Shown: positions 1 to 64,000 of the stretch, piece after piece
Position numbering within the stretch: the stretch's first letter is position 1
Layout: every line of letters starts with the position of its first letter
NCBI GenBank assembly: GCA_947561395.2
Contig: OX387182.1
Span: forward strand, 40,851,949-40,915,948
Length of the DNA: 64,000 nucleotides
From: Buxus sempervirens
Taxonomy: Eukaryota; Streptophyta; Magnoliopsida; Buxales; Buxaceae
Direction: 5' to 3'
Notes under the pieces: generated by a model
The model's input: the letters and a program-made list of their open reading frames with translations, nothing else
Databases searched by the model: none
What the model was told of the DNA's origin: nothing
Translations under genes and position numbers: made by a program

Positions 1-354
1 TATTTTCTCCAAATTAAGACGTGAAATCTCCTAATTACCCTTTTTCCCACTTTTAGGCTTTTATTAATTTCTTTTAATTTCTAACTTGTCAAAATAATTT
101 GTTTTCTTCTATTTTCTAATTCTAATTATTATTTGATGATCTATTTACTAATTACCCTTTTCTGGAAATTACCAAAATACCCTTTTTATTCTTTTAGGCT
201 AATTTCATTAAAATTCTTTCTTTATCTTCAACTTAGAACTTATTTGAATTAATTATCCTCTAAATCTTCACTTTTTATTTTAACTAGGACTTAACTCATA
301 TTTTCTTTCATTTATTATTTATTTATTTATTAGGTGAAAAATCGGGGTTTTACA
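1..354 (-). mobile_element. End of an LTR, cut by the window edge
   Basis: This is AT-rich DNA that stops abruptly at 354, where the unrelated antisense ORF of element 1 begins. Read on the minus strand it starts TGTAAAACCCCG, a 5' LTR start common among plant gypsy elements. The rest lies left of the window, so length, family and target duplication cannot be seen. Because it interrupts the antisense ORF, it is probably a later insertion into element 1. Confidence 0.5.
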
Positions 355-1095
355 GCAAGCAGGGATGGTTCACTTTCTTGGGTACTCTCCAGGATGATCA
401 AGTGAGATGGCTTGGCCAATCCAGAGACAGTGATCAGATTTAGAGATAGGAACTTTTTAGTCCTGGCAGGCTTGAAATCTGCTGTTCTCTATCTTCCTTT
501 GAGGGTTCTTCAGCAGTTTGGAGCGACCCAGGGAATTATGATCCCAACTGGCTATGAGAGCCTTGTAGGGCCACTTACATCAGCCACCATGGGGCTAAAT
601 GCTCAATTAATGAATGAGTGGTCCTATGTTCGCTTTCTGCGGAGTCCACTCTTTTCTGAGTCCCATGTGAAGGACTATCACTTCTGGATCAAAGAGCAGG
701 TACAGAGTCATGCCCTAGTACTAGAGGATCCTCCTACAGTTCTTCCCCCTACTTATGAGGACATCCTGGAGTCTGAAAGGGCAACCCACAAGCGGCTTCA
801 ACAAATTTGGGTACGATAGGCACAAAAGCTCAGGATAAAGGGTATTGATCTGGAGAGGCAACTTGAAGAGCAGAGGTCTTGCCGCATTGTCATGGAGAAG
901 AAACTTGAAGAACAGAGGCCGGCTCGTCGCTTTGAAGTTCGAGCGATGCGGAAGAAATATCAGGATTCCTTGGCTACCCTTAGGGCGTTGAAGATCAAGC
1001 ATTCTCTTTTAGATGCAGAGGGAGCTTCTGGAATCATTGCAACTCAGGCAGCTAGGATTAGAGAGCTTGAGGAGCAGTTAGGGAGTAGAGATTAG
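355..1095 (+). CDS. Antisense extra ORF of gypsy element 1 (DUF7745 / plant-mobile-domain-like, coiled-coil end), fossil
   Basis: This is plus-strand coding-like sequence downstream of a minus-strand pol. The first part (about 412-819) contains FLVLAGLKSAVLYLPLRVL and resembles the DUF7745 / plant-mobile-domain-like proteins found with plant gypsy elements. The second part (about 820-1095) is rich in Glu, Lys, Arg and Leu, ends near RIRELEEQLGSRD and looks like a coiled coil. Tat-lineage elements are known to carry such antisense ORFs between integrase and the 3' LTR. The N-terminal portion is missing because another LTR starts at 354, and the remainder is broken. Family assignment is from memory of the sequence type; function is unknown. 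Confidence 0.6.
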
Positions 1096-2064
1096 ATTCT
1101 TTTATCCCTTTTTTTTCTTTTTCCTTTTTTTTCATACTTTTATACAAAAGCAAACTCCATTAGTGGAAAGATAATAGATTTAATTCAAAAATAAGTTTTA
1201 TATTATTGGCCTCAGAATTCTCAGATGCTTGTAAAAACAGAAGTTTTATAAAAGTATGTGATTTCTCATCATTGGCCAAAGTATAGTTTTTTTTTTCTCT
1301 CTTTGTTTCTTTTTTGAAAGCTGTTCCACAACACTTAATCACATATAATCAAAGGAATTAAAATCAAGTTGAATAATGAAAAGGGTAGTCCAAGCAATAG
1401 GGAGAGACCAAATCTGTCTACCCTGTGACCTTTAGAATCATCCCCTAATGGCTTTTTCTACATAATTGACCCTGCTAATCTGCTCAGTTTCTAGTGCTCA
1501 TGTTGATTAAATTTGGACCACATGATCAACTCAACCCTTTGATTTTTTTTTTCTTTTTCTCTTTTTTTTTCTTTTTCTAATTTTTTTTTCTTTTGCCCCT
1601 ATTGCCCCTAGTGCCAATTACGGTTTTCACTAGGGCCAGCTTCTGCATTCCGTCATCACCAATCTTACTCTGAAAGTTGAATGAATATACTAAAATCACC
1701 GAGGATTTAAGAATAGGACGAAACAAAGGCTAAGCTCGGTTTATGAAAGAAAAGGCATTAAAGGCTCAAAATTTTCTAAGTGTGAAAATGGGTCAACCAA
1801 ACTTACAGTCATAATGAATTCAATCCCATTCCTCTTCTTTTGTATTTGGTTTTCATTTGCCCCTAATTTTTTCTCTCTTTCTTTTTTCTTTTTTTCTTTT
1901 TGCCCCTATTGGCTTTGCCCCTAGTGGCCTTGCCCCAGTATAAGACTGTAAGTCTAGTTTAGGTTTAACAAAGAAGATGAACAGGCTCAAATTGGCTTGA
2001 CTAGGGATGAAAATTTTGGGATATAAGGAAAAATGGCCTCAGATCATTTCCTAGTAATATTCAT
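1096..2064. other. 3' noncoding tail of element 1
   Basis: Between the antisense ORF and integrase there is about 970 bases without a credible gene. It contains long T/C tracts near 1105-1135, 1545-1600 and 1865-1915, and a repeated 'gcccctattgcccctagtg'-type phrase near 1595 and 1900. Such spacers are usual in Tat elements. I see no LTR here. Confidence 0.6.
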
Positions 2065-4290
2065 TCAAGGAACATATCTCTTTACTGCATCAGAGTTAAT
2101 TGGCTCAGGAAAATCTTTCCCATCTATTTCTGTTAAGATGAGAGCACCCCCTGACAGGACCTTTTTGACAACATAAGGCCCTTCCCAATTTGGCTTGAAT
2201 TTTCCACGAGGGTCTTCCAAAAAGGGTAAGATTTTCTTCAATATTAAATTTCCTTCTTGGAAAGTTCTGGGCTTTACCTTCTTATTGTAAGCCCTGGCCA
2301 TTCTCTTATGGTACAATTGGCCATGACAAAGCGCCTTCAAACGCTTTTTCTCTATTAAATTGAGTTGATCATGTCTTGACTGTATCCATTCAGTTTCTTC
2401 TAATTTAGCTTCCATTAGCACTCTTAATGAAGGGATTTCTACTTCTATTGGTAAAACCGCTTCCATTCCATATACTAAAGAATATGGGGTTGCCCCTGTA
2501 GAAGTCCGGATCGAGGTTCTATAAGCAAGTAGAGCAAGTGGTAGCATTTCATGCCAATCTTTGAAACTCACTACCATCTTCTGAATGATCTTCTTTATAT
2601 TCTTATTCGCTGCTTCCACTGCCCCATTCATCTTTGGTCTGTACGGAGCTGACTTGTGGTGGGTGATTTGAAACTGTTCACACATCTTCCTCATGTCCTT
2701 GTTCTTAAGGTTTGAAGCATTGTCTGATACTATGGCATTTGGCAAACCGTAGCGACAAATGATATTGTGCTTCAAGAATTTCAGAACGTGGCTACTTGTA
2801 ATGTTTACATAAGAAGCTGCTTCTACCCACTTGGTGAAGTAATCAATTGCTACAAGTATAAACCTGTGTCCATTTGATGCCTTCGGAGGGATCATTCCAA
2901 TGACGTCTATACCCCACATGGAGAAGGGCCATGGAGATGTCATGTTGTGCAATTCACTTGGGGGTGCATTCTTGTTATCAGCATACACTTGGCATAAATG
3001 ACACCTTTTGACATGTATATAGCAATCGTGCTCCATTGTCGACCAATAATATCCCAATCGCAGAATCTTCTTGGCAAGCATGTGCCCGTTCATATGGGGT
3101 CCACACACTCCTCCATGTATAGTTTCCACTAACCTTTCTAACTCGGTCTTGGCAACACATCTGAGTAGTATATCATTGTGTGATCTTTTGTACAACTGCC
3201 CACCACTTAATAAGAACTGTCCTGCCAACCTCTGTATTGTTCTTTTCTCTATAGAAGTGACATTTTCTGGCAGACTCCGATCATTTAGGAAGTTCTTAAT
3301 ATCTTGAAACCATGGTACTTCTTCTTCTGAGGTTTCTTCTAGAACAAGGCAATAAGCTGGTTCATCTCTGACTTCAATTTTCAGTGGTCTAATATCAAGA
3401 CCTTCTGGCATACTAACCATCGAAGCCAATGTTGCTAAAGCATCCGCAAATTGATTTTTGGCCCTTAGCATATAATTGAAGGAAATTCGAGTGAATTTGG
3501 TGCTTATTTCTTCCAAATACTGGTGATAGGGGATCAGTTTGTGATCCTTGGTTTTCCATTCACCAGTTGTTTGGAAGATGATAAGACTCGAATCTCCATA
3601 TATGTCAAGTTCCTCTACTTCATGGTCTAAGGCAGCTTGCAACCCAATTATGCATGCTTCATACTCTGCTATATTGTTTGTGCATTGGAACCTTAACTTT
3701 ACTGCGATTGGGATGTGTGCTCCATCTGGCTTGATCAAAACAGCCCCTATTCCATTTCCATTCATATTGGCGGCCCCATCAAAGAACATTTGCCATGAGC
3801 TTTCACCTTCTTCTTCTTCAGTAAACAGGATTGCCTCATCAGGAAAGTTAGTCCTTAAAGGTTGGTATTCTGGTAAAGGGTGTGCAGCTAAGTGATCAGC
3901 AATGGCTTGACCCTTAATGGCTTTCTGTGTGATATATGTGAGATCAAATTCAGAGAGTAACAACTGCCACTTTGCTGTTCTGCCAGTTAAAGCTGGTTTC
4001 TCAAATAGATACTTCAAAGGGTCCATTCGGGATATCAATAAGGTGGAATGAGTAAGGAAATAATGTCTCAGTCTCTTAGTTGCCCACACTAAAGCACAAC
4101 AAGTCTTTTCCAAAGGAGAGAACTTTGCTTCATATTCTGTAAATTTCTTGCTTAGGTAATAAATTGCCCTTTCCTTTCTGCCTGTATCGTCATGCTGCCC
4201 CAAGACACATCCCATTGACGTCTCCAAAACTGACAAGTATAAAATCAATGGTCTTCCTGGAGTTGTTGGTACTAGCACAGGTGGGTTCAA
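2065..4290 (-). CDS. pol: Element 1 pol, 3' part: RNase H, second RNase H (aRH) and integrase
   Basis: A 741-codon stretch. Residues about 10-140 are the retroviral-type RNase H of gypsy elements. Residues about 165-295 are a second, archaeal-type RNase H (WQMFFDGAANMNG, TNNIAEYEACIIGLQ, YGDSSLI, ADALATLASM), the signature of the Tat lineage. Residues about 400-435 are the integrase HHCC zinc finger, and about 460-560 the DDE core (WGIDVIGMIPPKASNGHRF; later VSDNASN and GAVEAANKN). It ends with a GPY-like segment and no chromodomain. The normal role is removal of RNA from cDNA hybrids and integration. Fossil. Confidence 0.9.
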   Translation of the reverse strand: MNPPVLVPTTPGRPLILYLSVLETSMGCVLGQHDDTGRKERAIYYLSKKFTEYEAKFSPLEKTCCALVWATKRLRHYFLTHSTLLISRMDPLKYLFEKPALTGRTAKWQLLLSEFDLTYITQKAIKGQAIADHLAAHPLPEYQPLRTNFPDEAILFTEEEEGESSWQMFFDGAANMNGNGIGAVLIKPDGAHIPIAVKLRFQCTNNIAEYEACIIGLQAALDHEVEELDIYGDSSLIIFQTTGEWKTKDHKLIPYHQYLEEISTKFTRISFNYMLRAKNQFADALATLASMVSMPEGLDIRPLKIEVRDEPAYCLVLEETSEEEVPWFQDIKNFLNDRSLPENVTSIEKRTIQRLAGQFLLSGGQLYKRSHNDILLRCVAKTELERLVETIHGGVCGPHMNGHMLAKKILRLGYYWSTMEHDCYIHVKRCHLCQVYADNKNAPPSELHNMTSPWPFSMWGIDVIGMIPPKASNGHRFILVAIDYFTKWVEAASYVNITSSHVLKFLKHNIICRYGLPNAIVSDNASNLKNKDMRKMCEQFQITHHKSAPYRPKMNGAVEAANKNIKKIIQKMVVSFKDWHEMLPLALLAYRTSIRTSTGATPYSLVYGMEAVLPIEVEIPSLRVLMEAKLEETEWIQSRHDQLNLIEKKRLKALCHGQLYHKRMARAYNKKVKPRTFQEGNLILKKILPFLEDPRGKFKPNWEGPYVVKKVLSGGALILTEIDGKDFPEPINSDAVKRYVP

Positions 4291-4412
4291 TAAATAATCC
4301 TTTATTGTGTCAAAGGCTTCTTGGCAATCGTCATTCCAGACTGTCGGGTTATTCTTTCTTAGAAACTTGAAAATTGGTTCACAGATAGCGGTGAGCTGTG
4401 CTATGAATCGGC

Positions 4413-5378
4413 TTATATACTGAATCCTTCCAAGAAAACCACGAACTTCCTTCTTCGTTCTGGTGATGGCATTTTAATGATTGCTTTAGCTTTAGCCGGG
4501 TCAATCTCAATTCCCTTCCTGCTTACTATAAAGCCCAATAATTTTCCTGATGTAGCCCCAAAGACACATTTCGCAGGGTTAAGCCTTAGACTATATTTCC
4601 TGAGTCGGTCAAACACCTTCTTCAAGTTGATCAGGTGGTCTTCTTCTTTACATGATTTGGCTATCATATCGTCCACATAGACCTCCATCTCCTTATGAAT
4701 CATATCATGGAATAAGGCTGTCATGGCCCGCTGGTAGGTTGCTCCGGCGTTTTTAAGCCCAAATGGCATGACAGTGTAGTGGAAGGTACCCCAAGGTGTA
4801 ATGAAGGTTGTTTTTTCTTGATCCTCCTTAGCCATATTAATTTGATTGTAACCAGAAAACCCGTCTATGAACGAGAACAGACTATGTACTGCAGTGTTGT
4901 CCACCAAGATGTCGATGTGTGGAAGTGGAAAATCATCCTTTGGGCTTGCCTTATTCAAGTCTCCGTAGTCTACACACATTTGGACCTTTCCATCCTTCTT
5001 TGGCACTGGCACAATATTTGCAAGCCATTCAGGGTACGTGTAGACTGCCAAGAATCCAGCTTGGAATTGCTTAACCACTTCATCTTTAACCTTCAATGTC
5101 CATTCTGGTTTTAACCTTCTCAGTTTCTGCTTAACTGGCTTGACATCTGGTAGAATTGGTAGCCTATGCACAACCATGTCCATGTCTAACCCTGGCATAT
5201 CTCGATACGACCATGCAAATACATCTTTATAATCAGCCAAAAATCGTATCATTTCATCACACTGTACCTCAGATAGGCATACCTCAATCTTTACTATTTT
5301 TGGGTCATCTTTGGTCCCTAGGTTTATTGATATGGTCTCTTCAATATTGGGTTGGACTCCCTTTTCATGACGCTCCAA
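4413..5378 (-). CDS. pol: Element 1 pol, reverse transcriptase domain
   Basis: A gypsy-type reverse transcriptase. Recognisable blocks in order are the N-terminal PVKQKLRRLKPEW, then ANIVPVPKKDGK, the central PFGLKNAGATYQRAM and the catalytic-loop block VYVDDMIAKS (residue about 232), followed by LRLNPAKCVFGA. It lies directly downstream (minus strand) of the gag-protease region, with a short acidic linker at about 5324-5689. Ogre/Tat elements often separate protease and RT by a spliced or shifted junction; I cannot tell which applies here. Fossil. A near-identical sister is in element 3. Confidence 0.9.
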   Translation of the reverse strand: MERHEKGVQPNIEETISINLGTKDDPKIVKIEVCLSEVQCDEMIRFLADYKDVFAWSYRDMPGLDMDMVVHRLPILPDVKPVKQKLRRLKPEWTLKVKDEVVKQFQAGFLAVYTYPEWLANIVPVPKKDGKVQMCVDYGDLNKASPKDDFPLPHIDILVDNTAVHSLFSFIDGFSGYNQINMAKEDQEKTTFITPWGTFHYTVMPFGLKNAGATYQRAMTALFHDMIHKEMEVYVDDMIAKSCKEEDHLINLKKVFDRLRKYSLRLNPAKCVFGATSGKLLGFIVSRKGIEIDPAKAKAIIKMPSPERRRKFVVFLEGFSI

Positions 5379-5630
5379 TTGATATGTGATTTCTTTTGGA
5401 GGGTGTCTTCTTCGTCCTCGGTCTCTTCTTCAACCCCCATTAGGTCAAAGTCGAGCTCGAGGTCGAAGTCATACTCAACCCGATCCAATTCCATTTGATT
5501 ATATGGTTCATAAGTGGTTTGGACCCTTTTGAAAAATTTATCTTTTCTATAAAAAATTGAAAAATCTTTTTGTGCTTTTTGAGAGCCTTCTACAAAATCT
5601 TTCCCTGAAGACGAAGGCTCATTATAACCT

Positions 5631-8600
5631 TCAGGAAAAGGGCATTCCACTAATGGAGTTTTTTTTTGGAAGCCATGTCTGTTTGCCAAACAAACGCAGC
5701 TTCAAAAGTAGGGGAGTTTCCTCCCAATTGTTCAGAATAAAAGAATCTGGGGCAGGGATATAAGGCTGCTCCTCAAGCTCAGGGTCTGCATCTGAAATCA
5801 CCAGTACTAGGTGAGTTCCATCGCCTGCTTCTTCTGTAGGGCTGGTCCCTGATGGGACTTCTACTGCAGCCCAATCAATGAAAGGTAGCTCCTCTGCTCC
5901 TTCTTCTTGGTTGCCTTCAGTCATGGCAAAAAAGGCTCCTATGTCCTCTGAGAAATCACGCTCCTGTTCTGCCTGTGGCCCAGGCCCACCCAATGCTTGT
6001 GGAGGTGGAGATGGAACATATGGTTGCAAGGTTGAGGACTTGGGTTTCTGGAATGGGTTGATGTTATAGTATGGGGGTTTGGACTGATCCTGGGGAGGAG
6101 ACTGTTGAATCATGTGAGAAAGCTTTGGAAAAGTTTTCCTAATGTGAGGGAATTTCATGTCATCCATCTGCCTCTGTCTTTTCCAATTCCTTGGCTTGGA
6201 CCCCAATCCTGCTCTGTGGATTATCTTCTTAACCTTTACTGGTTCTATCCTTCCTTGCAGGTTAACCCCCAGACCTTTTCCAGGGTGAAAATTATATTTT
6301 TCCAGCACATTCTTGACCATTTTCTCAGCACATGTCAACTTTCCTTCTTTTTCCTGATACCCCCCAGGTATAAAATTCACAGTTTCAAACTGGAAAGAGT
6401 GAAATGCCATCTTGTCAGCAGTCATTTCCATGTTTATGTAGGGTACATCAGGGGACCACATGGGAGGAACCAAATTTTCAGCTAGGACAGTAATCAACTT
6501 TTGCCCTCTAATATATTTGACTCTTTGGTGGAGGGTAGATGGTATAGCCCTAGCTGTATGAATCCACGGCCTTCCTAGGAGTAAGTTGAAGGCTGCAGGT
6601 ATATCCATAACTTCAAATGTGATGTTAAAAATATACGGTCCAATTGTGACCGACAGTTCAACCTCCCCTAGGGAGTGTGTTTTAGAGCTGTCAAATGCTC
6701 TTATGATTCTTCCATTTTGCTTTATTTTGTTTTGCTCCAGACCGAGCTTAACAAATGTTATTAACGAGCAGACATTCAGAGCCAACCTATTATCAATTAA
6801 GACTCGGGCTATCATGCAACCCTTACTGAGTACAGCTATGTGCAAAGGGTCAACATGATGGTACCCTGCTGGGCTGATTTCAGTCTCAGAAAAAGTTATA
6901 ACATTGTGGGATAAAATTTGCCTAACCATCCGGCTTAGTTGGTCTGGTTCAATGTTTTTAGGCACGTGGGCCCCCTGAAGTATCCTTAACAAGGAGTCCC
7001 TATGTTTTTCAGAATTTAACAATAATCCCAGAATTGAGATCTGGGCAGGGACTTTGTTCAACTGCTCGACAATGTTGAACTTACTCTTTTTAATTAACTT
7101 CATGAGGTCAGCAGCCTCACTGTTAGTTACCTGAGGGGCATCTTCCCCTACCTTGGCCTTTCCTTTATTTTTCTCTTCTTCCTTTTCTTTTTTTGTCTCC
7201 TTTTGCTTTTCTTCCACCCCTACACATTTTCCTGACCTCATCATGAGGTTCATTTCTTTCTTGCTTTCTGTTTCAGCTGTAGGGAATGTGGTGGTGTAGC
7301 CTTCACTGTAGTTCCATGGTACAGCCGATTCAGAGTAGGAAGGCTTAGGGACACTTATTACCAAGGGAGGAAGTTTGGACTTGGATGGTGAAATTTGAGT
7401 GAGAGGGATATCAACAACCAATGGTGGACCCTGTTTTGGTTGAGGGGTTGCAGAAGTGATTGATGCATTGAGGTGGTCACAATTTATGACCAGTGGTGGT
7501 TTTGACTGAATGGGTGAAAAATGGGTGGATGGACTGCAATTGATAACCAAAGGCGGCTTTGCAATGTTTAATTGGGCCATGAGGGAGGAGGCCCGGTCCA
7601 AAGCAGAGCTAATGCTCTCAGCAGCACGATCATTTCCTTTTGAAACCATATTTATTTCTGTTTCCTTATTTATTCTGTCAAAATAAACCTTGACCGTTGT
7701 CCCTATAGGAGAAATTAACTGGGATGGGTCAAAAGTTATTTTATCAAAGGAAATTACCCCTATGACATTAACTGGGCCTGCCCCATGATGCTGATGCAAC
7801 GGGTTTTGGCCAATGTTTGCTATGGGAGGATTGGGAGCCCCTGTATTGAAAGACAGGGTATTCTGGTTTAGTAAATCCTGAATGGCATGTTTCAAAGGCC
7901 AGCACTTGTCAGTAGGGTGCCCAGGTGCACCCATGTAGTAATCACAAGTGGTGGAGGGGTCAAAATTTCTCCCCTTGAATGCATTCGGATTGGGTTCTCT
8001 TAAAGTGATATACCCTGCTTGAAATAAAGTGGGAAGCAATTGAGAAGGAGTCATTGGAATAGGGGTGAAAACCCTATTTCTCCTTGCTGCAAAATAGGCA
8101 TCCTTTTCCTCCTTAGTAAAAACCCTTTTTTGGTCTGAAGGTGCTACTGGAACATTAACCCTCATAGGGGCCTGGGTAGATGGAGCAGATGGAGTAGGAA
8201 AATGAGCAGGTATGTTAATTTGCATGGGCTTATTAGGGCCTAACGGTGGCTGCACCATGTTCACTTCCCCTTCTTTCTTGTTCCCATTCTTCTTTATCCC
8301 ACTTCCTTTCTTCACATTGGGGTATTGCTGACTGACCATAGCAGAGTGGTCAATTATTTTACCAGACCTAATTCCGTCTTCGATTCGGTCGGCCACTTGT
8401 ACCAAAGCCGCAAAATTAGTGGTGGTCTGACCCACCAGGTGGCTGTAGAATGGTTGATCCAGCGTACTAATGAAAGTGAAAATCATTTCCTGCTCTAGCA
8501 TGGGTGGTTTGACCTGAGAGGCCGTCTCCCTCCATCTCTTGGCATACTGTCTCATGGATTCGTCTCTAGCCTTACTCATCCTCATTACGTCGTACCTATC

Positions 8601-8915
8601 TAGCACGATTTCTGAATTGAACCGGAATTGAGCTAGGAAGGCATCTGCTAGGTCCTTCCATCTTTTGATCTTCCCATGGTCTAATGTGGCAAACCACCTC
8701 AGAGCCGTTCTAGTTAAGCTCCTTTGAAAGAGCTGAATCAAGGCGCCCTCATCCTGCCCGAACTGGCATAGGGCACCGCAGTACAGCTTCAGATGGCTCA
8801 TGGGGCAGCCAGTGCCGTCATATTTGTCTAGGTCTGGGCATTTGAACTTAGCTGGCAGGTTAACGTTGGGGTACAGGCATAAGTCCTCAAAATTGGTGCC
8901 CCAGAAGTTGTTCAC
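5631..8915 (-). CDS. gag-pro: Element 1 gag-protease polyprotein
   Basis: A 1094-codon stretch. Residues about 15-185 are the retrotransposon gag (capsid-like) domain, with LYCGALCQFG and LRWFATLDHGKIKRWKDLAD. A zinc-knuckle-like segment (YYMGAPGHPTDKCWPLKHA) lies near residue 330. A long Pro/Ser-rich linker follows, then a Lys/Glu-rich segment near 590-620. The aspartic-protease fold lies at about 690-800 (ends LLLGRPWIHTARA), then a G-patch-like segment (YNFHPGKGLGVNLQG) near 875-915, then an acidic linker to RT. The G-patch after protease is typical of this gypsy group. Fossil. Confidence 0.88.
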   Translation of the reverse strand: MNNFWGTNFEDLCLYPNVNLPAKFKCPDLDKYDGTGCPMSHLKLYCGALCQFGQDEGALIQLFQRSLTRTALRWFATLDHGKIKRWKDLADAFLAQFRFNSEIVLDRYDVMRMSKARDESMRQYAKRWRETASQVKPPMLEQEMIFTFISTLDQPFYSHLVGQTTTNFAALVQVADRIEDGIRSGKIIDHSAMVSQQYPNVKKGSGIKKNGNKKEGEVNMVQPPLGPNKPMQINIPAHFPTPSAPSTQAPMRVNVPVAPSDQKRVFTKEEKDAYFAARRNRVFTPIPMTPSQLLPTLFQAGYITLREPNPNAFKGRNFDPSTTCDYYMGAPGHPTDKCWPLKHAIQDLLNQNTLSFNTGAPNPPIANIGQNPLHQHHGAGPVNVIGVISFDKITFDPSQLISPIGTTVKVYFDRINKETEINMVSKGNDRAAESISSALDRASSLMAQLNIAKPPLVINCSPSTHFSPIQSKPPLVINCDHLNASITSATPQPKQGPPLVVDIPLTQISPSKSKLPPLVISVPKPSYSESAVPWNYSEGYTTTFPTAETESKKEMNLMMRSGKCVGVEEKQKETKKEKEEEKNKGKAKVGEDAPQVTNSEAADLMKLIKKSKFNIVEQLNKVPAQISILGLLLNSEKHRDSLLRILQGAHVPKNIEPDQLSRMVRQILSHNVITFSETEISPAGYHHVDPLHIAVLSKGCMIARVLIDNRLALNVCSLITFVKLGLEQNKIKQNGRIIRAFDSSKTHSLGEVELSVTIGPYIFNITFEVMDIPAAFNLLLGRPWIHTARAIPSTLHQRVKYIRGQKLITVLAENLVPPMWSPDVPYINMEMTADKMAFHSFQFETVNFIPGGYQEKEGKLTCAEKMVKNVLEKYNFHPGKGLGVNLQGRIEPVKVKKIIHRAGLGSKPRNWKRQRQMDDMKFPHIRKTFPKLSHMIQQSPPQDQSKPPYYNINPFQKPKSSTLQPYVPSPPPQALGGPGPQAEQERDFSEDIGAFFAMTEGNQEEGAEELPFIDWAAVEVPSGTSPTEEAGDGTHLVLVISDADPELEEQPYIPAPDSFILNNWEETPLLLKLRLFGKQTWLPKKNSISGMPFS

Positions 8916-9059
8916 CCCTTTTACTTATCTCAGTTCGTCTTGGATCATTTCAAGTCTGTGCATGAACTTCCTTTCAACTTCTTCCCTCATCCTTTCCTTT
9001 TCCTTGGCTTTGTCCGATTCCACTGTCTCATCCCTGATCAGTATAGGTTCAGGGGTGGG

Positions 9060-9335
9060 TTAATAGATGGGTTCAGGAATAGGTTGAACCGGAGGTGGAA
9101 TCTTGATTTGTGGTGGAGGTGCTGGGTTGGAAGTGGATGCTTGATTTTGGGCTTGCACTTGTTGGGCCTGCACCGACAGGATGTTTTCTAGCATTCGGGT
9201 CAGTCCTGCCACTTGCTCATGAAGCAAGAGAATATCTGGGTGAGGAGCATCAGCTTCAGCCTTAATGGGATTCATGGCGCAAGCTCTTGATCTGGTTACA
9301 GGAGCTATGATTGCAAGTGTATTAGTACCTGGCAA
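9060..9335 (-). CDS. gag: N-terminal part of element 1 gag
   Basis: This reads from a Met in the context MPGTNTLAIIAPVTRSRA, through a leucine-rich helix (LLLHEQVAGLTRMLENILSV) and a Gln/Pro-rich tail. It lies just upstream of the main gag stretch. Elements 2 and 3 have matching sequence (VTRSRA near 17310-17325; LENILSVQAQQVQAQNQAS near 56500). The helix could support self-association of gag, which is an inference. Fossil. Confidence 0.7.
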   Translation of the reverse strand: MPGTNTLAIIAPVTRSRACAMNPIKAEADAPHPDILLLHEQVAGLTRMLENILSVQAQQVQAQNQASTSNPAPPPQIKIPPPVQPIPEPIY

Positions 9336-9515
9336 AAAAATAAAGAAAAAAAATTAGTGCCCAATTAATCTCATTAACATGCCTAGGAATGCCTATGTGC
9401 AAGCTGGATGAACACGAGTTTGGATTTTGTTTCTTTATTTGCTTCTTTTTTTTTTGAATTGAATTGTTAGAATATTCTAGGGCTTCCAACAGGTCCCACA
9501 ATAAAGAGAAAATGA

Positions 9516-10771
9516 TCTGAAATTCAAAGGCTTTCAGAGGCCCGGCGTATTTTTTAAAAAGATTTGAAATTCAAAGGCTTTCAGAGGCCCAGGGATATTT
9601 TTGGAAAATGTTTGAAATTCAAAGGCTTTCAGAGGCCCAGGGATTTTTGACAAAAGTCTGAAATTCAAAGGCTTTCAGAGGCCCAAGGAGTTTTTGAGAA
9701 AAAGTCTAAAATTCAAAGGCTTTCAGAGGCCCAAGGAGTTTTTGAGAAAAAGTCTGAAATTCAAAAGCTTTCAGAGGCCCAAAGATCTGAAATTCAAAGG
9801 CTTTTAGAGGCCCAAAAGATCTGAAATTCAAAGGCTTTTAGAGGCCCAAAGGAAAAAGATCTGAAATTCAAATGCTTTCAGAGTCCCAAAGGAAAAAGAT
9901 CTGAAATTCAAAGGCTTTCAGAGGCTCAAAGGAAAAAGATCTGAAATTCAAAGGCTTTCAGAGGCCCAAAGGAAAAAGGTCTGAAATTCAAAGGCTTTCA
10001 GAGGCCCAAAAGATCTGAAATTCAAAGGCTTCTAGAGGCCCAAAGGAAAAAGGTCTGAAATTCAAAGGCTTTCAGAGGCCCAAAAGATCTGAAATTCAAA
10101 GGCTTCCAGAGGCCCAAAGGAAAAAAAGGTCTGAAACTCAAAGGCTTTCAGAGGCCCAAAAGATCTGAAATTCAAAGGCTTTCAGAGGCTCAAAGGAAAA
10201 TGATCTGAAATTCAAAGGCTTTCAGAGGCCCAAAAGATCTGAAATTCAAAGGCTTTCAGAGGCCCAAAGGAAAAAGGTCTGAAATTCAAAGGCTTTCAGA
10301 GGCCCAAAAGATCTGAAATTCAAAGGCTTCCAGAGGCCCAAAGGAAAAAAGGTCTGAAACTCAAAGGCTTTCAGAGGCCCAAAAGATCTGGAATTAAAAG
10401 GCTTTCAGAGGCCCAAAGGAAAAAGGTCTGAAATTCAAAGGCTTTCAGAGGCCCAAAAGATCTGAAATTCAAAGGCTTCCAGAGGCCCAAAGGAAAAAGG
10501 TCCAAAATTCAAAGGCTTTCAGAGGCCCAAGGACATTTTTGAGGAAAAGTCTGAAATTTAAAGGCTTTCAGAGGCCCGGAGATTTTTTAGAAAAAGTTTG
10601 AAATTCAAAGGCTTTTAGAGGCCCAAGGAGTTTTTGAGAAAAAGTCTGAAACTCAAAGGCTTTCAGAGGCCCAAGGAGTTTTTGAGAAAAAGTCTGAAAT
10701 TCAAAGGCTTTCAGAGGCCCAAAGAGTTTTTGAGAAAAAGTCTGAAATTCAAAGGCTTTTAGAGGCCCAAA
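9516..10771 (-). repeat. Leader tandem array of element 1 (about 27-base core plus variable A-rich spacer)
   Basis: Roughly 35-40 units carry the core CTGAAATTCAAAGGCTTTCA followed by GAGGCCC, separated by spacers such as AAAGGAAAAAGGT, AAAGAT or GGAGTTTTTGAGAAAAAGT. The period therefore alternates between about 29 and 40 bases. It sits between gag start and the PBS side of the leader. The same core is present in element 3 (56873-57108), so the array belongs to the family. The minus-strand reading frames within it are by-products of the repeat. Confidence 0.92.
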
Positions 10772-10904
10772 GGATTTTCTCTCACATTTCTTTTTTTTTT
10801 GAAGCATTTTATTCAAACTCATTTCCCTTTATCATTATTTAAAGGTTAAAGGAATAATATTTAGTGGGAAAAACTGATTAAAATTGAATTTTCTGAGAAA
10901 ACCG

Positions 10905-11037
10905 TATACACAGTACGGTCCAGCCTTGCCCGTATTCAAATTACGAGCGAGCCGTGACCGTATGGAAAATATGGGCGAACCCAGCCCGTATAACTAATAC
11001 GGACGAGCCCAGCCCGTGTATCAAATGCAGTTTTACG
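10905..11037. repeat. Cluster of CCGTAT/ATACGG palindromic words in element 1 leader
   Basis: In about 130 bases there are several opposed words: CCGTATACACAGTACGG, GCCCGTATTCAAATTACG, CCGTATGGAAAATATGGGC and CCCGTATAACTAATACGG. Each forms a short imperfect dyad with a 5-8 base AT-rich centre. Comparable clusters occur in the LTR of the same element (13825-13945) and in element 2. No protein is known to me that binds this word. Confidence 0.75.
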
Positions 11038-11039
11038 GA

Positions 11040-12230
11040 GCTCTTTTATGTTTTCCCAGTTTTTACATGGTTTGATCACTTTAATTGCTCATCCAAACAT
11101 ACGGTTCACCCAGTGCAGGGCCTCTAAACTGTCCCAAAGTGGACTTTGACCTATTTGTAAAAACACATGTTTAGGAGGGCACATGTACCCTCCAAATTGA
11201 CACCATACTCAAGAATTTGGTACCCTTTTGTTGACTCTTGCATGAACCTTGGGTAGGATTGATTCTAAACAGAGTTAGAAACTCTTCCTATGGGCTGCAC
11301 CAATTTTAGAAAACATGCATATTTTGGGACCAATTTTATCCCGAACCAATGGGCACCATGACACCCCTATGACATGAAAATAATGCAAAACAATAGGATT
11401 ACCTTGTTACCTTGTTTACCTTCATATGGCATCCGCATTATGCCCTGGTTTGTAAGCCATGCAAATGGCCTTCCCACAATTACAAGCCCATATCCCCACG
11501 TAATTGTGTACTTTAGCCAAAAACGTGTAACTCCACCTTCAAGCGTAGGGGTTTTGGGTTTTGTCTTACTGGCAACTTATCACTCAAGCCTAGTGATGAC
11601 TAGAATCACAGATCCACGTTATCATCACATCATTAGCTCAAAGTTCTAAGGTGAATGTTTTCACTTTCGCTTTTCGAAGTATCGACCTCGTTGCGCCAAG
11701 CTACACACATTCGGGTTCAACTTCCTATAGGTTAAGGGTAGGCTGTGTTAAAAAATAAAATGTGCACAGTGCATTATAAAAATAGGGTGCATTCACAATG
11801 TCCTAAACCCTTGCCACTCTTTTCGCAGCCATGTATAAGCAAACCAAGGCATAATAGGAAATTAAGCATATTTAAAGTAAACAAATACACAAAACAATCC
11901 TATAGCACCTAAAACATGCTCATAAAAAAATCATCTAATCATGCAAACATATGATCATGTTATACACCCAAAAACGCATCATGGAGATCATGCTGAAAAT
12001 TAAAACATGCTATCATAAAAATAAAGCAAAAAATAAACATGGTTCAGCAAAACGAATCTCCCCAACGCATGTTTGTAGAAACAATCCTATAAATCAAAAT
12101 TAAGCATGTTTTTACCCCCATGAATTCTTAAGCAATAATTCAGATTTAAAACATACCCAACATACTTAAGAACAAGCAAATAAAAAAAAATCAAAACATG
12201 AACAAACACCAAAAGGCTCAAATCCTCAAG
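11040..12230 (-). other. Leader of element 1 between dyad cluster and PBS, with a block conserved in element 2
   Basis: No gene is seen. About 11370-11840 matches the leader of element 2 at about 19690-20165, including CTAAGGTGAATGTTTTCACT and CAACTTCCTATAGGT. Beyond that block the sequence is A-rich with repeated 'catgcaaacat'-type phrases up to the PBS. In Tat/Ogre elements the region after the PBS is often long, and it may hold packaging or splicing signals, but nothing here proves that. Confidence 0.6.
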
Positions 12231-12248
12231 TCCCCAGTAGAGTCGCCA
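12231..12248 (-). other. Primer-binding site of element 1
   Basis: On the minus strand this reads TGGCGACTCTACTGGGGA, starting two bases after the LTR end (CTCACA). Tat/Ogre elements commonly carry a PBS beginning TGGCGACTC, usually assigned to tRNA-Arg. The position next to the inferred LTR edge, and the equivalent site in element 2, support the call. Confidence 0.8.
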
Positions 12249-12250
12249 GT

Positions 12251-14037
12251 TGTGAGACATGGAAAAAATCAAATCCAATGACTTCCTCAATCATCACGCG
12301 GGATTAAATTAAACAAAGAGTTGCCACCATTCAATTTAGGTGTGAATGGACACGAAAATATTAAATAAGCTCAAAAAGGCAATTTTAGGGTAAAAATAAC
12401 CCTTCTAAAAAACAACCAGAGATGGGTAAGGGGATTAGGTTATGAACAGGGGAAGGTGTTAGACACCCCTATTCATCCACACAAGGTGGTTGGCAGGTAT
12501 TGTTCATGTTTTTCAAAGAAAAAAGGCTTGCTATAAAACTCATGAAAAAGCACAAGAAAGACAAAAATATATGGTTTTTTCATACGAATAGTCTGATTGA
12601 TCCAGAACTTTCAAATATGATCATACCATTCCTAGGGTTTCATGATTAAAATAAAATTGAGATAAAATGAATTTAAAGTTAAAAATCCAAAAATCTGGCT
12701 TCAAGTCAAATTCTAGAAATCTAGAAAAATATGATTTTTAAAAAATATTGCAGATTTGAACTTGAATAATCCAGGACATAAGTATAGCCCAAATTTCACA
12801 TTAAATCAAAAAATCAAAACCAAAAATACCCATGTTGATGAAGAACATCAAAAGGGGAGAACTTAGACCGTAGGGTCTTCTCTCAAAATTGGAAAACAAC
12901 TCAAAAACCACATCATGAAACCCTAGAGGTTACTTTCAGGCTTCTAGATCCAGATTTACCATATTGATCATGATAAATCCAGGATCTTAGCCTAAAATCA
13001 CAAAAATCACGAAAACAGTGCTGTAGGTGCAAATATTTGGAAAATCCAAATTTTATCAAAAAAGTGGGGATCTCATGCTATAAACATCATGGATTCATGT
13101 TATTCATTCAGATTCATCATAAAAACAATTAAAACATGATCAGGATATTCAAAGCAGCCACATCTCACAGATTAGAGCACATGGGGGTCTACCCTACGGA
13201 TCCACCTGTTCTCTTTTCCCCTAGCTCTCTTTTCACGTTTTATGGCTAGAGAGGATTCTTGAGGTACTTAGAGATAGGTTTGGTGATACAAACACAATCA
13301 CAGGCTTTAAAGGAGAAAAACAGATATGGGGTCCTATTCTAGGGATTCACCTGTTCTCTTTTCCCCTAGCTCTTTCTTCACGTTTTAGGGCTAGAGAGAC
13401 TCTTGAGGTACTTAGAGGCAAGTTTAGGAATACAAGTACAAAAGATGGCCTTATTCTACAAAAAAAGAGAAAATCCTATTTCTTCTAGAATTGAAGACAG
13501 AAAATAACAGGGAAAAGGGACTTACTTGGATTGAGCAAGCAGGGTAGCAGGGATTCCTCTCTTCTCTTGGAGCTTCTTAGACTTTAAATTTTCATGGCCT
13601 TTTGCTTGAGGAAAGGCCCTCTATTTATAGGCAAACACAGGGGTATGGTTGGTCCAAGGTTTGGCAAGATAGAGTTTCAGATTGAGTTAAACACAAGGAT
13701 AATGCCAATCCTTTGTCTACAAAGATATTTCGCACGAATAAAATATATAATTCGCTCATTTAAAGGGATATTGGACTAAAGAAAAGGCTCAGAAATCGAG
13801 AGAAGAACAAAACTCGCACGAGTCGGATGTGCCCGTAAATGATTTACTATCCAAAGGTGTCCGTATATGTATTACGGGCACTGCGTGCCTGTATATAAAA
13901 TTCAGGCGCGCTTAGCCCATAGATACAATACGGGCAAGGCTCTAATTATTCATTTTCATGCATTTTTGGCCTGTTTTAAATTCCAATTAATGTTTTCATT
14001 ATTTTCTCATTTTGTAGTGCAATTTGGGGTGTCTACA
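12251..14037 (-). mobile_element. 5' LTR of element 1 (1787 bp)
   Basis: On the minus strand it begins TGTAGACACCCC and ends CTCACA next to the PBS. A TATA box (GCCTATAAATAGAGGG) lies at about 13615-13630. Just upstream of it in the element's sense (13825-13945) is a cluster of CCCGTAT/ATACGGGC dyads. About 140 bases are tandemly duplicated (13170-13310 and 13345-13445 region, both with CACCTGTTCTCTTTTCCCCT). Element 2 has this block once, which partly explains its shorter LTR. Confidence 0.85.
13615..13630 (-). promoter_or_regulatory. TATA box in element 1 LTR
   Basis: The minus strand reads GCCTATAAATAGAGGG, a strong plant TATA context. The identical core GCCTATAAATAGAG is at about 21958-21972 in the element 2 LTR, at the matching place. 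Confidence 0.7.
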
Positions 14038-14038
14038 G

Positions 14039-17000
14039 GTATGGGTTGATGTTATGGTAGGGAGGCTTGGATTGGTCCATAGGAGGAGCTAGTTGGATTA
14101 TGCAAGAGGGTCTTAGAAAATTGTCCCTTAGATGAGGGAGTTTTCCTTTGCTTCTTTTCTCTCCTTCTTCATGCTTTATCCTTCTCCAGCCTCTGGGTTA
14201 AAACCCCAACCCTACTTTAGGGATCAGCTTCTTGGCCCTGATGGGCTCTACCATTCCTTGCAAATTTACTCCCAGGCCTTTTCCTGGATGAAAGTGGTAT
14301 TTTTCCATCACTTTCTTGACCATCTTTTCTGCAGCAGTCCCCTTTTCCTTTTTTTCTCATACCCTAGGTATGAAATTTACCGCCTCAAATTGAAATGAGT
14401 GGAATGCAATCTTGTCGACAGTCAAGTCTACATTTATCAAGGGTACGTCAGGTGACACAATGGGAGGCACCAAATTCTCAGCTAGGACTGTTGTCACCCT
14501 TTGCTCTCTTATGTATTTCACCCTTTGGTGGAGCGTGGATGGTATTGCCCTAGCCGAGTGTATCCACGGCCTTCCTAGGAGAAGATTGAATGCTGCTAGA
14601 ATATCCATCACTTCAAATGTGATGTTGAAAATATTCGGTTCAATTGTGACCGGCAGTTCAATCTCCGCTAGGGAGTGTGTCTTAGAGCTGTCAAAAGCTC
14701 TCACTATCCTCCCATTCTGCTTGATCTTCGACTGATCCAGACCAAGCTTGACAAACGTGATTAACGGGCAGACGTTTAACGCTGACCCGTTGTCAATTAA
14801 AACCCGTGCGATCATACTGCCCTTACAAAGCACTGTGATGTGCAAAGTGTCAACATGATAGCACCCACCTGGGCTTATCTCACCTTCGGAGAAACTTATC
14901 ATATTATGTGACAAGATTTGACCAACCATTTTGCCTAGCTGGTTTGGATCGATTGTCTGGGATACGTGTGCACTCTGTAGCACCCTTAACAATGCATCCC
15001 TGTGCTTTTCAAAATTCAGCAAAAGGCCCAGTATTGAAATCTGGGCCGGGACCTTGTTCAGCTGATCCACAAGATTGAATTCACCTTTTTTTATAATTTT
15101 TATGAGGTCTGATGCCTCATTTTCTGCACCCTGGGGGGTGTCTTCTCCTATTTTTGTTTTTCCCTTTATCTTTCTTTTTTCTTCGGTTTCTTTTTTCTCT
15201 CTTTCTATCTCTGTTTCTTTTTCTCTCTCTTCAACCCCTGCACATCTTCCCGACCTCGTCATGAGGTTCACCTCCTCCTGGTTCTGGTTCCTGACCACTG
15301 GAACCATCCCCGTGACCTACTCGCTGTAATTCCATGGTACAGCTGCCTCAGAGTAGGCTAATTTGGGGACATTGACCACCAAATGTTGGAGTTTGGACCG
15401 GGATGTATGGGCCGGTCTTGGGATACTGTAGGAAGCTGGAATGTTTACAACCATGGGTTGGAGTTTGGACCCAGATGTGGCTGATGGAATTGAAGAGGTG
15501 ATGGAAGCAGTAGTGGGGTCTAGGTTGACGACCAATGGAGCCTTTGATGACTTGGATGGTGAACAAGTAGGTGGATTGCAATTGAAGACCAATGGAGGCC
15601 TAGCAATATTTATTTGGGCCATTAGAGAGGAGACCCGGTTCAGAGAGGAGCTAATGTCATCAGCAGTATTATCATTTTTCTGGGAGACCATATTGACCTC
15701 CTCTTCTTCTTTCTTTTGAAAAAAATGGACCTTGACCGAGGTCCCCACGGGTGCTATAAGCTGAGATGGGTCAAAGGCCCTTCTCTTGACAAATATTGCA
15801 GTGATGGAGTTGGATGGGCCTGCCCCATTGCGGTACGGCAGAGGGTTCTGCCCAATATCATTCCCCGACGGAGCGGGCGCAGCAGTGTTGAAAACCAAGG
15901 CGTTCTGATCCAACAGATCCTGGACCGCGTGCTTTAGAACCTAGCAATTATCTGTAGAGTGCCCTGTTGCGCCCATGTGGAAGTCACAAGTGACTGCCGG
16001 ATTGAAATTCCTCCCCTTGGTGGCATTCGGGCTTGGTTCCTTCAAAGTCACATATTCCCCTTTCAGCAGGGTTGGCAGCAGTTGGGAAAGAGATACTGGG
16101 AGAGGTGTGAAAACTCTGTTCCTTCTTGCAGCTAACCAGGCCTCCCTCTCTTCCTTGGTAAAAGTCCTCCTCTGGTTTGCAGGCACAGAGGGGGAGAAGT
16201 TGACATTGAGTGGGGTATAATAAGAGTGTTGGGCCTGCTGGGGTGCAGAGATGTTCACATGGAGCGGTTTCTTGGAGGGAGGAGCCTGTACCAAGTTTAC
16301 TGGCTCCGTTCTTCTTGAATCCAGTCCCCTTCTTCTGTGCCAGGGAAGTGGCAGAATCAGATTGCCCAGTCAAATTAGAATAGTCAATGAGCCTTCTTGA
16401 CCTAACCCCTTCCTCGATCCGGTCTGCCACCTGTACCAGGGCTGCAAAATTGGTGGTGATCTGCCCCACCAAATGGTTGTAGAAAGGCTGCCCCAATGTG
16501 CCCATAAACATTGAGATCATTTCAGGTTCCAGCATAGGCGGCCTGACCTGGGAGGCGGCCTCTCTCCACCTCTTGGCATACTGCCGTACAGACTCCTCCT
16601 TTCCCTTGCTCATTCTTATCATGTCGTACCGGTCTGGCACAATCTCAGAGTTGAACTTGTATTGATCCAGAAATGCATCGGCCAAGTCCTTCCATCTTCT
16701 AATCCTGTCGTGGTCCACCGTGGCAAACCACCTTAGAGCCGACCTTGTCAAACTCCTCTGGAAGAGTTGGATCAGTATGCCGTCATCCCGGCCAAATTGG
16801 CATAGGGCCCCGCAGTATAGTTTCAAGTGGCTCATAGGGCAGCCTGTGCCGTCAAATTTGTCGAAGTCCGGGCACTTGAACTTGGCCGGTAGGCATACAT
16901 CCGGGTACATACATAAGTCATCGAAGGTGGTACCTCCGTAGCTGTTTCCCCCTTTACCTCCTTCAATTCTTCCTGGATCCTCTCTATCTTGAGTAGCATT

Positions 17001-17330
17001 TTTCTTTCCATTTCCTCCCTAGCCTTCTCTTTCTCTGTCTCCTTTTCAGATTCCATGGTGTTCTCCCTAATCAAGATAGGTTCAGGGACTGGCTCAGAGA
17101 TGGGTTCAGGCATGGGTTGAGCCAGAGGCGGAATGTAGGCTTGGGGTGGCGGTGCTTGATGGGAAGTCGATGCTTGGTTTTGGGCCTGGGCCTGAGCCGC
17201 CAGTAAGTCCCCCAACATTTTGGCCAGACCAGCCACTTGCTCCTGCAGCTGAGCAAAATCCTAAGCGGGGATAGTAGCTTGAGCTTGATTCTCTTCAGTA
17301 TTCATGGCTTGGGCTTTGGATCTAGTCACG
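14039..17330 (-). CDS. gag-pro: Element 2 gag-protease (partial, fossil)
   Basis: Minus-strand blocks in order: gag N-terminus (17071-17330; MAGLAKMLGDLLAAQAQAQ), gag core (15984-16910; LYCGALCQFGRDDG, LRWFATVDHDRIRRWKDLAD), zinc-knuckle-like DFHMGATGHSTDNC near 15960, linker (15317-15913), Lys/Glu-rich segment near 15160-15240, then protease (14357-15000; VLIDNGSALNVCPLITFVKL, LLLGRPWIHSARA), and the start of the G-patch-like segment up to 14039. It is spread over several frames by a handful of breaks and ends where element 1 begins. Confidence 0.85.
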
Positions 17331-17494
17331 GGAGCAATGATGACAAATATGTGTACCTGGAGCAAAGAAAACATGTCAGCTTTCATTTAATCATGAGTCA
17401 CACCCCTATAAATGTAGACAAGTAGGTTAGGTGAACACAAGTCTAGATTTATTTGTTTTTTTTTTTTTTGAAGTTTTGTTTTTTTTTGTTGGAA

Positions 17495-18930
17495 TATTTT
17501 AGGGCTTCCAAGTGTCCCACAAATGTTTTGATTTGATTGGAAAAAATATCCAACCAACGGTTTCTTGGAATATTCTAGGGCTTCCAAGTGTCCCACAAAT
17601 GTTTTGATTTGATTGATAAAAATAACCAACCAAAGGTTTCTTGGGATATTCTAGGGCTTCCAAGTGTCCCACAAATGTTTTGATTTGATTGATAAAAATA
17701 ACCAACCAAAGGTTTCTTGGAATATTCTAGGGCTTCCAAGTGTCCCACAAATGTTTTGATTTGATTGATAAAAATAATCAACCAAAGGTTTCTTGGAATA
17801 TTCTAGGGCTTCCAAGTGTCCCACAAATGTTTTGATTTGATTAGAAAAAATATCTAACCAAAGGTTTCTTGGAATATTCTAGGGCTTCCAAGTGTCCCGC
17901 AAATGTTTTGATTTGATTAGAAAAAAATCCAACCAAAGGTTTCTTGGAATATTGTAGGGCTTCCAAGTGTCCCACAAATGTTTTGATTTGATTGATAAAA
18001 ATAACCAACCAAAAGTTTCTTGGAAAATTCTAGGGCTTTCAAGTGTCCCACAAATGTTTTAATTTGATTGGAAAAAATATCCAACCAAAGGTTTCTTGGA
18101 ATATTCTTGGGCTTCCAAGTGTCCCACAAATTTTTTGATTTGATTGATAAAAATAACCAACCAAAGGTTTCTTGGAATATTCTAGGGCTTCCAAGTGTCC
18201 CACAAATGTTTTGATTTGATTGATAAAAATAACCAATCAAAGGTTTCTTGGAATATTCTAGGGCTTCCAAGTGTTCCACAAATGTTTTGATTTGATTGAT
18301 AAAAATAACCAACCAAAGGTTTCTTGGAAAATTCTAGGGCTTTCAAGTGTCCCACAAATGTTTTGATTTGATTGATAAAAATAACCAATCAAAGGTTTCT
18401 TGGAATATTCTAGTGCTTCCAAGTGTTCCACAAATATTTTGATTTGATTGATAAAAATAACCAACCAAAGGTTTCTTGGAATATTTTAGGGCTTCCAAGT
18501 ATCCCACAAATGTTTTTATTTGATTGATAAAAATAACCAACCAAAGGTTTCTTGGAATATTGTAGGGCTTCCAAGTGTCCCACAAATATTTTGATTTGAT
18601 TGATAAAAATAACCAACCAAAGGTTTCTTGGAATATTCTAGGGCTTCTAAGTGTCCCCCAAATGTTTTGATTTGATTGATAAAAATAAACAATCAAAGGT
18701 TTCTTGGAATATTCTAGGGCTTCCAAGTGTCCCCCAAATGTTTTGATTTGATTGATAAAATAACCAATCAAAGGTTTCTTGGAATATTTTAGGGCTTCCA
18801 AGTGTCCCACAAATGTTTTGATTTGATTGATAAAAATAACCAACCAAAGGTTTCTTGGAATATTCTAGGGCTTCCAAGTGTCCTACAAATGTTTTGATTT
18901 GGATTGGAAAAAAATCCAATCAAAGGCTTT
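17495..18930 (-). repeat. 76-bp tandem array in element 2 leader, about 19 units
   Basis: The unit contains TTGGAATATTCTAGGGCTTC, CAAGTGTCCCACAAATGTTT and a variable AATAACCAACCAAAGGTTTC end. Copies start every 75-77 bases from about 17505 to 18870. It occupies the same leader position as the unrelated 27-base array in elements 1 and 3. Elements 1 and 3 still carry one partial copy of this unit at the edge of their own array (ATATTCTAGGGCTTCCAACA near 9470 and 56830). Open frames inside it are by-products of the repeat. Confidence 0.92.
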
Positions 18931-19204
18931 TTTTTTTTGTTGTTGCTGAATTTCGTCAGTTTTCAAGTTCAAGAGCTTGATTGAAACATGTTTGAGTTGA
19001 ATTGGTATAAAAAAAAAATAACACCTTGGTTCCCTCTTTGATTTTCAAAATTAGGTTAAATCCTAAAAGAATATTTTTTTTTTATTTTTTTATTTTTTGA
19101 TTTTTGGAACATTTTTATGTTCCTTTTGAGGTGCCTAAGGATTATCCACAGTATTTTAGGCATTTTATTCTGAAAATTTTGGTTGAAAAACCAATTTGTG
19201 CATT

Positions 19205-19370
19205 TTTTGAATGTATCCGACATAATATGTCGGATAAGGCTATGTCTTATTGTATCCGACGAAGTATGTCGAATACACGCATAGGTTTTTGTAACCGATA
19301 ATATATGCCGGATATGAATGCAATTCTTCTTAACCGACCTGAGTTGTCGATTAAGGCCGAAATGGCCCTT
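19205..19370. repeat. GTATCCGAC palindromic dyads in element 2 leader
   Basis: Successive imperfect dyads are ATCCGACATAATATGTCGGAT (truncated here to the arms ATCCGACAT/ATGTCGGAT), TCCGACGAAGTATGTCGAA, ACCGATAATATATGCCGGAT and ACCGACCTGAGTTGTCGAT. They lie where element 1 has its CCGTAT cluster, but the core word is different. This is plain inverted symmetry with 3-8 base centres. Confidence 0.75.
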
Positions 19371-20344
19371 TTTGACTCATTTTTTCACCAGATTATGTTA
19401 TTTTCATTCCAACTTGATGTTTACCTTGACTTGGCCTTTAAAACTTGCCCCAAATTGGGCTTTGACACTATACTTGCAAAATTTACAAATTCATGAGGGT
19501 ACTTGTACCCGCCAAAGTTATGACCAATCCTTGGATTTTGTATACTTGATTGCCTCCTACATGGACTGTGGGTAGGATGACTATTAAATTGAGTTGGAAA
19601 CTCATCCTATAGGTTACACCAACCTTAGGCTATATACATTTTTGGGGAAAATTTCATCCCAAGCATATGAACACCATGGCTTTTAATTCACATGAAGATG
19701 ATAAAAAAAAGAATACATGGCTTTACCTTGCCACCTTGCATTACCTTCAATATGGTATTATACCTTGGCCTGTGAAACATGCAAGCGTCCTTCCCACATT
19801 TACAGCCAATTCCCCAAACGCAATTGTGTACTTTTAGCTGAAAACGTGTTTCTCCACCTTCAAGCGTATGGTTTTTGGGTTTTGGCTTAATTGGCAACTT
19901 AGAACTCAAGTCTAGTAATGCTCGGAATCGAATCACAGATCCCATTGTCATCACATCATTGACTCAAATTCTAAGGTGAATGTTTTCACTTTCGCTTTCC
20001 GAAGTAACGACCTCGATGCACGAAGCTACCCACATTCATGGTTCAACTTCCTATAGGTAATGGGTAGGTTATGAAAATAGTTTAAAGTTCTCAAGTGCAT
20101 TTAAAATTGAGGTACATTCACAACGTCCTAGCCCCTTGCCACTCTTTTTCGTAGCCATGCATACAATTCCAAGCCAAGGCATATGACAATCATATTGGAA
20201 GCAACATAAGCAAGCAAGAGAGCCAAAGCAACTAAATATGCACACAAGTATTACATGCCCAAAAAGTAGTATACAAACATGTTATCATCTTGTGCAAACA
20301 ACAATTAAATCATAGAAGCATGCTTGAAACCCAAAAGCATTCCC
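19371..20344 (-). other. Element 2 leader, conserved block shared with element 1
   Basis: No gene is seen. About 19690-20165 aligns by eye with 11370-11840 in element 1: both carry CTAAGGTGAATGTTTTCACT, a CGAAGTA-CGACCTCG phrase, CAACTTCCTATAGGT and CTTGCCACTCTTT. It is the most conserved noncoding part of the two leaders. Confidence 0.65.
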
Positions 20345-21010
20345 TAAAATTCCAGATTTTCATGCTCTTTTTTTCATGCTCAAAAGTGCATTATTTTTAC
20401 CCAGATTGAAGCCTAAAAATTCAGCAACTATATGCATTGTACAAGAAGCTTTTAACCGGGGAAACATGCTTGAGAAACCCCTAAAAACCTCTACTGAATT
20501 CTGGGTTTTATGGTCTCATTTTCATGCTCAAATTGCATTGTCTATACCCCAAATTGAAGCTTAAAAATCCAGCAACTAATAATATAGCACATGAGGTGTT
20601 TTGCTAAGGGGAAAACATGCTTGAAAACTCCCAAAATACACACTAAATTTCTAGATTTCATGTTCTTCATTTGGATGCTCAAGTGACATTGTTTTATGCC
20701 CAAATCAAAGCCCAAAAATACAGCACCTAAATTTATGGTACAAGAAATGTTTTGTTCAAGGGAATATGCTTGAAAAAGCCCAAAATTATCCACTGAATTT
20801 CCAGATTTCGTGTTCTTCATCTTTGATGCTCAACATGCTTTATTCATACCCAAATCACAGCCTAGGAATTCAATGACTAAAATATGGCATAAGAAAGGTT
20901 TGAATTGGGGAAAACATGCTTGGAAACCCCAAAAGTGCCCATTGAGTTTACTGAATTTATGCACTTCATTTTCATGCTCAAAACATGGCACTAAAACCTC
21001 TGAAAACAAG
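20345..21010 (-). repeat. About 148-bp tandem repeat in element 2 leader, five units
   Basis: Diverged units begin near 20349, 20498, 20643, 20796 and 20943. Each has a CCAGATTT-CATG phrase, TCATGCTCAA, a CCCAAATTGAAGCC-like phrase, a 'cagcaacta' phrase and GGGGAAAACATGCTTG. Divergence between units is clearly greater than in the 76-bp array, so this duplication is older. Confidence 0.75.
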
Positions 21011-21234
21011 GTACGAAAATATAACAAGTAGGCATGCACACCAAGATAAGACCATAAACATGATCCTAGGCATAATCCAACAATATACACATGCCTTTAT
21101 CCATGTAAAATTTCAAAGCATCCCAATCAGATTTAAAATTCAACACTATGCACAAATAAAATAAGCAACATAGCAAGCATTCAAAAATAAATAAAATGCA
21201 TGAACAAATACACAAAATGGCTTAAATCCACAAG
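21011..21234. other. Leader of element 2 next to PBS
   Basis: A-rich sequence with repeated 'aaaatgcatgaacaaatacac' type phrases; it resembles 11880-12230 of element 1. No gene or other signal is seen. Confidence 0.5.
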
Positions 21235-21252
21235 TCCCCAACAGAGTCGCCA
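21235..21252 (-). other. Primer-binding site of element 2
   Basis: On the minus strand this is TGGCGACTCTGTTGGGGA, two bases after the LTR end (CTTACA). It is the same kind of site as in element 1, with two base differences in 18. Confidence 0.8.
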
Positions 21253-21254
21253 CT

Positions 21255-22389
21255 TGTAAGACTTGGGAAAAATCACCGGGATGATTCCCCTCCGTCAACA
21301 CACAGGCTCAACGTAAAAATGGGAGAGTCGCCACCATTCAGATTTTGGGTGTGAATGGACACCAAAAGATTCAAAAATAATCACAAGAGTTAAAAGACAA
21401 ATTCTAGAGTAAAAATAACTCTACTTGAAAATCAAATCCAGAGATGGGTAAGGGGATTAGATTATGAACAGGGGAAGATGTTAGGTACCCCCATTCACCC
21501 ACACAAGGTGGTTGCCAAGTGTTTGTTCATGCAAAAAAGATAAGAAAGCTTGCTAAAAATCATTAAAAACCTTGAAAAAGGACAAATGTATGATATCTTC
21601 ACATGAAGATCTAAATGGATTCCAGATCCTCTTTTATGTCAATATCATTTCTGGAACATCACCAATAATGGGGTTTTATTCTAGGGATCCACCTGTTCCC
21701 CTTTCCCCTAGCTTTCTCTTCACGTTTTACGGCTAGAGAGAATTCTTGAGGTACTTGGAGGCAGGTTTAGGAATACAAGATAAAAGAAGGCCTTATTCTT
21801 CAGCAATGGAGAAGATCAGATTACTTATAGAATTGAAGACAGAAAATAAAAGGGAAAATGGACTTACTTGGATTGAGCAATCAGAGTAGCAGGGATTCCT
21901 CTCTTCACTTGGAGCTCCTTAGACTTCAAAATTTCGTGGTCATTTGCTTGAGAATCTGCTCTCTATTTATAGGCAAACCCAGGGGCATAGTTGGTCCAGA
22001 GGGATATACCAAGATCTTCCAAATTGAATTAAAAATAGGGATAATGCCAATCCATTGCCAAATAAGATAAATAAGAGAATTCGAATGGATAAATAAGAGA
22101 ATTCGCATATCCCAGAGAGATATTTGGATGCAGATAAGGCTCATAAATCAAAAAAGGATAAATTCGTACAAAAACCCCCATGCCCGTATATATACTACGG
22201 TCGCGCCCTGCCCGTATTATTAATACGGGCACGCCGTGCCCGTATATCAACTGCGGTCATGACCAAACCGTAAACAAAATACGGGCATGACCAGTTTGGC
22301 CAGAATTTACACTTTTTTGACCTGTTTCAAATCTCAATTAATATTTTCAATTATTTTCTCATTTTGTAGTGCAATTTGGGGTGTCTACA
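21255..22389 (-). mobile_element. 5' LTR of element 2 (1135 bp)
   Basis: On the minus strand it begins TGTAGACACCCC, as in element 1, and ends CTTACA by the PBS. It has a TATA box (GCCTATAAATAGAG) at about 21958-21972. A cluster of GCCCGTAT/ATACGGGC dyads lies at 22185-22290, just upstream of TATA in element sense; one is GCCCGTATTATTAATACGGGC (21 bases in all, arms GCCCGTATTA/TAATACGGGC). The sequence right of 22389 is copia integrase, which fixes the LTR edge. Confidence 0.85.
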
Positions 22390-22399
22390 CATATGGGCT

Positions 22400-23280
22400 G
22401 CGATCAAGGAGGCACGAACAACTTCCAACAAATGCCGAATTTTTCGCTTTGCAACTCCATTCTGTTGGGGTGTATTGGAACAAGTAGTTTGATGGATAGT
22501 ACCATGGGCTTGCAAAAACTATTGAAGTTCAGAACTTTGATATTCTCCACCATTGTCACTCACAAGAATTTTGACTTGTGCATTGTACTGAGTTTCAATC
22601 ATTTTATGAAACTTTTGAAATAATGAATTCACTTCACCTTTGGATTGCATTAAATACAACCAAATCATCCTTGTACAATCATCAATAAAAGTAACAAACC
22701 AACGAGATCCTCCCAAAGTTGTGACTTTAAATGGCCCACAGACATCAGAATGTATCACCATAAAAGGAAGTTGACTCAATGTTAAACTCAATGGAAATGG
22801 AGTTCGATGGTTTTTTGCCATTTCACATACATCGCAATGGAAACTAGAAACATCCACTTTTGCAAATAAACTAGGAAATAATTTCCTTAGATAGCCAAAT
22901 GAAGCATGCCCAAGATGTATATGCCATAGCCAGATTTCAGACGTCTTCTTCTCCCCCTCATAGCCACTTACTGTGAAGGCTTGTTGTAACTTGTCTGAGA
23001 TTCCTGACACCAAATCTAGGTTGTATAGCTTGCCTCGTCTAATACCACAACCAATCGTCTGCTTTGTTTGGATGTCCTTAAAAACACAACAATCAAGCCA
23101 AAAAATCACAACACAAGATAAGGCTGTGGTTATTTGAGAAACTGACAATAGGTTATATTCTAAAGATGGAACAGCCAAAACAAAAGCTAGATTCAAAGTA
23201 TCAGTGAGGGTCAAGGATCCTTCCCCAATAACTAGGGTAGTGTTACCATTGGTAGTGGAAACAATTTGCTGTGAGGAGGG
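22400..23280 (-). CDS. pol: Copia element 4 integrase (partial, fossil)
   Basis: In order: PSLEYNLLSVSQITTALSC (protease-integrase spacer), the zinc-binding HHCC region (HIHLGHASFGYLRKLFPSL, then CDVCEMAKNHR), and the DDE core (VIHSDVCGPFKVTTLGGSRW, VTFIDDCTRMIW, ILVSDNGGEYQS). It ends near 22390 in the PQQNGVAKRK-like segment, where element 2 begins. Confidence 0.85.
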
Positions 23281-23289
23281 TTTAAAAAG

Positions 23290-24345
23290 TTTTACCTATT
23301 TAGAATCAAATATCATATGATCTGTAGCACCAGAATCAATTATCCATGCACTATTAGAAACAGGTGAAGAAATATTAAAAACCTTACCACCGTTATCTGT
23401 AGTTGTTACTAACATTGAGGAGGTCTGAGTTTCAACATCTGTTTCGACATCTGTTGCAACAACAGCAGTAGTTCCAATTTTCTTCTTCTGGGCTGCACGG
23501 CTATGATCCCACCATTCTGGATATCCTACCAGTTCAAAGCATCGATCTTTGGTATGCCCAGTTTGATTGCAATGGGTACGTTTATATGTAGACTTATCAA
23601 CACCATTGGTGCACTTTGGAGGGAATTCTCTTTGACAGTCCTCCTGGTTGTGGGTTGGGCAGTTGCAGGTCACCATGGTTGAAGCTTCAGAATTTTCAAA
23701 TTTCCCAACCAGAGTTGCTTGACGTACCACCTCTCTTCGAATCAATGCATAGCATTCTTCCAAATCTGGAACTAGTTATTTGCGTAGAATCTCTCCACGA
23801 ACTTGATCAAATGTTGCATCCAATCCAGCAAGAAATATGTGCACCCTTAGTCGTTCAATAGACTTTTGGTATGCAATGATATCATCAGGATCCTTCATGA
23901 CAACTTTATCACGATGATCCAATTCTCGGAAAACTCCGGTTAACTCTCCATAATATTCTGAGAGAGACTTTCCCTTTTCTGTGGCTGTGAATGCCTTTTG
24001 ATTTAATAGGCAGTGGATAAGCGTAAATAACGCTTCATAATTTCTGGAGTCATGGACATCAATATCGATCGTTTCATTTTCTGATTTTCAACATACCATC
24101 TTTCATAGCCATCTTCAAATTCTGTAAGTGGTTTCGTCTTACAACGAATATAAGAGAGTTTCTCTCTTTTGGCAATATGCATCTCTATCAACTATGACCA
24201 AACATCATAATTTGATTCATTAAGAATAATTCCAGCATTAAAAATTCCTTCAGATTGAACAACAATAGGAACCGATCTTGTTTGAGGTGGTTCCGGCATG
24301 TTGTTGGAGGAAGAAGCCATCACGTTTGTGTTGTTAGATGTGGTG
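23290..24345 (-). CDS. gag-pro: Copia element 4 gag and protease (fossil)
   Basis: The start is near 24320 (MASSSNNMPEPPQTRSVPIV), followed by the copia gag core (LNESNYDVWS, IEMHIAKREKLSYI). A zinc-knuckle-like segment lies near 23510-23570 (CNQTGHTKDRCFELVGYPEW) and a protease motif near 23300-23345 (AWIIDSGATDHMI). The frame changes several times, so no intact product is expected. Confidence 0.8.
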
Positions 24346-24376
24346 GTCCAGCAACGAGCATAACGATCTGAACCAT

Positions 24377-24388
24377 GCTTTGATACCA
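24377..24388 (-). other. Primer-binding site of copia element 4
   Basis: The minus strand reads TGGTATCAAAGC, the standard copia site complementary to the 3' end of initiator tRNA-Met (usual form TGGTATCAGAGC), directly at the LTR edge. Confidence 0.85.
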
Positions 24389-24624
24389 TGATGAAAATAG
24401 AAGATGATGAAAATAAAAGAATTTAGATCTGAAGCAATAATCCTTGCTATATATTTCATATCTTTCAAGGGAGTATTACTTTACAATTTATAGGATCTCT
24501 CTTGACATGAATAAAGAAAGAAGATATACAATCTGGAAACATTCCAGAGAAGATCTACAGCTGTACAATCAGTTAGGAAACACTTTAAAATAGATCCTAC
24601 AATTAAGGAATTAAATCTTCAACA
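24389..24624 (-). mobile_element. 5' LTR of copia element 4 (236 bp)
   Basis: On the minus strand it starts TGTTGAAGATTTAATTCC and ends TTTTCATCA next to the PBS. A TATA-like CCTATAAATTG lies near 24487-24497. The right flank (GTATT...) is non-LTR sequence. Confidence 0.8.
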
Positions 24625-25320
24625 GTATTGTCGGATTTATTTGTTTGTTTTCAATGATTCTCTTGACTTGGAGGTCTGCTACTAAATGCCATTTTTTTTT
24701 GTAGTGAAAGACTTAACTTGGAAGGATTTTTATGCTGAAGTTGGTGTGGTGTCCCCATCTCAATTGTTAACAATGAAAAATTAAAAAAGGTAGCTGAAAA
24801 CTGCTCATATTTTTGTTGGGGGGGGGGGGGGGGGGGACCTAAAATAATGCACCATGCAAAGGGCCACAAATGCCACCTTGTATTGTCTAATTTATTTGCT
24901 TTCAATGATTCTCTTGACTTGTATGCACCCTAAAAAAAGTCTTTTTATAGCGGCATTTCGAAAGTGCCCTTATAATATGAGAAAATGCCACTATAACATA
25001 AAACGGCATTTTGTTAAAATGCCATTTCATGTGGTGTTGCATTATGTTATAGCGACAACTTATAACAACACTTTAGAATATGCCGCTATAAAGAGACTTT
25101 TCGCGGCATTTAAAAATGCCATTATAATGTGAGCTATTATGGCAGTTTTTTTAAAGTGCCATTATAAAGTTTTCCACATACACCGCATTTTAGAGCATTT
25201 CAATGTGTTGTTAGAACATTACTATTAATTACAACAGTTATTTTATAAAATACTATCACTTGAAGGCTTTAGCGATGGTCACCAAGTGTCGCTAAAAGAA
25301 TATTAATTTAAAATAAATAA
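24625..25320. mobile_element. Possible CACTA-type DNA transposon remnant with subterminal repeats
   Basis: A minus-strand CACTACAAAAAAAAATGGCA at about 24690-24707 resembles a CACTA-superfamily terminal repeat. From 24930 to 25290 there are many opposed copies of 'tagcggcattt' and 'aaatgccgctata', a usual style for subterminal regions. A ~45-base phrase (CAATGATTCTCTTGACTTG) is present twice, at 24650 and 24902, flanking the first motif and a 19-base G run (24818-24836). I see no transposase and no clean target duplication, so the element type is tentative. Confidence 0.4.
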
Positions 25321-26859
25321 TATATAACCCCAAAACAATGTATAAACATGCATGCATGTTCAAGGACCTCGGACAGTCAGGTAAATGAAGCTTGTGAATC
25401 CAATTTCATGTTTTGTGTACATGGCTGAACATGCGGTTTCACACTAATACTTTGGATGCATATTAGAAATCTAGACATTCTCATAATGAAGTTAACATTA
25501 ATCTAGTCATCCTCATAATGAAGTTAACTTTATACAAGAATTCAGAGGAACCAAATGCTCTTTTCATATAGACTAGAAAACCTACATAGACCCCCAACCT
25601 GAGATAATGCTAATTTCTTGCCAAAAAACAGTAAGTAAAAACATGCGGTTTCATACTAACTTCAATAATGGTGCAACCAGTGAGACCATAGTAATCAAGA
25701 AAACGTCTTTGACTTGCCAGAACAAAGCAAATTCTCACAACATTTAAAATTTACATAAAGGATCGATGCGTGCTGTTCGTCAAATGCGAGAGACCGAAAG
25801 ATCATTTCATAAAGACGAACATAAAACGAAAAATAAATATAAATCTTTAAAACGAAATGTGTAGAACTCTTCATTTATGGAACTTGTGTAAACTTTAAAA
25901 TGAAAAACAAACATAAATCTACAGGTATGAGAAGCTGTCCATTTGAATTCATATTGTTGGTTAAATTTCAGAATGTGAAGCTATTTATGATCTGGACTTA
26001 TTTGAATTTATCACACTCGGGATCTAAGTTGAAGGCATTTCATTATATTGGTTTTTTCTTCAATAATTGCAAAAGAACAAGTAACAGACCAATTAAGTAT
26101 GATGAAACAAAACCTAGATTGAGAATCAAAAACAAGAAACGATCATTACTGTTTACCTGTGTAATCTTTGAATATGTAGCCCAGATGAACACATAGGTGC
26201 CAATTAAGTTTAACCTAGCCTTGTACTTGCAACCCATGATTGGACAACACAAGAAACCCACAAAAAATCTTGTTTAGGAAAATTGTCTGTATTCTCACTA
26301 TCCTCTGTTTTTCCAAGAACAAAATTAGATATACTTATCACGCAGGGGCTCTATCTCTTCTTCTTTTCCACTATATATCCATCACGATCGAAGAACTTCA
26401 AAATTTAATCATTCGCCTGGTCCCCAAAAATTCTGAAAGCGTTTGGGTGGTGCATGGTCTCAGCCTCTAGAACTCTGCCAATACTTTGATTGCCTTAGAA
26501 ACTTCAGCAAGTCAATCTGAAATCATAGCCAAACCATTTTAAGTCTAAGACAACCCATAGAAATGATGCACACAGAAGGAAATTAATGTGAATATAAGGG
26601 TTGCTATCCTTTAAGTGAAAGGCCCAAACTGATCAAGTAGAGCATAGTTGCGTAAGAACCAAAGAGGGAAATAAAAGAAGAAATATAATTAACATTAGGG
26701 ATTAATTAATGTTGCCAGAAAATTAAGAAACAAAAAAGTGGTCTCTATAGAGTTTCCTAAACCTTCCAGTATTCAGCGGGTCATCAATTCTAGATGAACT
26801 TTTTGCAGAAAATTATTGGCTTTTAGCAATGCATCTACAATCATTATAGACACTGTTCT
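25321..26859. other. AT-rich intergenic DNA, nothing recognised
   Basis: Short open frames on both strands show no domain I recognise. There is a ~35-base repeated phrase ('ctagtcatcctcataatgaagttaac') near 25470-25530. No exon of the GT47 gene seen further right was found here. Confidence 0.5.
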
Positions 26860-28035
<1,176 letters not shown>

Positions 28036-28944
28036 TGAGCTACTTACTCAAGAAAAGCTCATTCAGCTGAAGATTTTCAATCAATCCAAATGCATTTTTT
28101 GATTGAAGAAATTATTATTGTTATACTTTGATTATTAGGCTCCCCAAATGTGATGCACGAGATAGTGCGTCAACTTCAAGAACTCTCCTAATTCAAATAT
28201 AACTCAAAATCTAATTGAACCAGTCATACTTTAACACAATATCAATATATATATATATATATATATTGTACTTACCTCTTGCTACTCTATTTCAAAGGTT
28301 TGGTTGCCGTGGGAGAAGCTTTGAACTCTCCCAAGGACCAGAAGGGATGCTTTCCCCATGTGCTGCTCGAGTCCTGCAAAGTTGCAATTCTATTTTTTTT
28401 TCTCTCTCTCATTTTCATTGGGTGAATAAATAAGCAAATGAAATTAAATAGAACTTAAACATATACAATGAGAGCTGTAGCACAGCCATAGAGTTTACCA
28501 AAAAGTACAGGCCTTAAGAACTGGGGTGGAACTGAATATCAATAACATGAAAAGCTAATAAGAGCATAGCTCGCCAAATGAGCTTACCTGGTTTGACTCA
28601 CGATTGAAAATTGAAATCTTGACTATGGTAATCTTCTAGAGTAACGGCATGCTCTGTTAAAAGAATATGTGAAGGAGAGAGTGACTTGTGAACATGCTCT
28701 AGAAAGGTTTGTTTTGTTCAATACTCACAAAAACTTGAAAGAAAAAAAAAAAAAAAAAAAAAGGAAACCTCATTTCTGGTATGATCATGCCAAATAGATC
28801 GTACCAGATATGCTTGCACCATAAATTTTTGTGCTTTACATCATACATGTGTATTTTAATTTCTCATTGTTATATATTTGTTTGTGCGTATAATACATGT
28901 GTTGTTACTATAGCACCCCAATTTCTTTTTTTCCATCTCTGCGG

Positions 28945-29055
28945 ATAGCATTATTTTTGTCTTCAAGTGATGCCATACAACCGGGCTGGCTTGATTCATT
29001 TCTAAAAAGCATCAGTCCAGGGCAAATCATTGAAATTCGTGCAAACCTTGGAAAG
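28945..29055 (+). pseudogene. GT47 exostosin-family glycosyltransferase, exon of gene copy 1
   Basis: Thirty-seven codons read IALFLSSSDAIQPGWLDSFL followed by KSISPGQIIEIRANLGK, matching the C-terminal part of plant exostosin (GT47) proteins of the type often annotated ARAD-like arabinosyltransferase. These are Golgi type II membrane enzymes acting on cell-wall glycans. The 3' boundary AAG|GTTTTT is a normal donor. The base pair before the exon is GG where AG is expected, in an otherwise good acceptor context (polypyrimidine then CTGCGG), so the exon may not be spliced in. Exons that should precede it are absent from the preceding kilobases. Host pseudogene or badly damaged copy; subgroup uncertain. 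Confidence 0.75.
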
Positions 29056-29557
29056 GTTTTTGACCACTGAACAGAAACTATCCTCTTGGCTATGGTTTGA
29101 TTAATTTTTTGGGAGCTATTGTTCTTCATTTCGTGTATTTTTAAACGATGTATAGTGCATTTACTAAAGTTGAGAAATATATACCATAAAGGTATGCAGT
29201 TATTGCCTGTGCCCTGAGCTGAAAACTATTGGTTTGGAGAAGCCATTTCATTGCTATTGTGATTAACAGTAGCTTGAAACCTTTTTTCCCGGAAAAAGGA
29301 AATGTTGGATTACAATTAGTGAAGTAAGAAAAAGTTCTTACCATGAGGGTCAGTAGCACTAATTGTATAGAACTATTAATCTGTTGTGGCATCACTTAAC
29401 TGTTCATCTGGTATTTAATTCTCCATTTAACCATTTGCCTTTTTGGATCCTAATGAGTTACTGTTGGAATTTTGTTGAGATTGTTGATGATATGTTTTGC
29501 TTATTGATAACTTATTTCTTTGTGTGGACTAATTGAATTGGTTTTTCAAATTTTCAG
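29056..29557 (+). other. Intron of GT47 gene copy 1
   Basis: It lies between AAG|GT at 29055/29056 and TTTTCAG|TAC at 29557/29558. The T-rich end and the good match of both neighbouring exons to one protein family support it. No other feature is inside it. Confidence 0.65.
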
Positions 29558-29614
29558 TACTCAAGGTACTTCCTATATTCCACTCCGGCTCAACCTCTGG
29601 GCCCGGAGGACTTC
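29558..29614 (+). pseudogene. GT47 gene copy 1, next exon, cut by copia element 5
   Basis: Nineteen codons, YSRYFLYSTPAQPLGPEDF, continue the protein in frame from the previous exon; the family motif here is usually KYSRHFLYSSPAQPLGPEDL. The exon is interrupted at 29615 by the LTR of copia element 5. After that element, at 34547, the sequence reads ITWRMVSD, which fits the family continuation (LVWRMMAGK). The copy is therefore split by a retrotransposon of almost 5 kb within coding sequence. Confidence 0.75.
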
Positions 29615-29834
29615 TGTTAGCTAGAAAGATCTGTGTATTAGCTGGCGAGATTTATGTTCATTCCAAGATTGTAGGGAAGCTTATTTGTTTCCTTGTACAG
29701 ATATTGTCTTACCTAGAATAGGAGTCTAGGTCTTCTGGTTTTCTTGTATATATACTTCCTGTAAAGTTCAGTACAGATATGAAAAATATTCACAGAACAG
29801 AAACGTTCTTTTGTATTCTTTGCCATGTTCAACA
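29615..29834 (+). repeat. 5' LTR of copia element 5 (220 bp)
   Basis: It begins TGTTAGCTAG and ends TTCAACA. A TATA-like TTGTATATATACTTC lies near 29741-29756. The PBS TGGTATCGGAGC follows directly at 29835-29846 (initiator tRNA-Met type, one base different from the usual form). Confidence 0.9.
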
Positions 29835-29937
29835 TGGTATCGGAGCATGTCTTATTCAAAAGCTTTTTTTTTTCTTTTGCTTCCTCTTGCACTCTTCTTG
29901 AACCGAACCATGTATTCCTAAACTTTTCGAAATTGCA

Positions 29938-30650
29938 ATGGCAGAACAAGAACGAAATCCTATTGTTCCAGCCACACTAAACAACCCGATTATTATTCAA
30001 CAGGAAAATTTTGGCTTTCCTATCAGTATTATCCTAGATGAAACAAATTATTCTTTATGGTCACAGTTGATGGAGATGTGCATTGGAGCCCGCAACAAGG
30101 TTGGGTATCTTACTGGAGCAGCGGCGAAACCTGCACCCAACGATCCAAACTATGATATATGGATTACCGAAAATCATAAAGTGAAGAGCTGGCTCATCGA
30201 ATCAATGAGCCCCCACTTGATGTAGAGGTTTATTCATCTTGCTACAGCAAAAGAGATATGGGAGGCAGTGTTGAGGGCCTTCTATGATGGATCTGATGAA
30301 ACACGATTGTTTGAGCTAAATCAAAAGTCCTTTTCAACCACTCAGAATGGTAGGCCTTTATCTACATATTATAATGAACTTGTTGCAATCTTCCAGGAAA
30401 TCGATCATCGAAACACATCCCAAGATGAATCTGTCGAAGGGATTGTACAACTTCATTCGGCAATGATGAGGTTGCGAGTTCATATTTTCTTGAGCAGTCT
30501 TGATTCTGAATATGATCAGATCCAAGGAGAAATTCTTCGAAAAGACCCAAAACTGGACCTGGAGGGAGCCTACGCATGTGTGAGAAGAGAGTCACAACAG
30601 CGACAAGTCATGGGAGCATCTAGGCTGGTTTCTTAAAATACAGCCATGAT
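29938..30650 (+). CDS. gag: Copia element 5 gag (fossil)
   Basis: It starts MAEQERNPIVPATLNNPI, then the copia gag core (ILDETNYSLWSQLMEMCIGA, ITENHKVKSWLIESMSP, LFELNQKSFSTTQNGRPLST, YDQIQGEILR). A zinc-knuckle-like segment (CTHCGESGQSKQHCYELIGY) follows near 30735-30795. Broken. Confidence 0.85.
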
Positions 30651-30734
30651 AGCTAACCGAAGCTAGTGAGGGGCAGGTTCAAATTCTGCAAAAGGAAAAA
30701 TTAACCAAGGATCAGGAAAGTCAAACAATTATGT

Positions 30735-33700
30735 TTGCACTCACTGTGGTGAATCTGGCCAGTCAAAGCAGCATTGCTATGAGCTTATTGGATATCCCGA
30801 ATGGTGGGAGTTTTTGAAGAAACCAAGGAAGAACATTACTGGGAAAGCAGCAATGGCCATATTAGATGAAGGTCTTCCAATTCAGGAGGAAACTCCGATG
30901 CCTACTGCCAATGTAACTCATCCAGGTAGTATTGGTAAGGCTAGCATTCTTTTTGCTATTACTAAGGATAATACTTGGATTATTGATACCAGTGCATCCG
31001 ATCATATGATTAGAGACACTAGAAAATTGTAAAATCTTCGCACATATTCTCAACAGGTCATATCCACAGCAAATGGTGGTAACTCTCCTATTACAGGGGA
31101 GGGATCCATTGTCCTATCTAATGCCATAACTCTTGATACAGCTTTGGTTGTTCCTAGCCTTGAATATAATTTGTTGTCTGTAAGTCAAATTACCTCAACA
31201 TTAAATTGTACTGTTACTTTTTGGCCCTCTTTTTGTGTTTTTCAGGATATTCTAACCCGGAGGACTCTTGGTTGTGGTGTTAAACGGGGCAAACTCTACT
31301 ACTTAGAATTGGCAGCAACTGGCGAACGGAAGTACAGCAAGACTTGTTTGGTGACAAAGGGTGATAGGGCAGTAGCTGATTTGTGGCTTTGGCATAGGAG
31401 GCTAGGGCATCTTTCCTTTGGTTATCTTAAGAAATTGAAACCGAGTTTGTTTATAGGATTGAATGTTTCAGATTTACAGTGTGACATTTGTGAATTGGAA
31501 AAGAGCCATCGTAAACCTTATTTATCTACTTTCAATAAATGCTCTGCACCCTTTATGGTTATTCACAGTGATATTTTGGGGCCAACTATAGTCCCGTCTA
31601 TATCTAAAGCCCGTTATTTAATCACCTTTATTGATGAGTGTACTCAGATGACTTGGGTATCCTTCCTTCGTAAGAAAAGTGATGCTAGTACTGCTTTTCA
31701 GGAATTTTACAATATGGTGAAAAACCAATTTCAGAAACAGATTCATGTATGGCAATTAGATAATGCCATGGAGTTTCTTGAGAACCTACTTGGTGATTTT
31801 CTTCGACAACAAGGAATCAGGCATCATACTTCTTGCACTTACACACCTTAATAAAATGGACTTGCAGAGAGGAAAAATAGACAGATCATGGAGGTGGTAC
31901 GTGCATCTATCTTTGGAATGAATATGCTCCGATTCTATTGGGGAGAGGCTCTCAAATCTGCTGCTTATATTATTAATAGAGTGCCTTCTCGAGTTATTGA
32001 TTTCCAAACCCCACACCAAAAATTACAAACCTTTTTTGACATACCCCATCAACCGAACTTAGAACCCAGAACCTTTGGTTGTACCGTATATGTTCACATA
32101 CCCAAAGTCCTGCACAGCAAACTTGATGTATGTGCCACACGTTGTGTATTCGTTGGTTATTCTAACTTTCAGAAAGGGTACAGGTGCTATGATCCTAAAA
32201 CTCATAAACTCCATGTTTCTCTTGATGTCTCCTTTCGTGAAACTAAACCCTATTACTCAGCGGGAGACTTTAGCTCTCCTCTTCAGGGGGAGAATGTGTA
32301 TGAAGACGGTGAGCTTTGCAATACTGGTTTTGATAAAGGTGAGGGTAATGGTATTTTTATGGAGCTGGAGGCATTGGAGAAAAGGATGAGTAGCAACGAG
32401 CATAATTATACCCCGCTCACTAATACTCAAAATGAAAGTAGCAGCCTGTCTTTGGACAATGAACTTCATGAGAATTGTGATGGTGACACAGAAGTTGCAA
32501 GCCTCGATGGAGATGGAGAAGAAGCTGAGATGATTGAATTGCCAAGACCATCAACTGAAGAGTCTTTCTCCCAGAATATCTTGGATAATTCCACCACTGA
32601 GTATCCATGCCAAACTACTCCCAGGATTTCCCAAAGACCTAATAAAGGTGTTCCAAAGAAACAATATGAGCCTGACCTCAAAACTAATGTGAAGTATCCT
32701 ATTAATAACTATGTCTCTACTCATAGACTTTCGGAATCTTATGCACTAACCATTAATCAATTGTCCAAAGTGTCTATTCCTAGTAATGTGCAGGATGCAT
32801 TAGCAGATCTAAGGTGGAAAAAGGCTATGAATGAAGAGATGGAAGCCTTGCAGAAGAATTCCACTTGGGAGATTGTTCCGTTACTAGAAGGGAAAAAGGC
32901 GATTGGCTGTAGATGGGTGTACACTATTAAACTTAAAGCGGATGGAAGCATTGATAGATATAAGGCAAGACTCTTGGCCAAGGGGTATACCCAGAAATAT
33001 GGTGTTGACTATCAAGAGACCTTTGCACCAGTAGCCAAGCCCAACACCATCCGTATTCTCATATCCATTGCTGCAAATAGAGATTGGCCTCTACAAAAAT
33101 TTGACATAAAGAATGCCTTCTTGAATGGTGATCTAGAGGAAGAGGTGTACATGGAACTTCCACCTGTGATAAGACGAGTTTCCAAGCATGAAGGTGAAGT
33201 GTGCAAACTAAAGAAATCTCTGTCTGGTTTGAAGCTGTCTCCTCGGGCTTGGTTTGGGAGATTTACTTCGGTAATGAAAGCAACTGGCTACCAGCAGAGC
33301 AATGCGGATCATACCTTCTTTGTAAAACATAAGGGAGAAAAGGTAACGGCGTTGATTGTGTATGTAGATGACATGATTTTAATAGGTGATGATCTTGAAG
33401 AAATGAGGACACTGCGAGAAAACTTGTTTGCAGAATTTGAAATGAAGGATTTGGGACAACTAAGGTACTTTCTTGGCATTGAGGCAGCAAGGTCCAAACA
33501 ACGAATTTCCCTTTCACAATGCAAATATGTTCTGGATCTACTAAGTGAGACTGGGATGCTAGCTTGCAAACCTGTTGAAACACCAATAGAAATGAATCAT
33601 CGACTTGGGATCTTCGCAGATCAAGTCCCTACAGATATGGGTCGATATCAAAGGCTGGTGGGTAAGCTAATTTACCTAACTCATACTAGACCGGATATAA

Positions 33701-34316
33701 CATATGCTGTAGGTGTTGTGAGCCAATTCATGCATGCACCAAGTGAGGAGCATATGGACGCAGTCTACAGGATCTTGAGGTATCTTAAAGGTGCGCCTGG
33801 CAAGGGTTTATTGTACCTGAAGAATGGTGTCTCAAATATTGAAGGCTATACGGATGCAAATTGGGCAGGAGATCAAACAACAAGGAGGTCTACGTCTGGT
33901 TATCTGACTTTTGTGGAAGGGAATCTGGTTACTTGGAAAAGTAAGAAACAGAAAGTTGTAGCACGATCTAGTGCAAAAGCAGAATTTCGAGGAATGGCTC
34001 AGGGACTATGTGAGTTGTTATGGATCAAGAGTATTTTGAAGGATTTAGGGGTCAAGTATACTGATCCTATCAACTTATACTGTGATAACAAGGCGGCAAT
34101 TCAAATTGCACATAACCCTGTTTAGCATGATCGAACTAAGCATGTTGAAGTGGATCGTCATTTTATCAAATAGAAGCTAGATCAAGGGATTATATGTTTT
34201 CCATTTGTTAAATCTGCAAGTCAACTTGCTGATGTCCTCACCAAGGCAGTATCAGGGAAGGAATTTCACAGTGTAATTGGCAAGTTGGGCATGATAAATA
34301 TCTATGCACCAACTTG
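30735..34316 (+). CDS. pol: Copia element 5 pol: protease, integrase, RT, RNase H (fossil)
   Basis: Domains in order: protease near 30975 (WIIDTSASDHMI); integrase HHCC near 31385-31510 (LWHRRLGHLSFGYLKKLKPS, CDICELEKSHR) and catalytic core to about 31990 (VIHSDILGPTIVPS, TFIDECTQMTW). A long acidic linker runs about 32280-32660. RT spans about 32800-33600 (WKKAMNEEMEALQKNSTWEI, KARLLAKGYTQKYGVDYQET, YVDDMILIGDD), and RNase H about 33660-34300 (LVGKLIYLTHTRPDITYAVG, YTDANWAGDQTTRRSTSGYL). The order integrase before RT is diagnostic for Ty1/copia. The largest open stretch is 31888-34125. Fossil with several breaks. Confidence 0.9.
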
Positions 34317-34324
34317 AGGGGGAG

Positions 34325-34545
34325 TGTTAGCTAGCAAGATCGGTGCATTAGCTGGAGAGATTTGTGTTGACTCCAAGATTGTAGGGAAGCTTATTTGTTT
34401 CCTTGTACAGATTATTGTCTTACCTAGAATAGGAGTCTAGGTCTTCTGGTTTTCTTGTATATATACTTCCTGTAAAGGTCAGTACAAATATGAAAAATAT
34501 TCACAGAACAGAAATGTTCTTTTGTATTCTTCACCATGTTCAACA
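34325..34545 (+). repeat. 3' LTR of copia element 5 (221 bp), with polypurine tract just before
   Basis: TGTTAGCTAG ... TTCAACA, preceded by the purine tract GAGGGGGAG (34316-34324), the usual plus-strand primer site. Confidence 0.9.
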
Positions 34546-35240
34546 GATCACTTGGAGAATGGTTAGTGATTCTCTTTGTTTTAGTAAAAATATCATTGGA
34601 TATATTTTAATTAGTTGCATAATTTGTGAAACTGTTTATGGAACTCCTGCTGAGCATAAGTGCTACCCTGTAGTACCAAAGAGTGGTTGTTATTTTAGGC
34701 TTGTTCTGTTTGACTTGCATATTTACCTACTGCGAAAAAGCTAAGAAGAAACCAATATCTATTTCCACTTCGTTTCCTTTAAAATGACTCAATCTGCAGT
34801 TGTGAAGGAGCCAAATGAGGCTGTGATGTCCTCATCTATGCTTGAGCTCATAAACTGTGAGTGCGGCGCAGAATCCGACTCCCTTGGGATTAGGTTGTTG
34901 GATATTTTTGTCCTTAGTCTTGGCACAGGATTGAAAACCGTTTCAAGGCATGGTTTGGCTCATTCCATGAATGTTATTTGGCAGCATGAGTCTAAAGTCA
35001 ATTAAATATAATTATATGAGAGTTCATGTATTTGTGTATGTATGTATGTATATCTTATATAAAAGTAACTTATATCTTATATAATGATATGAGAGTTCAT
35101 GTATTTGTGTATGTATATGAGAGTTCATGTATTTGTGTATGTACGTATGTATATCTTATATCTTATATAAAAAAAAAAGTTCAGGCTGTTGGCTTGGGAG
35201 GGTAGTTATTGTGCTTAAGATTTATTATTTAGTATAAGTG
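34546..35240 (+). pseudogene. Downstream flank of GT47 gene copy 1, possible exon traces
   Basis: Bases 34547-34570 read ITWRMVSD in the frame expected after the interrupted GT47 exon. A second coding-like patch begins near 34784 (MTQSAVVKEPNEAVMSSSML). Its VVKE could correspond to the RRSQRVVKE segment of GT47 C-termini, but this is weak. The remainder is AT-rich. A ~65-bp tandem repeat (GAGAGTTCATGTATTTGTGT, TATG runs) lies at 35015-35165. Confidence 0.4.
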
Positions 35241-35339
35241 TAGCTTATGTAAGTCGAGTCAGTTTTTTGACAGCCCTGTCAAAATCCAATGCCTTAACGT
35301 GGTTCTCTTAGTCAACCCATTTGTGCTTCCCGTTTGCAT

Positions 35340-35425
35340 GGAGTCAAAAACAAGACCTCCCACCCTTATACCATGTTAAATAGCTGTTGCATCTAAAAGC
35401 TTAAGTTGGGAAGTGAAGGTGTAAT
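35340..35425. repeat. Segmental duplication, copy 2, left part
   Basis: This matches 27895-27985 (ACAAGACCTCCCAC, TTGCATCTAAAAGCTTAAGT, GTGAAGGTGTAA). Copia element 6 begins at 35426 and the copy resumes at 43288. Confidence 0.75.
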
Positions 35426-35917
35426 TGTTGGGATTGTGGAGCCTGAGCTGGTTTGCAAGCGGGGCGAACCGCGGGTCGAGCTACACTGTCAGCTCGCAGG
35501 GGGCATGGGGGCAGCGCCCCTGCGGGGAGGGCGAGGGGCAGTTCCCCTGCGGTAGGTCAAGCTGTGCTGGCAGCTTGCAGGGGTTCGGGGGCAAAGCTGG
35601 AGGCCCGGGTCCATTTTCTTTACCCGGTTTGTCAAGTCCTACTATAAATATTCAGTTTCCAGTTTTAGATTTAGGTCTTCATAAGGTTTTCTCAGACTGT
35701 AAAAACTTCAAGTTTTTAATGGATTTCTGGTGCGCTCCATGGACGTAGGCAAGATCGGCGAACCACGTAATTTCTGTGTTCTTCTTCTTTGCTTTACTTT
35801 GTCTTTCATATTTGTTTGCTTTACCTATTTTCTCTTGATTCATCGAATCCCAAGATCTGGGAACTCTTGGTGAGTTTAGATTGATCTACATAGGTATAGA
35901 TTGGTTTATTCTTAACA
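35426..35917 (+). repeat. 5' LTR of copia element 6 (492 bp)
   Basis: It begins TGTTGGGATTGTGGAGCC and ends TTCTTAACA. The first 200 bases are GC-rich with repeated GCGGGGAGG / CAGCTCGCAGGG phrases. A TATA box (CTATAAATATTCAG) lies at 35641-35654. The PBS TGGTATCAGAGC at 35920-35931 is the exact initiator tRNA-Met type. Confidence 0.9.
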
Positions 35918-36011
35918 AGTGGTATCAGAGCTTTGGTTTTGTGACCATTGACACAGAAGGTGTTTGACGAATTTTTTCTGTGGAAGTATTTTGTCTGTTG
36001 GCACAGAAGGT

Positions 36012-37190
36012 TGTAAGCACCTTATTTTTGCACCCCTGGAAATGCTGAAAATGAAGACCCTGGTGGAAAAGTCAAACCCCGAGGGGACAAAAAGTTGACT
36101 TTTTTATCAAGTGATAATTGACCACCTTGCTCTATCTCATTGGATAGAGAATCCCGACACGGTTCCAATGCAACTGAGTTTGCTGGAATCAGAATCCGGA
36201 TAAAGGTTCTGCAGGCTGGTCAAACTTGAGGGAGAGCCTAAAGTTGACTTTCTGCTAAACCTCGATCCATGTGCTTCCCCCCATGCCATTGGATAGAGGG
36301 CTTCGATACGATTCTAACGCAATTGAGTTTGCCCAAATCGGAGTCCAGATAGGGAAAATATGAGTTGTCAAAGTTTCCAAGCGGCAAAACCGACAAACAG
36401 CACACGTGGCAGAGAGCTGCACACGTGGCAAGTGGCGCAGGAAAATATCTCGGGGATCAAGTCCGTAAATATCAAAGCATTCAAAAGATCCTAGGGACCA
36501 ATCTGAAAATGTCTGAAAATATCTAAATAAAATAATATTTTCTCAAAATATCCTAGGGACTAAATCTTAATTTTCAGATTTTTCGAACAAATCCGCGGTT
36601 GAATTAAATGTTTTAGTCATTTTGTTGCTCGCGCCGAGCGACAGCTACTCGGTGCGAGCTCGGCGCAAAACCCGGCGGATACCCAATTCTTCCCCTATAA
36701 ATACAGTAGCCTCATTCTTGTTCGAGGTTCAGCTTTTTTTTTGGGGGCTTCTTGCTGGTTGGCTTTTTCCTTGTTGGGGGCTTTCTTTGGTGTTGGTTCT
36801 TCCCACGGAGATCTCGTCTTCCCCACACCTTGCTTGGTTTGAAGCCTTCCTCCTCACCTCTCTTGGCTTCCACAAACAACCACCCCACTTCACTTGAAAC
36901 CCTTTCCACCCTTGGTTGCTCTCTTCCTCTTCTTCCTCGACAAACCAGAAGGAGATCGCGCTGTTGGTGGGGGAGAGGTGCTGCTCCGGCGGCGGCTTGT
37001 ACACTCCAAGGACGCCTCACACAGACTCTACGAAGGTTTAGAACCTCAAGGTGAGCTCTCTTTGTCAATTTGTTTAACATATATAAATCGGGGCTTGTTC
37101 AGAGAATCAACTCCATCGAGCATGCTCCCCTTTCTTTTCTAGTGCATTATTTGCTATTCTTGCTTGTTTGATTCGAGGTGGGAGCATGTA

Positions 37191-37227
<37 letters not shown>

Positions 37228-38805
37228 TTCCCTTCGTCATTAGCTGCGTTCATTCTTCGGTTTTCAGATTTGGGTGTTTGCTAGGAGATCTTGAGTTGTG
37301 ATATAGAGTAGCTTAAATTAATTTCGAGTTATGTTCGAAGGTCTTCCGGGAGTCTGAGGAATGCCGGGAAGGTGTTACAGAGACTGGAAATCAAGCCAGT
37401 CTTTGAGTTTAAAAAAAAAACAGAGAGTCGCGTTTCGTAAAGTGGGTGCGCTGAGCTCGCGCCTCGCTCATGCAGGGCGTTTTTGCGCCCGCCGAGCTCG
37501 CGCGTGGATGTATTTTTTGCCGTTTTGGTCGCGCTGACCTCGCGCCCAGCGCCCGGAGGTCAGCGCACCCCCTTTTTAATGCCATGTTGCTTGTATTTTT
37601 TAAAACCCGAAACTACCCTTATACTGTACCGCGGCCCAACCCCTTTGTTCACCGCGCGTCCAACTCATTCCTTGGTGCGGGAAGGGACCTCACCCCGTGG
37701 GCTTCGCTTCGCTCCGCCCACAGGGGCCTCAGGTCCCTCCCCTTGGACCCAGGGTATGTGATTGGTTGATTTTCGTAATTTCTGTGATTTTGCTAGCTGT
37801 GGGTGATATTTTCAAACAGAACCAAATAAACCAATAGGGTTTCTGGGTCACCTGGAAACCCAACATGGGACTTAGACCACCCGGTTTAACTTGATTTCCA
37901 GTGGGCCTTCCAACGGGGCCCACCCTGCTCAAACCATCCAATTATGCTTAAATAAGATAATTAAAAAGAATTGAGTGGGCCAAAGCCACTGGAGGCCCAC
38001 CAAAGCCCAGCTTGGGGCATGCATGTTTAATTTAAGATTGTGGTTTGGCCAAGACCAAGGGCGGGGCCTGTCAGGCCCACCAAGCCCACTCACTAAATAA
38101 AATTAGGGTTTCTAAACCCTAACTCAGGAAGTCTTGGGCTTTCAAGCCCAAGCCCAAGTAAAGGGCCTCAAGCCCAAGGCCTGGCCCATTTTTGAAACTT
38201 AATCAAGGTAAATCCAATAAACCACTTGGCTACCATGTGTGGCCCACCCAATGGGCCCATGAACCAAACCGACCCACTTTGGCATGAAAATCCGCTTGAA
38301 TAATCAAACTTGAATTTCAAGATAAAACCAACTCATTGAACCAAAGCCCAAAGGGCCTTGCAGGCTTAGACCGAGGCCCTCCAAGGGAACATGTGGGCCA
38401 CACTTGGCCCACCAAGGGATCCATGGGCCCTCCAACGGTGCCCACCCAATCAGACTCACTTCAATTTAAGCTAAGAAGATAAAATCAAGTAAAGGGACTC
38501 ACACTGCTTTGGCGGTCCCGCAAGACTTAACCAAATTAAATGCTGGAATAGGAATCGGGTGAGTGAGAGACCAAAGTTGACTCAAACCAGGGAAACCTAT
38601 GGGACCCGTCATTTGACGGGGCGGACTGGGGTGTCTACAGACTTCCCCGGATCGTAACCAAGAACTTGCTTAGAATCTCAAAGCCACAGACCAAGCCTTA
38701 ATAGACAAACTTAGGCACCCAGGTGTCCGCCTGCACCCCATCAGGTGGTGGCGACTCCAATTTCCCATTTTTACCCAATGCGACACCCGAAGTCAGGCGC
38801 GCACA
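36012..38805 (+). mobile_element. Solo LTR A (2794 bp), long-LTR gypsy family
   Basis: It runs from TGTAAGCACC to GGCGCGCACA with an exact target duplication AAGGT (36007-36011 and 38806-38810), inside copia element 6. Inner landmarks: ~145-bp tandem units with GGATAGAGAATCCCGACACG (36120-36340), twin ABRE/G-box ACACGTGGC (36402-36410, 36421-36429), GC-rich dyads (36633-36680), TATA (36695-36703), donor-like CTCAAG|GTGAGC (37050/37051), 29 C's (37193-37221), GC-rich dyads (37440-37565), GGCCCA-rich part (37880-38480), inverted telobox (38102-38122) and an internal PBS-like TGGCGACTCC (38749-38758). No coding region. Confidence 0.9.
36402..36429 (+). promoter_or_regulatory. Twin ABRE/G-box in LTR A
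   Basis: Two exact ACACGTGGC sites 19 bases apart (36402-36410, 36421-36429), about 270 bases upstream of TATA. This matches the plant ABRE core PyACGTGGC bound by ABF/ABI5-type bZIP factors. Equivalent sites are at 45197-45224 (B), 57644-57671 (C1), 58063-58071 (C2, one site) and 55278-55305 (D, minus strand). Confidence 0.75.
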
Positions 38806-38866
38806 AAGGTGTTTGACGAAATTCCTGTGAAAGTCTTTCATCAATATTTTGGTTCTAGTGGGAGCG

Positions 38867-41800
38867 ATGACTTCAGAAAAGGAATCATGTAAAGGAATAG
38901 AGAAGTTTGATGGTTCAAACTTCGGGTATTGGAAGATGTAGATAAAGGATTACCTCTATATGAAGGATCTGTACCAACCTTTGGGTACGATGCTTGCAAG
39001 TATGAAGGAGGAAGAATGGGATGTGCTTGACAGAAAAGCACTCCGCACCATAAGGTTGACACTATCGAAGTCTGTTGCTTTTAATGTTAAGGCTGAAAAG
39101 ACTACAGCCTCTCTTATGACAACTCTTTCTGAAATGTATGAGCAGCCATCTGCAGCAAACAAGGTGCATTTGATAAAGAAGTTGTTCAATCTGAAAATGG
39201 ATGAAGGTGCAAATTTCAGAGAACATCTGAATAAGTTCAATGAAATTGTCGACTAGTTAGCCACAGTTGACATTGAATTCAAGGATGAGATTCGAGCATT
39301 GTTGGTTCTCAGTCAGCTGCCTAAGAGTTGGAATGGCACGGTTACTGGGATCAGTAGCTCTGCTGGGAAGACAGCATTGCAGTTTGACGATGTGGTTAGT
39401 ATGATCATGTTTGAAGACATTCGAAGGAAATCATATGAGACTTCCACTTCACGATCTGTATTGAACATTGAGAGTAGAGGCAGAAACTCCAAGAAGGGTT
39501 CAGATCGTTTAGAGCGGGGAAAATCCAAGTCCAACAATCACAAGTCGAAGTCTTGATCCAGGAACATTGAATGTTAGAATTGTGGTAAGAAAGGACACTT
39601 TAAAAATCAATGCAAAGCTCCAAAGAAAGAAAATGAAACAATGAAAAAACCTGAGGCAAATGTCATTGCTGAAGACTCAAATGATGCCTTGATATGCTCT
39701 TTGGAGAGCAAGGCAGAGTCATGGGTGCTTGATTCTGGAGCATCCTTCCACGCTACCTCAAGCAAAGTACTCTTTGTGAGTTATGTACGTAGTAACTTGG
39801 GGAAGGTGTACCTTGGTAATGACCAACCATGCAATGTGGTTGGCAAGGGAGATGTGCAGATCAAGTTGAACGGGTCTGTGTGAAAATTGAAGGATGTGAG
39901 ACACATCCCTGATTTGAGGAAGAATTTGATCTCAGTGGGGTAGTTGGCAAATGAAAGTTATATCACAACCTTCAATGACGAAACCTAGAAGGTTTCCAGA
40001 GGTGTAATGATGGTTGCATGTGGAAAAAAGAATGGCACTCTTTATACGATGACAAATGATTGTGGGTCAATTGCAGTTGCAGGTTGCAAGGAGGATCCAA
40101 ACTTATGGCACCAGAGGCTCGGACATGTGAGTGAGAAAGGACTCAAGGTTATGCACTCCAAAGGAAAACTACCGGGGCTTCAGTCAATCGATGTGGACTT
40201 GTGTGAGAGTTGCATTTTTAGAAAGCAGAGAGGGGTGACCTTCAAGAAAGATGGCAAACCAAGAATGCAGGAGAAGCTTGAGCTGGTTCATACTGATGTT
40301 TGGGGGCCAGCTACTATCTCATCCATTGGAGGTAAGTCTTATTTTGTGACTTTCATTGACGACCACTCTAGAAAGGTGTGGGTGTACTTCTTGAGACAGA
40401 AATCTGAGGTGTACGAGATGTTCAAGAAGTGGAAAGCCATGGTGGAGAATGAGACTGGTTTGAGAATCAAGAGGCTGAGATCCGACAATGGTGGTGAGTA
40501 TGAAGACACCGGATTCAAGAAATTCTGCTACGAGAATGGAATCAAGTTAAAAAGGACATTGCCAGGAACTCCACAGCAGAATGGAGTTTTAGAACGAATG
40601 AACCGGACATTGACTGAGAGAGCCAGAAGCATGCGCATCCAGGTAGGATTGCCTAAGAAATTTTGGGCAGAGGCAGTCAACACACCAGCATACCTAATCA
40701 ACTGAGGACCATCAATACCATTGGATCACATGTTACCAGAGGAGGTATGGAGCGGCAAGGAGGTAAAACTTTCCCACTTGAAAGTTTTCGGTTGTGTTTC
40801 TTATGTGCACATCAGTGATCATGTTAGGAGTAAGCTTGACCCTAAGTCACTGAAGTGTAGTTTCATTGGATATGGTGGAGATGAATATGGATACTGGTTT
40901 TGGGATGACCAGAACAAGAAGGTAATCAGAAGTCGAGATGTTATCTTCAATGAAAGGGTGATGTACAAGGATAGAAGTGTAGTGCAGTCTAGTGGCACAA
41001 CACAGGAAGATCCAACATATGTCGAGTTGGATGATAATTCAGAGAATAGTGTAGCACATCGGACAATTGAGAGTTCACAATCAGATGAACATACACCGCA
41101 GAGCAGCACACAACAAAGTGATGCAGTGCAGATTCCAGCCCCTGCTCCTGTACCTAGGAGTTCTTCCTGACCTAATGTTCCAAATAGGAGGTATGTGAAT
41201 TACTTGTTGCTCACTGATGCAGGTGAACTTGAATGCTATGATGAAGCATGTCAGGTAGCAGATGCTAGCAAGTGGGAGCTTGCAATGAAGGATGAGATGA
41301 AGTCCCTTATCTCCAACATCACCTGGAAATTAGTTGAGTTACCAAAGGGAAAGAAAGCTCTACACAACAAATGGGTGTATCAGTTAAAGGAGGAACATGA
41401 TGGTTCTTGGAGATACAAGGCAAGGTTGGTGGTCAAAGGGTTTCAGCAGAAAGAGGGAATTGACTACACTGATATCTTGTCACCGGTTGTGAAGCTGACA
41501 ACCATTCGGTCGGTTTTGAGCATTGTTGCAGCAGAGGGTTTGCACCTTGAGTAGTTAGATGTCAAAACTGATTTCCTCCACGGTGATCTAGAGGAGGAGA
41601 TATATATGCAGCAACCAGAGGGCTTCCAAGTGAAAGGAAAGGAGAAGCTCGTATGCAAACTAAAGAAGAGCTTGTATGGTTTGAAGCAGGCTCCAAGGCA
41701 GTGGTATAAGAAGTTTGACAACTTCATGCAAAGGAATGGCTACTACAAGTGCAACGCTGACCATTGTTGCTATTTCAAGAGGTTTGAGTCTAGTTACATT

Positions 41801-42762
41801 ATTTTGCTACTTTATGTAGATGACATGTTAGTGGCAGGTTCAGATATGGATGAAATCAGAAACTTGAAGAAGCAATTGTCGAGTGAATTCAACATGAAGG
41901 ATTTGGGCACAACGAAGCAGATTCTTGGAATGAGGATTAGTAGGGATAAGCAGAGAGGTACTTTGCAGTTATCTCAGGCAGAGTATATTGGCCGTGTTTT
42001 GAAGAGATTTGGCATGAGTGATGCCAAAGCAGTTAGTACACCATTGGCCAGTCATTTCTGGCTATCCAAGGATCAGTCTCCAAAGACAAATGAGGATAGA
42101 GACTTCATGGACAAGATTCCATATGCCTCAGCCATTGGAAGTCTTATGTATGCCATGGTCTATACAAGACCAGATATTGCTCATGTAGTGGGAGCAGAGA
42201 GAATATTTATGTCCAATCCTGGGAAGCAGTGAAGTGGATATTGAGGTATCTATGGGGCACTACAGATAAATGCCTATGCTTTAGAAGGGGTGAGCTGAGA
42301 CTACAGGGATATGTAGATGCAAACTTTGCTGGAGAGGTAGATCGCAGGAGAAGCACTACTGGTTATGTATTCACAGTTGGCACTACTACAGTTAGTTGGA
42401 TTTCGCAAATACAGAAGATCGTTGCTTTATCCACTATAGAGGCAGAATACGTGGTAGTGACTGAGGCTAGCAAAGAGATGATTTGGTTACAGAGTTTGTT
42501 AGCAGAATTGGGTTTCAAGCAGGTGAAGAATGTCTTGCACAGTGACAGTCAGAGTGCTATACATTTAGCAAAGAACTCGGCATTTCATTCGAGGACCAAG
42601 TACATCGGATTACGTTATCACTTCATTAGATCTCTTCTGGAAGATGAGGTGTTAGCACTTGAGAAGATCCAAGGAAGCAAGAATCCAACCGACATGTTAA
42701 CCAAGACAGTGACGACAAAGAAACTGGAGTTGTGCTCAGCTTCAGTGAGTCTTCAAGCTTGA
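38867..42762 (+). CDS. gag-pol: Copia element 6 gag-pol (fossil)
   Basis: The start ATG is at 38867, followed by the gag core (39000-39256; QPLGTMLASMKEEEWDVLDR, MYEQPSAANKVHLIKKLFNL). A basic linker and zinc-knuckle-like segment lie near 39570-39620, and protease near 39720 (WVLDSGASFHATSS). The integrase HHCC is near 40105-40235 (LWHQRLGHVSEKGLKVMHSK) and its core runs to about 40705 (VHTDVWGPATISSIGGKSYF, LRSDNGGEY). Then KVIRSRDVIFNE near 40915-40960, typical of Tork/Tnt1 elements. RT is 41195-42200 (YVDDMLVAGSD) and RNase H 42229-42762 (YVDANFAGEVDRRRSTTGYV). Broken in about six or seven places. Confidence 0.9.
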
Positions 42763-42842
42763 GGATGTGGATGAGCGCACTAGAATGCACCGATCGTTGT
42801 TGGAGTTGTTTATTTCTGAGCTACAGTCTCCAAGTGGGAGAT

Positions 42843-43287
42843 TGTTGGGATTGTGAAGCCTGAGCTGGTTTGCGAGCGGGGCGAACTGCGGGTCGACCTG
42901 CGCTGTCAGCTTGCGGGAGGCATGGGGGCAACGACCCTTGCAGGGAGGCCGAGGGGTAGCGCCCCCTGCGGGGAGGCCCAAGTCCATTTTCTTTACCCGG
43001 CTTGTCAAGTCCAATTATAAATATGCAGTTTCCAGTTTCAGATTTAGGTTTTCATAAGGTTTTCTCAGACTGTAAAAACTTCAAGTTTTTAGTGGATTTC
43101 TGGTGCGCTCCATGGATGTAGGCAAGATTGCCGAACCACGTAATTTCAGTGTTCTTCTTTGCTTTACTTTGTCTTTCATATTTGTTTGCTTTACTTATTT
43201 TCTCTTGATTCATCGAATCCCAAGATCTGGGAACTCTTAGTGAGTTTAGATTGATCTACATAGGTATAGATTGGTTTATTCTTAACA
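42843..43287 (+). repeat. 3' LTR of copia element 6 (445 bp)
   Basis: TGTTGGGATTGTGAAGCC ... TTCTTAACA, preceded by the purine-rich AAGTGGGAGA. It is shorter than the 5' LTR, mainly in the GC-rich first half. It has a TATA-like ATTATAAATATGCAG near 43012-43026. Confidence 0.9.
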
Positions 43288-43935
43288 GTAACTATGTATA
43301 TAAGAGGGCTTAAATACAATTTCTCAATACATGGATTCCTGAAGAAGCTACTTACACAAGAAAAGCTCATTCAACTGAAGATTTTCAATCAATCCAAATG
43401 CATTTTTTTTATTGAAGAAATTATTATTTTTATACTTTGATTATTAGGCTCCCCAAATATGACGCACGAGATAGTGCATCAACTTCAAAAACTCTCCTAA
43501 TTCAAATATAACTCAAAATCTAATTGAACCAATCATACTTTAACACAAACTCTCCCGAGGACGACTTTGGTCGTGGTGTTGGCAAGTCACTAGCAGGTTA
43601 ATGTAAAACATGAGGACCACAAGGGATGCTTTCCCCATGTGATGCTCAAGTCCTGCAAAGCTGCAATTCTATTTTTTTTTCTCTCTCTCTCATTTTCATT
43701 GGGTGAATAAACAGGCAAATGAAATTAAATAGAACTTAAAAAGATACAATGAAAGCTGTAGCACAACCATAGAGTTTATCTAAAAGCACAGGCTTCAAGA
43801 GCTAGGGAGGAACCGAATGTCAATAACATGAAAAGCTATCAAGAGCAGAGCTTGCCAAATGAACTATACCTGGTTAATTTGCCTCAAGATTGACAACTGA
43901 CATCTTGACTATGGTAATCTTCTGAAGTAAGAGCT
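43288..43935. repeat. Segmental duplication, copy 2, right part
   Basis: It continues the match to 27985-28650 after copia element 6 (AAAAGCTCATTCAACTGAAG, TTAGGCTCCCCAAAT, TCATACTTTAACACAA). Copies differ by numerous substitutions and short insertions, so the duplication is not recent. Confidence 0.8.
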
Positions 43936-43970
43936 TCCTCTGTTAACTATGAATCCTCTTCAATACCGGC

Positions 43971-44099
43971 TCATGGTGTTGCTGCTGCATCCACAATGAT
44001 ATCTGATGGGATTCCAAACGCCAAGCAGAATGCAGCAATGAGATGTCCACTTGAATTCCTGCAATAAACTAGCAATGTCTTCTCACCTAAATTTGGCCG
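43971..44099 (-). pseudogene. Unidentified coding-like island on the minus strand
   Basis: Forty-two codons and a stop read RPNLGEKTLLVYCRNSSGHL followed by IAAFCLAFGIPSDIIVDAAATP. Composition, hydrophobic pattern and the VYCRNSSGHL-type loop look like a folded protein, not noise, but I do not recognise the family. It has no start codon nearby and no obvious neighbours in frame. It could be an exon or a fragment of a decayed host gene opposite to the GT47 copy. Confidence 0.35.
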
Positions 44100-44505
44100 C
44101 AACAAAAATGAATCCAAAGTAACTAGAAAAATTAGGCTCTTAGTGGAGGCAATTAATTAATAGATTGGATGCAAACACAAATTTTCATCCTATAATGAAG
44201 CCTTTAATTACTTTCAAGAACATTGTCTCTCATTTTGTTACCACAATGCTCCCTTCCTACTTTGGTAAAACGGTTCTTAGGTGAATTTTGATTACTATCA
44301 AAATTCATGAGTTAGAAGAGAAAAAGAAAAAGAAAAAGAAAAAGAAAAAAAGGTCTCTTCTTGATTAATAGTGCTTGGTACAAAGCCTTGTGTGGTGGGG
44401 GAAAGAGCAATTGTAGCTTCCGTCTGCCCTCTTATCTTAATTAGTTCTTACCGCATACCATTTGGAATGGTAGCTTCTAACTTTTGTATTTTAATAATTG
44501 TTCAG
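44100..44505. other. Noncoding sequence before GT47 exon, with an (A4-5G)n run
   Basis: No gene is recognised. There is a short AAAAAG repeat at about 44318-44350. The last bases end TTGTTCAG, a good acceptor for the exon at 44506. Confidence 0.5.
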
Positions 44506-44621
44506 GGAGGGAAAATACGTGCAAAAATATCTGGGGAGCTGCATGGTGCTGATGGTGTTGTTATAGAAGAAGGGACTACTGGAGGAACAGGGAAAAAAGC
44601 TGCCCAGAATGGGATGCGCTG
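44506..44621 (+). pseudogene. GT47 exostosin-family gene copy 2, middle exon
   Basis: It follows TTCAG|GG and encodes GGKIRAKISGELHGADGVVI followed by EEGTTGGTGKKAAQNGMR, the family segment GGKIREKL...GADGVVIEEGT...AAQxGMR that precedes the nucleotide-sugar-binding region. The nearest GT (44622) gives a phase that makes an in-frame stop at the junction with the next exon. A junction after ...ATGCG (44618) would restore the family reading GMR-SIFCL, but it is followed by CT. So the donor appears damaged. Probably a pseudogene, though an unannotated non-canonical junction cannot be excluded. Confidence 0.75.
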
Positions 44622-44721
44622 GTGAAATATGGGATAAGCTGTTTGACCCCTTTTTTTTATTATTATTATTATTACTATTGAGTTTTTATTAATGTAGATG
44701 ATTTGCTTCCATGGACTCCAG

Positions 44722-44860
44722 ATCTATCTTTTGCCTTAGTCCGGCTGGTGACACTCCATCATCCGCTAGACTGTTTGATGCCATTGTCAGTGGGTGTATC
44801 CCTGTTATAGTTAGTGATGAACTTGAGCTTCCATTTGAGGGTATAATTGATTACCGTAAG
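44722..44860 (+). pseudogene. GT47 exostosin-family gene copy 2, next exon (conserved catalytic-region motif)
   Basis: After CTCCAG| it reads [20 protein letters not shown] followed by [26 protein letters not shown], the most conserved exostosin motif in plants ([30 protein letters not shown]). It ends AAG|GTATGT, a canonical donor. The following family exon (IALF...) is not found before LTR B begins near 45155, although the same exon exists in gene copy 1 at 28945. The two copies thus hold different parts of the gene. Confidence 0.8.
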
Positions 44861-45154
44861 GTATGTATTCTCGAGGCATTTACTTTTATATGATGGATTA
44901 AGTTTGTGCGTGTATATTTCCCCTGCTTTTACTTGCTGCTTGGAAGGAATAAGAAAGGCAAGAACCTGAAATACCTATCTCTATGATTTTTCACCTTCAC
45001 ATGTCATACTCTTGTCAGCAGGTGTGTCGGAATGTGTTGACACATGATTGAACACTGTTGGATGTGTCCATGTTCACTTGCTCTAATATGTATAGTGCAA
45101 CACATAAATATACATTTTTTTGATTCTTGATTTGTTAGGATTATTTTATTTTTT
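44861..45154. other. Intron-like sequence up to LTR B
   Basis: T-rich sequence follows a good splice donor at 44861. No exon is recognised. It is cut by the start of the truncated LTR B. Confidence 0.5.
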
Positions 45155-47878
45155 ATGAGCTGACAAAATTCCCGAGCAGCAAAACCGGCAAACTGTGCAC
45201 GTGGCAAAAAGCTGCACACGTGGCAAGTTGCGCAGGAAAATATCTCGGGGATCAAATCCGTAAATATCCAAACATTCAAAAGATCCTAGGGACCCATCTG
45301 AAAATATTTGAAAATATCTGAATAAATTAATATTACCAAAATATCCCAGGGACTATATCTTAATTTTCGGATTTTTTAAGCAAACCCGCAGCGGCATTAA
45401 ATGATTTAATCATTTTGTTGCTCGCACCGAGCGACAAGAGCTCGGCGCGAGCTGGGTGCCAAACTCGGCGGATCCCCCTGTCTTCATCTATAAAAGCCGC
45501 AACCTCCTTCATTGCTGGGGGTTGGGATTTTCGGGGTTGGTCATTTGAGGGTTTGCTGTTCTTCAGCATTCAAAGGTTGGAGATTTTTTCTGTGGTTGGG
45601 ATTTTCGGGGTTGGTCATTTGAGGGTTTGCTGTTCTTCGGCATTCAAAGGTTGGAGATTTTTTCTGTGGTTGGGATTTTCGAAGTTGGTCATTTGAGGGT
45701 TTGCTGTTCTTCGGCATTCAAAGGTTGGAGATTTTTTCTGTGGTTGGGCATTTTCTGGGGTTGGGCATTTGATGGTTGGGAGCTTTTCGGTTGATCATTT
45801 TAAGCTTCTTCTTCGGCATTCGAAGGTGGTCTGGGCTACCATCTTCCCCAAAGAAAAAAAACCAGACACTTGGCATCTCCCTTCCTCTCCTTCCTTGACG
45901 AATCCGAAGGAGGTCGTGCTCTTGGTGTGAGAAGAAGGAGGCTCCGGCAGCAGCTCGTGAGCTCCAGGGAACCCTCCGGCTTGCTCTGTAAAGGTTTGGA
46001 ACCAAGGTGATTCTCTCTCTGTTATTGTTTTAACATGTAGAAATTGAGCATGTTTTCCATCTCAGCATGTTATTTTTATGTTCTGGTTTGATTGATTCGA
46101 AGGGGGAGCATGTTCCCCCATGAGTTCTCCCTCTCTGTTGTATCCCGATAAAGCCCCCAGTTCCTTCCTTGTATGTTCTGTTAGTGTTTGGGTGTTCGGA
46201 CTTGTAGGTTTTCAAGGAGGTTTGATCCTCATAACTTAGGTTAGATTAATTTCCAATGGTGTTTAGAGGTCTTTTGCGGTTCTAAGGAACCCAAAGAGTG
46301 ATTACAGAGGTTAAAAAACCCTAAAAACCAGTCGGAAATGGAGCCTGAAAAGAAAAAGCAGAGAATCAGGGTATGTGCTGAGCTCGCGCTCACCTATTTT
46401 GGGTCCACCCACTTCGCGCCGAGTTCGTGCTCACCTCGCGCCGAGCTCGGGCTCACTTAGTCTTGGGTTCGCCCACTTCGCGCCGAGCTCGCGCTCACTT
46501 GGCGCCGAGCCCACGCCCACTTCTTCTTGGGTGCACTGAGCTCGCACCCACTTCTTTTTGGTGTGCTGAGCTCGTGCCCACTTCACTTTTGGGTCCGCCC
46601 ACTTCTCCTGCGGATGTTTTTTTTTCGTTTTTTCGGTCCGCCCACCTCGCCGACCTTGCGCCTAGTGTTTGAGGTCGGCGCATACCCCTAAAAAAGGCCG
46701 AATTGCCATATTTTTGAAAAATCCCAAAAATGCCCTTTACCATACCGCGGGGGGTGAAGCCCCCCGCACCCCCAACCCCGTTGTTCGCCGCGCGTCCAAC
46801 TTGTTCCTTGATACGGGTACCTCCCCTTGGACTCAGCATAGTGAGCCGGTCTCTTCTGGGTAAATGTTAGTTTTCTGCATATTCTGTAAATTTTGCTACA
46901 TGTAGATGGTATTTCCAAACCGAACCCAATAAACCAATAGGGTTTCCGGGAACCCAACATGGGACCCAGACCACCTGGTCTGACTTGATTTCCAGTGGGC
47001 CTTCCAACAGGGCCCACTCAGCCCGAACCATTCAATTTTGCTTAACTAATACAATTAAAAGATTTGAGTGGGCCGGACCACTTGAGGCCCACCCAAGCCC
47101 TATGTGGGCCATGCATGCTCAAAGTAGCTTGTGGTTTGGCCGAGACTACGGGCCGGGCCTGTCGGGCCCACCAGGCCCACAACACCAAGCAAGGTTAGGG
47201 TTTCAAAAACCCTAACGCAGGAAGTCTTGGGCTTTCAAGCCCAAGCCCAGGTAAAGGGCCCCAAGCCCAAGGCCTGGCCCGTTTTTGGAAACCTAAGCAA
47301 GATAAACTCAATGAATCACTTGGCTACCATTGTGTGGCCCACTCAGGGGCCCGTAAAGCAATCCAGCCCGCTTTGCATGAAAATAACTTACTAACCCAAC
47401 TTGAACTTCAAAATAAAATCAAGTCAAATTGAACCAAAGCCCAAAGGGCCACACTTGGCCTACCAAGGGATACTGTGGGCCTTCCAACGGGGCCCACCCT
47501 ACCAGACCCAGATCATTCTAACTAAAGAAGATAAAACCAAGTAAAGGGACCCACACCACTTTGGCGGTCCCACCAGACTTAAACAAGTGTGCATGCTGGA
47601 ATAGGAATCGGGTGAGTGAGAGACCAAAGTTGACTCAAACCAGGGAAACCATGGGACCCGTCTTTTGACAGGGCGGACCGGGGTGTCTACGGACTTCCCC
47701 GGACCATAACCAAGAACTTGCTTAGAATCTCAAGCTGCAGACCAAGCCTTAGTAGACAAAAACTTAGGCACCCAGATATCTGCCTGCACCCCATCAAGCA
47801 GTGGCGACTCCAAACAAATCCTGAGGCACGCATCGTTTTGCGTGTGCCTCGTCGTGCGGCCGAAATCAGGCGCGCACA
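45155..47878 (+). mobile_element. LTR B of the long-LTR family, 5'-truncated, followed by PBS
   Basis: It starts within the LTR (ATGAGCTGAC-type sequence just before the ABRE pair) and runs to GGCGCGCACA at 47878. Landmarks: ABRE/G-box at 45197-45205 and 45216-45224, GC-rich dyads (45420-45475), TATA (45489-45495), a ~78-bp unit in three tandem copies (about 45522-45750; TGGTTGGGATTTTCGGGGTT), donor-like ACCAAG|GTGATT (46005/46006), GAGCTCGCGC modules (46380-46600), GGCCCA-rich part with inverted telobox (47195-47216), and internal PBS-like TGGCGACTCC (47802-47811). A second TGGCGACTC lies just outside the end, at 47882-47890. Confidence 0.85.
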
Positions 47879-47881
47879 GGC

Positions 47882-47890
47882 TGGCGACTC
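47882..47890 (+). other. PBS remnant next to LTR B, at a chimeric junction
   Basis: After the LTR end come GGC and TGGCGACTC. This is the only place in the window where the long-LTR family is followed by its own leader. At 47891 the sequence switches to minus-strand RT of element 3. It shows that the family uses the same primer type as elements 1 and 2. Confidence 0.65.
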
Positions 47891-49120
47891 AATGATTGCT
47901 TTAGCTTTAGCTGAATCAATCTCAATTCCCTTCCTGCTTACTATAAAGCCTAATAATTTTCCTGATGTAGCCCCAAAGACACATTTCGCAGGGTTAAGCC
48001 TTAGACTATATTTCCTGAGCCAGTCAAACACCTTCTTCAAGTTGATCAAATGGTCTTCTTCTACACTTGATTTGGCTATCATATCATCCACATAGACCTC
48101 CATCTCCTTATGGATCATATCATGTAATAAGGCTGTCATGGCCTGTTGGTAGGTTGCCCCGGCGTTTTTAAGCCCAAATGGCATGACAGTGTAGTGAAAG
48201 GTACCCAAAGGTGTAATAAAGGCCGTTTTTTCTTGATCCTCCTTAGCCATCTTAATTTGATTGTACCCAGAAAACCCGTCCATGAATGAGAACAGGCTAT
48301 GTACAGCAGTGTTGTCCACCAATATGTCGATGTGTAGAAGTGGAAAATCGTCCTTTGGGCTTGCCTTATTCAAGTCTCTGTAGTCTACACACATTCTAAC
48401 CTTTCCATCCTTCTTTGGCACTGGCACTATATTTGCAAGCCATTCAGGGTACGTAGAGACCGCCAAAAATCCCTCTTGGAATTGCTTAACCACTTCATCT
48501 TTGACCTTCATTATCCATTCAGGTTTCAACCTTCTCAGTTTCTGTTTAATTGGCTTGACATCTGGTAGAATGGGTAGCCTATGCACAACCATGTCTGTGT
48601 CTAACCCTGGCATATCCTGATACGACCATGCAAACACATCTTCATAATCAGCCAAGAACCGTATCATTTCATCACGTTGTACTTCAGATAGGCATACCCT
48701 AATCTTTACTATTTTTGGGTCATCTTCGGTCCCTAGGTTTATTGATATGGTGTCTTCAATATTGGGTTGGACCCCCTTTTCATGACGCTCCAATTGATAT
48801 GTGATTTCTTTTGGAGGGTCGTCTTCTTCGTCTTCGGTCTCTTCTTCAACTCCCATTAGGTCAAAGTTGAGCTCGAGGTCGAAGTCATACTCAGCCTGAT
48901 CCAATTCCGTTTGCTTATATGGTTCATAAGTGGTTTGGACCTTTTTGAAAAATTTATCTTTTCTATAAAAAATTGAAAAATCTTTTTGTGTTTTTTGAGA
49001 GCCTTCTACAAAATATTTTCCTGAAGACGAAGGCTCATTAAAACCTTCAGGAAAAGGGCATTCCACTGATGGAGTTTTTTTTGGAAGCCATGTCTGTTTT
49101 CCAAACAAATGCGGCTTCAA
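47891..49120 (-). CDS. pol: Element 3 reverse transcriptase and upstream linker (fossil)
   Basis: It contains the acidic linker (DFDLELNFDLMGVEEETEDE), then RT blocks PIKQKLRRLKPEWIMKVKDE, ANIVPVPKKDGKVRMCVDYR, PFGLKNAGATYQQAMTALLH, VYVDDMIAKSSVEEDHLINL and LRLNPAKCVFGATSGKLLGF. It follows element 1 almost residue for residue. It ends at 47891 where LTR B and its PBS begin in the other direction. Confidence 0.88.
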
Positions 49121-51721
49121 AAGTAAGGGGAGTTTCCTCCCAATTGTTCAGAACAAAAGAATCTGGGGCAGGGATACAAGCCTGCTCCTCAAGTTCAGGG
49201 TCCGCATCTGAAATCACCAATACTGGGTGAGTTGCATCGCCTGCTTCTTCTGTAGGGCTTGTCCCAGATAGAACTTCTACTGCAGCCCAATCAATAAAAG
49301 GTAGCTCCTCTACTACTTCTTCTTGGTTGCCTTCTGTCATGGCAAAAAAGGCTCCCACGTCCTCAGAGAAATCCTGCTCCTATTTTGCCTGTGGCCGAGG
49401 CCCACCCAATGCTTGTGGAGGTGAAGGTGGAACATATGGTTGCACGGTGGAGGACTTGGGTTTCTGGAATGGGTTGATGTTATAGTATGGGGTTTGGACT
49501 GATCCTCAGGAGGTGACAGCTGAATCATGTGGGCAAGCTTAGGAAAAGTTTCCCTAATGTGCGGGAATTTCATATCTTCCATCTGCTCCTGTCTTTTCCA
49601 ATTCCTTTGCTTGGACCCCAATCCTGCTCTGTGAACCATCTTCTTAACCTTTACCGGTTCTATCCTTCCTTGCAGGTTAACCTCCAGACCTTTTCCAGGG
49701 TGAAAGTTGTACTTTTCCTGCACATTCTTGACCATCTTCTCAGCACAGGTCAACTTTCCTTCTCTTTCCTGATACCCCCCAGGTATGAAATTAACAGTTT
49801 CAAACCGGAAAGAGTGAAAGGCCATCTTGTTAGCAGTCATTTCCATGTTTATGTAGGGTACATCAGGGGACCACATGGGAGGAACCAAATTTTTAGCTAG
49901 GACAGTAATCACCTTTTGCCCTCTAATATATTTGACTCTTTGGTGGAGGGTAGATGGTATAGCCCTAGCCGTATGAATCTACGGCCTTCCTAGGAGTAAG
50001 TTGAAGGCTGCGGGTATATCCATCACTTCAAATGTAATGTTAAAAATATACGGTCCAATTGTGACCGGCAGTTCAACCTCCCCTAGGGAGTGTGTTTTAG
50101 AGCTGTCAAATGCTCTTATGATTCTTCCATTTTGTTTGATTTTATTTTGCTCCAGACCGAGCTTAACAAAGGTTATTGACGGGCAGACATTCAGAGCCAA
50201 CCCATTATCAATCAAGACCAAGGCTATCATGCAACCCTTACTGAGCACAGCTATGTGCAATGGGTCAACATGATGGTGCCCTGCTGGGCTGATTTCATTC
50301 TCAGAAAAAGTCATGACATTATGAGATAAAATCTGGTTCAATGTTTTTAGGCACATGGGCCCACTAAAGTATCCTTAACAAGGAGTCCCTATGTTTTTCA
50401 GAATTTAACAATAGGCCCAGTATTGAGATATGGGCAGGGACTTTGTTCAATTGCTCGACAATGTTGAACTCACTCTTTTTTATGATTTTAATGAGGTCAG
50501 CAGCCTCACTACTAGTTACCTGAGGGGCATCTTCCCCTACCTTGGCCTTTCCTTTATTTTTCTCTTCTTCCTTTTCTTTTTCTGTCTCCTTTTGCTTTTC
50601 TTCCACCCCTACACATTTTCCTGACCTCATCATGAGGTTCACTTCTTTCTTGCTTTCTGCCTCAGCTACAGGGAATGTAGTGGTGTAGCCTTCACTGTAG
50701 TTCCATGGTACAGCCGATTCAGAGTAGGAAGGCTTAGGGACATTTATCACCAAGGGAGGAAGTTTGGACTTGGATGATGAAATTTGAGTGAGAGGAACGT
50801 CTACAACCAATGGTGGAAGTTGTTTTGGTTGGGTTACAGAAGTGACTGATGCATTAAGATGGTCACAGTTTATGATCAATGGTGGTTTTGACTGAATGGG
50901 TGAAAAATGGGTGGATGGACTGCACTTGATAACCAAAGGCGGCTTTGCAATGTTTAATTGGGCCATGAGGGAGGAGGCCCGGTCCAAAGCAGAGTTAATG
51001 CTCTCAGCAGCACGATCATTTCCTTTTGAAACCATATTTATTTCTGTTTCCTTATTTATTCTGTCAAAATAAACCTTGACCGTTGTCCCTATAGGAGCAA
51101 TTAACTGGGATGGGTCAAAAGTTATTTTATCAGAGGAAATTACCCCTATGACATTAGAGGGGCCTACCCCATGATGCTGAGGCAACGGGTTTGGCCAATG
51201 TCTGTTCTGGGAGGATTGGGAGCCCCTGTATTGAAAGACAGGGTATTCTGGTCCAATAAATCCTGAATGGCATGTTTCAAAGGCCAGCACTTGTCAGTAA
51301 GGTGCCCAGGTGCACCCATGTGGTAATAACAAGTGATGGAGGGGTCAAAATTTCTCCCCTTGGATGCATTCGGATTGGGTTCTCTTAAAGTGATATACCC
51401 TGCTTGCAATAAGGTGGGAAGCAACTGAGAAGGAGTCATTGGAATAGGGGTGAAAACCCTATTTCTCCTTGCTGTGAAATAGGCATCCTTTTCCTCCTTA
51501 GTAAAAACCCTCTTTTGGTCTGAGGGTGCTGCTGGAACATTAACTCTCATGGGGGCTTGGGTAGATGGAGCAGGTGGAGTAGGAAAATGAGCAGGTATGT
51601 TGATTTGTATGGGCTTGTTAGGGCCCGACAGTGGCTGCACCATGTTCACCTCCCCTTCTTTCTTGTTCCCATTCTTCTTCAACCCACTTCCTTTCTTCAA
51701 ATTGGGGTCTTGCTGACTGAC
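49047..51721 (-). CDS. gag-pro: Element 3 gag (C-terminal part), protease and G-patch-like segment (fossil)
   Basis: Blocks from high to low coordinate: zinc-knuckle-like YYHMGAPGHLTDKCWPLKHA near 51310, Pro/Ser-rich linker, Lys/Glu-rich segment near 50530-50610, protease (NLLLGRP near 49985), G-patch-like YNFHPGKGLEVNLQG near 49690, acidic linker to 49060. It starts at 51721 where solo LTR D is inserted; the N-terminal part of gag is at 55694 onward. Confidence 0.85.
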
Positions 51722-54700
51722 TTTGCGCACCCGATTTCGGTCGCACGACGAGGCGCACGCAAAACGATGCGTGCCTCGGGATTGTTTGGAGTCGCCACTG
51801 CCTGATGGGGTGCTGGCAGACACCTGGGTGCCTAAGTTCTTCTACTAAGGCTTGGTCTGCGGCTTGAGATTCTAAGTAGGTTTTCGGTTGCGGTCTGGGA
51901 AGTCCGTAGACACCCCAGTCCACCCCGTCAAGTGACGGGTCCCATAGGTTTCCCTGGTTTGAGTCAACTCAGTTGGTCTCTCACTCACCCGATTCCTAAT
52001 CCAGCATTCAATTTTGGTTTAAGTCTGGCGGGACCGCCAAAGTGGTGTGGGTCCCTTTTCTTGATTTTATCTTTTTAATTAAAGTGATGTGGGTCTGATT
52101 GGGTGGGCCCTGTTGGAAGGCCCGCGGATTCCTTGGTGGGCTTGGTTGAGCCCACATGTCCCTTGGTGGGCCTCAGTCTAAACCTGAGAGGCCCTTTGGG
52201 CTTTGCTTCAAGTGAATTGATTTTATTTAAATTCTAGTTTGATTATTTAAGTGATTTCTATGCACAAGTAGGCCGGGACTGCTTGTGGGCCCGTGAGTGG
52301 GCCACATAATTGGTTGCAAAGTGGTTTTGATTATCTTTCTTATCTGTGCCAAAATGGGCCAAGCATTGGGCTTGGGGCCCTTTACTTGGGCTTGGGTTTG
52401 AAAGCCCAAGACTTCTTGAGTTAGGGTTTTGAAACCGTAACCTTAGTTGGTTAATGGGCTTGGTGGGCCCGATAGGCCCTGCCCTTTGCCTTGGCCAAAC
52501 CATGCATAAATATGATCAACATGCTTCAAAAATGGGCTTTGGTGGGCCTCAATGGGTTCGGCCCACTCAATTGATTTGATTGTCTTCATTTAGCAAAAAA
52601 TGGGTTTGTCGGGCTTGGTGGGCCCCGTTGGAAGGCCCACCGGAAATCATTTTGGACCGGGTCGGTCCATGGCCCATCTTGGGTTCCCGGGTGACCCAGA
52701 AACCCTACTGATTCGACTGGTTTGATCAAATAAAGCAAAAAAAAACAGCACAAGATCATAAAACAGCAAAAAAACATTCTGGCAGCGTAACCGGCCTAAG
52801 ATGCCGGTTACACACAGGGTTCTATGTATCCGGCATCTTTAGCCGGCTACACATGGGTTTCAGTTGATCCGGCCTGAGTTGCCGGATCAACTCACAGAAG
52901 CCTTTTTCTTGGATTTTTGTATTGGGGTTGGGTTTTTAGGCTCCTTGGGGTGTTCCAGGAATGGTGTGGGCCCCTGTGTGGGCCCCCAGTGGTTCGAATA
53001 GAACCAACTGGCTTCTCTTTTTCTTGGGGTTTCAAGACCAAATACCAAGGGAAATGGGTGGGGGTTTCCCCCCTCCGATCCAAATCAAAAGAATGAGTAG
53101 GGATTTGGATATCCCTACTTTAGTTTCTTTGCTAAAAAAAGAAACAAACTCTTATTGTACATGGGAGAATATCATACCAAGAAATGCATTTTTTAGTTAA
53201 AATTTAACTAAACAATAAAGTAGACCATAAAAACCAAAGCTAGATTTCCATGCATACATGCTTTGCTAGATAGTGCCATGCTTAAAGCCACTAGACATGT
53301 TCCTAATACATGAGGGAACAAACATGCTTATGAAAAGTGTGTGAAGCTACATGGAGTGGCTTCATGTGATAAATAAAAAATCAGCAGCTAACATGAAACA
53401 AAACCTTGGTATAGCATGTAAAAACAATCAATAAAACATCCTTTTTCCATGATCCTAAAAGTAAGGAATAACATGTAACTCACTTTGATGGGCATATTTC
53501 ACATCAATATATATATGTGTGAGCGTGTTTATTCGTGCTTACACAAAAAAAACTAGCAAACAGATTTTATATTCCTCCTTACTCAAATTAGACTATGGTA
53601 CACACAAACACCTAGGCATATTCATAACAAGAGAGGAAATAAGCATTCAAATAGGACATGTACAAAGCCATGTAGTGGTGATTTTATGATGCCAAAATCA
53701 GTAGATAGAGAGAAACAAAAATCATGATGAATCCCATAAAAACAGTAGATAAGGGAGGTGCTTACATGATCCTAAAAAAACAACACTCGAGCTCCAAATG
53801 ATGGTGGATGATAGAGAAATCTCACACACATTTACAACAATGTCTAAATCATATACTAATGAAATTAAAAATGAGATCGAGCATGCTCAATATATTGATT
53901 TTCAACCGTTTATACGAACCTAACATACTTAATCAAAAAGAAAGAAGATCACTTAAAGAAGGGAAGAGAAAGGGGTTTACTCATGGGACACATTAGATGA
54001 AGTGAGAGGAACATGCTCCTCTAGTAAAATGAAAGAGAACATAACAATATTACTAGAGAAAAAAAACAGCAACCCTACAATACTTTTAAAGCCAATCCTA
54101 AAGAAAAAGTCCCTTCTTCCCTTTTGCTCAAACGAAAATCTTACCTTTAAAGGGCAATTGCTCTTGTATTATCATGAAAAGAGATGGCAAAAAGAGAGAA
54201 AAATGCACACAAAATTCACAATAGAAATATTTCCATATGCATGAGACCTTACATGCTTCAATCTATCTCATGTTCACCTATGTTAAACAAAAGGTGGTAG
54301 GGGGCTCACCTTGGGGACTTATATCCTTGGGGGCTGGGTGTGAAGCTTCCTTGGAGCCAGGCAAGGGCTGGAGTAGCTTCCTTCTTGCACCAACAGCAGC
54401 TGCTCCTCTCTTGTTTGAATGGGAGAATGGAGAAGAAGAGGTGAACAAAGGGGTGGAGCAACCTCAAGGTGGTATGGGGGGTTGCAAGAGAGTTGAAGGG
54501 AAGAGAGGATTTTGGGAGGGGACGAATGGGAGAGTGGTGGGAGAGATGGGAGCCAAAGCAAAAATGAGCTCCACCCCAAATGAGAGAACCTTGCTACGTA
54601 TGGGATTGGGAGGGCTTTTATCATGTGGTCATGTGAATGTGCATGCATGCATGGGGGAGAGAGAAAGAGAGAGAGAGAGATGAGATGCATGCATGGATGC

Positions 54701-55693
54701 TCATGGGGGCGGGGGAGAGAGAGAAAGAGAGATGAGATGCATGCATGGATGCTCATGAGGGGGAGAGAGAGAGAGAGATGCATGATGCTATGATGCATGA
54801 TGCATGGGGGGTGCATGCATAGGGAACATTAATCATTAGGGGGAGAGAGAGAAAAAGTATGCATGATGCATGCATGTATGATGGTGATGGTGCCCATGTG
54901 GGAGAGAGAGGGAGAGAGAGATGTATGAGGGGTGGCATGCATGGATGATGCCCATGCATGCCCATAGGGGACATCAATCATGATCAAATCCTAATATTTA
55001 TGGATTGGTCCCTGGAACTTTGGATTTTTACAAATTTAGTCCCTGATACCTTTGGACATTTACAGATTTAGTCCTTGATATTTTTTATATTTACAGATTT
55101 AGTCCCTGATACTTTTGGATATTTACAGATTGGTCCATGGGGTATTTTCTCAAGTTTTGATACTTATGGATCTAGTCCTTGATACCCATAGATATCTGCA
55201 GCTTTACCCTTGAGATACTTTTCATTGATTTGGGTAATTACAGATTTAATCCCTGAGACCTTTTTGCTCTACTGCTTGCCACGTGTGCAGACTTTTGCCA
55301 CGTGTGCAGCTTTCTGACACACTGCCCTAGAACTTCAACTGCTTACATCTCCTTCATCCGAACTCCGATTTGAGCAAACTCAGTTGCGTTAGACTCGTAT
55401 CGGAGCCCTCCATCCAATGACATAGGGCTAAGCACTTGGCACGGGGTTCGAGGAAAAGTCAACTTTCGGCTCTCCTTTAAGTTTGACCGGCCCGCAGAAC
55501 CTTCATCCGGACTCCGATTCCAGCAAACTCAGTTGCGTTGGACTCATGTTGGGATTCTCTATCCATTGAGATAAATCAAGGTGGCCAATTATCCCTGGAT
55601 CAAAAAGTCAATTTTTCACCTCTTGGGGTTTGACTTTTTAGCCGGGTTTTGCATTTCCGGCTTTTTCGGGAGCACAAAAATGAGGTGCTTACA
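51722..55693 (-). mobile_element. Solo LTR D (3972 bp), long-LTR family, inside element 3 gag
   Basis: It has an exact target duplication CTGAC (51717-51721 and 55694-55698). Landmarks on the minus strand, from the right: TGTAAGCACC start, tandem GGATAGAG-type units (55330-55600), twin ABRE (GCCACGTGT at 55278-55286 and 55297-55305), tandem 'ggactaaatctgtaaatatc' units (55010-55260), many CATGCATG and GAGA runs (54640-54970), TATA-like CATGATAAAAG (54615-54625), donor-like AAG|GTGAGC (near 54311), CCGGC...GCCGG dyads (52786-52890), GGCCCA-rich part (52090-52660), inverted telobox-like (52421-52441) and internal PBS-like site (51788-51797). No coding region. Confidence 0.9.
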
Positions 55694-56640
55694 CTGACCA
55701 TAGCAGAGTGGTCACTTATTTTACCCGACCTGATTCCATCTTCAATTCGGTCGGCCACTTGTACCAAAGCCGCAAAATTAATGGTGGTCTGACCCACCAG
55801 GTGGCTGTAGAATGGTTGACCCAGAGTACTAATGAAAGTGGAAATCATTTCCTGCTCTAGCATGGGTGGCCTGACTTGAGAGGCTGTCTCCCTCCATCTC
55901 TTGGCATACTGTCTCACGGATTCATCCCTTCCCTTACTCATCCTCATTACATCGTACCTGTCTGGCACAATTTCTGAATTAAACTGGTACAGAGCTAGGA
56001 AGGCATCTGCTAGGTCCTTCCATCTTTTGATATTCCCATGGTCTAAGGTGGCAAACCACCTCAGAGCCGTTCCAGTTAAGCTCCTTTGGAAGAGCTAAAT
56101 CAAAACACCCTCATCCTGCCAGAACTAGCATAGGGCACCGCAGTACAGCTTCAGATGGCTCATGGGGCAGCCAGTGCCATCATATTTGTCTAAGTCTGGG
56201 CACTTGAACTTAGCCGGTAGGTTAACATTAGGGTACAGGCATAAGTCCTCAAAATTGGTGCCCCCAAAGTTGTTCACAGCCTTTAACTTCCCTCAGTTCA
56301 TCTTGGATCATTTCCAGTCTGTGCATGAACTTCCTCTCAACTTCTTCCCTCATCCTTTTCTTTTCCTTAGCTTTGTCTGATTCCACTGTCTCATCCCTGA
56401 TCACTATAGGTTCAGGGGTGGGTTCATAGATGGGCTTAGGAATAGGTTGAACCGGAGGTGGAATATTGATCTGGGGTGGAGGTGCTGGGTTGGAGGTGGA
56501 TGCTTGATTTTGGGCTTGCACTTGTTGGGCCTGCACCGACAGTATGTTCTCTAGCATTCGGGCTAGTCTGCCACCTGCTCCTGAAGCAAGACAATATCTG
56601 GATGAGGAGCATCAGCTTCAGTTTCAATGGGATTCATGGC
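55694..56640 (-). CDS. gag: Element 3 gag, N-terminal part (fossil)
   Basis: It holds LENILSVQAQQVQAQNQAST near 56500, MSHLKLYCGA near 56130-56160, the gag core (RWRETASQVRPPMLEQEMIS near 55850) and AALVQVADRIEDGIRSGKIS near 55750. It is interrupted at 55693 by solo LTR D. Very close to element 1 positions 8345-9290. Confidence 0.85.
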
Positions 56641-56872
56641 GCAAGCTTTTGATATGGTTACAGGAGCTATGATTGCAAGTGTATTAGTACTTGGCAAAAA
56701 GATAAAGGAAAAATATCAGTGCCCATTTAATCTCATTCACATGCCTAAGAATGCCTATGTGCAAGCTGGGTGAACACGAGTTTGGATTTTGTTTCTTTAT
56801 TTGCTTCTTTTTTTTTTAGAATTGTTGGAATATTCTAGGGCTTCCAACAGGTCCCACAAAAAGAGAAAATGA

Positions 56873-57108
56873 TCTGAAATTTAAAGGCTTTCAGAGGTCC
56901 GGGGGTATTTTTGGAAAAGGTCTGAAATTCAAAGGCTTTCAGAGGCCCAGGGATTTTTGCTAAAGGTCTGAAATTCAAAGGCTTTCAGAGGCCCAGGGAT
57001 TTTTGATAAAAGTCTGAAATTCAAAGGCTTTCAGAGGCCTAAAAGATCTGAAATTCAAAGGCTTTCAAAGGCCCAAATATCTGAAATTCAAAGGTTTTCA
57101 GAGGCCAC
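56873..57108 (-). repeat. Leader tandem array of element 3, truncated by LTR C1
   Basis: About seven units with the same core as in element 1 (CTGAAATTCAAAGGCTTTCA then GAGGCCC). The array stops within a unit at 57108, where LTR C1 starts. Confidence 0.9.
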
Positions 57109-57671
57109 TGTAAGCACCTCATTTTTGCGCTCTCGGAAAAGCCAGAAATGCAAAACCCGGCTAAAAAGTCAAACCCTGAGGGGTCGAAAGTTGACCTTTT
57201 GATCAAATGAAATTTGGCCACCTTGCTTTAGCTCAATGGATAGAGCATCCCGACACGAGTCCAACGCAATCGAGTTTGCAGGAATCGGAGTCCGGATGAA
57301 GGTTCTGCGGGCGGTCAAACTTAAGGAAGAGCTGAGAGTTGACTTTTCCTCGAACTCCGTGCCAAGTACCTTGCTCTATACCACTGGATGGAGAATCTCG
57401 ACACGGTTCCAACACAATTGGGTTTGCAGGAATCGGAGTCCGGATGAGGGTTCTGCGGGCAGTCAAACTTAAGGGAAGGCCAAAAGTTTACTTTTCCTCG
57501 AATCCCGTGCCAAGTGCTTAGCCCTATGTCATTAAATAGAGGGCTCCGATACGAGTTCAACGTAATTGAGTTTGCTCAAATCGGAGTTCAGATGAGTAAG
57601 ATATGAGCTGTTGAAGTTTCCGAGCAGCAAAACCAGAAACTGCACACGTGGCGCAGAAACTGCACACGTGG
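57109..57671 (+). mobile_element. LTR C1 of the long-LTR family, first part
   Basis: It starts TGTAAGCACC within the element 3 array (preceding five bases GCCAC; the other end is outside the window). It carries tandem ~145-bp units, the first with TAGCTCAATGGATAGAGCAT (57226-57245), then ABRE at 57644-57652 and a second ABRE interrupted by LTR C2 at 57671. It continues at 60945. Confidence 0.85.
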
Positions 57672-58415
57672 TGTAAGAACCTCATTTTTGCACCCCCGGA
57701 AATGCCAGAAATGCAAACCCTAGACAGAAAGTCAAAAAACCTTAAGGGGTGAAAAGTTGACTTTTTGATCAAGTGATAATTGGCCACCTTGATTTATCTC
57801 AATGGATAGAGAATCCCGACACGGTTCCAACGCAACTGAGTTTGCTGGAATCGGAGTCCGGATGAAGGATCTATGAGCCGGTCAAACTTGAGGGGGAGCT
57901 GAAAGTTGACTTTCTGCTAAACCCCGAATCAACTACTTAACCCTACACCAATGGATAGAGGACTCCGATACGGTTCTAACGCAACTGAGTTTGCCCAAAT
58001 CGGAGTCTGGATGAAGAAGATGTAAGCAGTTGAAGATCTAGGGCAACGTGCTGGAAAACTGCACACGTGGCAAGCAGCAGAGCAAAAAGGTCCCAGGGAT
58101 TAAATCTGTAATTACCCTAATCAATGAAAAGTATCTCAAGGGTAAAGCTGCAGATACCTAAGGGTATCAGGGACCAGATCCATAAGTATCAAAACTTGAA
58201 CAAATATCCCAGGGACCAATCTGTAAATATCCAAAAGTATCAGGGACTAAATCTGTAAATATAAAAAGTATCAAGGACTAAATCTGTAAATATCCAAAGG
58301 TATCAGGGACTAAATTTGTAAAAATCCAAAGTTCTAGGGACCAATCCACAAATATTAGGATTTACTCATAATTGATGTCCCCTATGGGCATGCATGGGCA
58401 TCATCCATGCATGCA

Positions 58416-58468
<53 letters not shown>

Positions 58469-60939
58469 CCCCCCATGATCATACATCATCATCCATACAT
58501 GCATCCCCTCTTTCTCATGGTTGATGAGCATGCATGTGCATCATACATGCATGCCATCCATCCATAACTCTCTATCTCTCTCTCTCTCCCCCATAATTGT
58601 GTCCCCCGTGCATGCATACACATCACATGCATGCATGCCCATACCACCCCAATATAAAAAGCCCAAGCCCCCATATGTATGGGGGGTTGAGCACATTGTC
58701 TCTCCATGCTTCTTCTTCTCCAAGAGCTCCTACTCCTCTCCCATCTCACCCAAGCTCTCTTCACCTCTCTCAAGCTCTCTTCCATGGCTTCCTAAACCCC
58801 CCACCACCACTTTCCACCACCATTCTCTACCACATCCAAGCAAGGAAGGGAGGAACACTTGCTGTTGCTGCAAGAAGGAAGCTGCTCCAGCCCTCATCTC
58901 TACTCCAAGGAAGCTTCACACCCAGTCCCCAAGGGTATAAGTCCCCAAGGTGAGCTCCTTCCCACCTTTTGTTTAACATAGGTGAACATGAGATAGACTG
59001 GAGCATATAAGGTCTCATGCATATGGAAATATTTCTGTTGTGCATTTGGTGGGCATTATCTCTCTTTTGTCTTCGTTTTTTATGATAATACAAGAGCAAC
59101 TACCCCTTTAAATGGTAAGATTTTCGTTTAAGCAAAAGAGAAGAAGAGGTTTCTTGTTTAGGCTCAATTTTTAAGCACTATGAGGTTGCTGTTTTGCCCT
59201 CTTAATATGGTTATTATTCCCTCATTCAATAGGGGAGTATGTTCCCTTTTTATTCCTATATCATGTACCCCCATGTTAACCCCCCTCTTTCCCTTCTTTA
59301 AATAGGTTTGGTTGGATGTCTTGGTGTTGGTTTTTGAGCATGAGATTAATGATAGGGCTTGTTGGCATGTTTAGGGTAGATTACATGTTTTTTTTTTAGG
59401 TTCATACTCTTTGATGCTTTCATATTAATCCCTTTAAGCTACTTGTAAGTAATATGCATGCTTACCTTTCAACACATGCTCCCTCATGAAGCATGCCCAC
59501 TCACACACACACTTTTGTCCCATGTATAAAAAGCTGTCAAAATGCATGTAGTTTTCATGGTTTAAGAGCATGCATGCTAGGCTTTGTTGATGGATTTGGG
59601 TTGTCCATGTTTGCTTATTGACATGTGGAGTATGAGGAACCAAGACAGGGACACTTAGGTCCCTGTCACAGTGCTGGAACACCCCAAGAGGCTTAAGAAT
59701 CCAAGCCCATAGCAAAAATCCAAAAAAAATAGCTTCTATAGGTTGATCCGGCAACTCAAGCCGGATCAACTGAAACCCATGTGTAGCCGGCTAAAGATGC
59801 CGGATACACAGAACCCCATGTGTAGCCGGCTAAAGATGCCGGATACACAGAACCCTGTGTGTAACCGGCATCTCAGGCCGGCTATACTGCCAGATTGCAT
59901 TTTTGCTAATTTTGTGATATTGTGCTAATTTTCTTGGTTTATTTGAGCAATCCGGATGAACCAGAAGGGACCCGGAAACCCGAGATGGGCCTTGGACACC
60001 CGATCCAATTTGATTCTAGTGGGCCTTCCAACGGGGCCCACTAAGCCCGACCAACATCCTTTTTGTTAAATAAAGGTAATTAAATTGATTGAGTGGGCCA
60101 AACCCGCTGAGGCCCACCAAAGCCCAACTGGGGTAGCATGCATGTCTAGGTCTAGGCATGGTTTGGCCGAGACCAAGGGCAAGGCCTATCGGGCCCACGA
60201 AGCCCATTAACCAACCAACTTAGGGTTTCCAAACCCTAACTCAAGAAGTCTTGGGCTTTCAAGCCCAAGCCCAGGTAAAGGGCCCCAAGCCCAATGCTTG
60301 GCCCATTTTGGCACAGATAAGAAAGATAATCAAAACTACCTGGAAACCAACTGTGTGGCCCACTCAAGGGCCTACGAAGCAACCCGGCCCACCTTTGCAT
60401 GAAATCCACTTAAATAAACAAACTTAAACTTTAAAGTAAAATCAATTCACTTGAACCAAAGCCCAAAGGGCCTCTCAGGCTAGACTGAGGCCCACCAAGG
60501 GACATGTGGGCTCAACCAAGCCCACCAAGGGATCTGTGGGCCTTCCAACGGGGCCAACCCAATTAGACCCACTTCATTCAATAATAAGAAGATAAAATCA
60601 AATAAAGGGACCCACACCTCTTTGGCGATCCCGCCAGACTTAACCGAATTGAATGCTGGATTAGGAATCGGGTGAGTGAGGGACCAACTGAGTTGACTCA
60701 AACCAGGGAAACTTATGGGACCCGTCATTTGACGGGGTGGACTGGGGTGTCTACGGACTTCCCCAGACCGCAACCGAGAACCTACTTAGAATCTCAAGCC
60801 ACAGACCAAGCCTTAATAGACAAACTTAGGCACCCAGGTGTCTGCCTGCACCCCATCAGGCAGTGGCAACTCCAAACAATCCCGAGGCATGCATCGTTTT
60901 GTGTGCGCTTCGTCGTGCGACCGAAATCGGGTGCGCACA
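57672..60939 (+). mobile_element. Solo LTR C2 (3268 bp), nested in LTR C1
   Basis: TGTAAGAACC to GTGCGCACA, with exact target duplication CGTGG (57667-57671 and 60940-60944). Landmarks: tandem units (57780-58010), ABRE (58063-58071), tandem 'agggactaaatctgtaaatatc' units (58145-58340), CATGCATG motifs and CT runs (58388-58640), TATA (58652-58660), donor-like CCCAAG|GTGAGC (58949/58950), CCGGC...GCCGG dyads (59742-59885), GGCCCA-rich part (60000-60560), inverted telobox (60220-60240) and internal PBS-like TGGCAACTCC (60864-60873). No coding region. Confidence 0.92.
58388..58660 (+). promoter_or_regulatory. RY-motif-rich core promoter of LTR C2
   Basis: Several CATGCATG/CATGCA words lie within 270 bases, with (CT)n runs between, ending in the TATA box AATATAAAAAG at 58651-58661. 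RY motifs are bound by B3 factors (ABI3, FUS3, LEC2) of the seed programme, and GA/CT runs by BPC proteins. LTR D has the same arrangement at 54615-54970 on the minus strand. Confidence 0.6.
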
Positions 60940-61111
60940 CGTGGCAGCCAACGCAGCAAAATATCTTGGGGACTAAATTGTAAATATCCAAAATTTGCTA
61001 AAAATCTCAGGGACTAAACCAAAATTCGCAGGAACCAATCCGTAATTGCTTAAAAGTGTCAAATCGGTCGAATCGGTCAAGTCGAGGGGCAAATCCATAA
61101 TTTTTCGATTT

Positions 61112-61356
61112 GTATCCGGCATTTAATGCCGGATACACGTGCCCCTATTCATATCCGGACTCCAAGGCCGGATACAAAGATTTGCTCGGCGAGATTCGCG
61201 CCGATTCTCTGACAAATTCACGGCGGAATTAATTTTTGCAAATTATTATGTTTTGTATCCGGCATTTAATGTCGGATACAAATGAAGCTTAGTGTATCCG
61301 GCCTTGGAGGCCGGATACACATAGGGTATAGTGCATCCGGCCTTCAAGGCCGGATA
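61112..61356. repeat. Five CCGGC/GCCGG dyads upstream of the C1 TATA box
   Basis: Five near-perfect inverted repeats of about 25 bases, with arms GTATCCGGCATT/AATGCCGGATAC or GTATCCGGCCTT/AGGCCGGATAC. They lie at 61112-61136, about 61149-61174, 61256-61280, 61293-61317 and 61332-61356. The last ends 12 bases before the TATA box. A sixth, GC-rich patch (CTCGGCGAGATTCGCGCCGA) lies between the second and third. Confidence 0.88.
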
Positions 61357-62357
61357 CATTAAGATTGTTATAAAAAGGGGCAGCAGCCCCCTTTCCAATG
61401 GTTGCTTGGCCTTGACCCCTTTCTCCCCTTTCCTTCTTCATCCGAACCACCCACTTTTGAGCTCCCTTGCCTCCACCACCTTCTCACTTCACCCCAAGGC
61501 TACTCCACCCCTTTTTCTTCCTCCTTCCTCTTCCTTTCTACCCCAACACAAGGAGAAAGCCTTGCTGCTGCTGCTGTCAAGAGGAGGTGATTCCAGTTGG
61601 TGTGTTGCTTCAAAGGAGAACCTCCACCTCACACAAGAACCTAGGGAGCCCCAGGTATCGATCCTCACCTTGTTTTACTTTACATATATGAAGATGGGAT
61701 CCTTCTAAGCATGTTACTGTGTATGGTTTTCTTCCCTTGCTGTAAGCCTATTCTAAGGTTTCTATGGCATGTGCATGTCTCTCACTTCATCACATGAAAA
61801 CCACCAAAGGTAAGAAGTCCACGTAGGTATGTTTAGGGAGCATGGGAGTCCATTTTTTTTACACATTTTAGTGCCTTTAGTTGCTGTTTTTGGGTTTATT
61901 TTAAGCTTTTTTCAGGACGAGCATGTTCCTCCCTTCTTCATCTGGTGTACCCCCATGATAAGCCCCCATTTCCCTTCTCCCCTCTCCTTTTTGTTTTCTC
62001 ACTGTTTTAAGGTGTCTTGGGTGTTTTACTGCTGATCATGCACCCCAACCCCTCCTTTACCTCTTGCTGTATTTTCTTTGTTTGTAATGGCATATGGTGA
62101 CATGCATGCATGAAGTTTGCTTATTTTTCTAGGGAGCATGATAGGGTCTCATGAGCACTCTCTCTTTCTTTTTTTTTTTTCCGCTATAATCACATGCATG
62201 ATCGAATAGGAACATATGTGAGCTGCTGTTTTTTTTTCTATTAAAAGGAAGTCAGTCCTTAGGGACCACGTCTACTTGCTTGCTATTGCTATTGGGAATG
62301 AATGTATGCTTCTTTTTCACTAGAGCTTGCTTTTTTTATATGTACCAAAGTAAGTTG

Positions 62358-62705
62358 CTGCTGGGGACAGCAGTAAACCCCCACTGTTTGCTGTTGTCCC
62401 AGCAGGTTGGAAGGCCTAAGCATCCCATCCCCCCCCCCCCCCCCCCCCCCCCCCACCAGCCTAGCCTCTTAACCCACTATCATGCTCCCTAACCCTTTTT
62501 CCATTAACCCAAGTAAGTTGCTGCTGGGGACAGCAGTAAACCCCCACTGTTTGCTGCTGTCCCAGCAGGTTGGAAGGCCTAAGCATCCCCCCCAAGCCTA
62601 GCCTCTTAACCCACTGTCATGCTCCCTAACCCTTTTTCCATTAACCCAAGCAAGTTGCTGCTGGGGACAGCAGTAAACCCCCACTGTTTGCTGCTGTCCC
62701 AGCAG
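62358..62705 (+). repeat. Tandem hairpin array (CTGCTGGGGACAGCAG stems) in LTR C1
   Basis: Three copies of a stem-loop: 5' arm CTGCTGGGGACAGCAG (62358, 62521, 62658), loop TAAACCCCCACTGTTTG, 3' arm CTGCTGTCCCAGCAG (ending 62405, 62568, 62705; the first has one change). Period is 137 bases, or 163 where a poly-C tract is included. Diverged relatives are near 63013, 63314 and 63665. Confidence 0.9.
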
Positions 62706-63400
62706 CTTTGAAAACCCAAACCACCCCCCAGACTTGAGGTGCTGCAACACCTACCAGCGAGCCTTCAGCTCCATGAAAGTATGCTCCCCTTGCCCCTTGT
62801 ATTGTCATGACTTATATACGCACCAATAGCACCTTCTGCCCTTGGCAGTACACCAAACCCCACTACAAACTTGGTGTCTAAGTTGCTGTCCCTATACCCA
62901 CAGCAAGCTTTCCTTTTGATTTCTTGAGAATGTAGGTATGATGCATCTTAGTATTGAATTATTTTGATAAGTGTTCCCACCATACGCTGTTTTGGTTCAT
63001 GAGTGTGCACACCTAAGTTGCTGCTGGGAGCAGCAGCAGCACCTCCGTCCTCGCCAGGTTACCTCCATGCATGCATGTAGAACTCACTTGGTGGTTTGTT
63101 TGGTCTAGACACATGTTTTGTCTGGTTATTTGCCGTTTTTACATATATATGCAAGCATGCTCCTTTCCATGCAACTTGCCATGTTTATGTGAAATGCCAT
63201 GCTCCCCTAACCCCCCGCCATTTCCTGTATTTTTGATATGCATATGAAGGCATGCTCTCTTCCCACTTTGCCCTCCTTTTCCGACATTTTTCAAGCCCAC
63301 CCGAGTCCCATGTAAGTTGCTGCTGGGGGGTGGGACAGCAACATGTCCGGGTTGCCGGTGGCTGTCCACCACCCCCCCAACAGGTTACCCCAAATGTTTG

Positions 63401-63432
<32 letters not shown>

Positions 63433-64000
63433 TTGTAGCACCTGCTGTTCCCAGCAGACCTGACACCCATGCACCCTTCGACCACTTAGCGAGGCTTTAA
63501 TCCCAGCTCATTAGCTGCTGCCGCACTGTTATTTCTGCTACGCCATGTTTGTCACATGCAGGTTTGGTGCTTCATTGGTTTAGCATAAAATGCATGATTG
63601 TATGGTTTGGATTGTGGCTGATTTGCGACGTGAAGTCATGGAAGTTAGAGTGTCACCCCACCTTGTTCTGCTGCCAGAAACAGCAGCAAGGAACTCGTTG
63701 CTGGGTGCTGTCCCAGCTAGTTCGGCATCACCCCCCACCCCCCCCCCCCCCCCCCCCCCCCATACACCCATGGCTAAGCCCCTTGCCTTAGCTAAGAAGC
63801 CCAAAAGGAAGTCGAAAGTGTGGCCTGTATCCCATGAACTGAACCAACGTGGGCCTTCCCAAGGGCCCACATGACTTGTGGGAAGCCCCCAAGAAGCCCA
63901 CAAACGTATCCCAACGGGCAAAACCCTTTAGACGTATTTTGTGTGTGATCTTTGATTTTCATTAATTCAAATAATCTCATAACTAAACCAAACGAACCAA

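Follow-up and report, generated by a model that had tools for sequence, protein, structure and literature searches.

Retrotransposons in the window

The window, by which we mean the whole 64-kb stretch of Buxus sempervirens contig OX387182.1 that was analysed, is plant DNA from an assembly of 676.5 Mb and consists mostly of nested LTR retrotransposons. Family 1 is represented by element 1, element 2 and a broken third member, all on the minus strand. Family 2 is seen solely as long LTRs, with ends from TGTAAGNACC to about GTGCGCACA. The main elements are:

2065..8924, minus strand: coding region of element 1, with gag, reverse transcriptase, RNase H, a second RNase H-like domain and integrase
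36012..38805, plus strand: A, a solo LTR of family 2 inside a Ty1/copia element; target repeat AAGGT
57672..60940, plus strand: D, another family 2 solo LTR, nested in C1 and read by eye; target repeat CGTGG
51723..55693, minus strand: Cm, a family 2 LTR inserted into a family 1 element; ends read by eye

Element 1 has the domain order of Ty3/gypsy elements: gag, then reverse transcriptase, RNase H and the second RNase H-like domain (RVT_3, residues 231–349, between RT_RNaseH and rve), followed by integrase. In Ty1/copia elements, integrase precedes reverse transcriptase. A second RNase H-like domain after reverse transcriptase and RNase H is a trait of the Tat/Ogre lineage, and family 1 carries this Tat/Ogre-like trait as judged from its predicted protein. 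The putative primer-binding site of the family is TGGCGACTC. Between its leader dyads and gag lie long tandem arrays (17485–18926 and 9506–10778) with 76-bp units and 40- to 74-bp units.

No internal coding region was found for family 2, and the copies examined look like solo LTRs. Both LTR ends of A are common to D and Cm, while a further copy, B, lacks the 5′ end. Identical 5-bp flanks border 14 of the 18 family 2 relatives for which both ends were found. Family 2 seems to consist of solo LTRs or of a stand-alone TG..CA element (L039–L067 with L010–L038 among the genome copies; A and D in the window). Long poly-C runs occur inside its LTRs (37193–37221, 62429–62454 and, by eye, about 63404–63431). 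Next to the broken 5′ end of B, the segment 44700–44870 resembles by eye an exon of a plant exostosin-type glycosyltransferase. Outside the described LTRs, two imperfect inverted repeats of 37–38 bp lie close together (24996–25032 and 25112–25149) and are perhaps a small foldback element.

Dyad arrays and their positions

Short inverted repeats occur in the U3 regions, in the transcribed parts of the LTRs and in the leaders of these elements:

61111..61356, plus strand: C1 U3 array, five dyads like TGTATCCGGC-N7-GCCGGATACA centred at 61124, 61163, 61267, 61306 and 61345; TATA at 61369
13825..13945, minus strand: element 1 U3 array, 28-bp period, GCCCGTAT..ATACGGGC, centres 13925, 13897, 13869 and 13841; TATA at 13629
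22181..22290, minus strand: element 2 U3 array, 28-bp period, word GCCCGTAT..ATACGGGC, centres 22276, 22248, 22220 and 22192; TATA at 21971
10905..11037, minus strand: element 1 leader array, 28-bp period, CCGTAT word, about 1.2 kb downstream of the putative primer-binding site; eight relatives (L090–L097)
19205..19370, minus strand: element 2 leader array, 39-bp period, first loop AACTCAG, centres 19342, 19303, 19264 and 19225; twelve relatives (L078–L089)
59742..59885, plus strand: D transcribed array, four units at 39-bp steps, loops aactcaa, taaagat, taaagat and atctcag
52786..52892, minus strand: Cm transcribed array, three units at 39-bp steps, without the unit duplicated in D
58388..58635, plus strand: RY-type dyads in the D U3, e.g. 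GCATGCATGG..CCATGCATGC, upstream of TATA at 58653
54778..54962, minus strand: RY-type dyads in the Cm U3, GCATGCATGG/CCATGCATGC-like
36627..36659, plus strand: one long dyad in the A U3, GCTCGCGCCGAG..CTCGGTGCGAGC; TATA at 36696
45420..45452, plus strand: dyad in the B U3, as in A (GCTCGCGCCGAG..CTCGGTGCGAGC)
62364..62700, plus strand: C1 transcribed part, three 37-bp dyads GGGACAGCAGTAAAC..GTTTGCTGCTGTCCC, the first copy with one extra mismatch

We compared nine arrays with 100 dinucleotide shuffles each, scoring periodic dyads of three or four units with periods of 22–45 allowed. Seven of the nine beat all 100 shuffles, three at period 28 (13825–13945, 22185–22290 and 10905–11037) and four at period 39 (19205–19370, 52786–52890, 59742–59885 and 61112–61356). 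Because the units of one array are tandem copies, such shuffles overstate significance, and the recurrence of 28 and 39 across separate arrays is the safer argument. A generic inverted-repeat scan gave no hits at 13825–13945 and 10905–11037, both of which stand out by period alone; such counting is too blunt for the 28-bp arrays, and the periodic-dyad test was used instead.

The same scan places the long U3 dyads of A and B above shuffled sequence (fractions 0.003 and 0.000 of 300), with a second, AT-rich inverted repeat of the B region included in the score. By eye, each of these two dyads is one CpG-type change from perfect symmetry, and the changes lie on opposite arms. The initial annotation had also placed dyads in the transcribed parts of A (37440–37565) and B (46380–46600). 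There the periodic score was equalled by 5/100 and 10/100 shuffles and the scan gave fractions of 1.000 and 0.203 of 300, so that its list stands for the seven periodic arrays and the two long U3 dyads and fails at these two sites. It had overlooked the RY-type dyads of D and Cm and the 37-bp dyads of C1.

The U3 dyads had been described as lying just upstream of TATA. This is true of C1, whose last dyad centre is about 24 bp away, but not of the family 1 arrays, which lie approximately 200–320 bp upstream.

The 28- and 39-bp units have a common skeleton, CCG-N11-CGG, with CCG at k8–k6 on the left of the dyad centre and CGG at +6 to +8 on the right. The comparison covers 204 distinct 39-bp units chosen by likeness to the arm word and 38 distinct 28-bp units chosen by phase. 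In the two 39-bp arrays, arm identity is 0.960 and 0.952 against 0.819 and 0.820 for the linkers, a conservation that is partly due to selection, because the units were picked by likeness to the arm word. Loops are conserved at 0.98, as the arms are, in the first and third transcribed units, at 0.84 in the second and at 0.72 in U3. The observed/expected CpG ratio is 0.76–1.74 in 11 of the 13 measured arrays against 0.20–0.58 in the flanks; the exceptions are the CpG-poor D U3 and C1 transcribed arrays, and the Cm U3 is outside the measured set. The skeleton is absent from the RY, TTAAG, GAATTC and C1 transcribed words, and by eye the spacer of the A/B dyad is longer; one factor therefore cannot explain all words.

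One site, several words

Downstream of its transcribed array, D provided a query for relatives in the window's own genome. From 4,017 first-look candidates, 40 places were scored; one is D itself, and the remaining 39 were retrieved together with about 3.5 kb of upstream sequence. A transcribed array is present in 39/39, as the choice of query favours, with two units in seven, three in 27 and four in five. The U3 site holds differing words: CCGG-type in 17, GAATTC-type in eight, TTAAG-type in eight and RY in three, with three uncalled. These calls use fixed expressions composed after inspecting the sequences; L057 is uncalled although two damaged CCGG-type units are present, and the TTAAG word is short and outside the shuffle-tested set. 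A and B add a fifth word. As the transcribed array is kept while the U3 words differ, the place stays and the word changes, just as the initial annotation had proposed.

The CCGG-type U3 is also constant in geometry. All five units, at steps of 39, 104, 39 and 39, are found in 14 of the 17 copies, and the last dyad centre lies 24–25 bp from TATA in 16, the 17th having no TATA match. The window copy of the C1 U3 array and seven of its nearest relatives are L001–L008. In eight LTRs (L049, L051, L052, L055, L064, L066, L067 and L069), a G-box dyad, GTCCACGTGGC-N7-GCCACGTGGAC or a near variant, lies about 215–225 bp upstream of TATA and 5′ of the arrays.

Family 1 shows the same behaviour in its leader, where one place holds a 28-bp CCGTAT array in element 1 and a 39-bp TATCCGAC array in element 2. 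The flank upstream is approximately 75% identical between the two elements, and their alignment ends about 60–80 bp before the arrays, which differ in both word and period.

Exchange of LTR modules

To follow the words along lineages, we used a tree of the 3′ flank with 30 rows, 28 of them labelled with one of the five U3 words. L026 and L037 were dropped for their long branches, and the label of L018 was dropped since L047, which covers that place, has there a family 1-like U3 in the opposite orientation. The five words need 10 changes on this tree, against a possible minimum of four and an average of 13.1 for shuffled labels; only 2/200 shuffles were as low as 10, so the words are also clustered on the tree. 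Its well supported branches force just two changes each for CCGG and RY.

L010 is a CCGG-type LTR that sits inside a 100/100 clade with three RY-type LTRs. In its U3 (L039), about 790 bp match C1 at 82%; its 3′ part corresponds to D, and the intervening stretch to neither. Since C1's own 3′ end lies beyond the window, the source of the 3′ part cannot be named. The suggestion that cassettes are exchanged is supported at the level of LTR modules. Within the window, the middle part of A, with promoter and arrays, does not align with that of D or Cm, apart from one 79-bp stretch shared with D. D has one 39-bp unit more than Cm, an evident tandem duplication. The homology of the element 2 leader array with those of D and Cm is marginal in the window alone, loop identity being reached in 1170/20,000 column shuffles and 115/20,000 random draws.

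The dyads might instead be mobile mini-elements in their own right, with preferred insertion sites in LTRs. Like units do occur in three or more families, and an element can carry them at two places. Their phasing at 28- or 39-bp steps, and the finding that larger LTR modules differ together rather than single units, make this explanation very improbable.

Joint change of the two arms

The initial annotation had suggested that both arms might evolve together. In the window alone, co-variation in the 39-bp class has p = 0.00035 across all units and 0.12 within arrays, where the outer arms give 0.028 and the inner arms 0.88. For the 28-bp class, no unit-level co-variation was found in the window (p = 0.27 and 0.46).

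We then used genome copies. Alignment A1 holds 24 of the 26 listed arrays (L069 and L076, with different units, were left out) and A2 the 23 arrays whose last three units span exactly 78 bp. Co-variation is 0.069 in the transcribed arrays (24, 23 of them distinct) against 0.054 in shuffles (sd 0.004; slid controls at most 0.057), and 0.148 in the 23 U3 arrays against 0.078 (sd 0.007; slid controls at most 0.064), with 0/500 shuffles as high in either case, although related sequences can exceed such shuffles without any structure. Pairs changed on both sides number four against 1.9 expected in the transcribed arrays (13/500 shuffles as high) and eight against 6.0 in U3 (43/500). By the number of pair types, 104/500 and 332/500 shuffles, respectively, were as high. 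Both counts are sturdier to relatedness than the co-variation score. Counting each of the 13 distinct arm types once gives 12/26 against 9.9 expected (4533/20,000), i.e., no significant pairing; this table draws on the first 100 of 11,997 CCGNNAACTCAGNNCGG places, on one contig and partly from repeated segments.

Exact counts across the genome for the k5 pair of the first transcribed unit are G.C 1853, A.T 598, G.T 184 and A.C 56, where independence would give about 592 and 464 of the two mixed forms; these are copies and not events. The whole-genome table covers k5, and the k4 forms TATCCGGC-N7-GCCGGATA, GTATCCGGC-N7-GCCGGATAC and the mixed GTATCCGGT-N7-GCCGGATAC are outside it. At k1 of the third U3 unit, T.A is found in 15 copies, A.T in eight and half-changed forms in none. 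Single-copy changes on both sides occur in L039, L045, L050, L053 and L075, and one group of seven or eight copies has T.A to A.T at k1 and A.T versus C.G at k3. Seen by group, only a few events underlie the double changes in A1 and A2. In the family 1 leaders, the third unit is CCGAC/GTCGG in element 2 and L080 and CCGAT/ATCGG in L082, L084–L087 and L089, while L078, L081 and L088 are half-changed at its k4.

Some copies change on one side only. The left arm is altered at k5 in all three aligned U3 units of L043, L045 and L053 and in two of L060, whereas the right arm is unchanged in 11 of the 12 units considered; of two further L043 units, one has both arms changed. This one-sided pattern is as expected of half-sites made alike among units, not of hairpins.

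The arms thus differ jointly between lineages in the 39-bp class, and nothing of the kind appears in the 28-bp class. The pair-counting measures are weak (in U3, 43 and 332 of 500 shuffles reach them), so much of this joint difference may have come from units copied as a whole and from modules exchanged between LTRs.

Symmetry might also be maintained by mutation alone, if template switching at hairpins during reverse transcription or replication copied one arm to the other and tandem duplication spread the units; no function would be needed. The transversions among the double changes (k1 of the third U3 unit), the extra 39-bp unit of D and the loops found in both orientations would agree with such a process. 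It would not account for arms more conserved than linkers (units partly chosen by likeness), for CpGs kept in CpG-poor LTRs or for the constant TATA spacing, and several related copies (L043, L044, L045, L053 and L060) retain half-changed units. We consider it improbable as the main cause.

RNA folding and the AACTCAG loop

Folding energies are below those of all 200 shuffles in six of the eight arrays folded, with z = −10.8 for the D array, −12.3 for the C1 U3 and −5.0 for the element 2 leader. The transcribed sites of A (z = −1.8, 10/200 shuffles) and B (z = −3.0, 1/200, on 46380–46525) fold less well. Folding alone says little, because palindromes fold well by construction, and Rfam has no match in the window.

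Transcribed arrays have 14 G.T and eight A.C in k4–k8 (first unit, five and one), and the first unit is 99.6% paired over 23 distinct copies when G.U is counted. The U3 cores (k4–k8) have A.C 25, G.T 13 and three others, and k1–k13 has A.C 30, G.T 33 and 37 others; as the core mispairs lean to A.C and the wider range is even, there is no preference for RNA wobble in U3. A mismatch at k9 is kept in the second and third transcribed units (23/23 and 20/23).

The asymmetric loop AACTCAG is conserved at 0.98 in the first transcribed unit. Its word CCGNNAACTCAGNNCGG occurs 11,997 times in the genome, and its backwards control twice. The loop is constant while the arms differ, being TTAACCGAC in most family 1 leaders of the element 2 type, GATCCGGC or GATCCGAC in family 2 and GTATCCGGT in a third family. 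This family is very abundant: the dyad GTATCCGGT-N7-ACCGGATAC, with any loop, is found at 5,920 places in the genome (L098–L103; e.g., G000:C1:4249138-4249255). L098 and L099 have a four-unit 39-bp array whose first loop is AACTCAG, with arms GTATCCGGT/ACCGGATAC.

Loops occur in both orientations: transcribed arrays have aactcag, and U3 has its reverse complement, ctgagtt. In L050, L059, L062, L071 and L074, ctgagtt is the loop of the U3 unit closest to TATA; its match to the leader loop within one LTR is exact in L050, L071 and L074, and L059 and L062 have aactcaa. A second array of the third family (L100 and L101) has ctgacat opposite atgtcag.

These observations allow an explanation in which the units act as transcript hairpins, in the 5′ leader and, through U3, in the 3′ LTR. 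They would serve packaging, dimerisation or translation or, on the side of the host, give rise to small RNAs, and selection would keep the stems paired and the AACUCAG loop fixed. The D array, the C1 U3 and the element 2 leader do fold far below shuffles, the first transcribed unit is almost fully paired with its loop kept while the arms differ, and half-changed first units favour G.T over A.C (184 versus 56), as RNA wobble predicts. One report (PMC10760457, citing a 2016 paper) also describes an excess of small RNAs at the palindrome clusters of maize Sireviruses. On the other hand, the U3 cores have no G.T preference (13 versus A.C 25), the G.T excess may stem from one amplified subfamily (four G.T copies of the 24 aligned share one U3 subtype), the k9 mismatch is kept, Rfam gives no match and palindromes fold well anyway. 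We regard an RNA function as the primary one as rather unlikely, if still the strongest of the alternatives.

In a bolder form, the hairpin CCGNN-AACUCAG-NNCGG, with about 12,000 copies, would be a leader signal of at least three families with compensatory stems. The CUGAGUU loops in U3 of some family 2 lineages, or CUGACAU versus AUGUCAG in the third family if its second array is placed accordingly, could pair leader with U3, circularising or dimerising the genomic RNA. This is an idea to which we give little weight.

The difference between U3 and leader in wobble and loop conservation is most simply explained if U3 units act as DNA and leader units possibly also as RNA.

A cis-regulatory interpretation

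The most likely explanation of these sequence patterns is that the arrays serve Ty3-type LTR retrotransposons as cis-regulatory modules, comparable in kind to the Sirevirus palindromic repeats, with units read as paired DNA half-sites. We give this interpretation about an even chance of being correct. Constant spacing, arms more conserved than linkers, retained CpGs, the fixed TATA distance of the CCGG type, several words per site and the joint difference of the arms all argue for it. The conserved asymmetric loop AACTCAG is not predicted by a plain dimer site with a free spacer.

In the proposed mechanism, the U3 arrays would act as DNA, two CCG half-sites being read by a dimeric protein of the host or the element. 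Bound at the U3 dyads, this protein would activate or protect the promoter. To our knowledge, no plant protein is described as binding CCG-N11-CGG. Turnover would proceed by unit copying within and between arrays together with recombination of LTR modules; both arms would thereby be replaced at once, and lopsided units would be selected against. Units of this kind are also found in the leader arrays, where a second role as RNA hairpin is possible but not needed.

Comparison with known systems

The statement in the initial annotation that no role had been described was too strong, since palindromic repeats upstream of TATA have been published for Sireviruses (Bousios et al. 2010, PMC2829016) and small RNAs have been mapped to them in maize (PMC10760457). 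According to the former, many near-identical palindromes lie in the LTR shortly upstream of TATA, their word differs in most elements, and all but one contain a CGG-CCG core. They form CpG islands, with TATA on average 37 bp after the island; some Sireviruses have a second cluster near env; and the repeats are called Sirevirus-specific, being absent from the classic elements compared there (PMC2829016).

The arrays described here are likewise palindromic repeats clustered upstream of TATA, and 11 of the 13 measured exceed their flanks in CpG ratio, whereas D U3 and the C1 transcribed array do not. The citrus Sirevirus word, AATCCGGCTWRCCGGATT (PMC2829016), resembles our 39-bp word. As to the CGG-CCG core signature, CCGG-type words hold both orders, and the CCGAC and CCGTAT words hold CCG..CGG alone. 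Unlike the Sirevirus repeats, our units carry a CCG-N11-CGG core at 28- or 39-bp steps. Sireviruses have at least eight copies per element; here, five U3 and three transcribed units occur in one LTR in, for example, L039, L043 and L046, with outer arms differing between the sets. The second array lies in the transcribed part of the LTR or in the leader before gag, not near env as in some Sireviruses. Our analysis adds to that description a test of joint arm difference and of word exchange between lineages.

The elements also differ. Sireviruses belong to Ty1/copia, and element 1 has integrase after reverse transcriptase. The reported Sirevirus primer-binding site is TATCAGAGC (PMC2829016), as opposed to the putative TGGCGACTC of family 1; TGGTATCAGAGC occurs once in the window, in an element other than family 1. 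Martin et al. (2023, PMC10760457), who cite the small RNAs at Sirevirus palindromes, report that miRNA-like structure has no obvious peak in the Ty3 elements of maize.

Other retrotransposons share single aspects. One is Tnt1, a Ty1/copia family of Solanaceae. In its superfamily, the U3 regulatory modules diverge faster than the rest and define subfamilies (PMC1838419), a modular U3 evolution like that seen here; the term "palindrom" has no occurrence in that text. Retand elements resemble ours in having family-specific tandem arrays in a Ty3/gypsy non-chromovirus lineage, but these lie between pol and the 3′ LTR, and the available text notes no promoter dyads ("TATA" does not occur, "palindrom" twice; PMC11963269). 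In the open-licence literature, we found no report of such arrays in Ty3/gypsy LTRs.

The arrays thus look like a new form of the Sirevirus-type palindromic array in elements that are not Sireviruses, and promoters built on palindrome arrays may therefore be more widespread than the Sireviruses. As thousands of copies place many words at one site, with arms that differ together, they constitute a natural experiment in which reading as DNA half-sites can be tested against reading as RNA hairpins, as can the question of whether words change when elements evade silencing by small RNAs or come to use another host factor.
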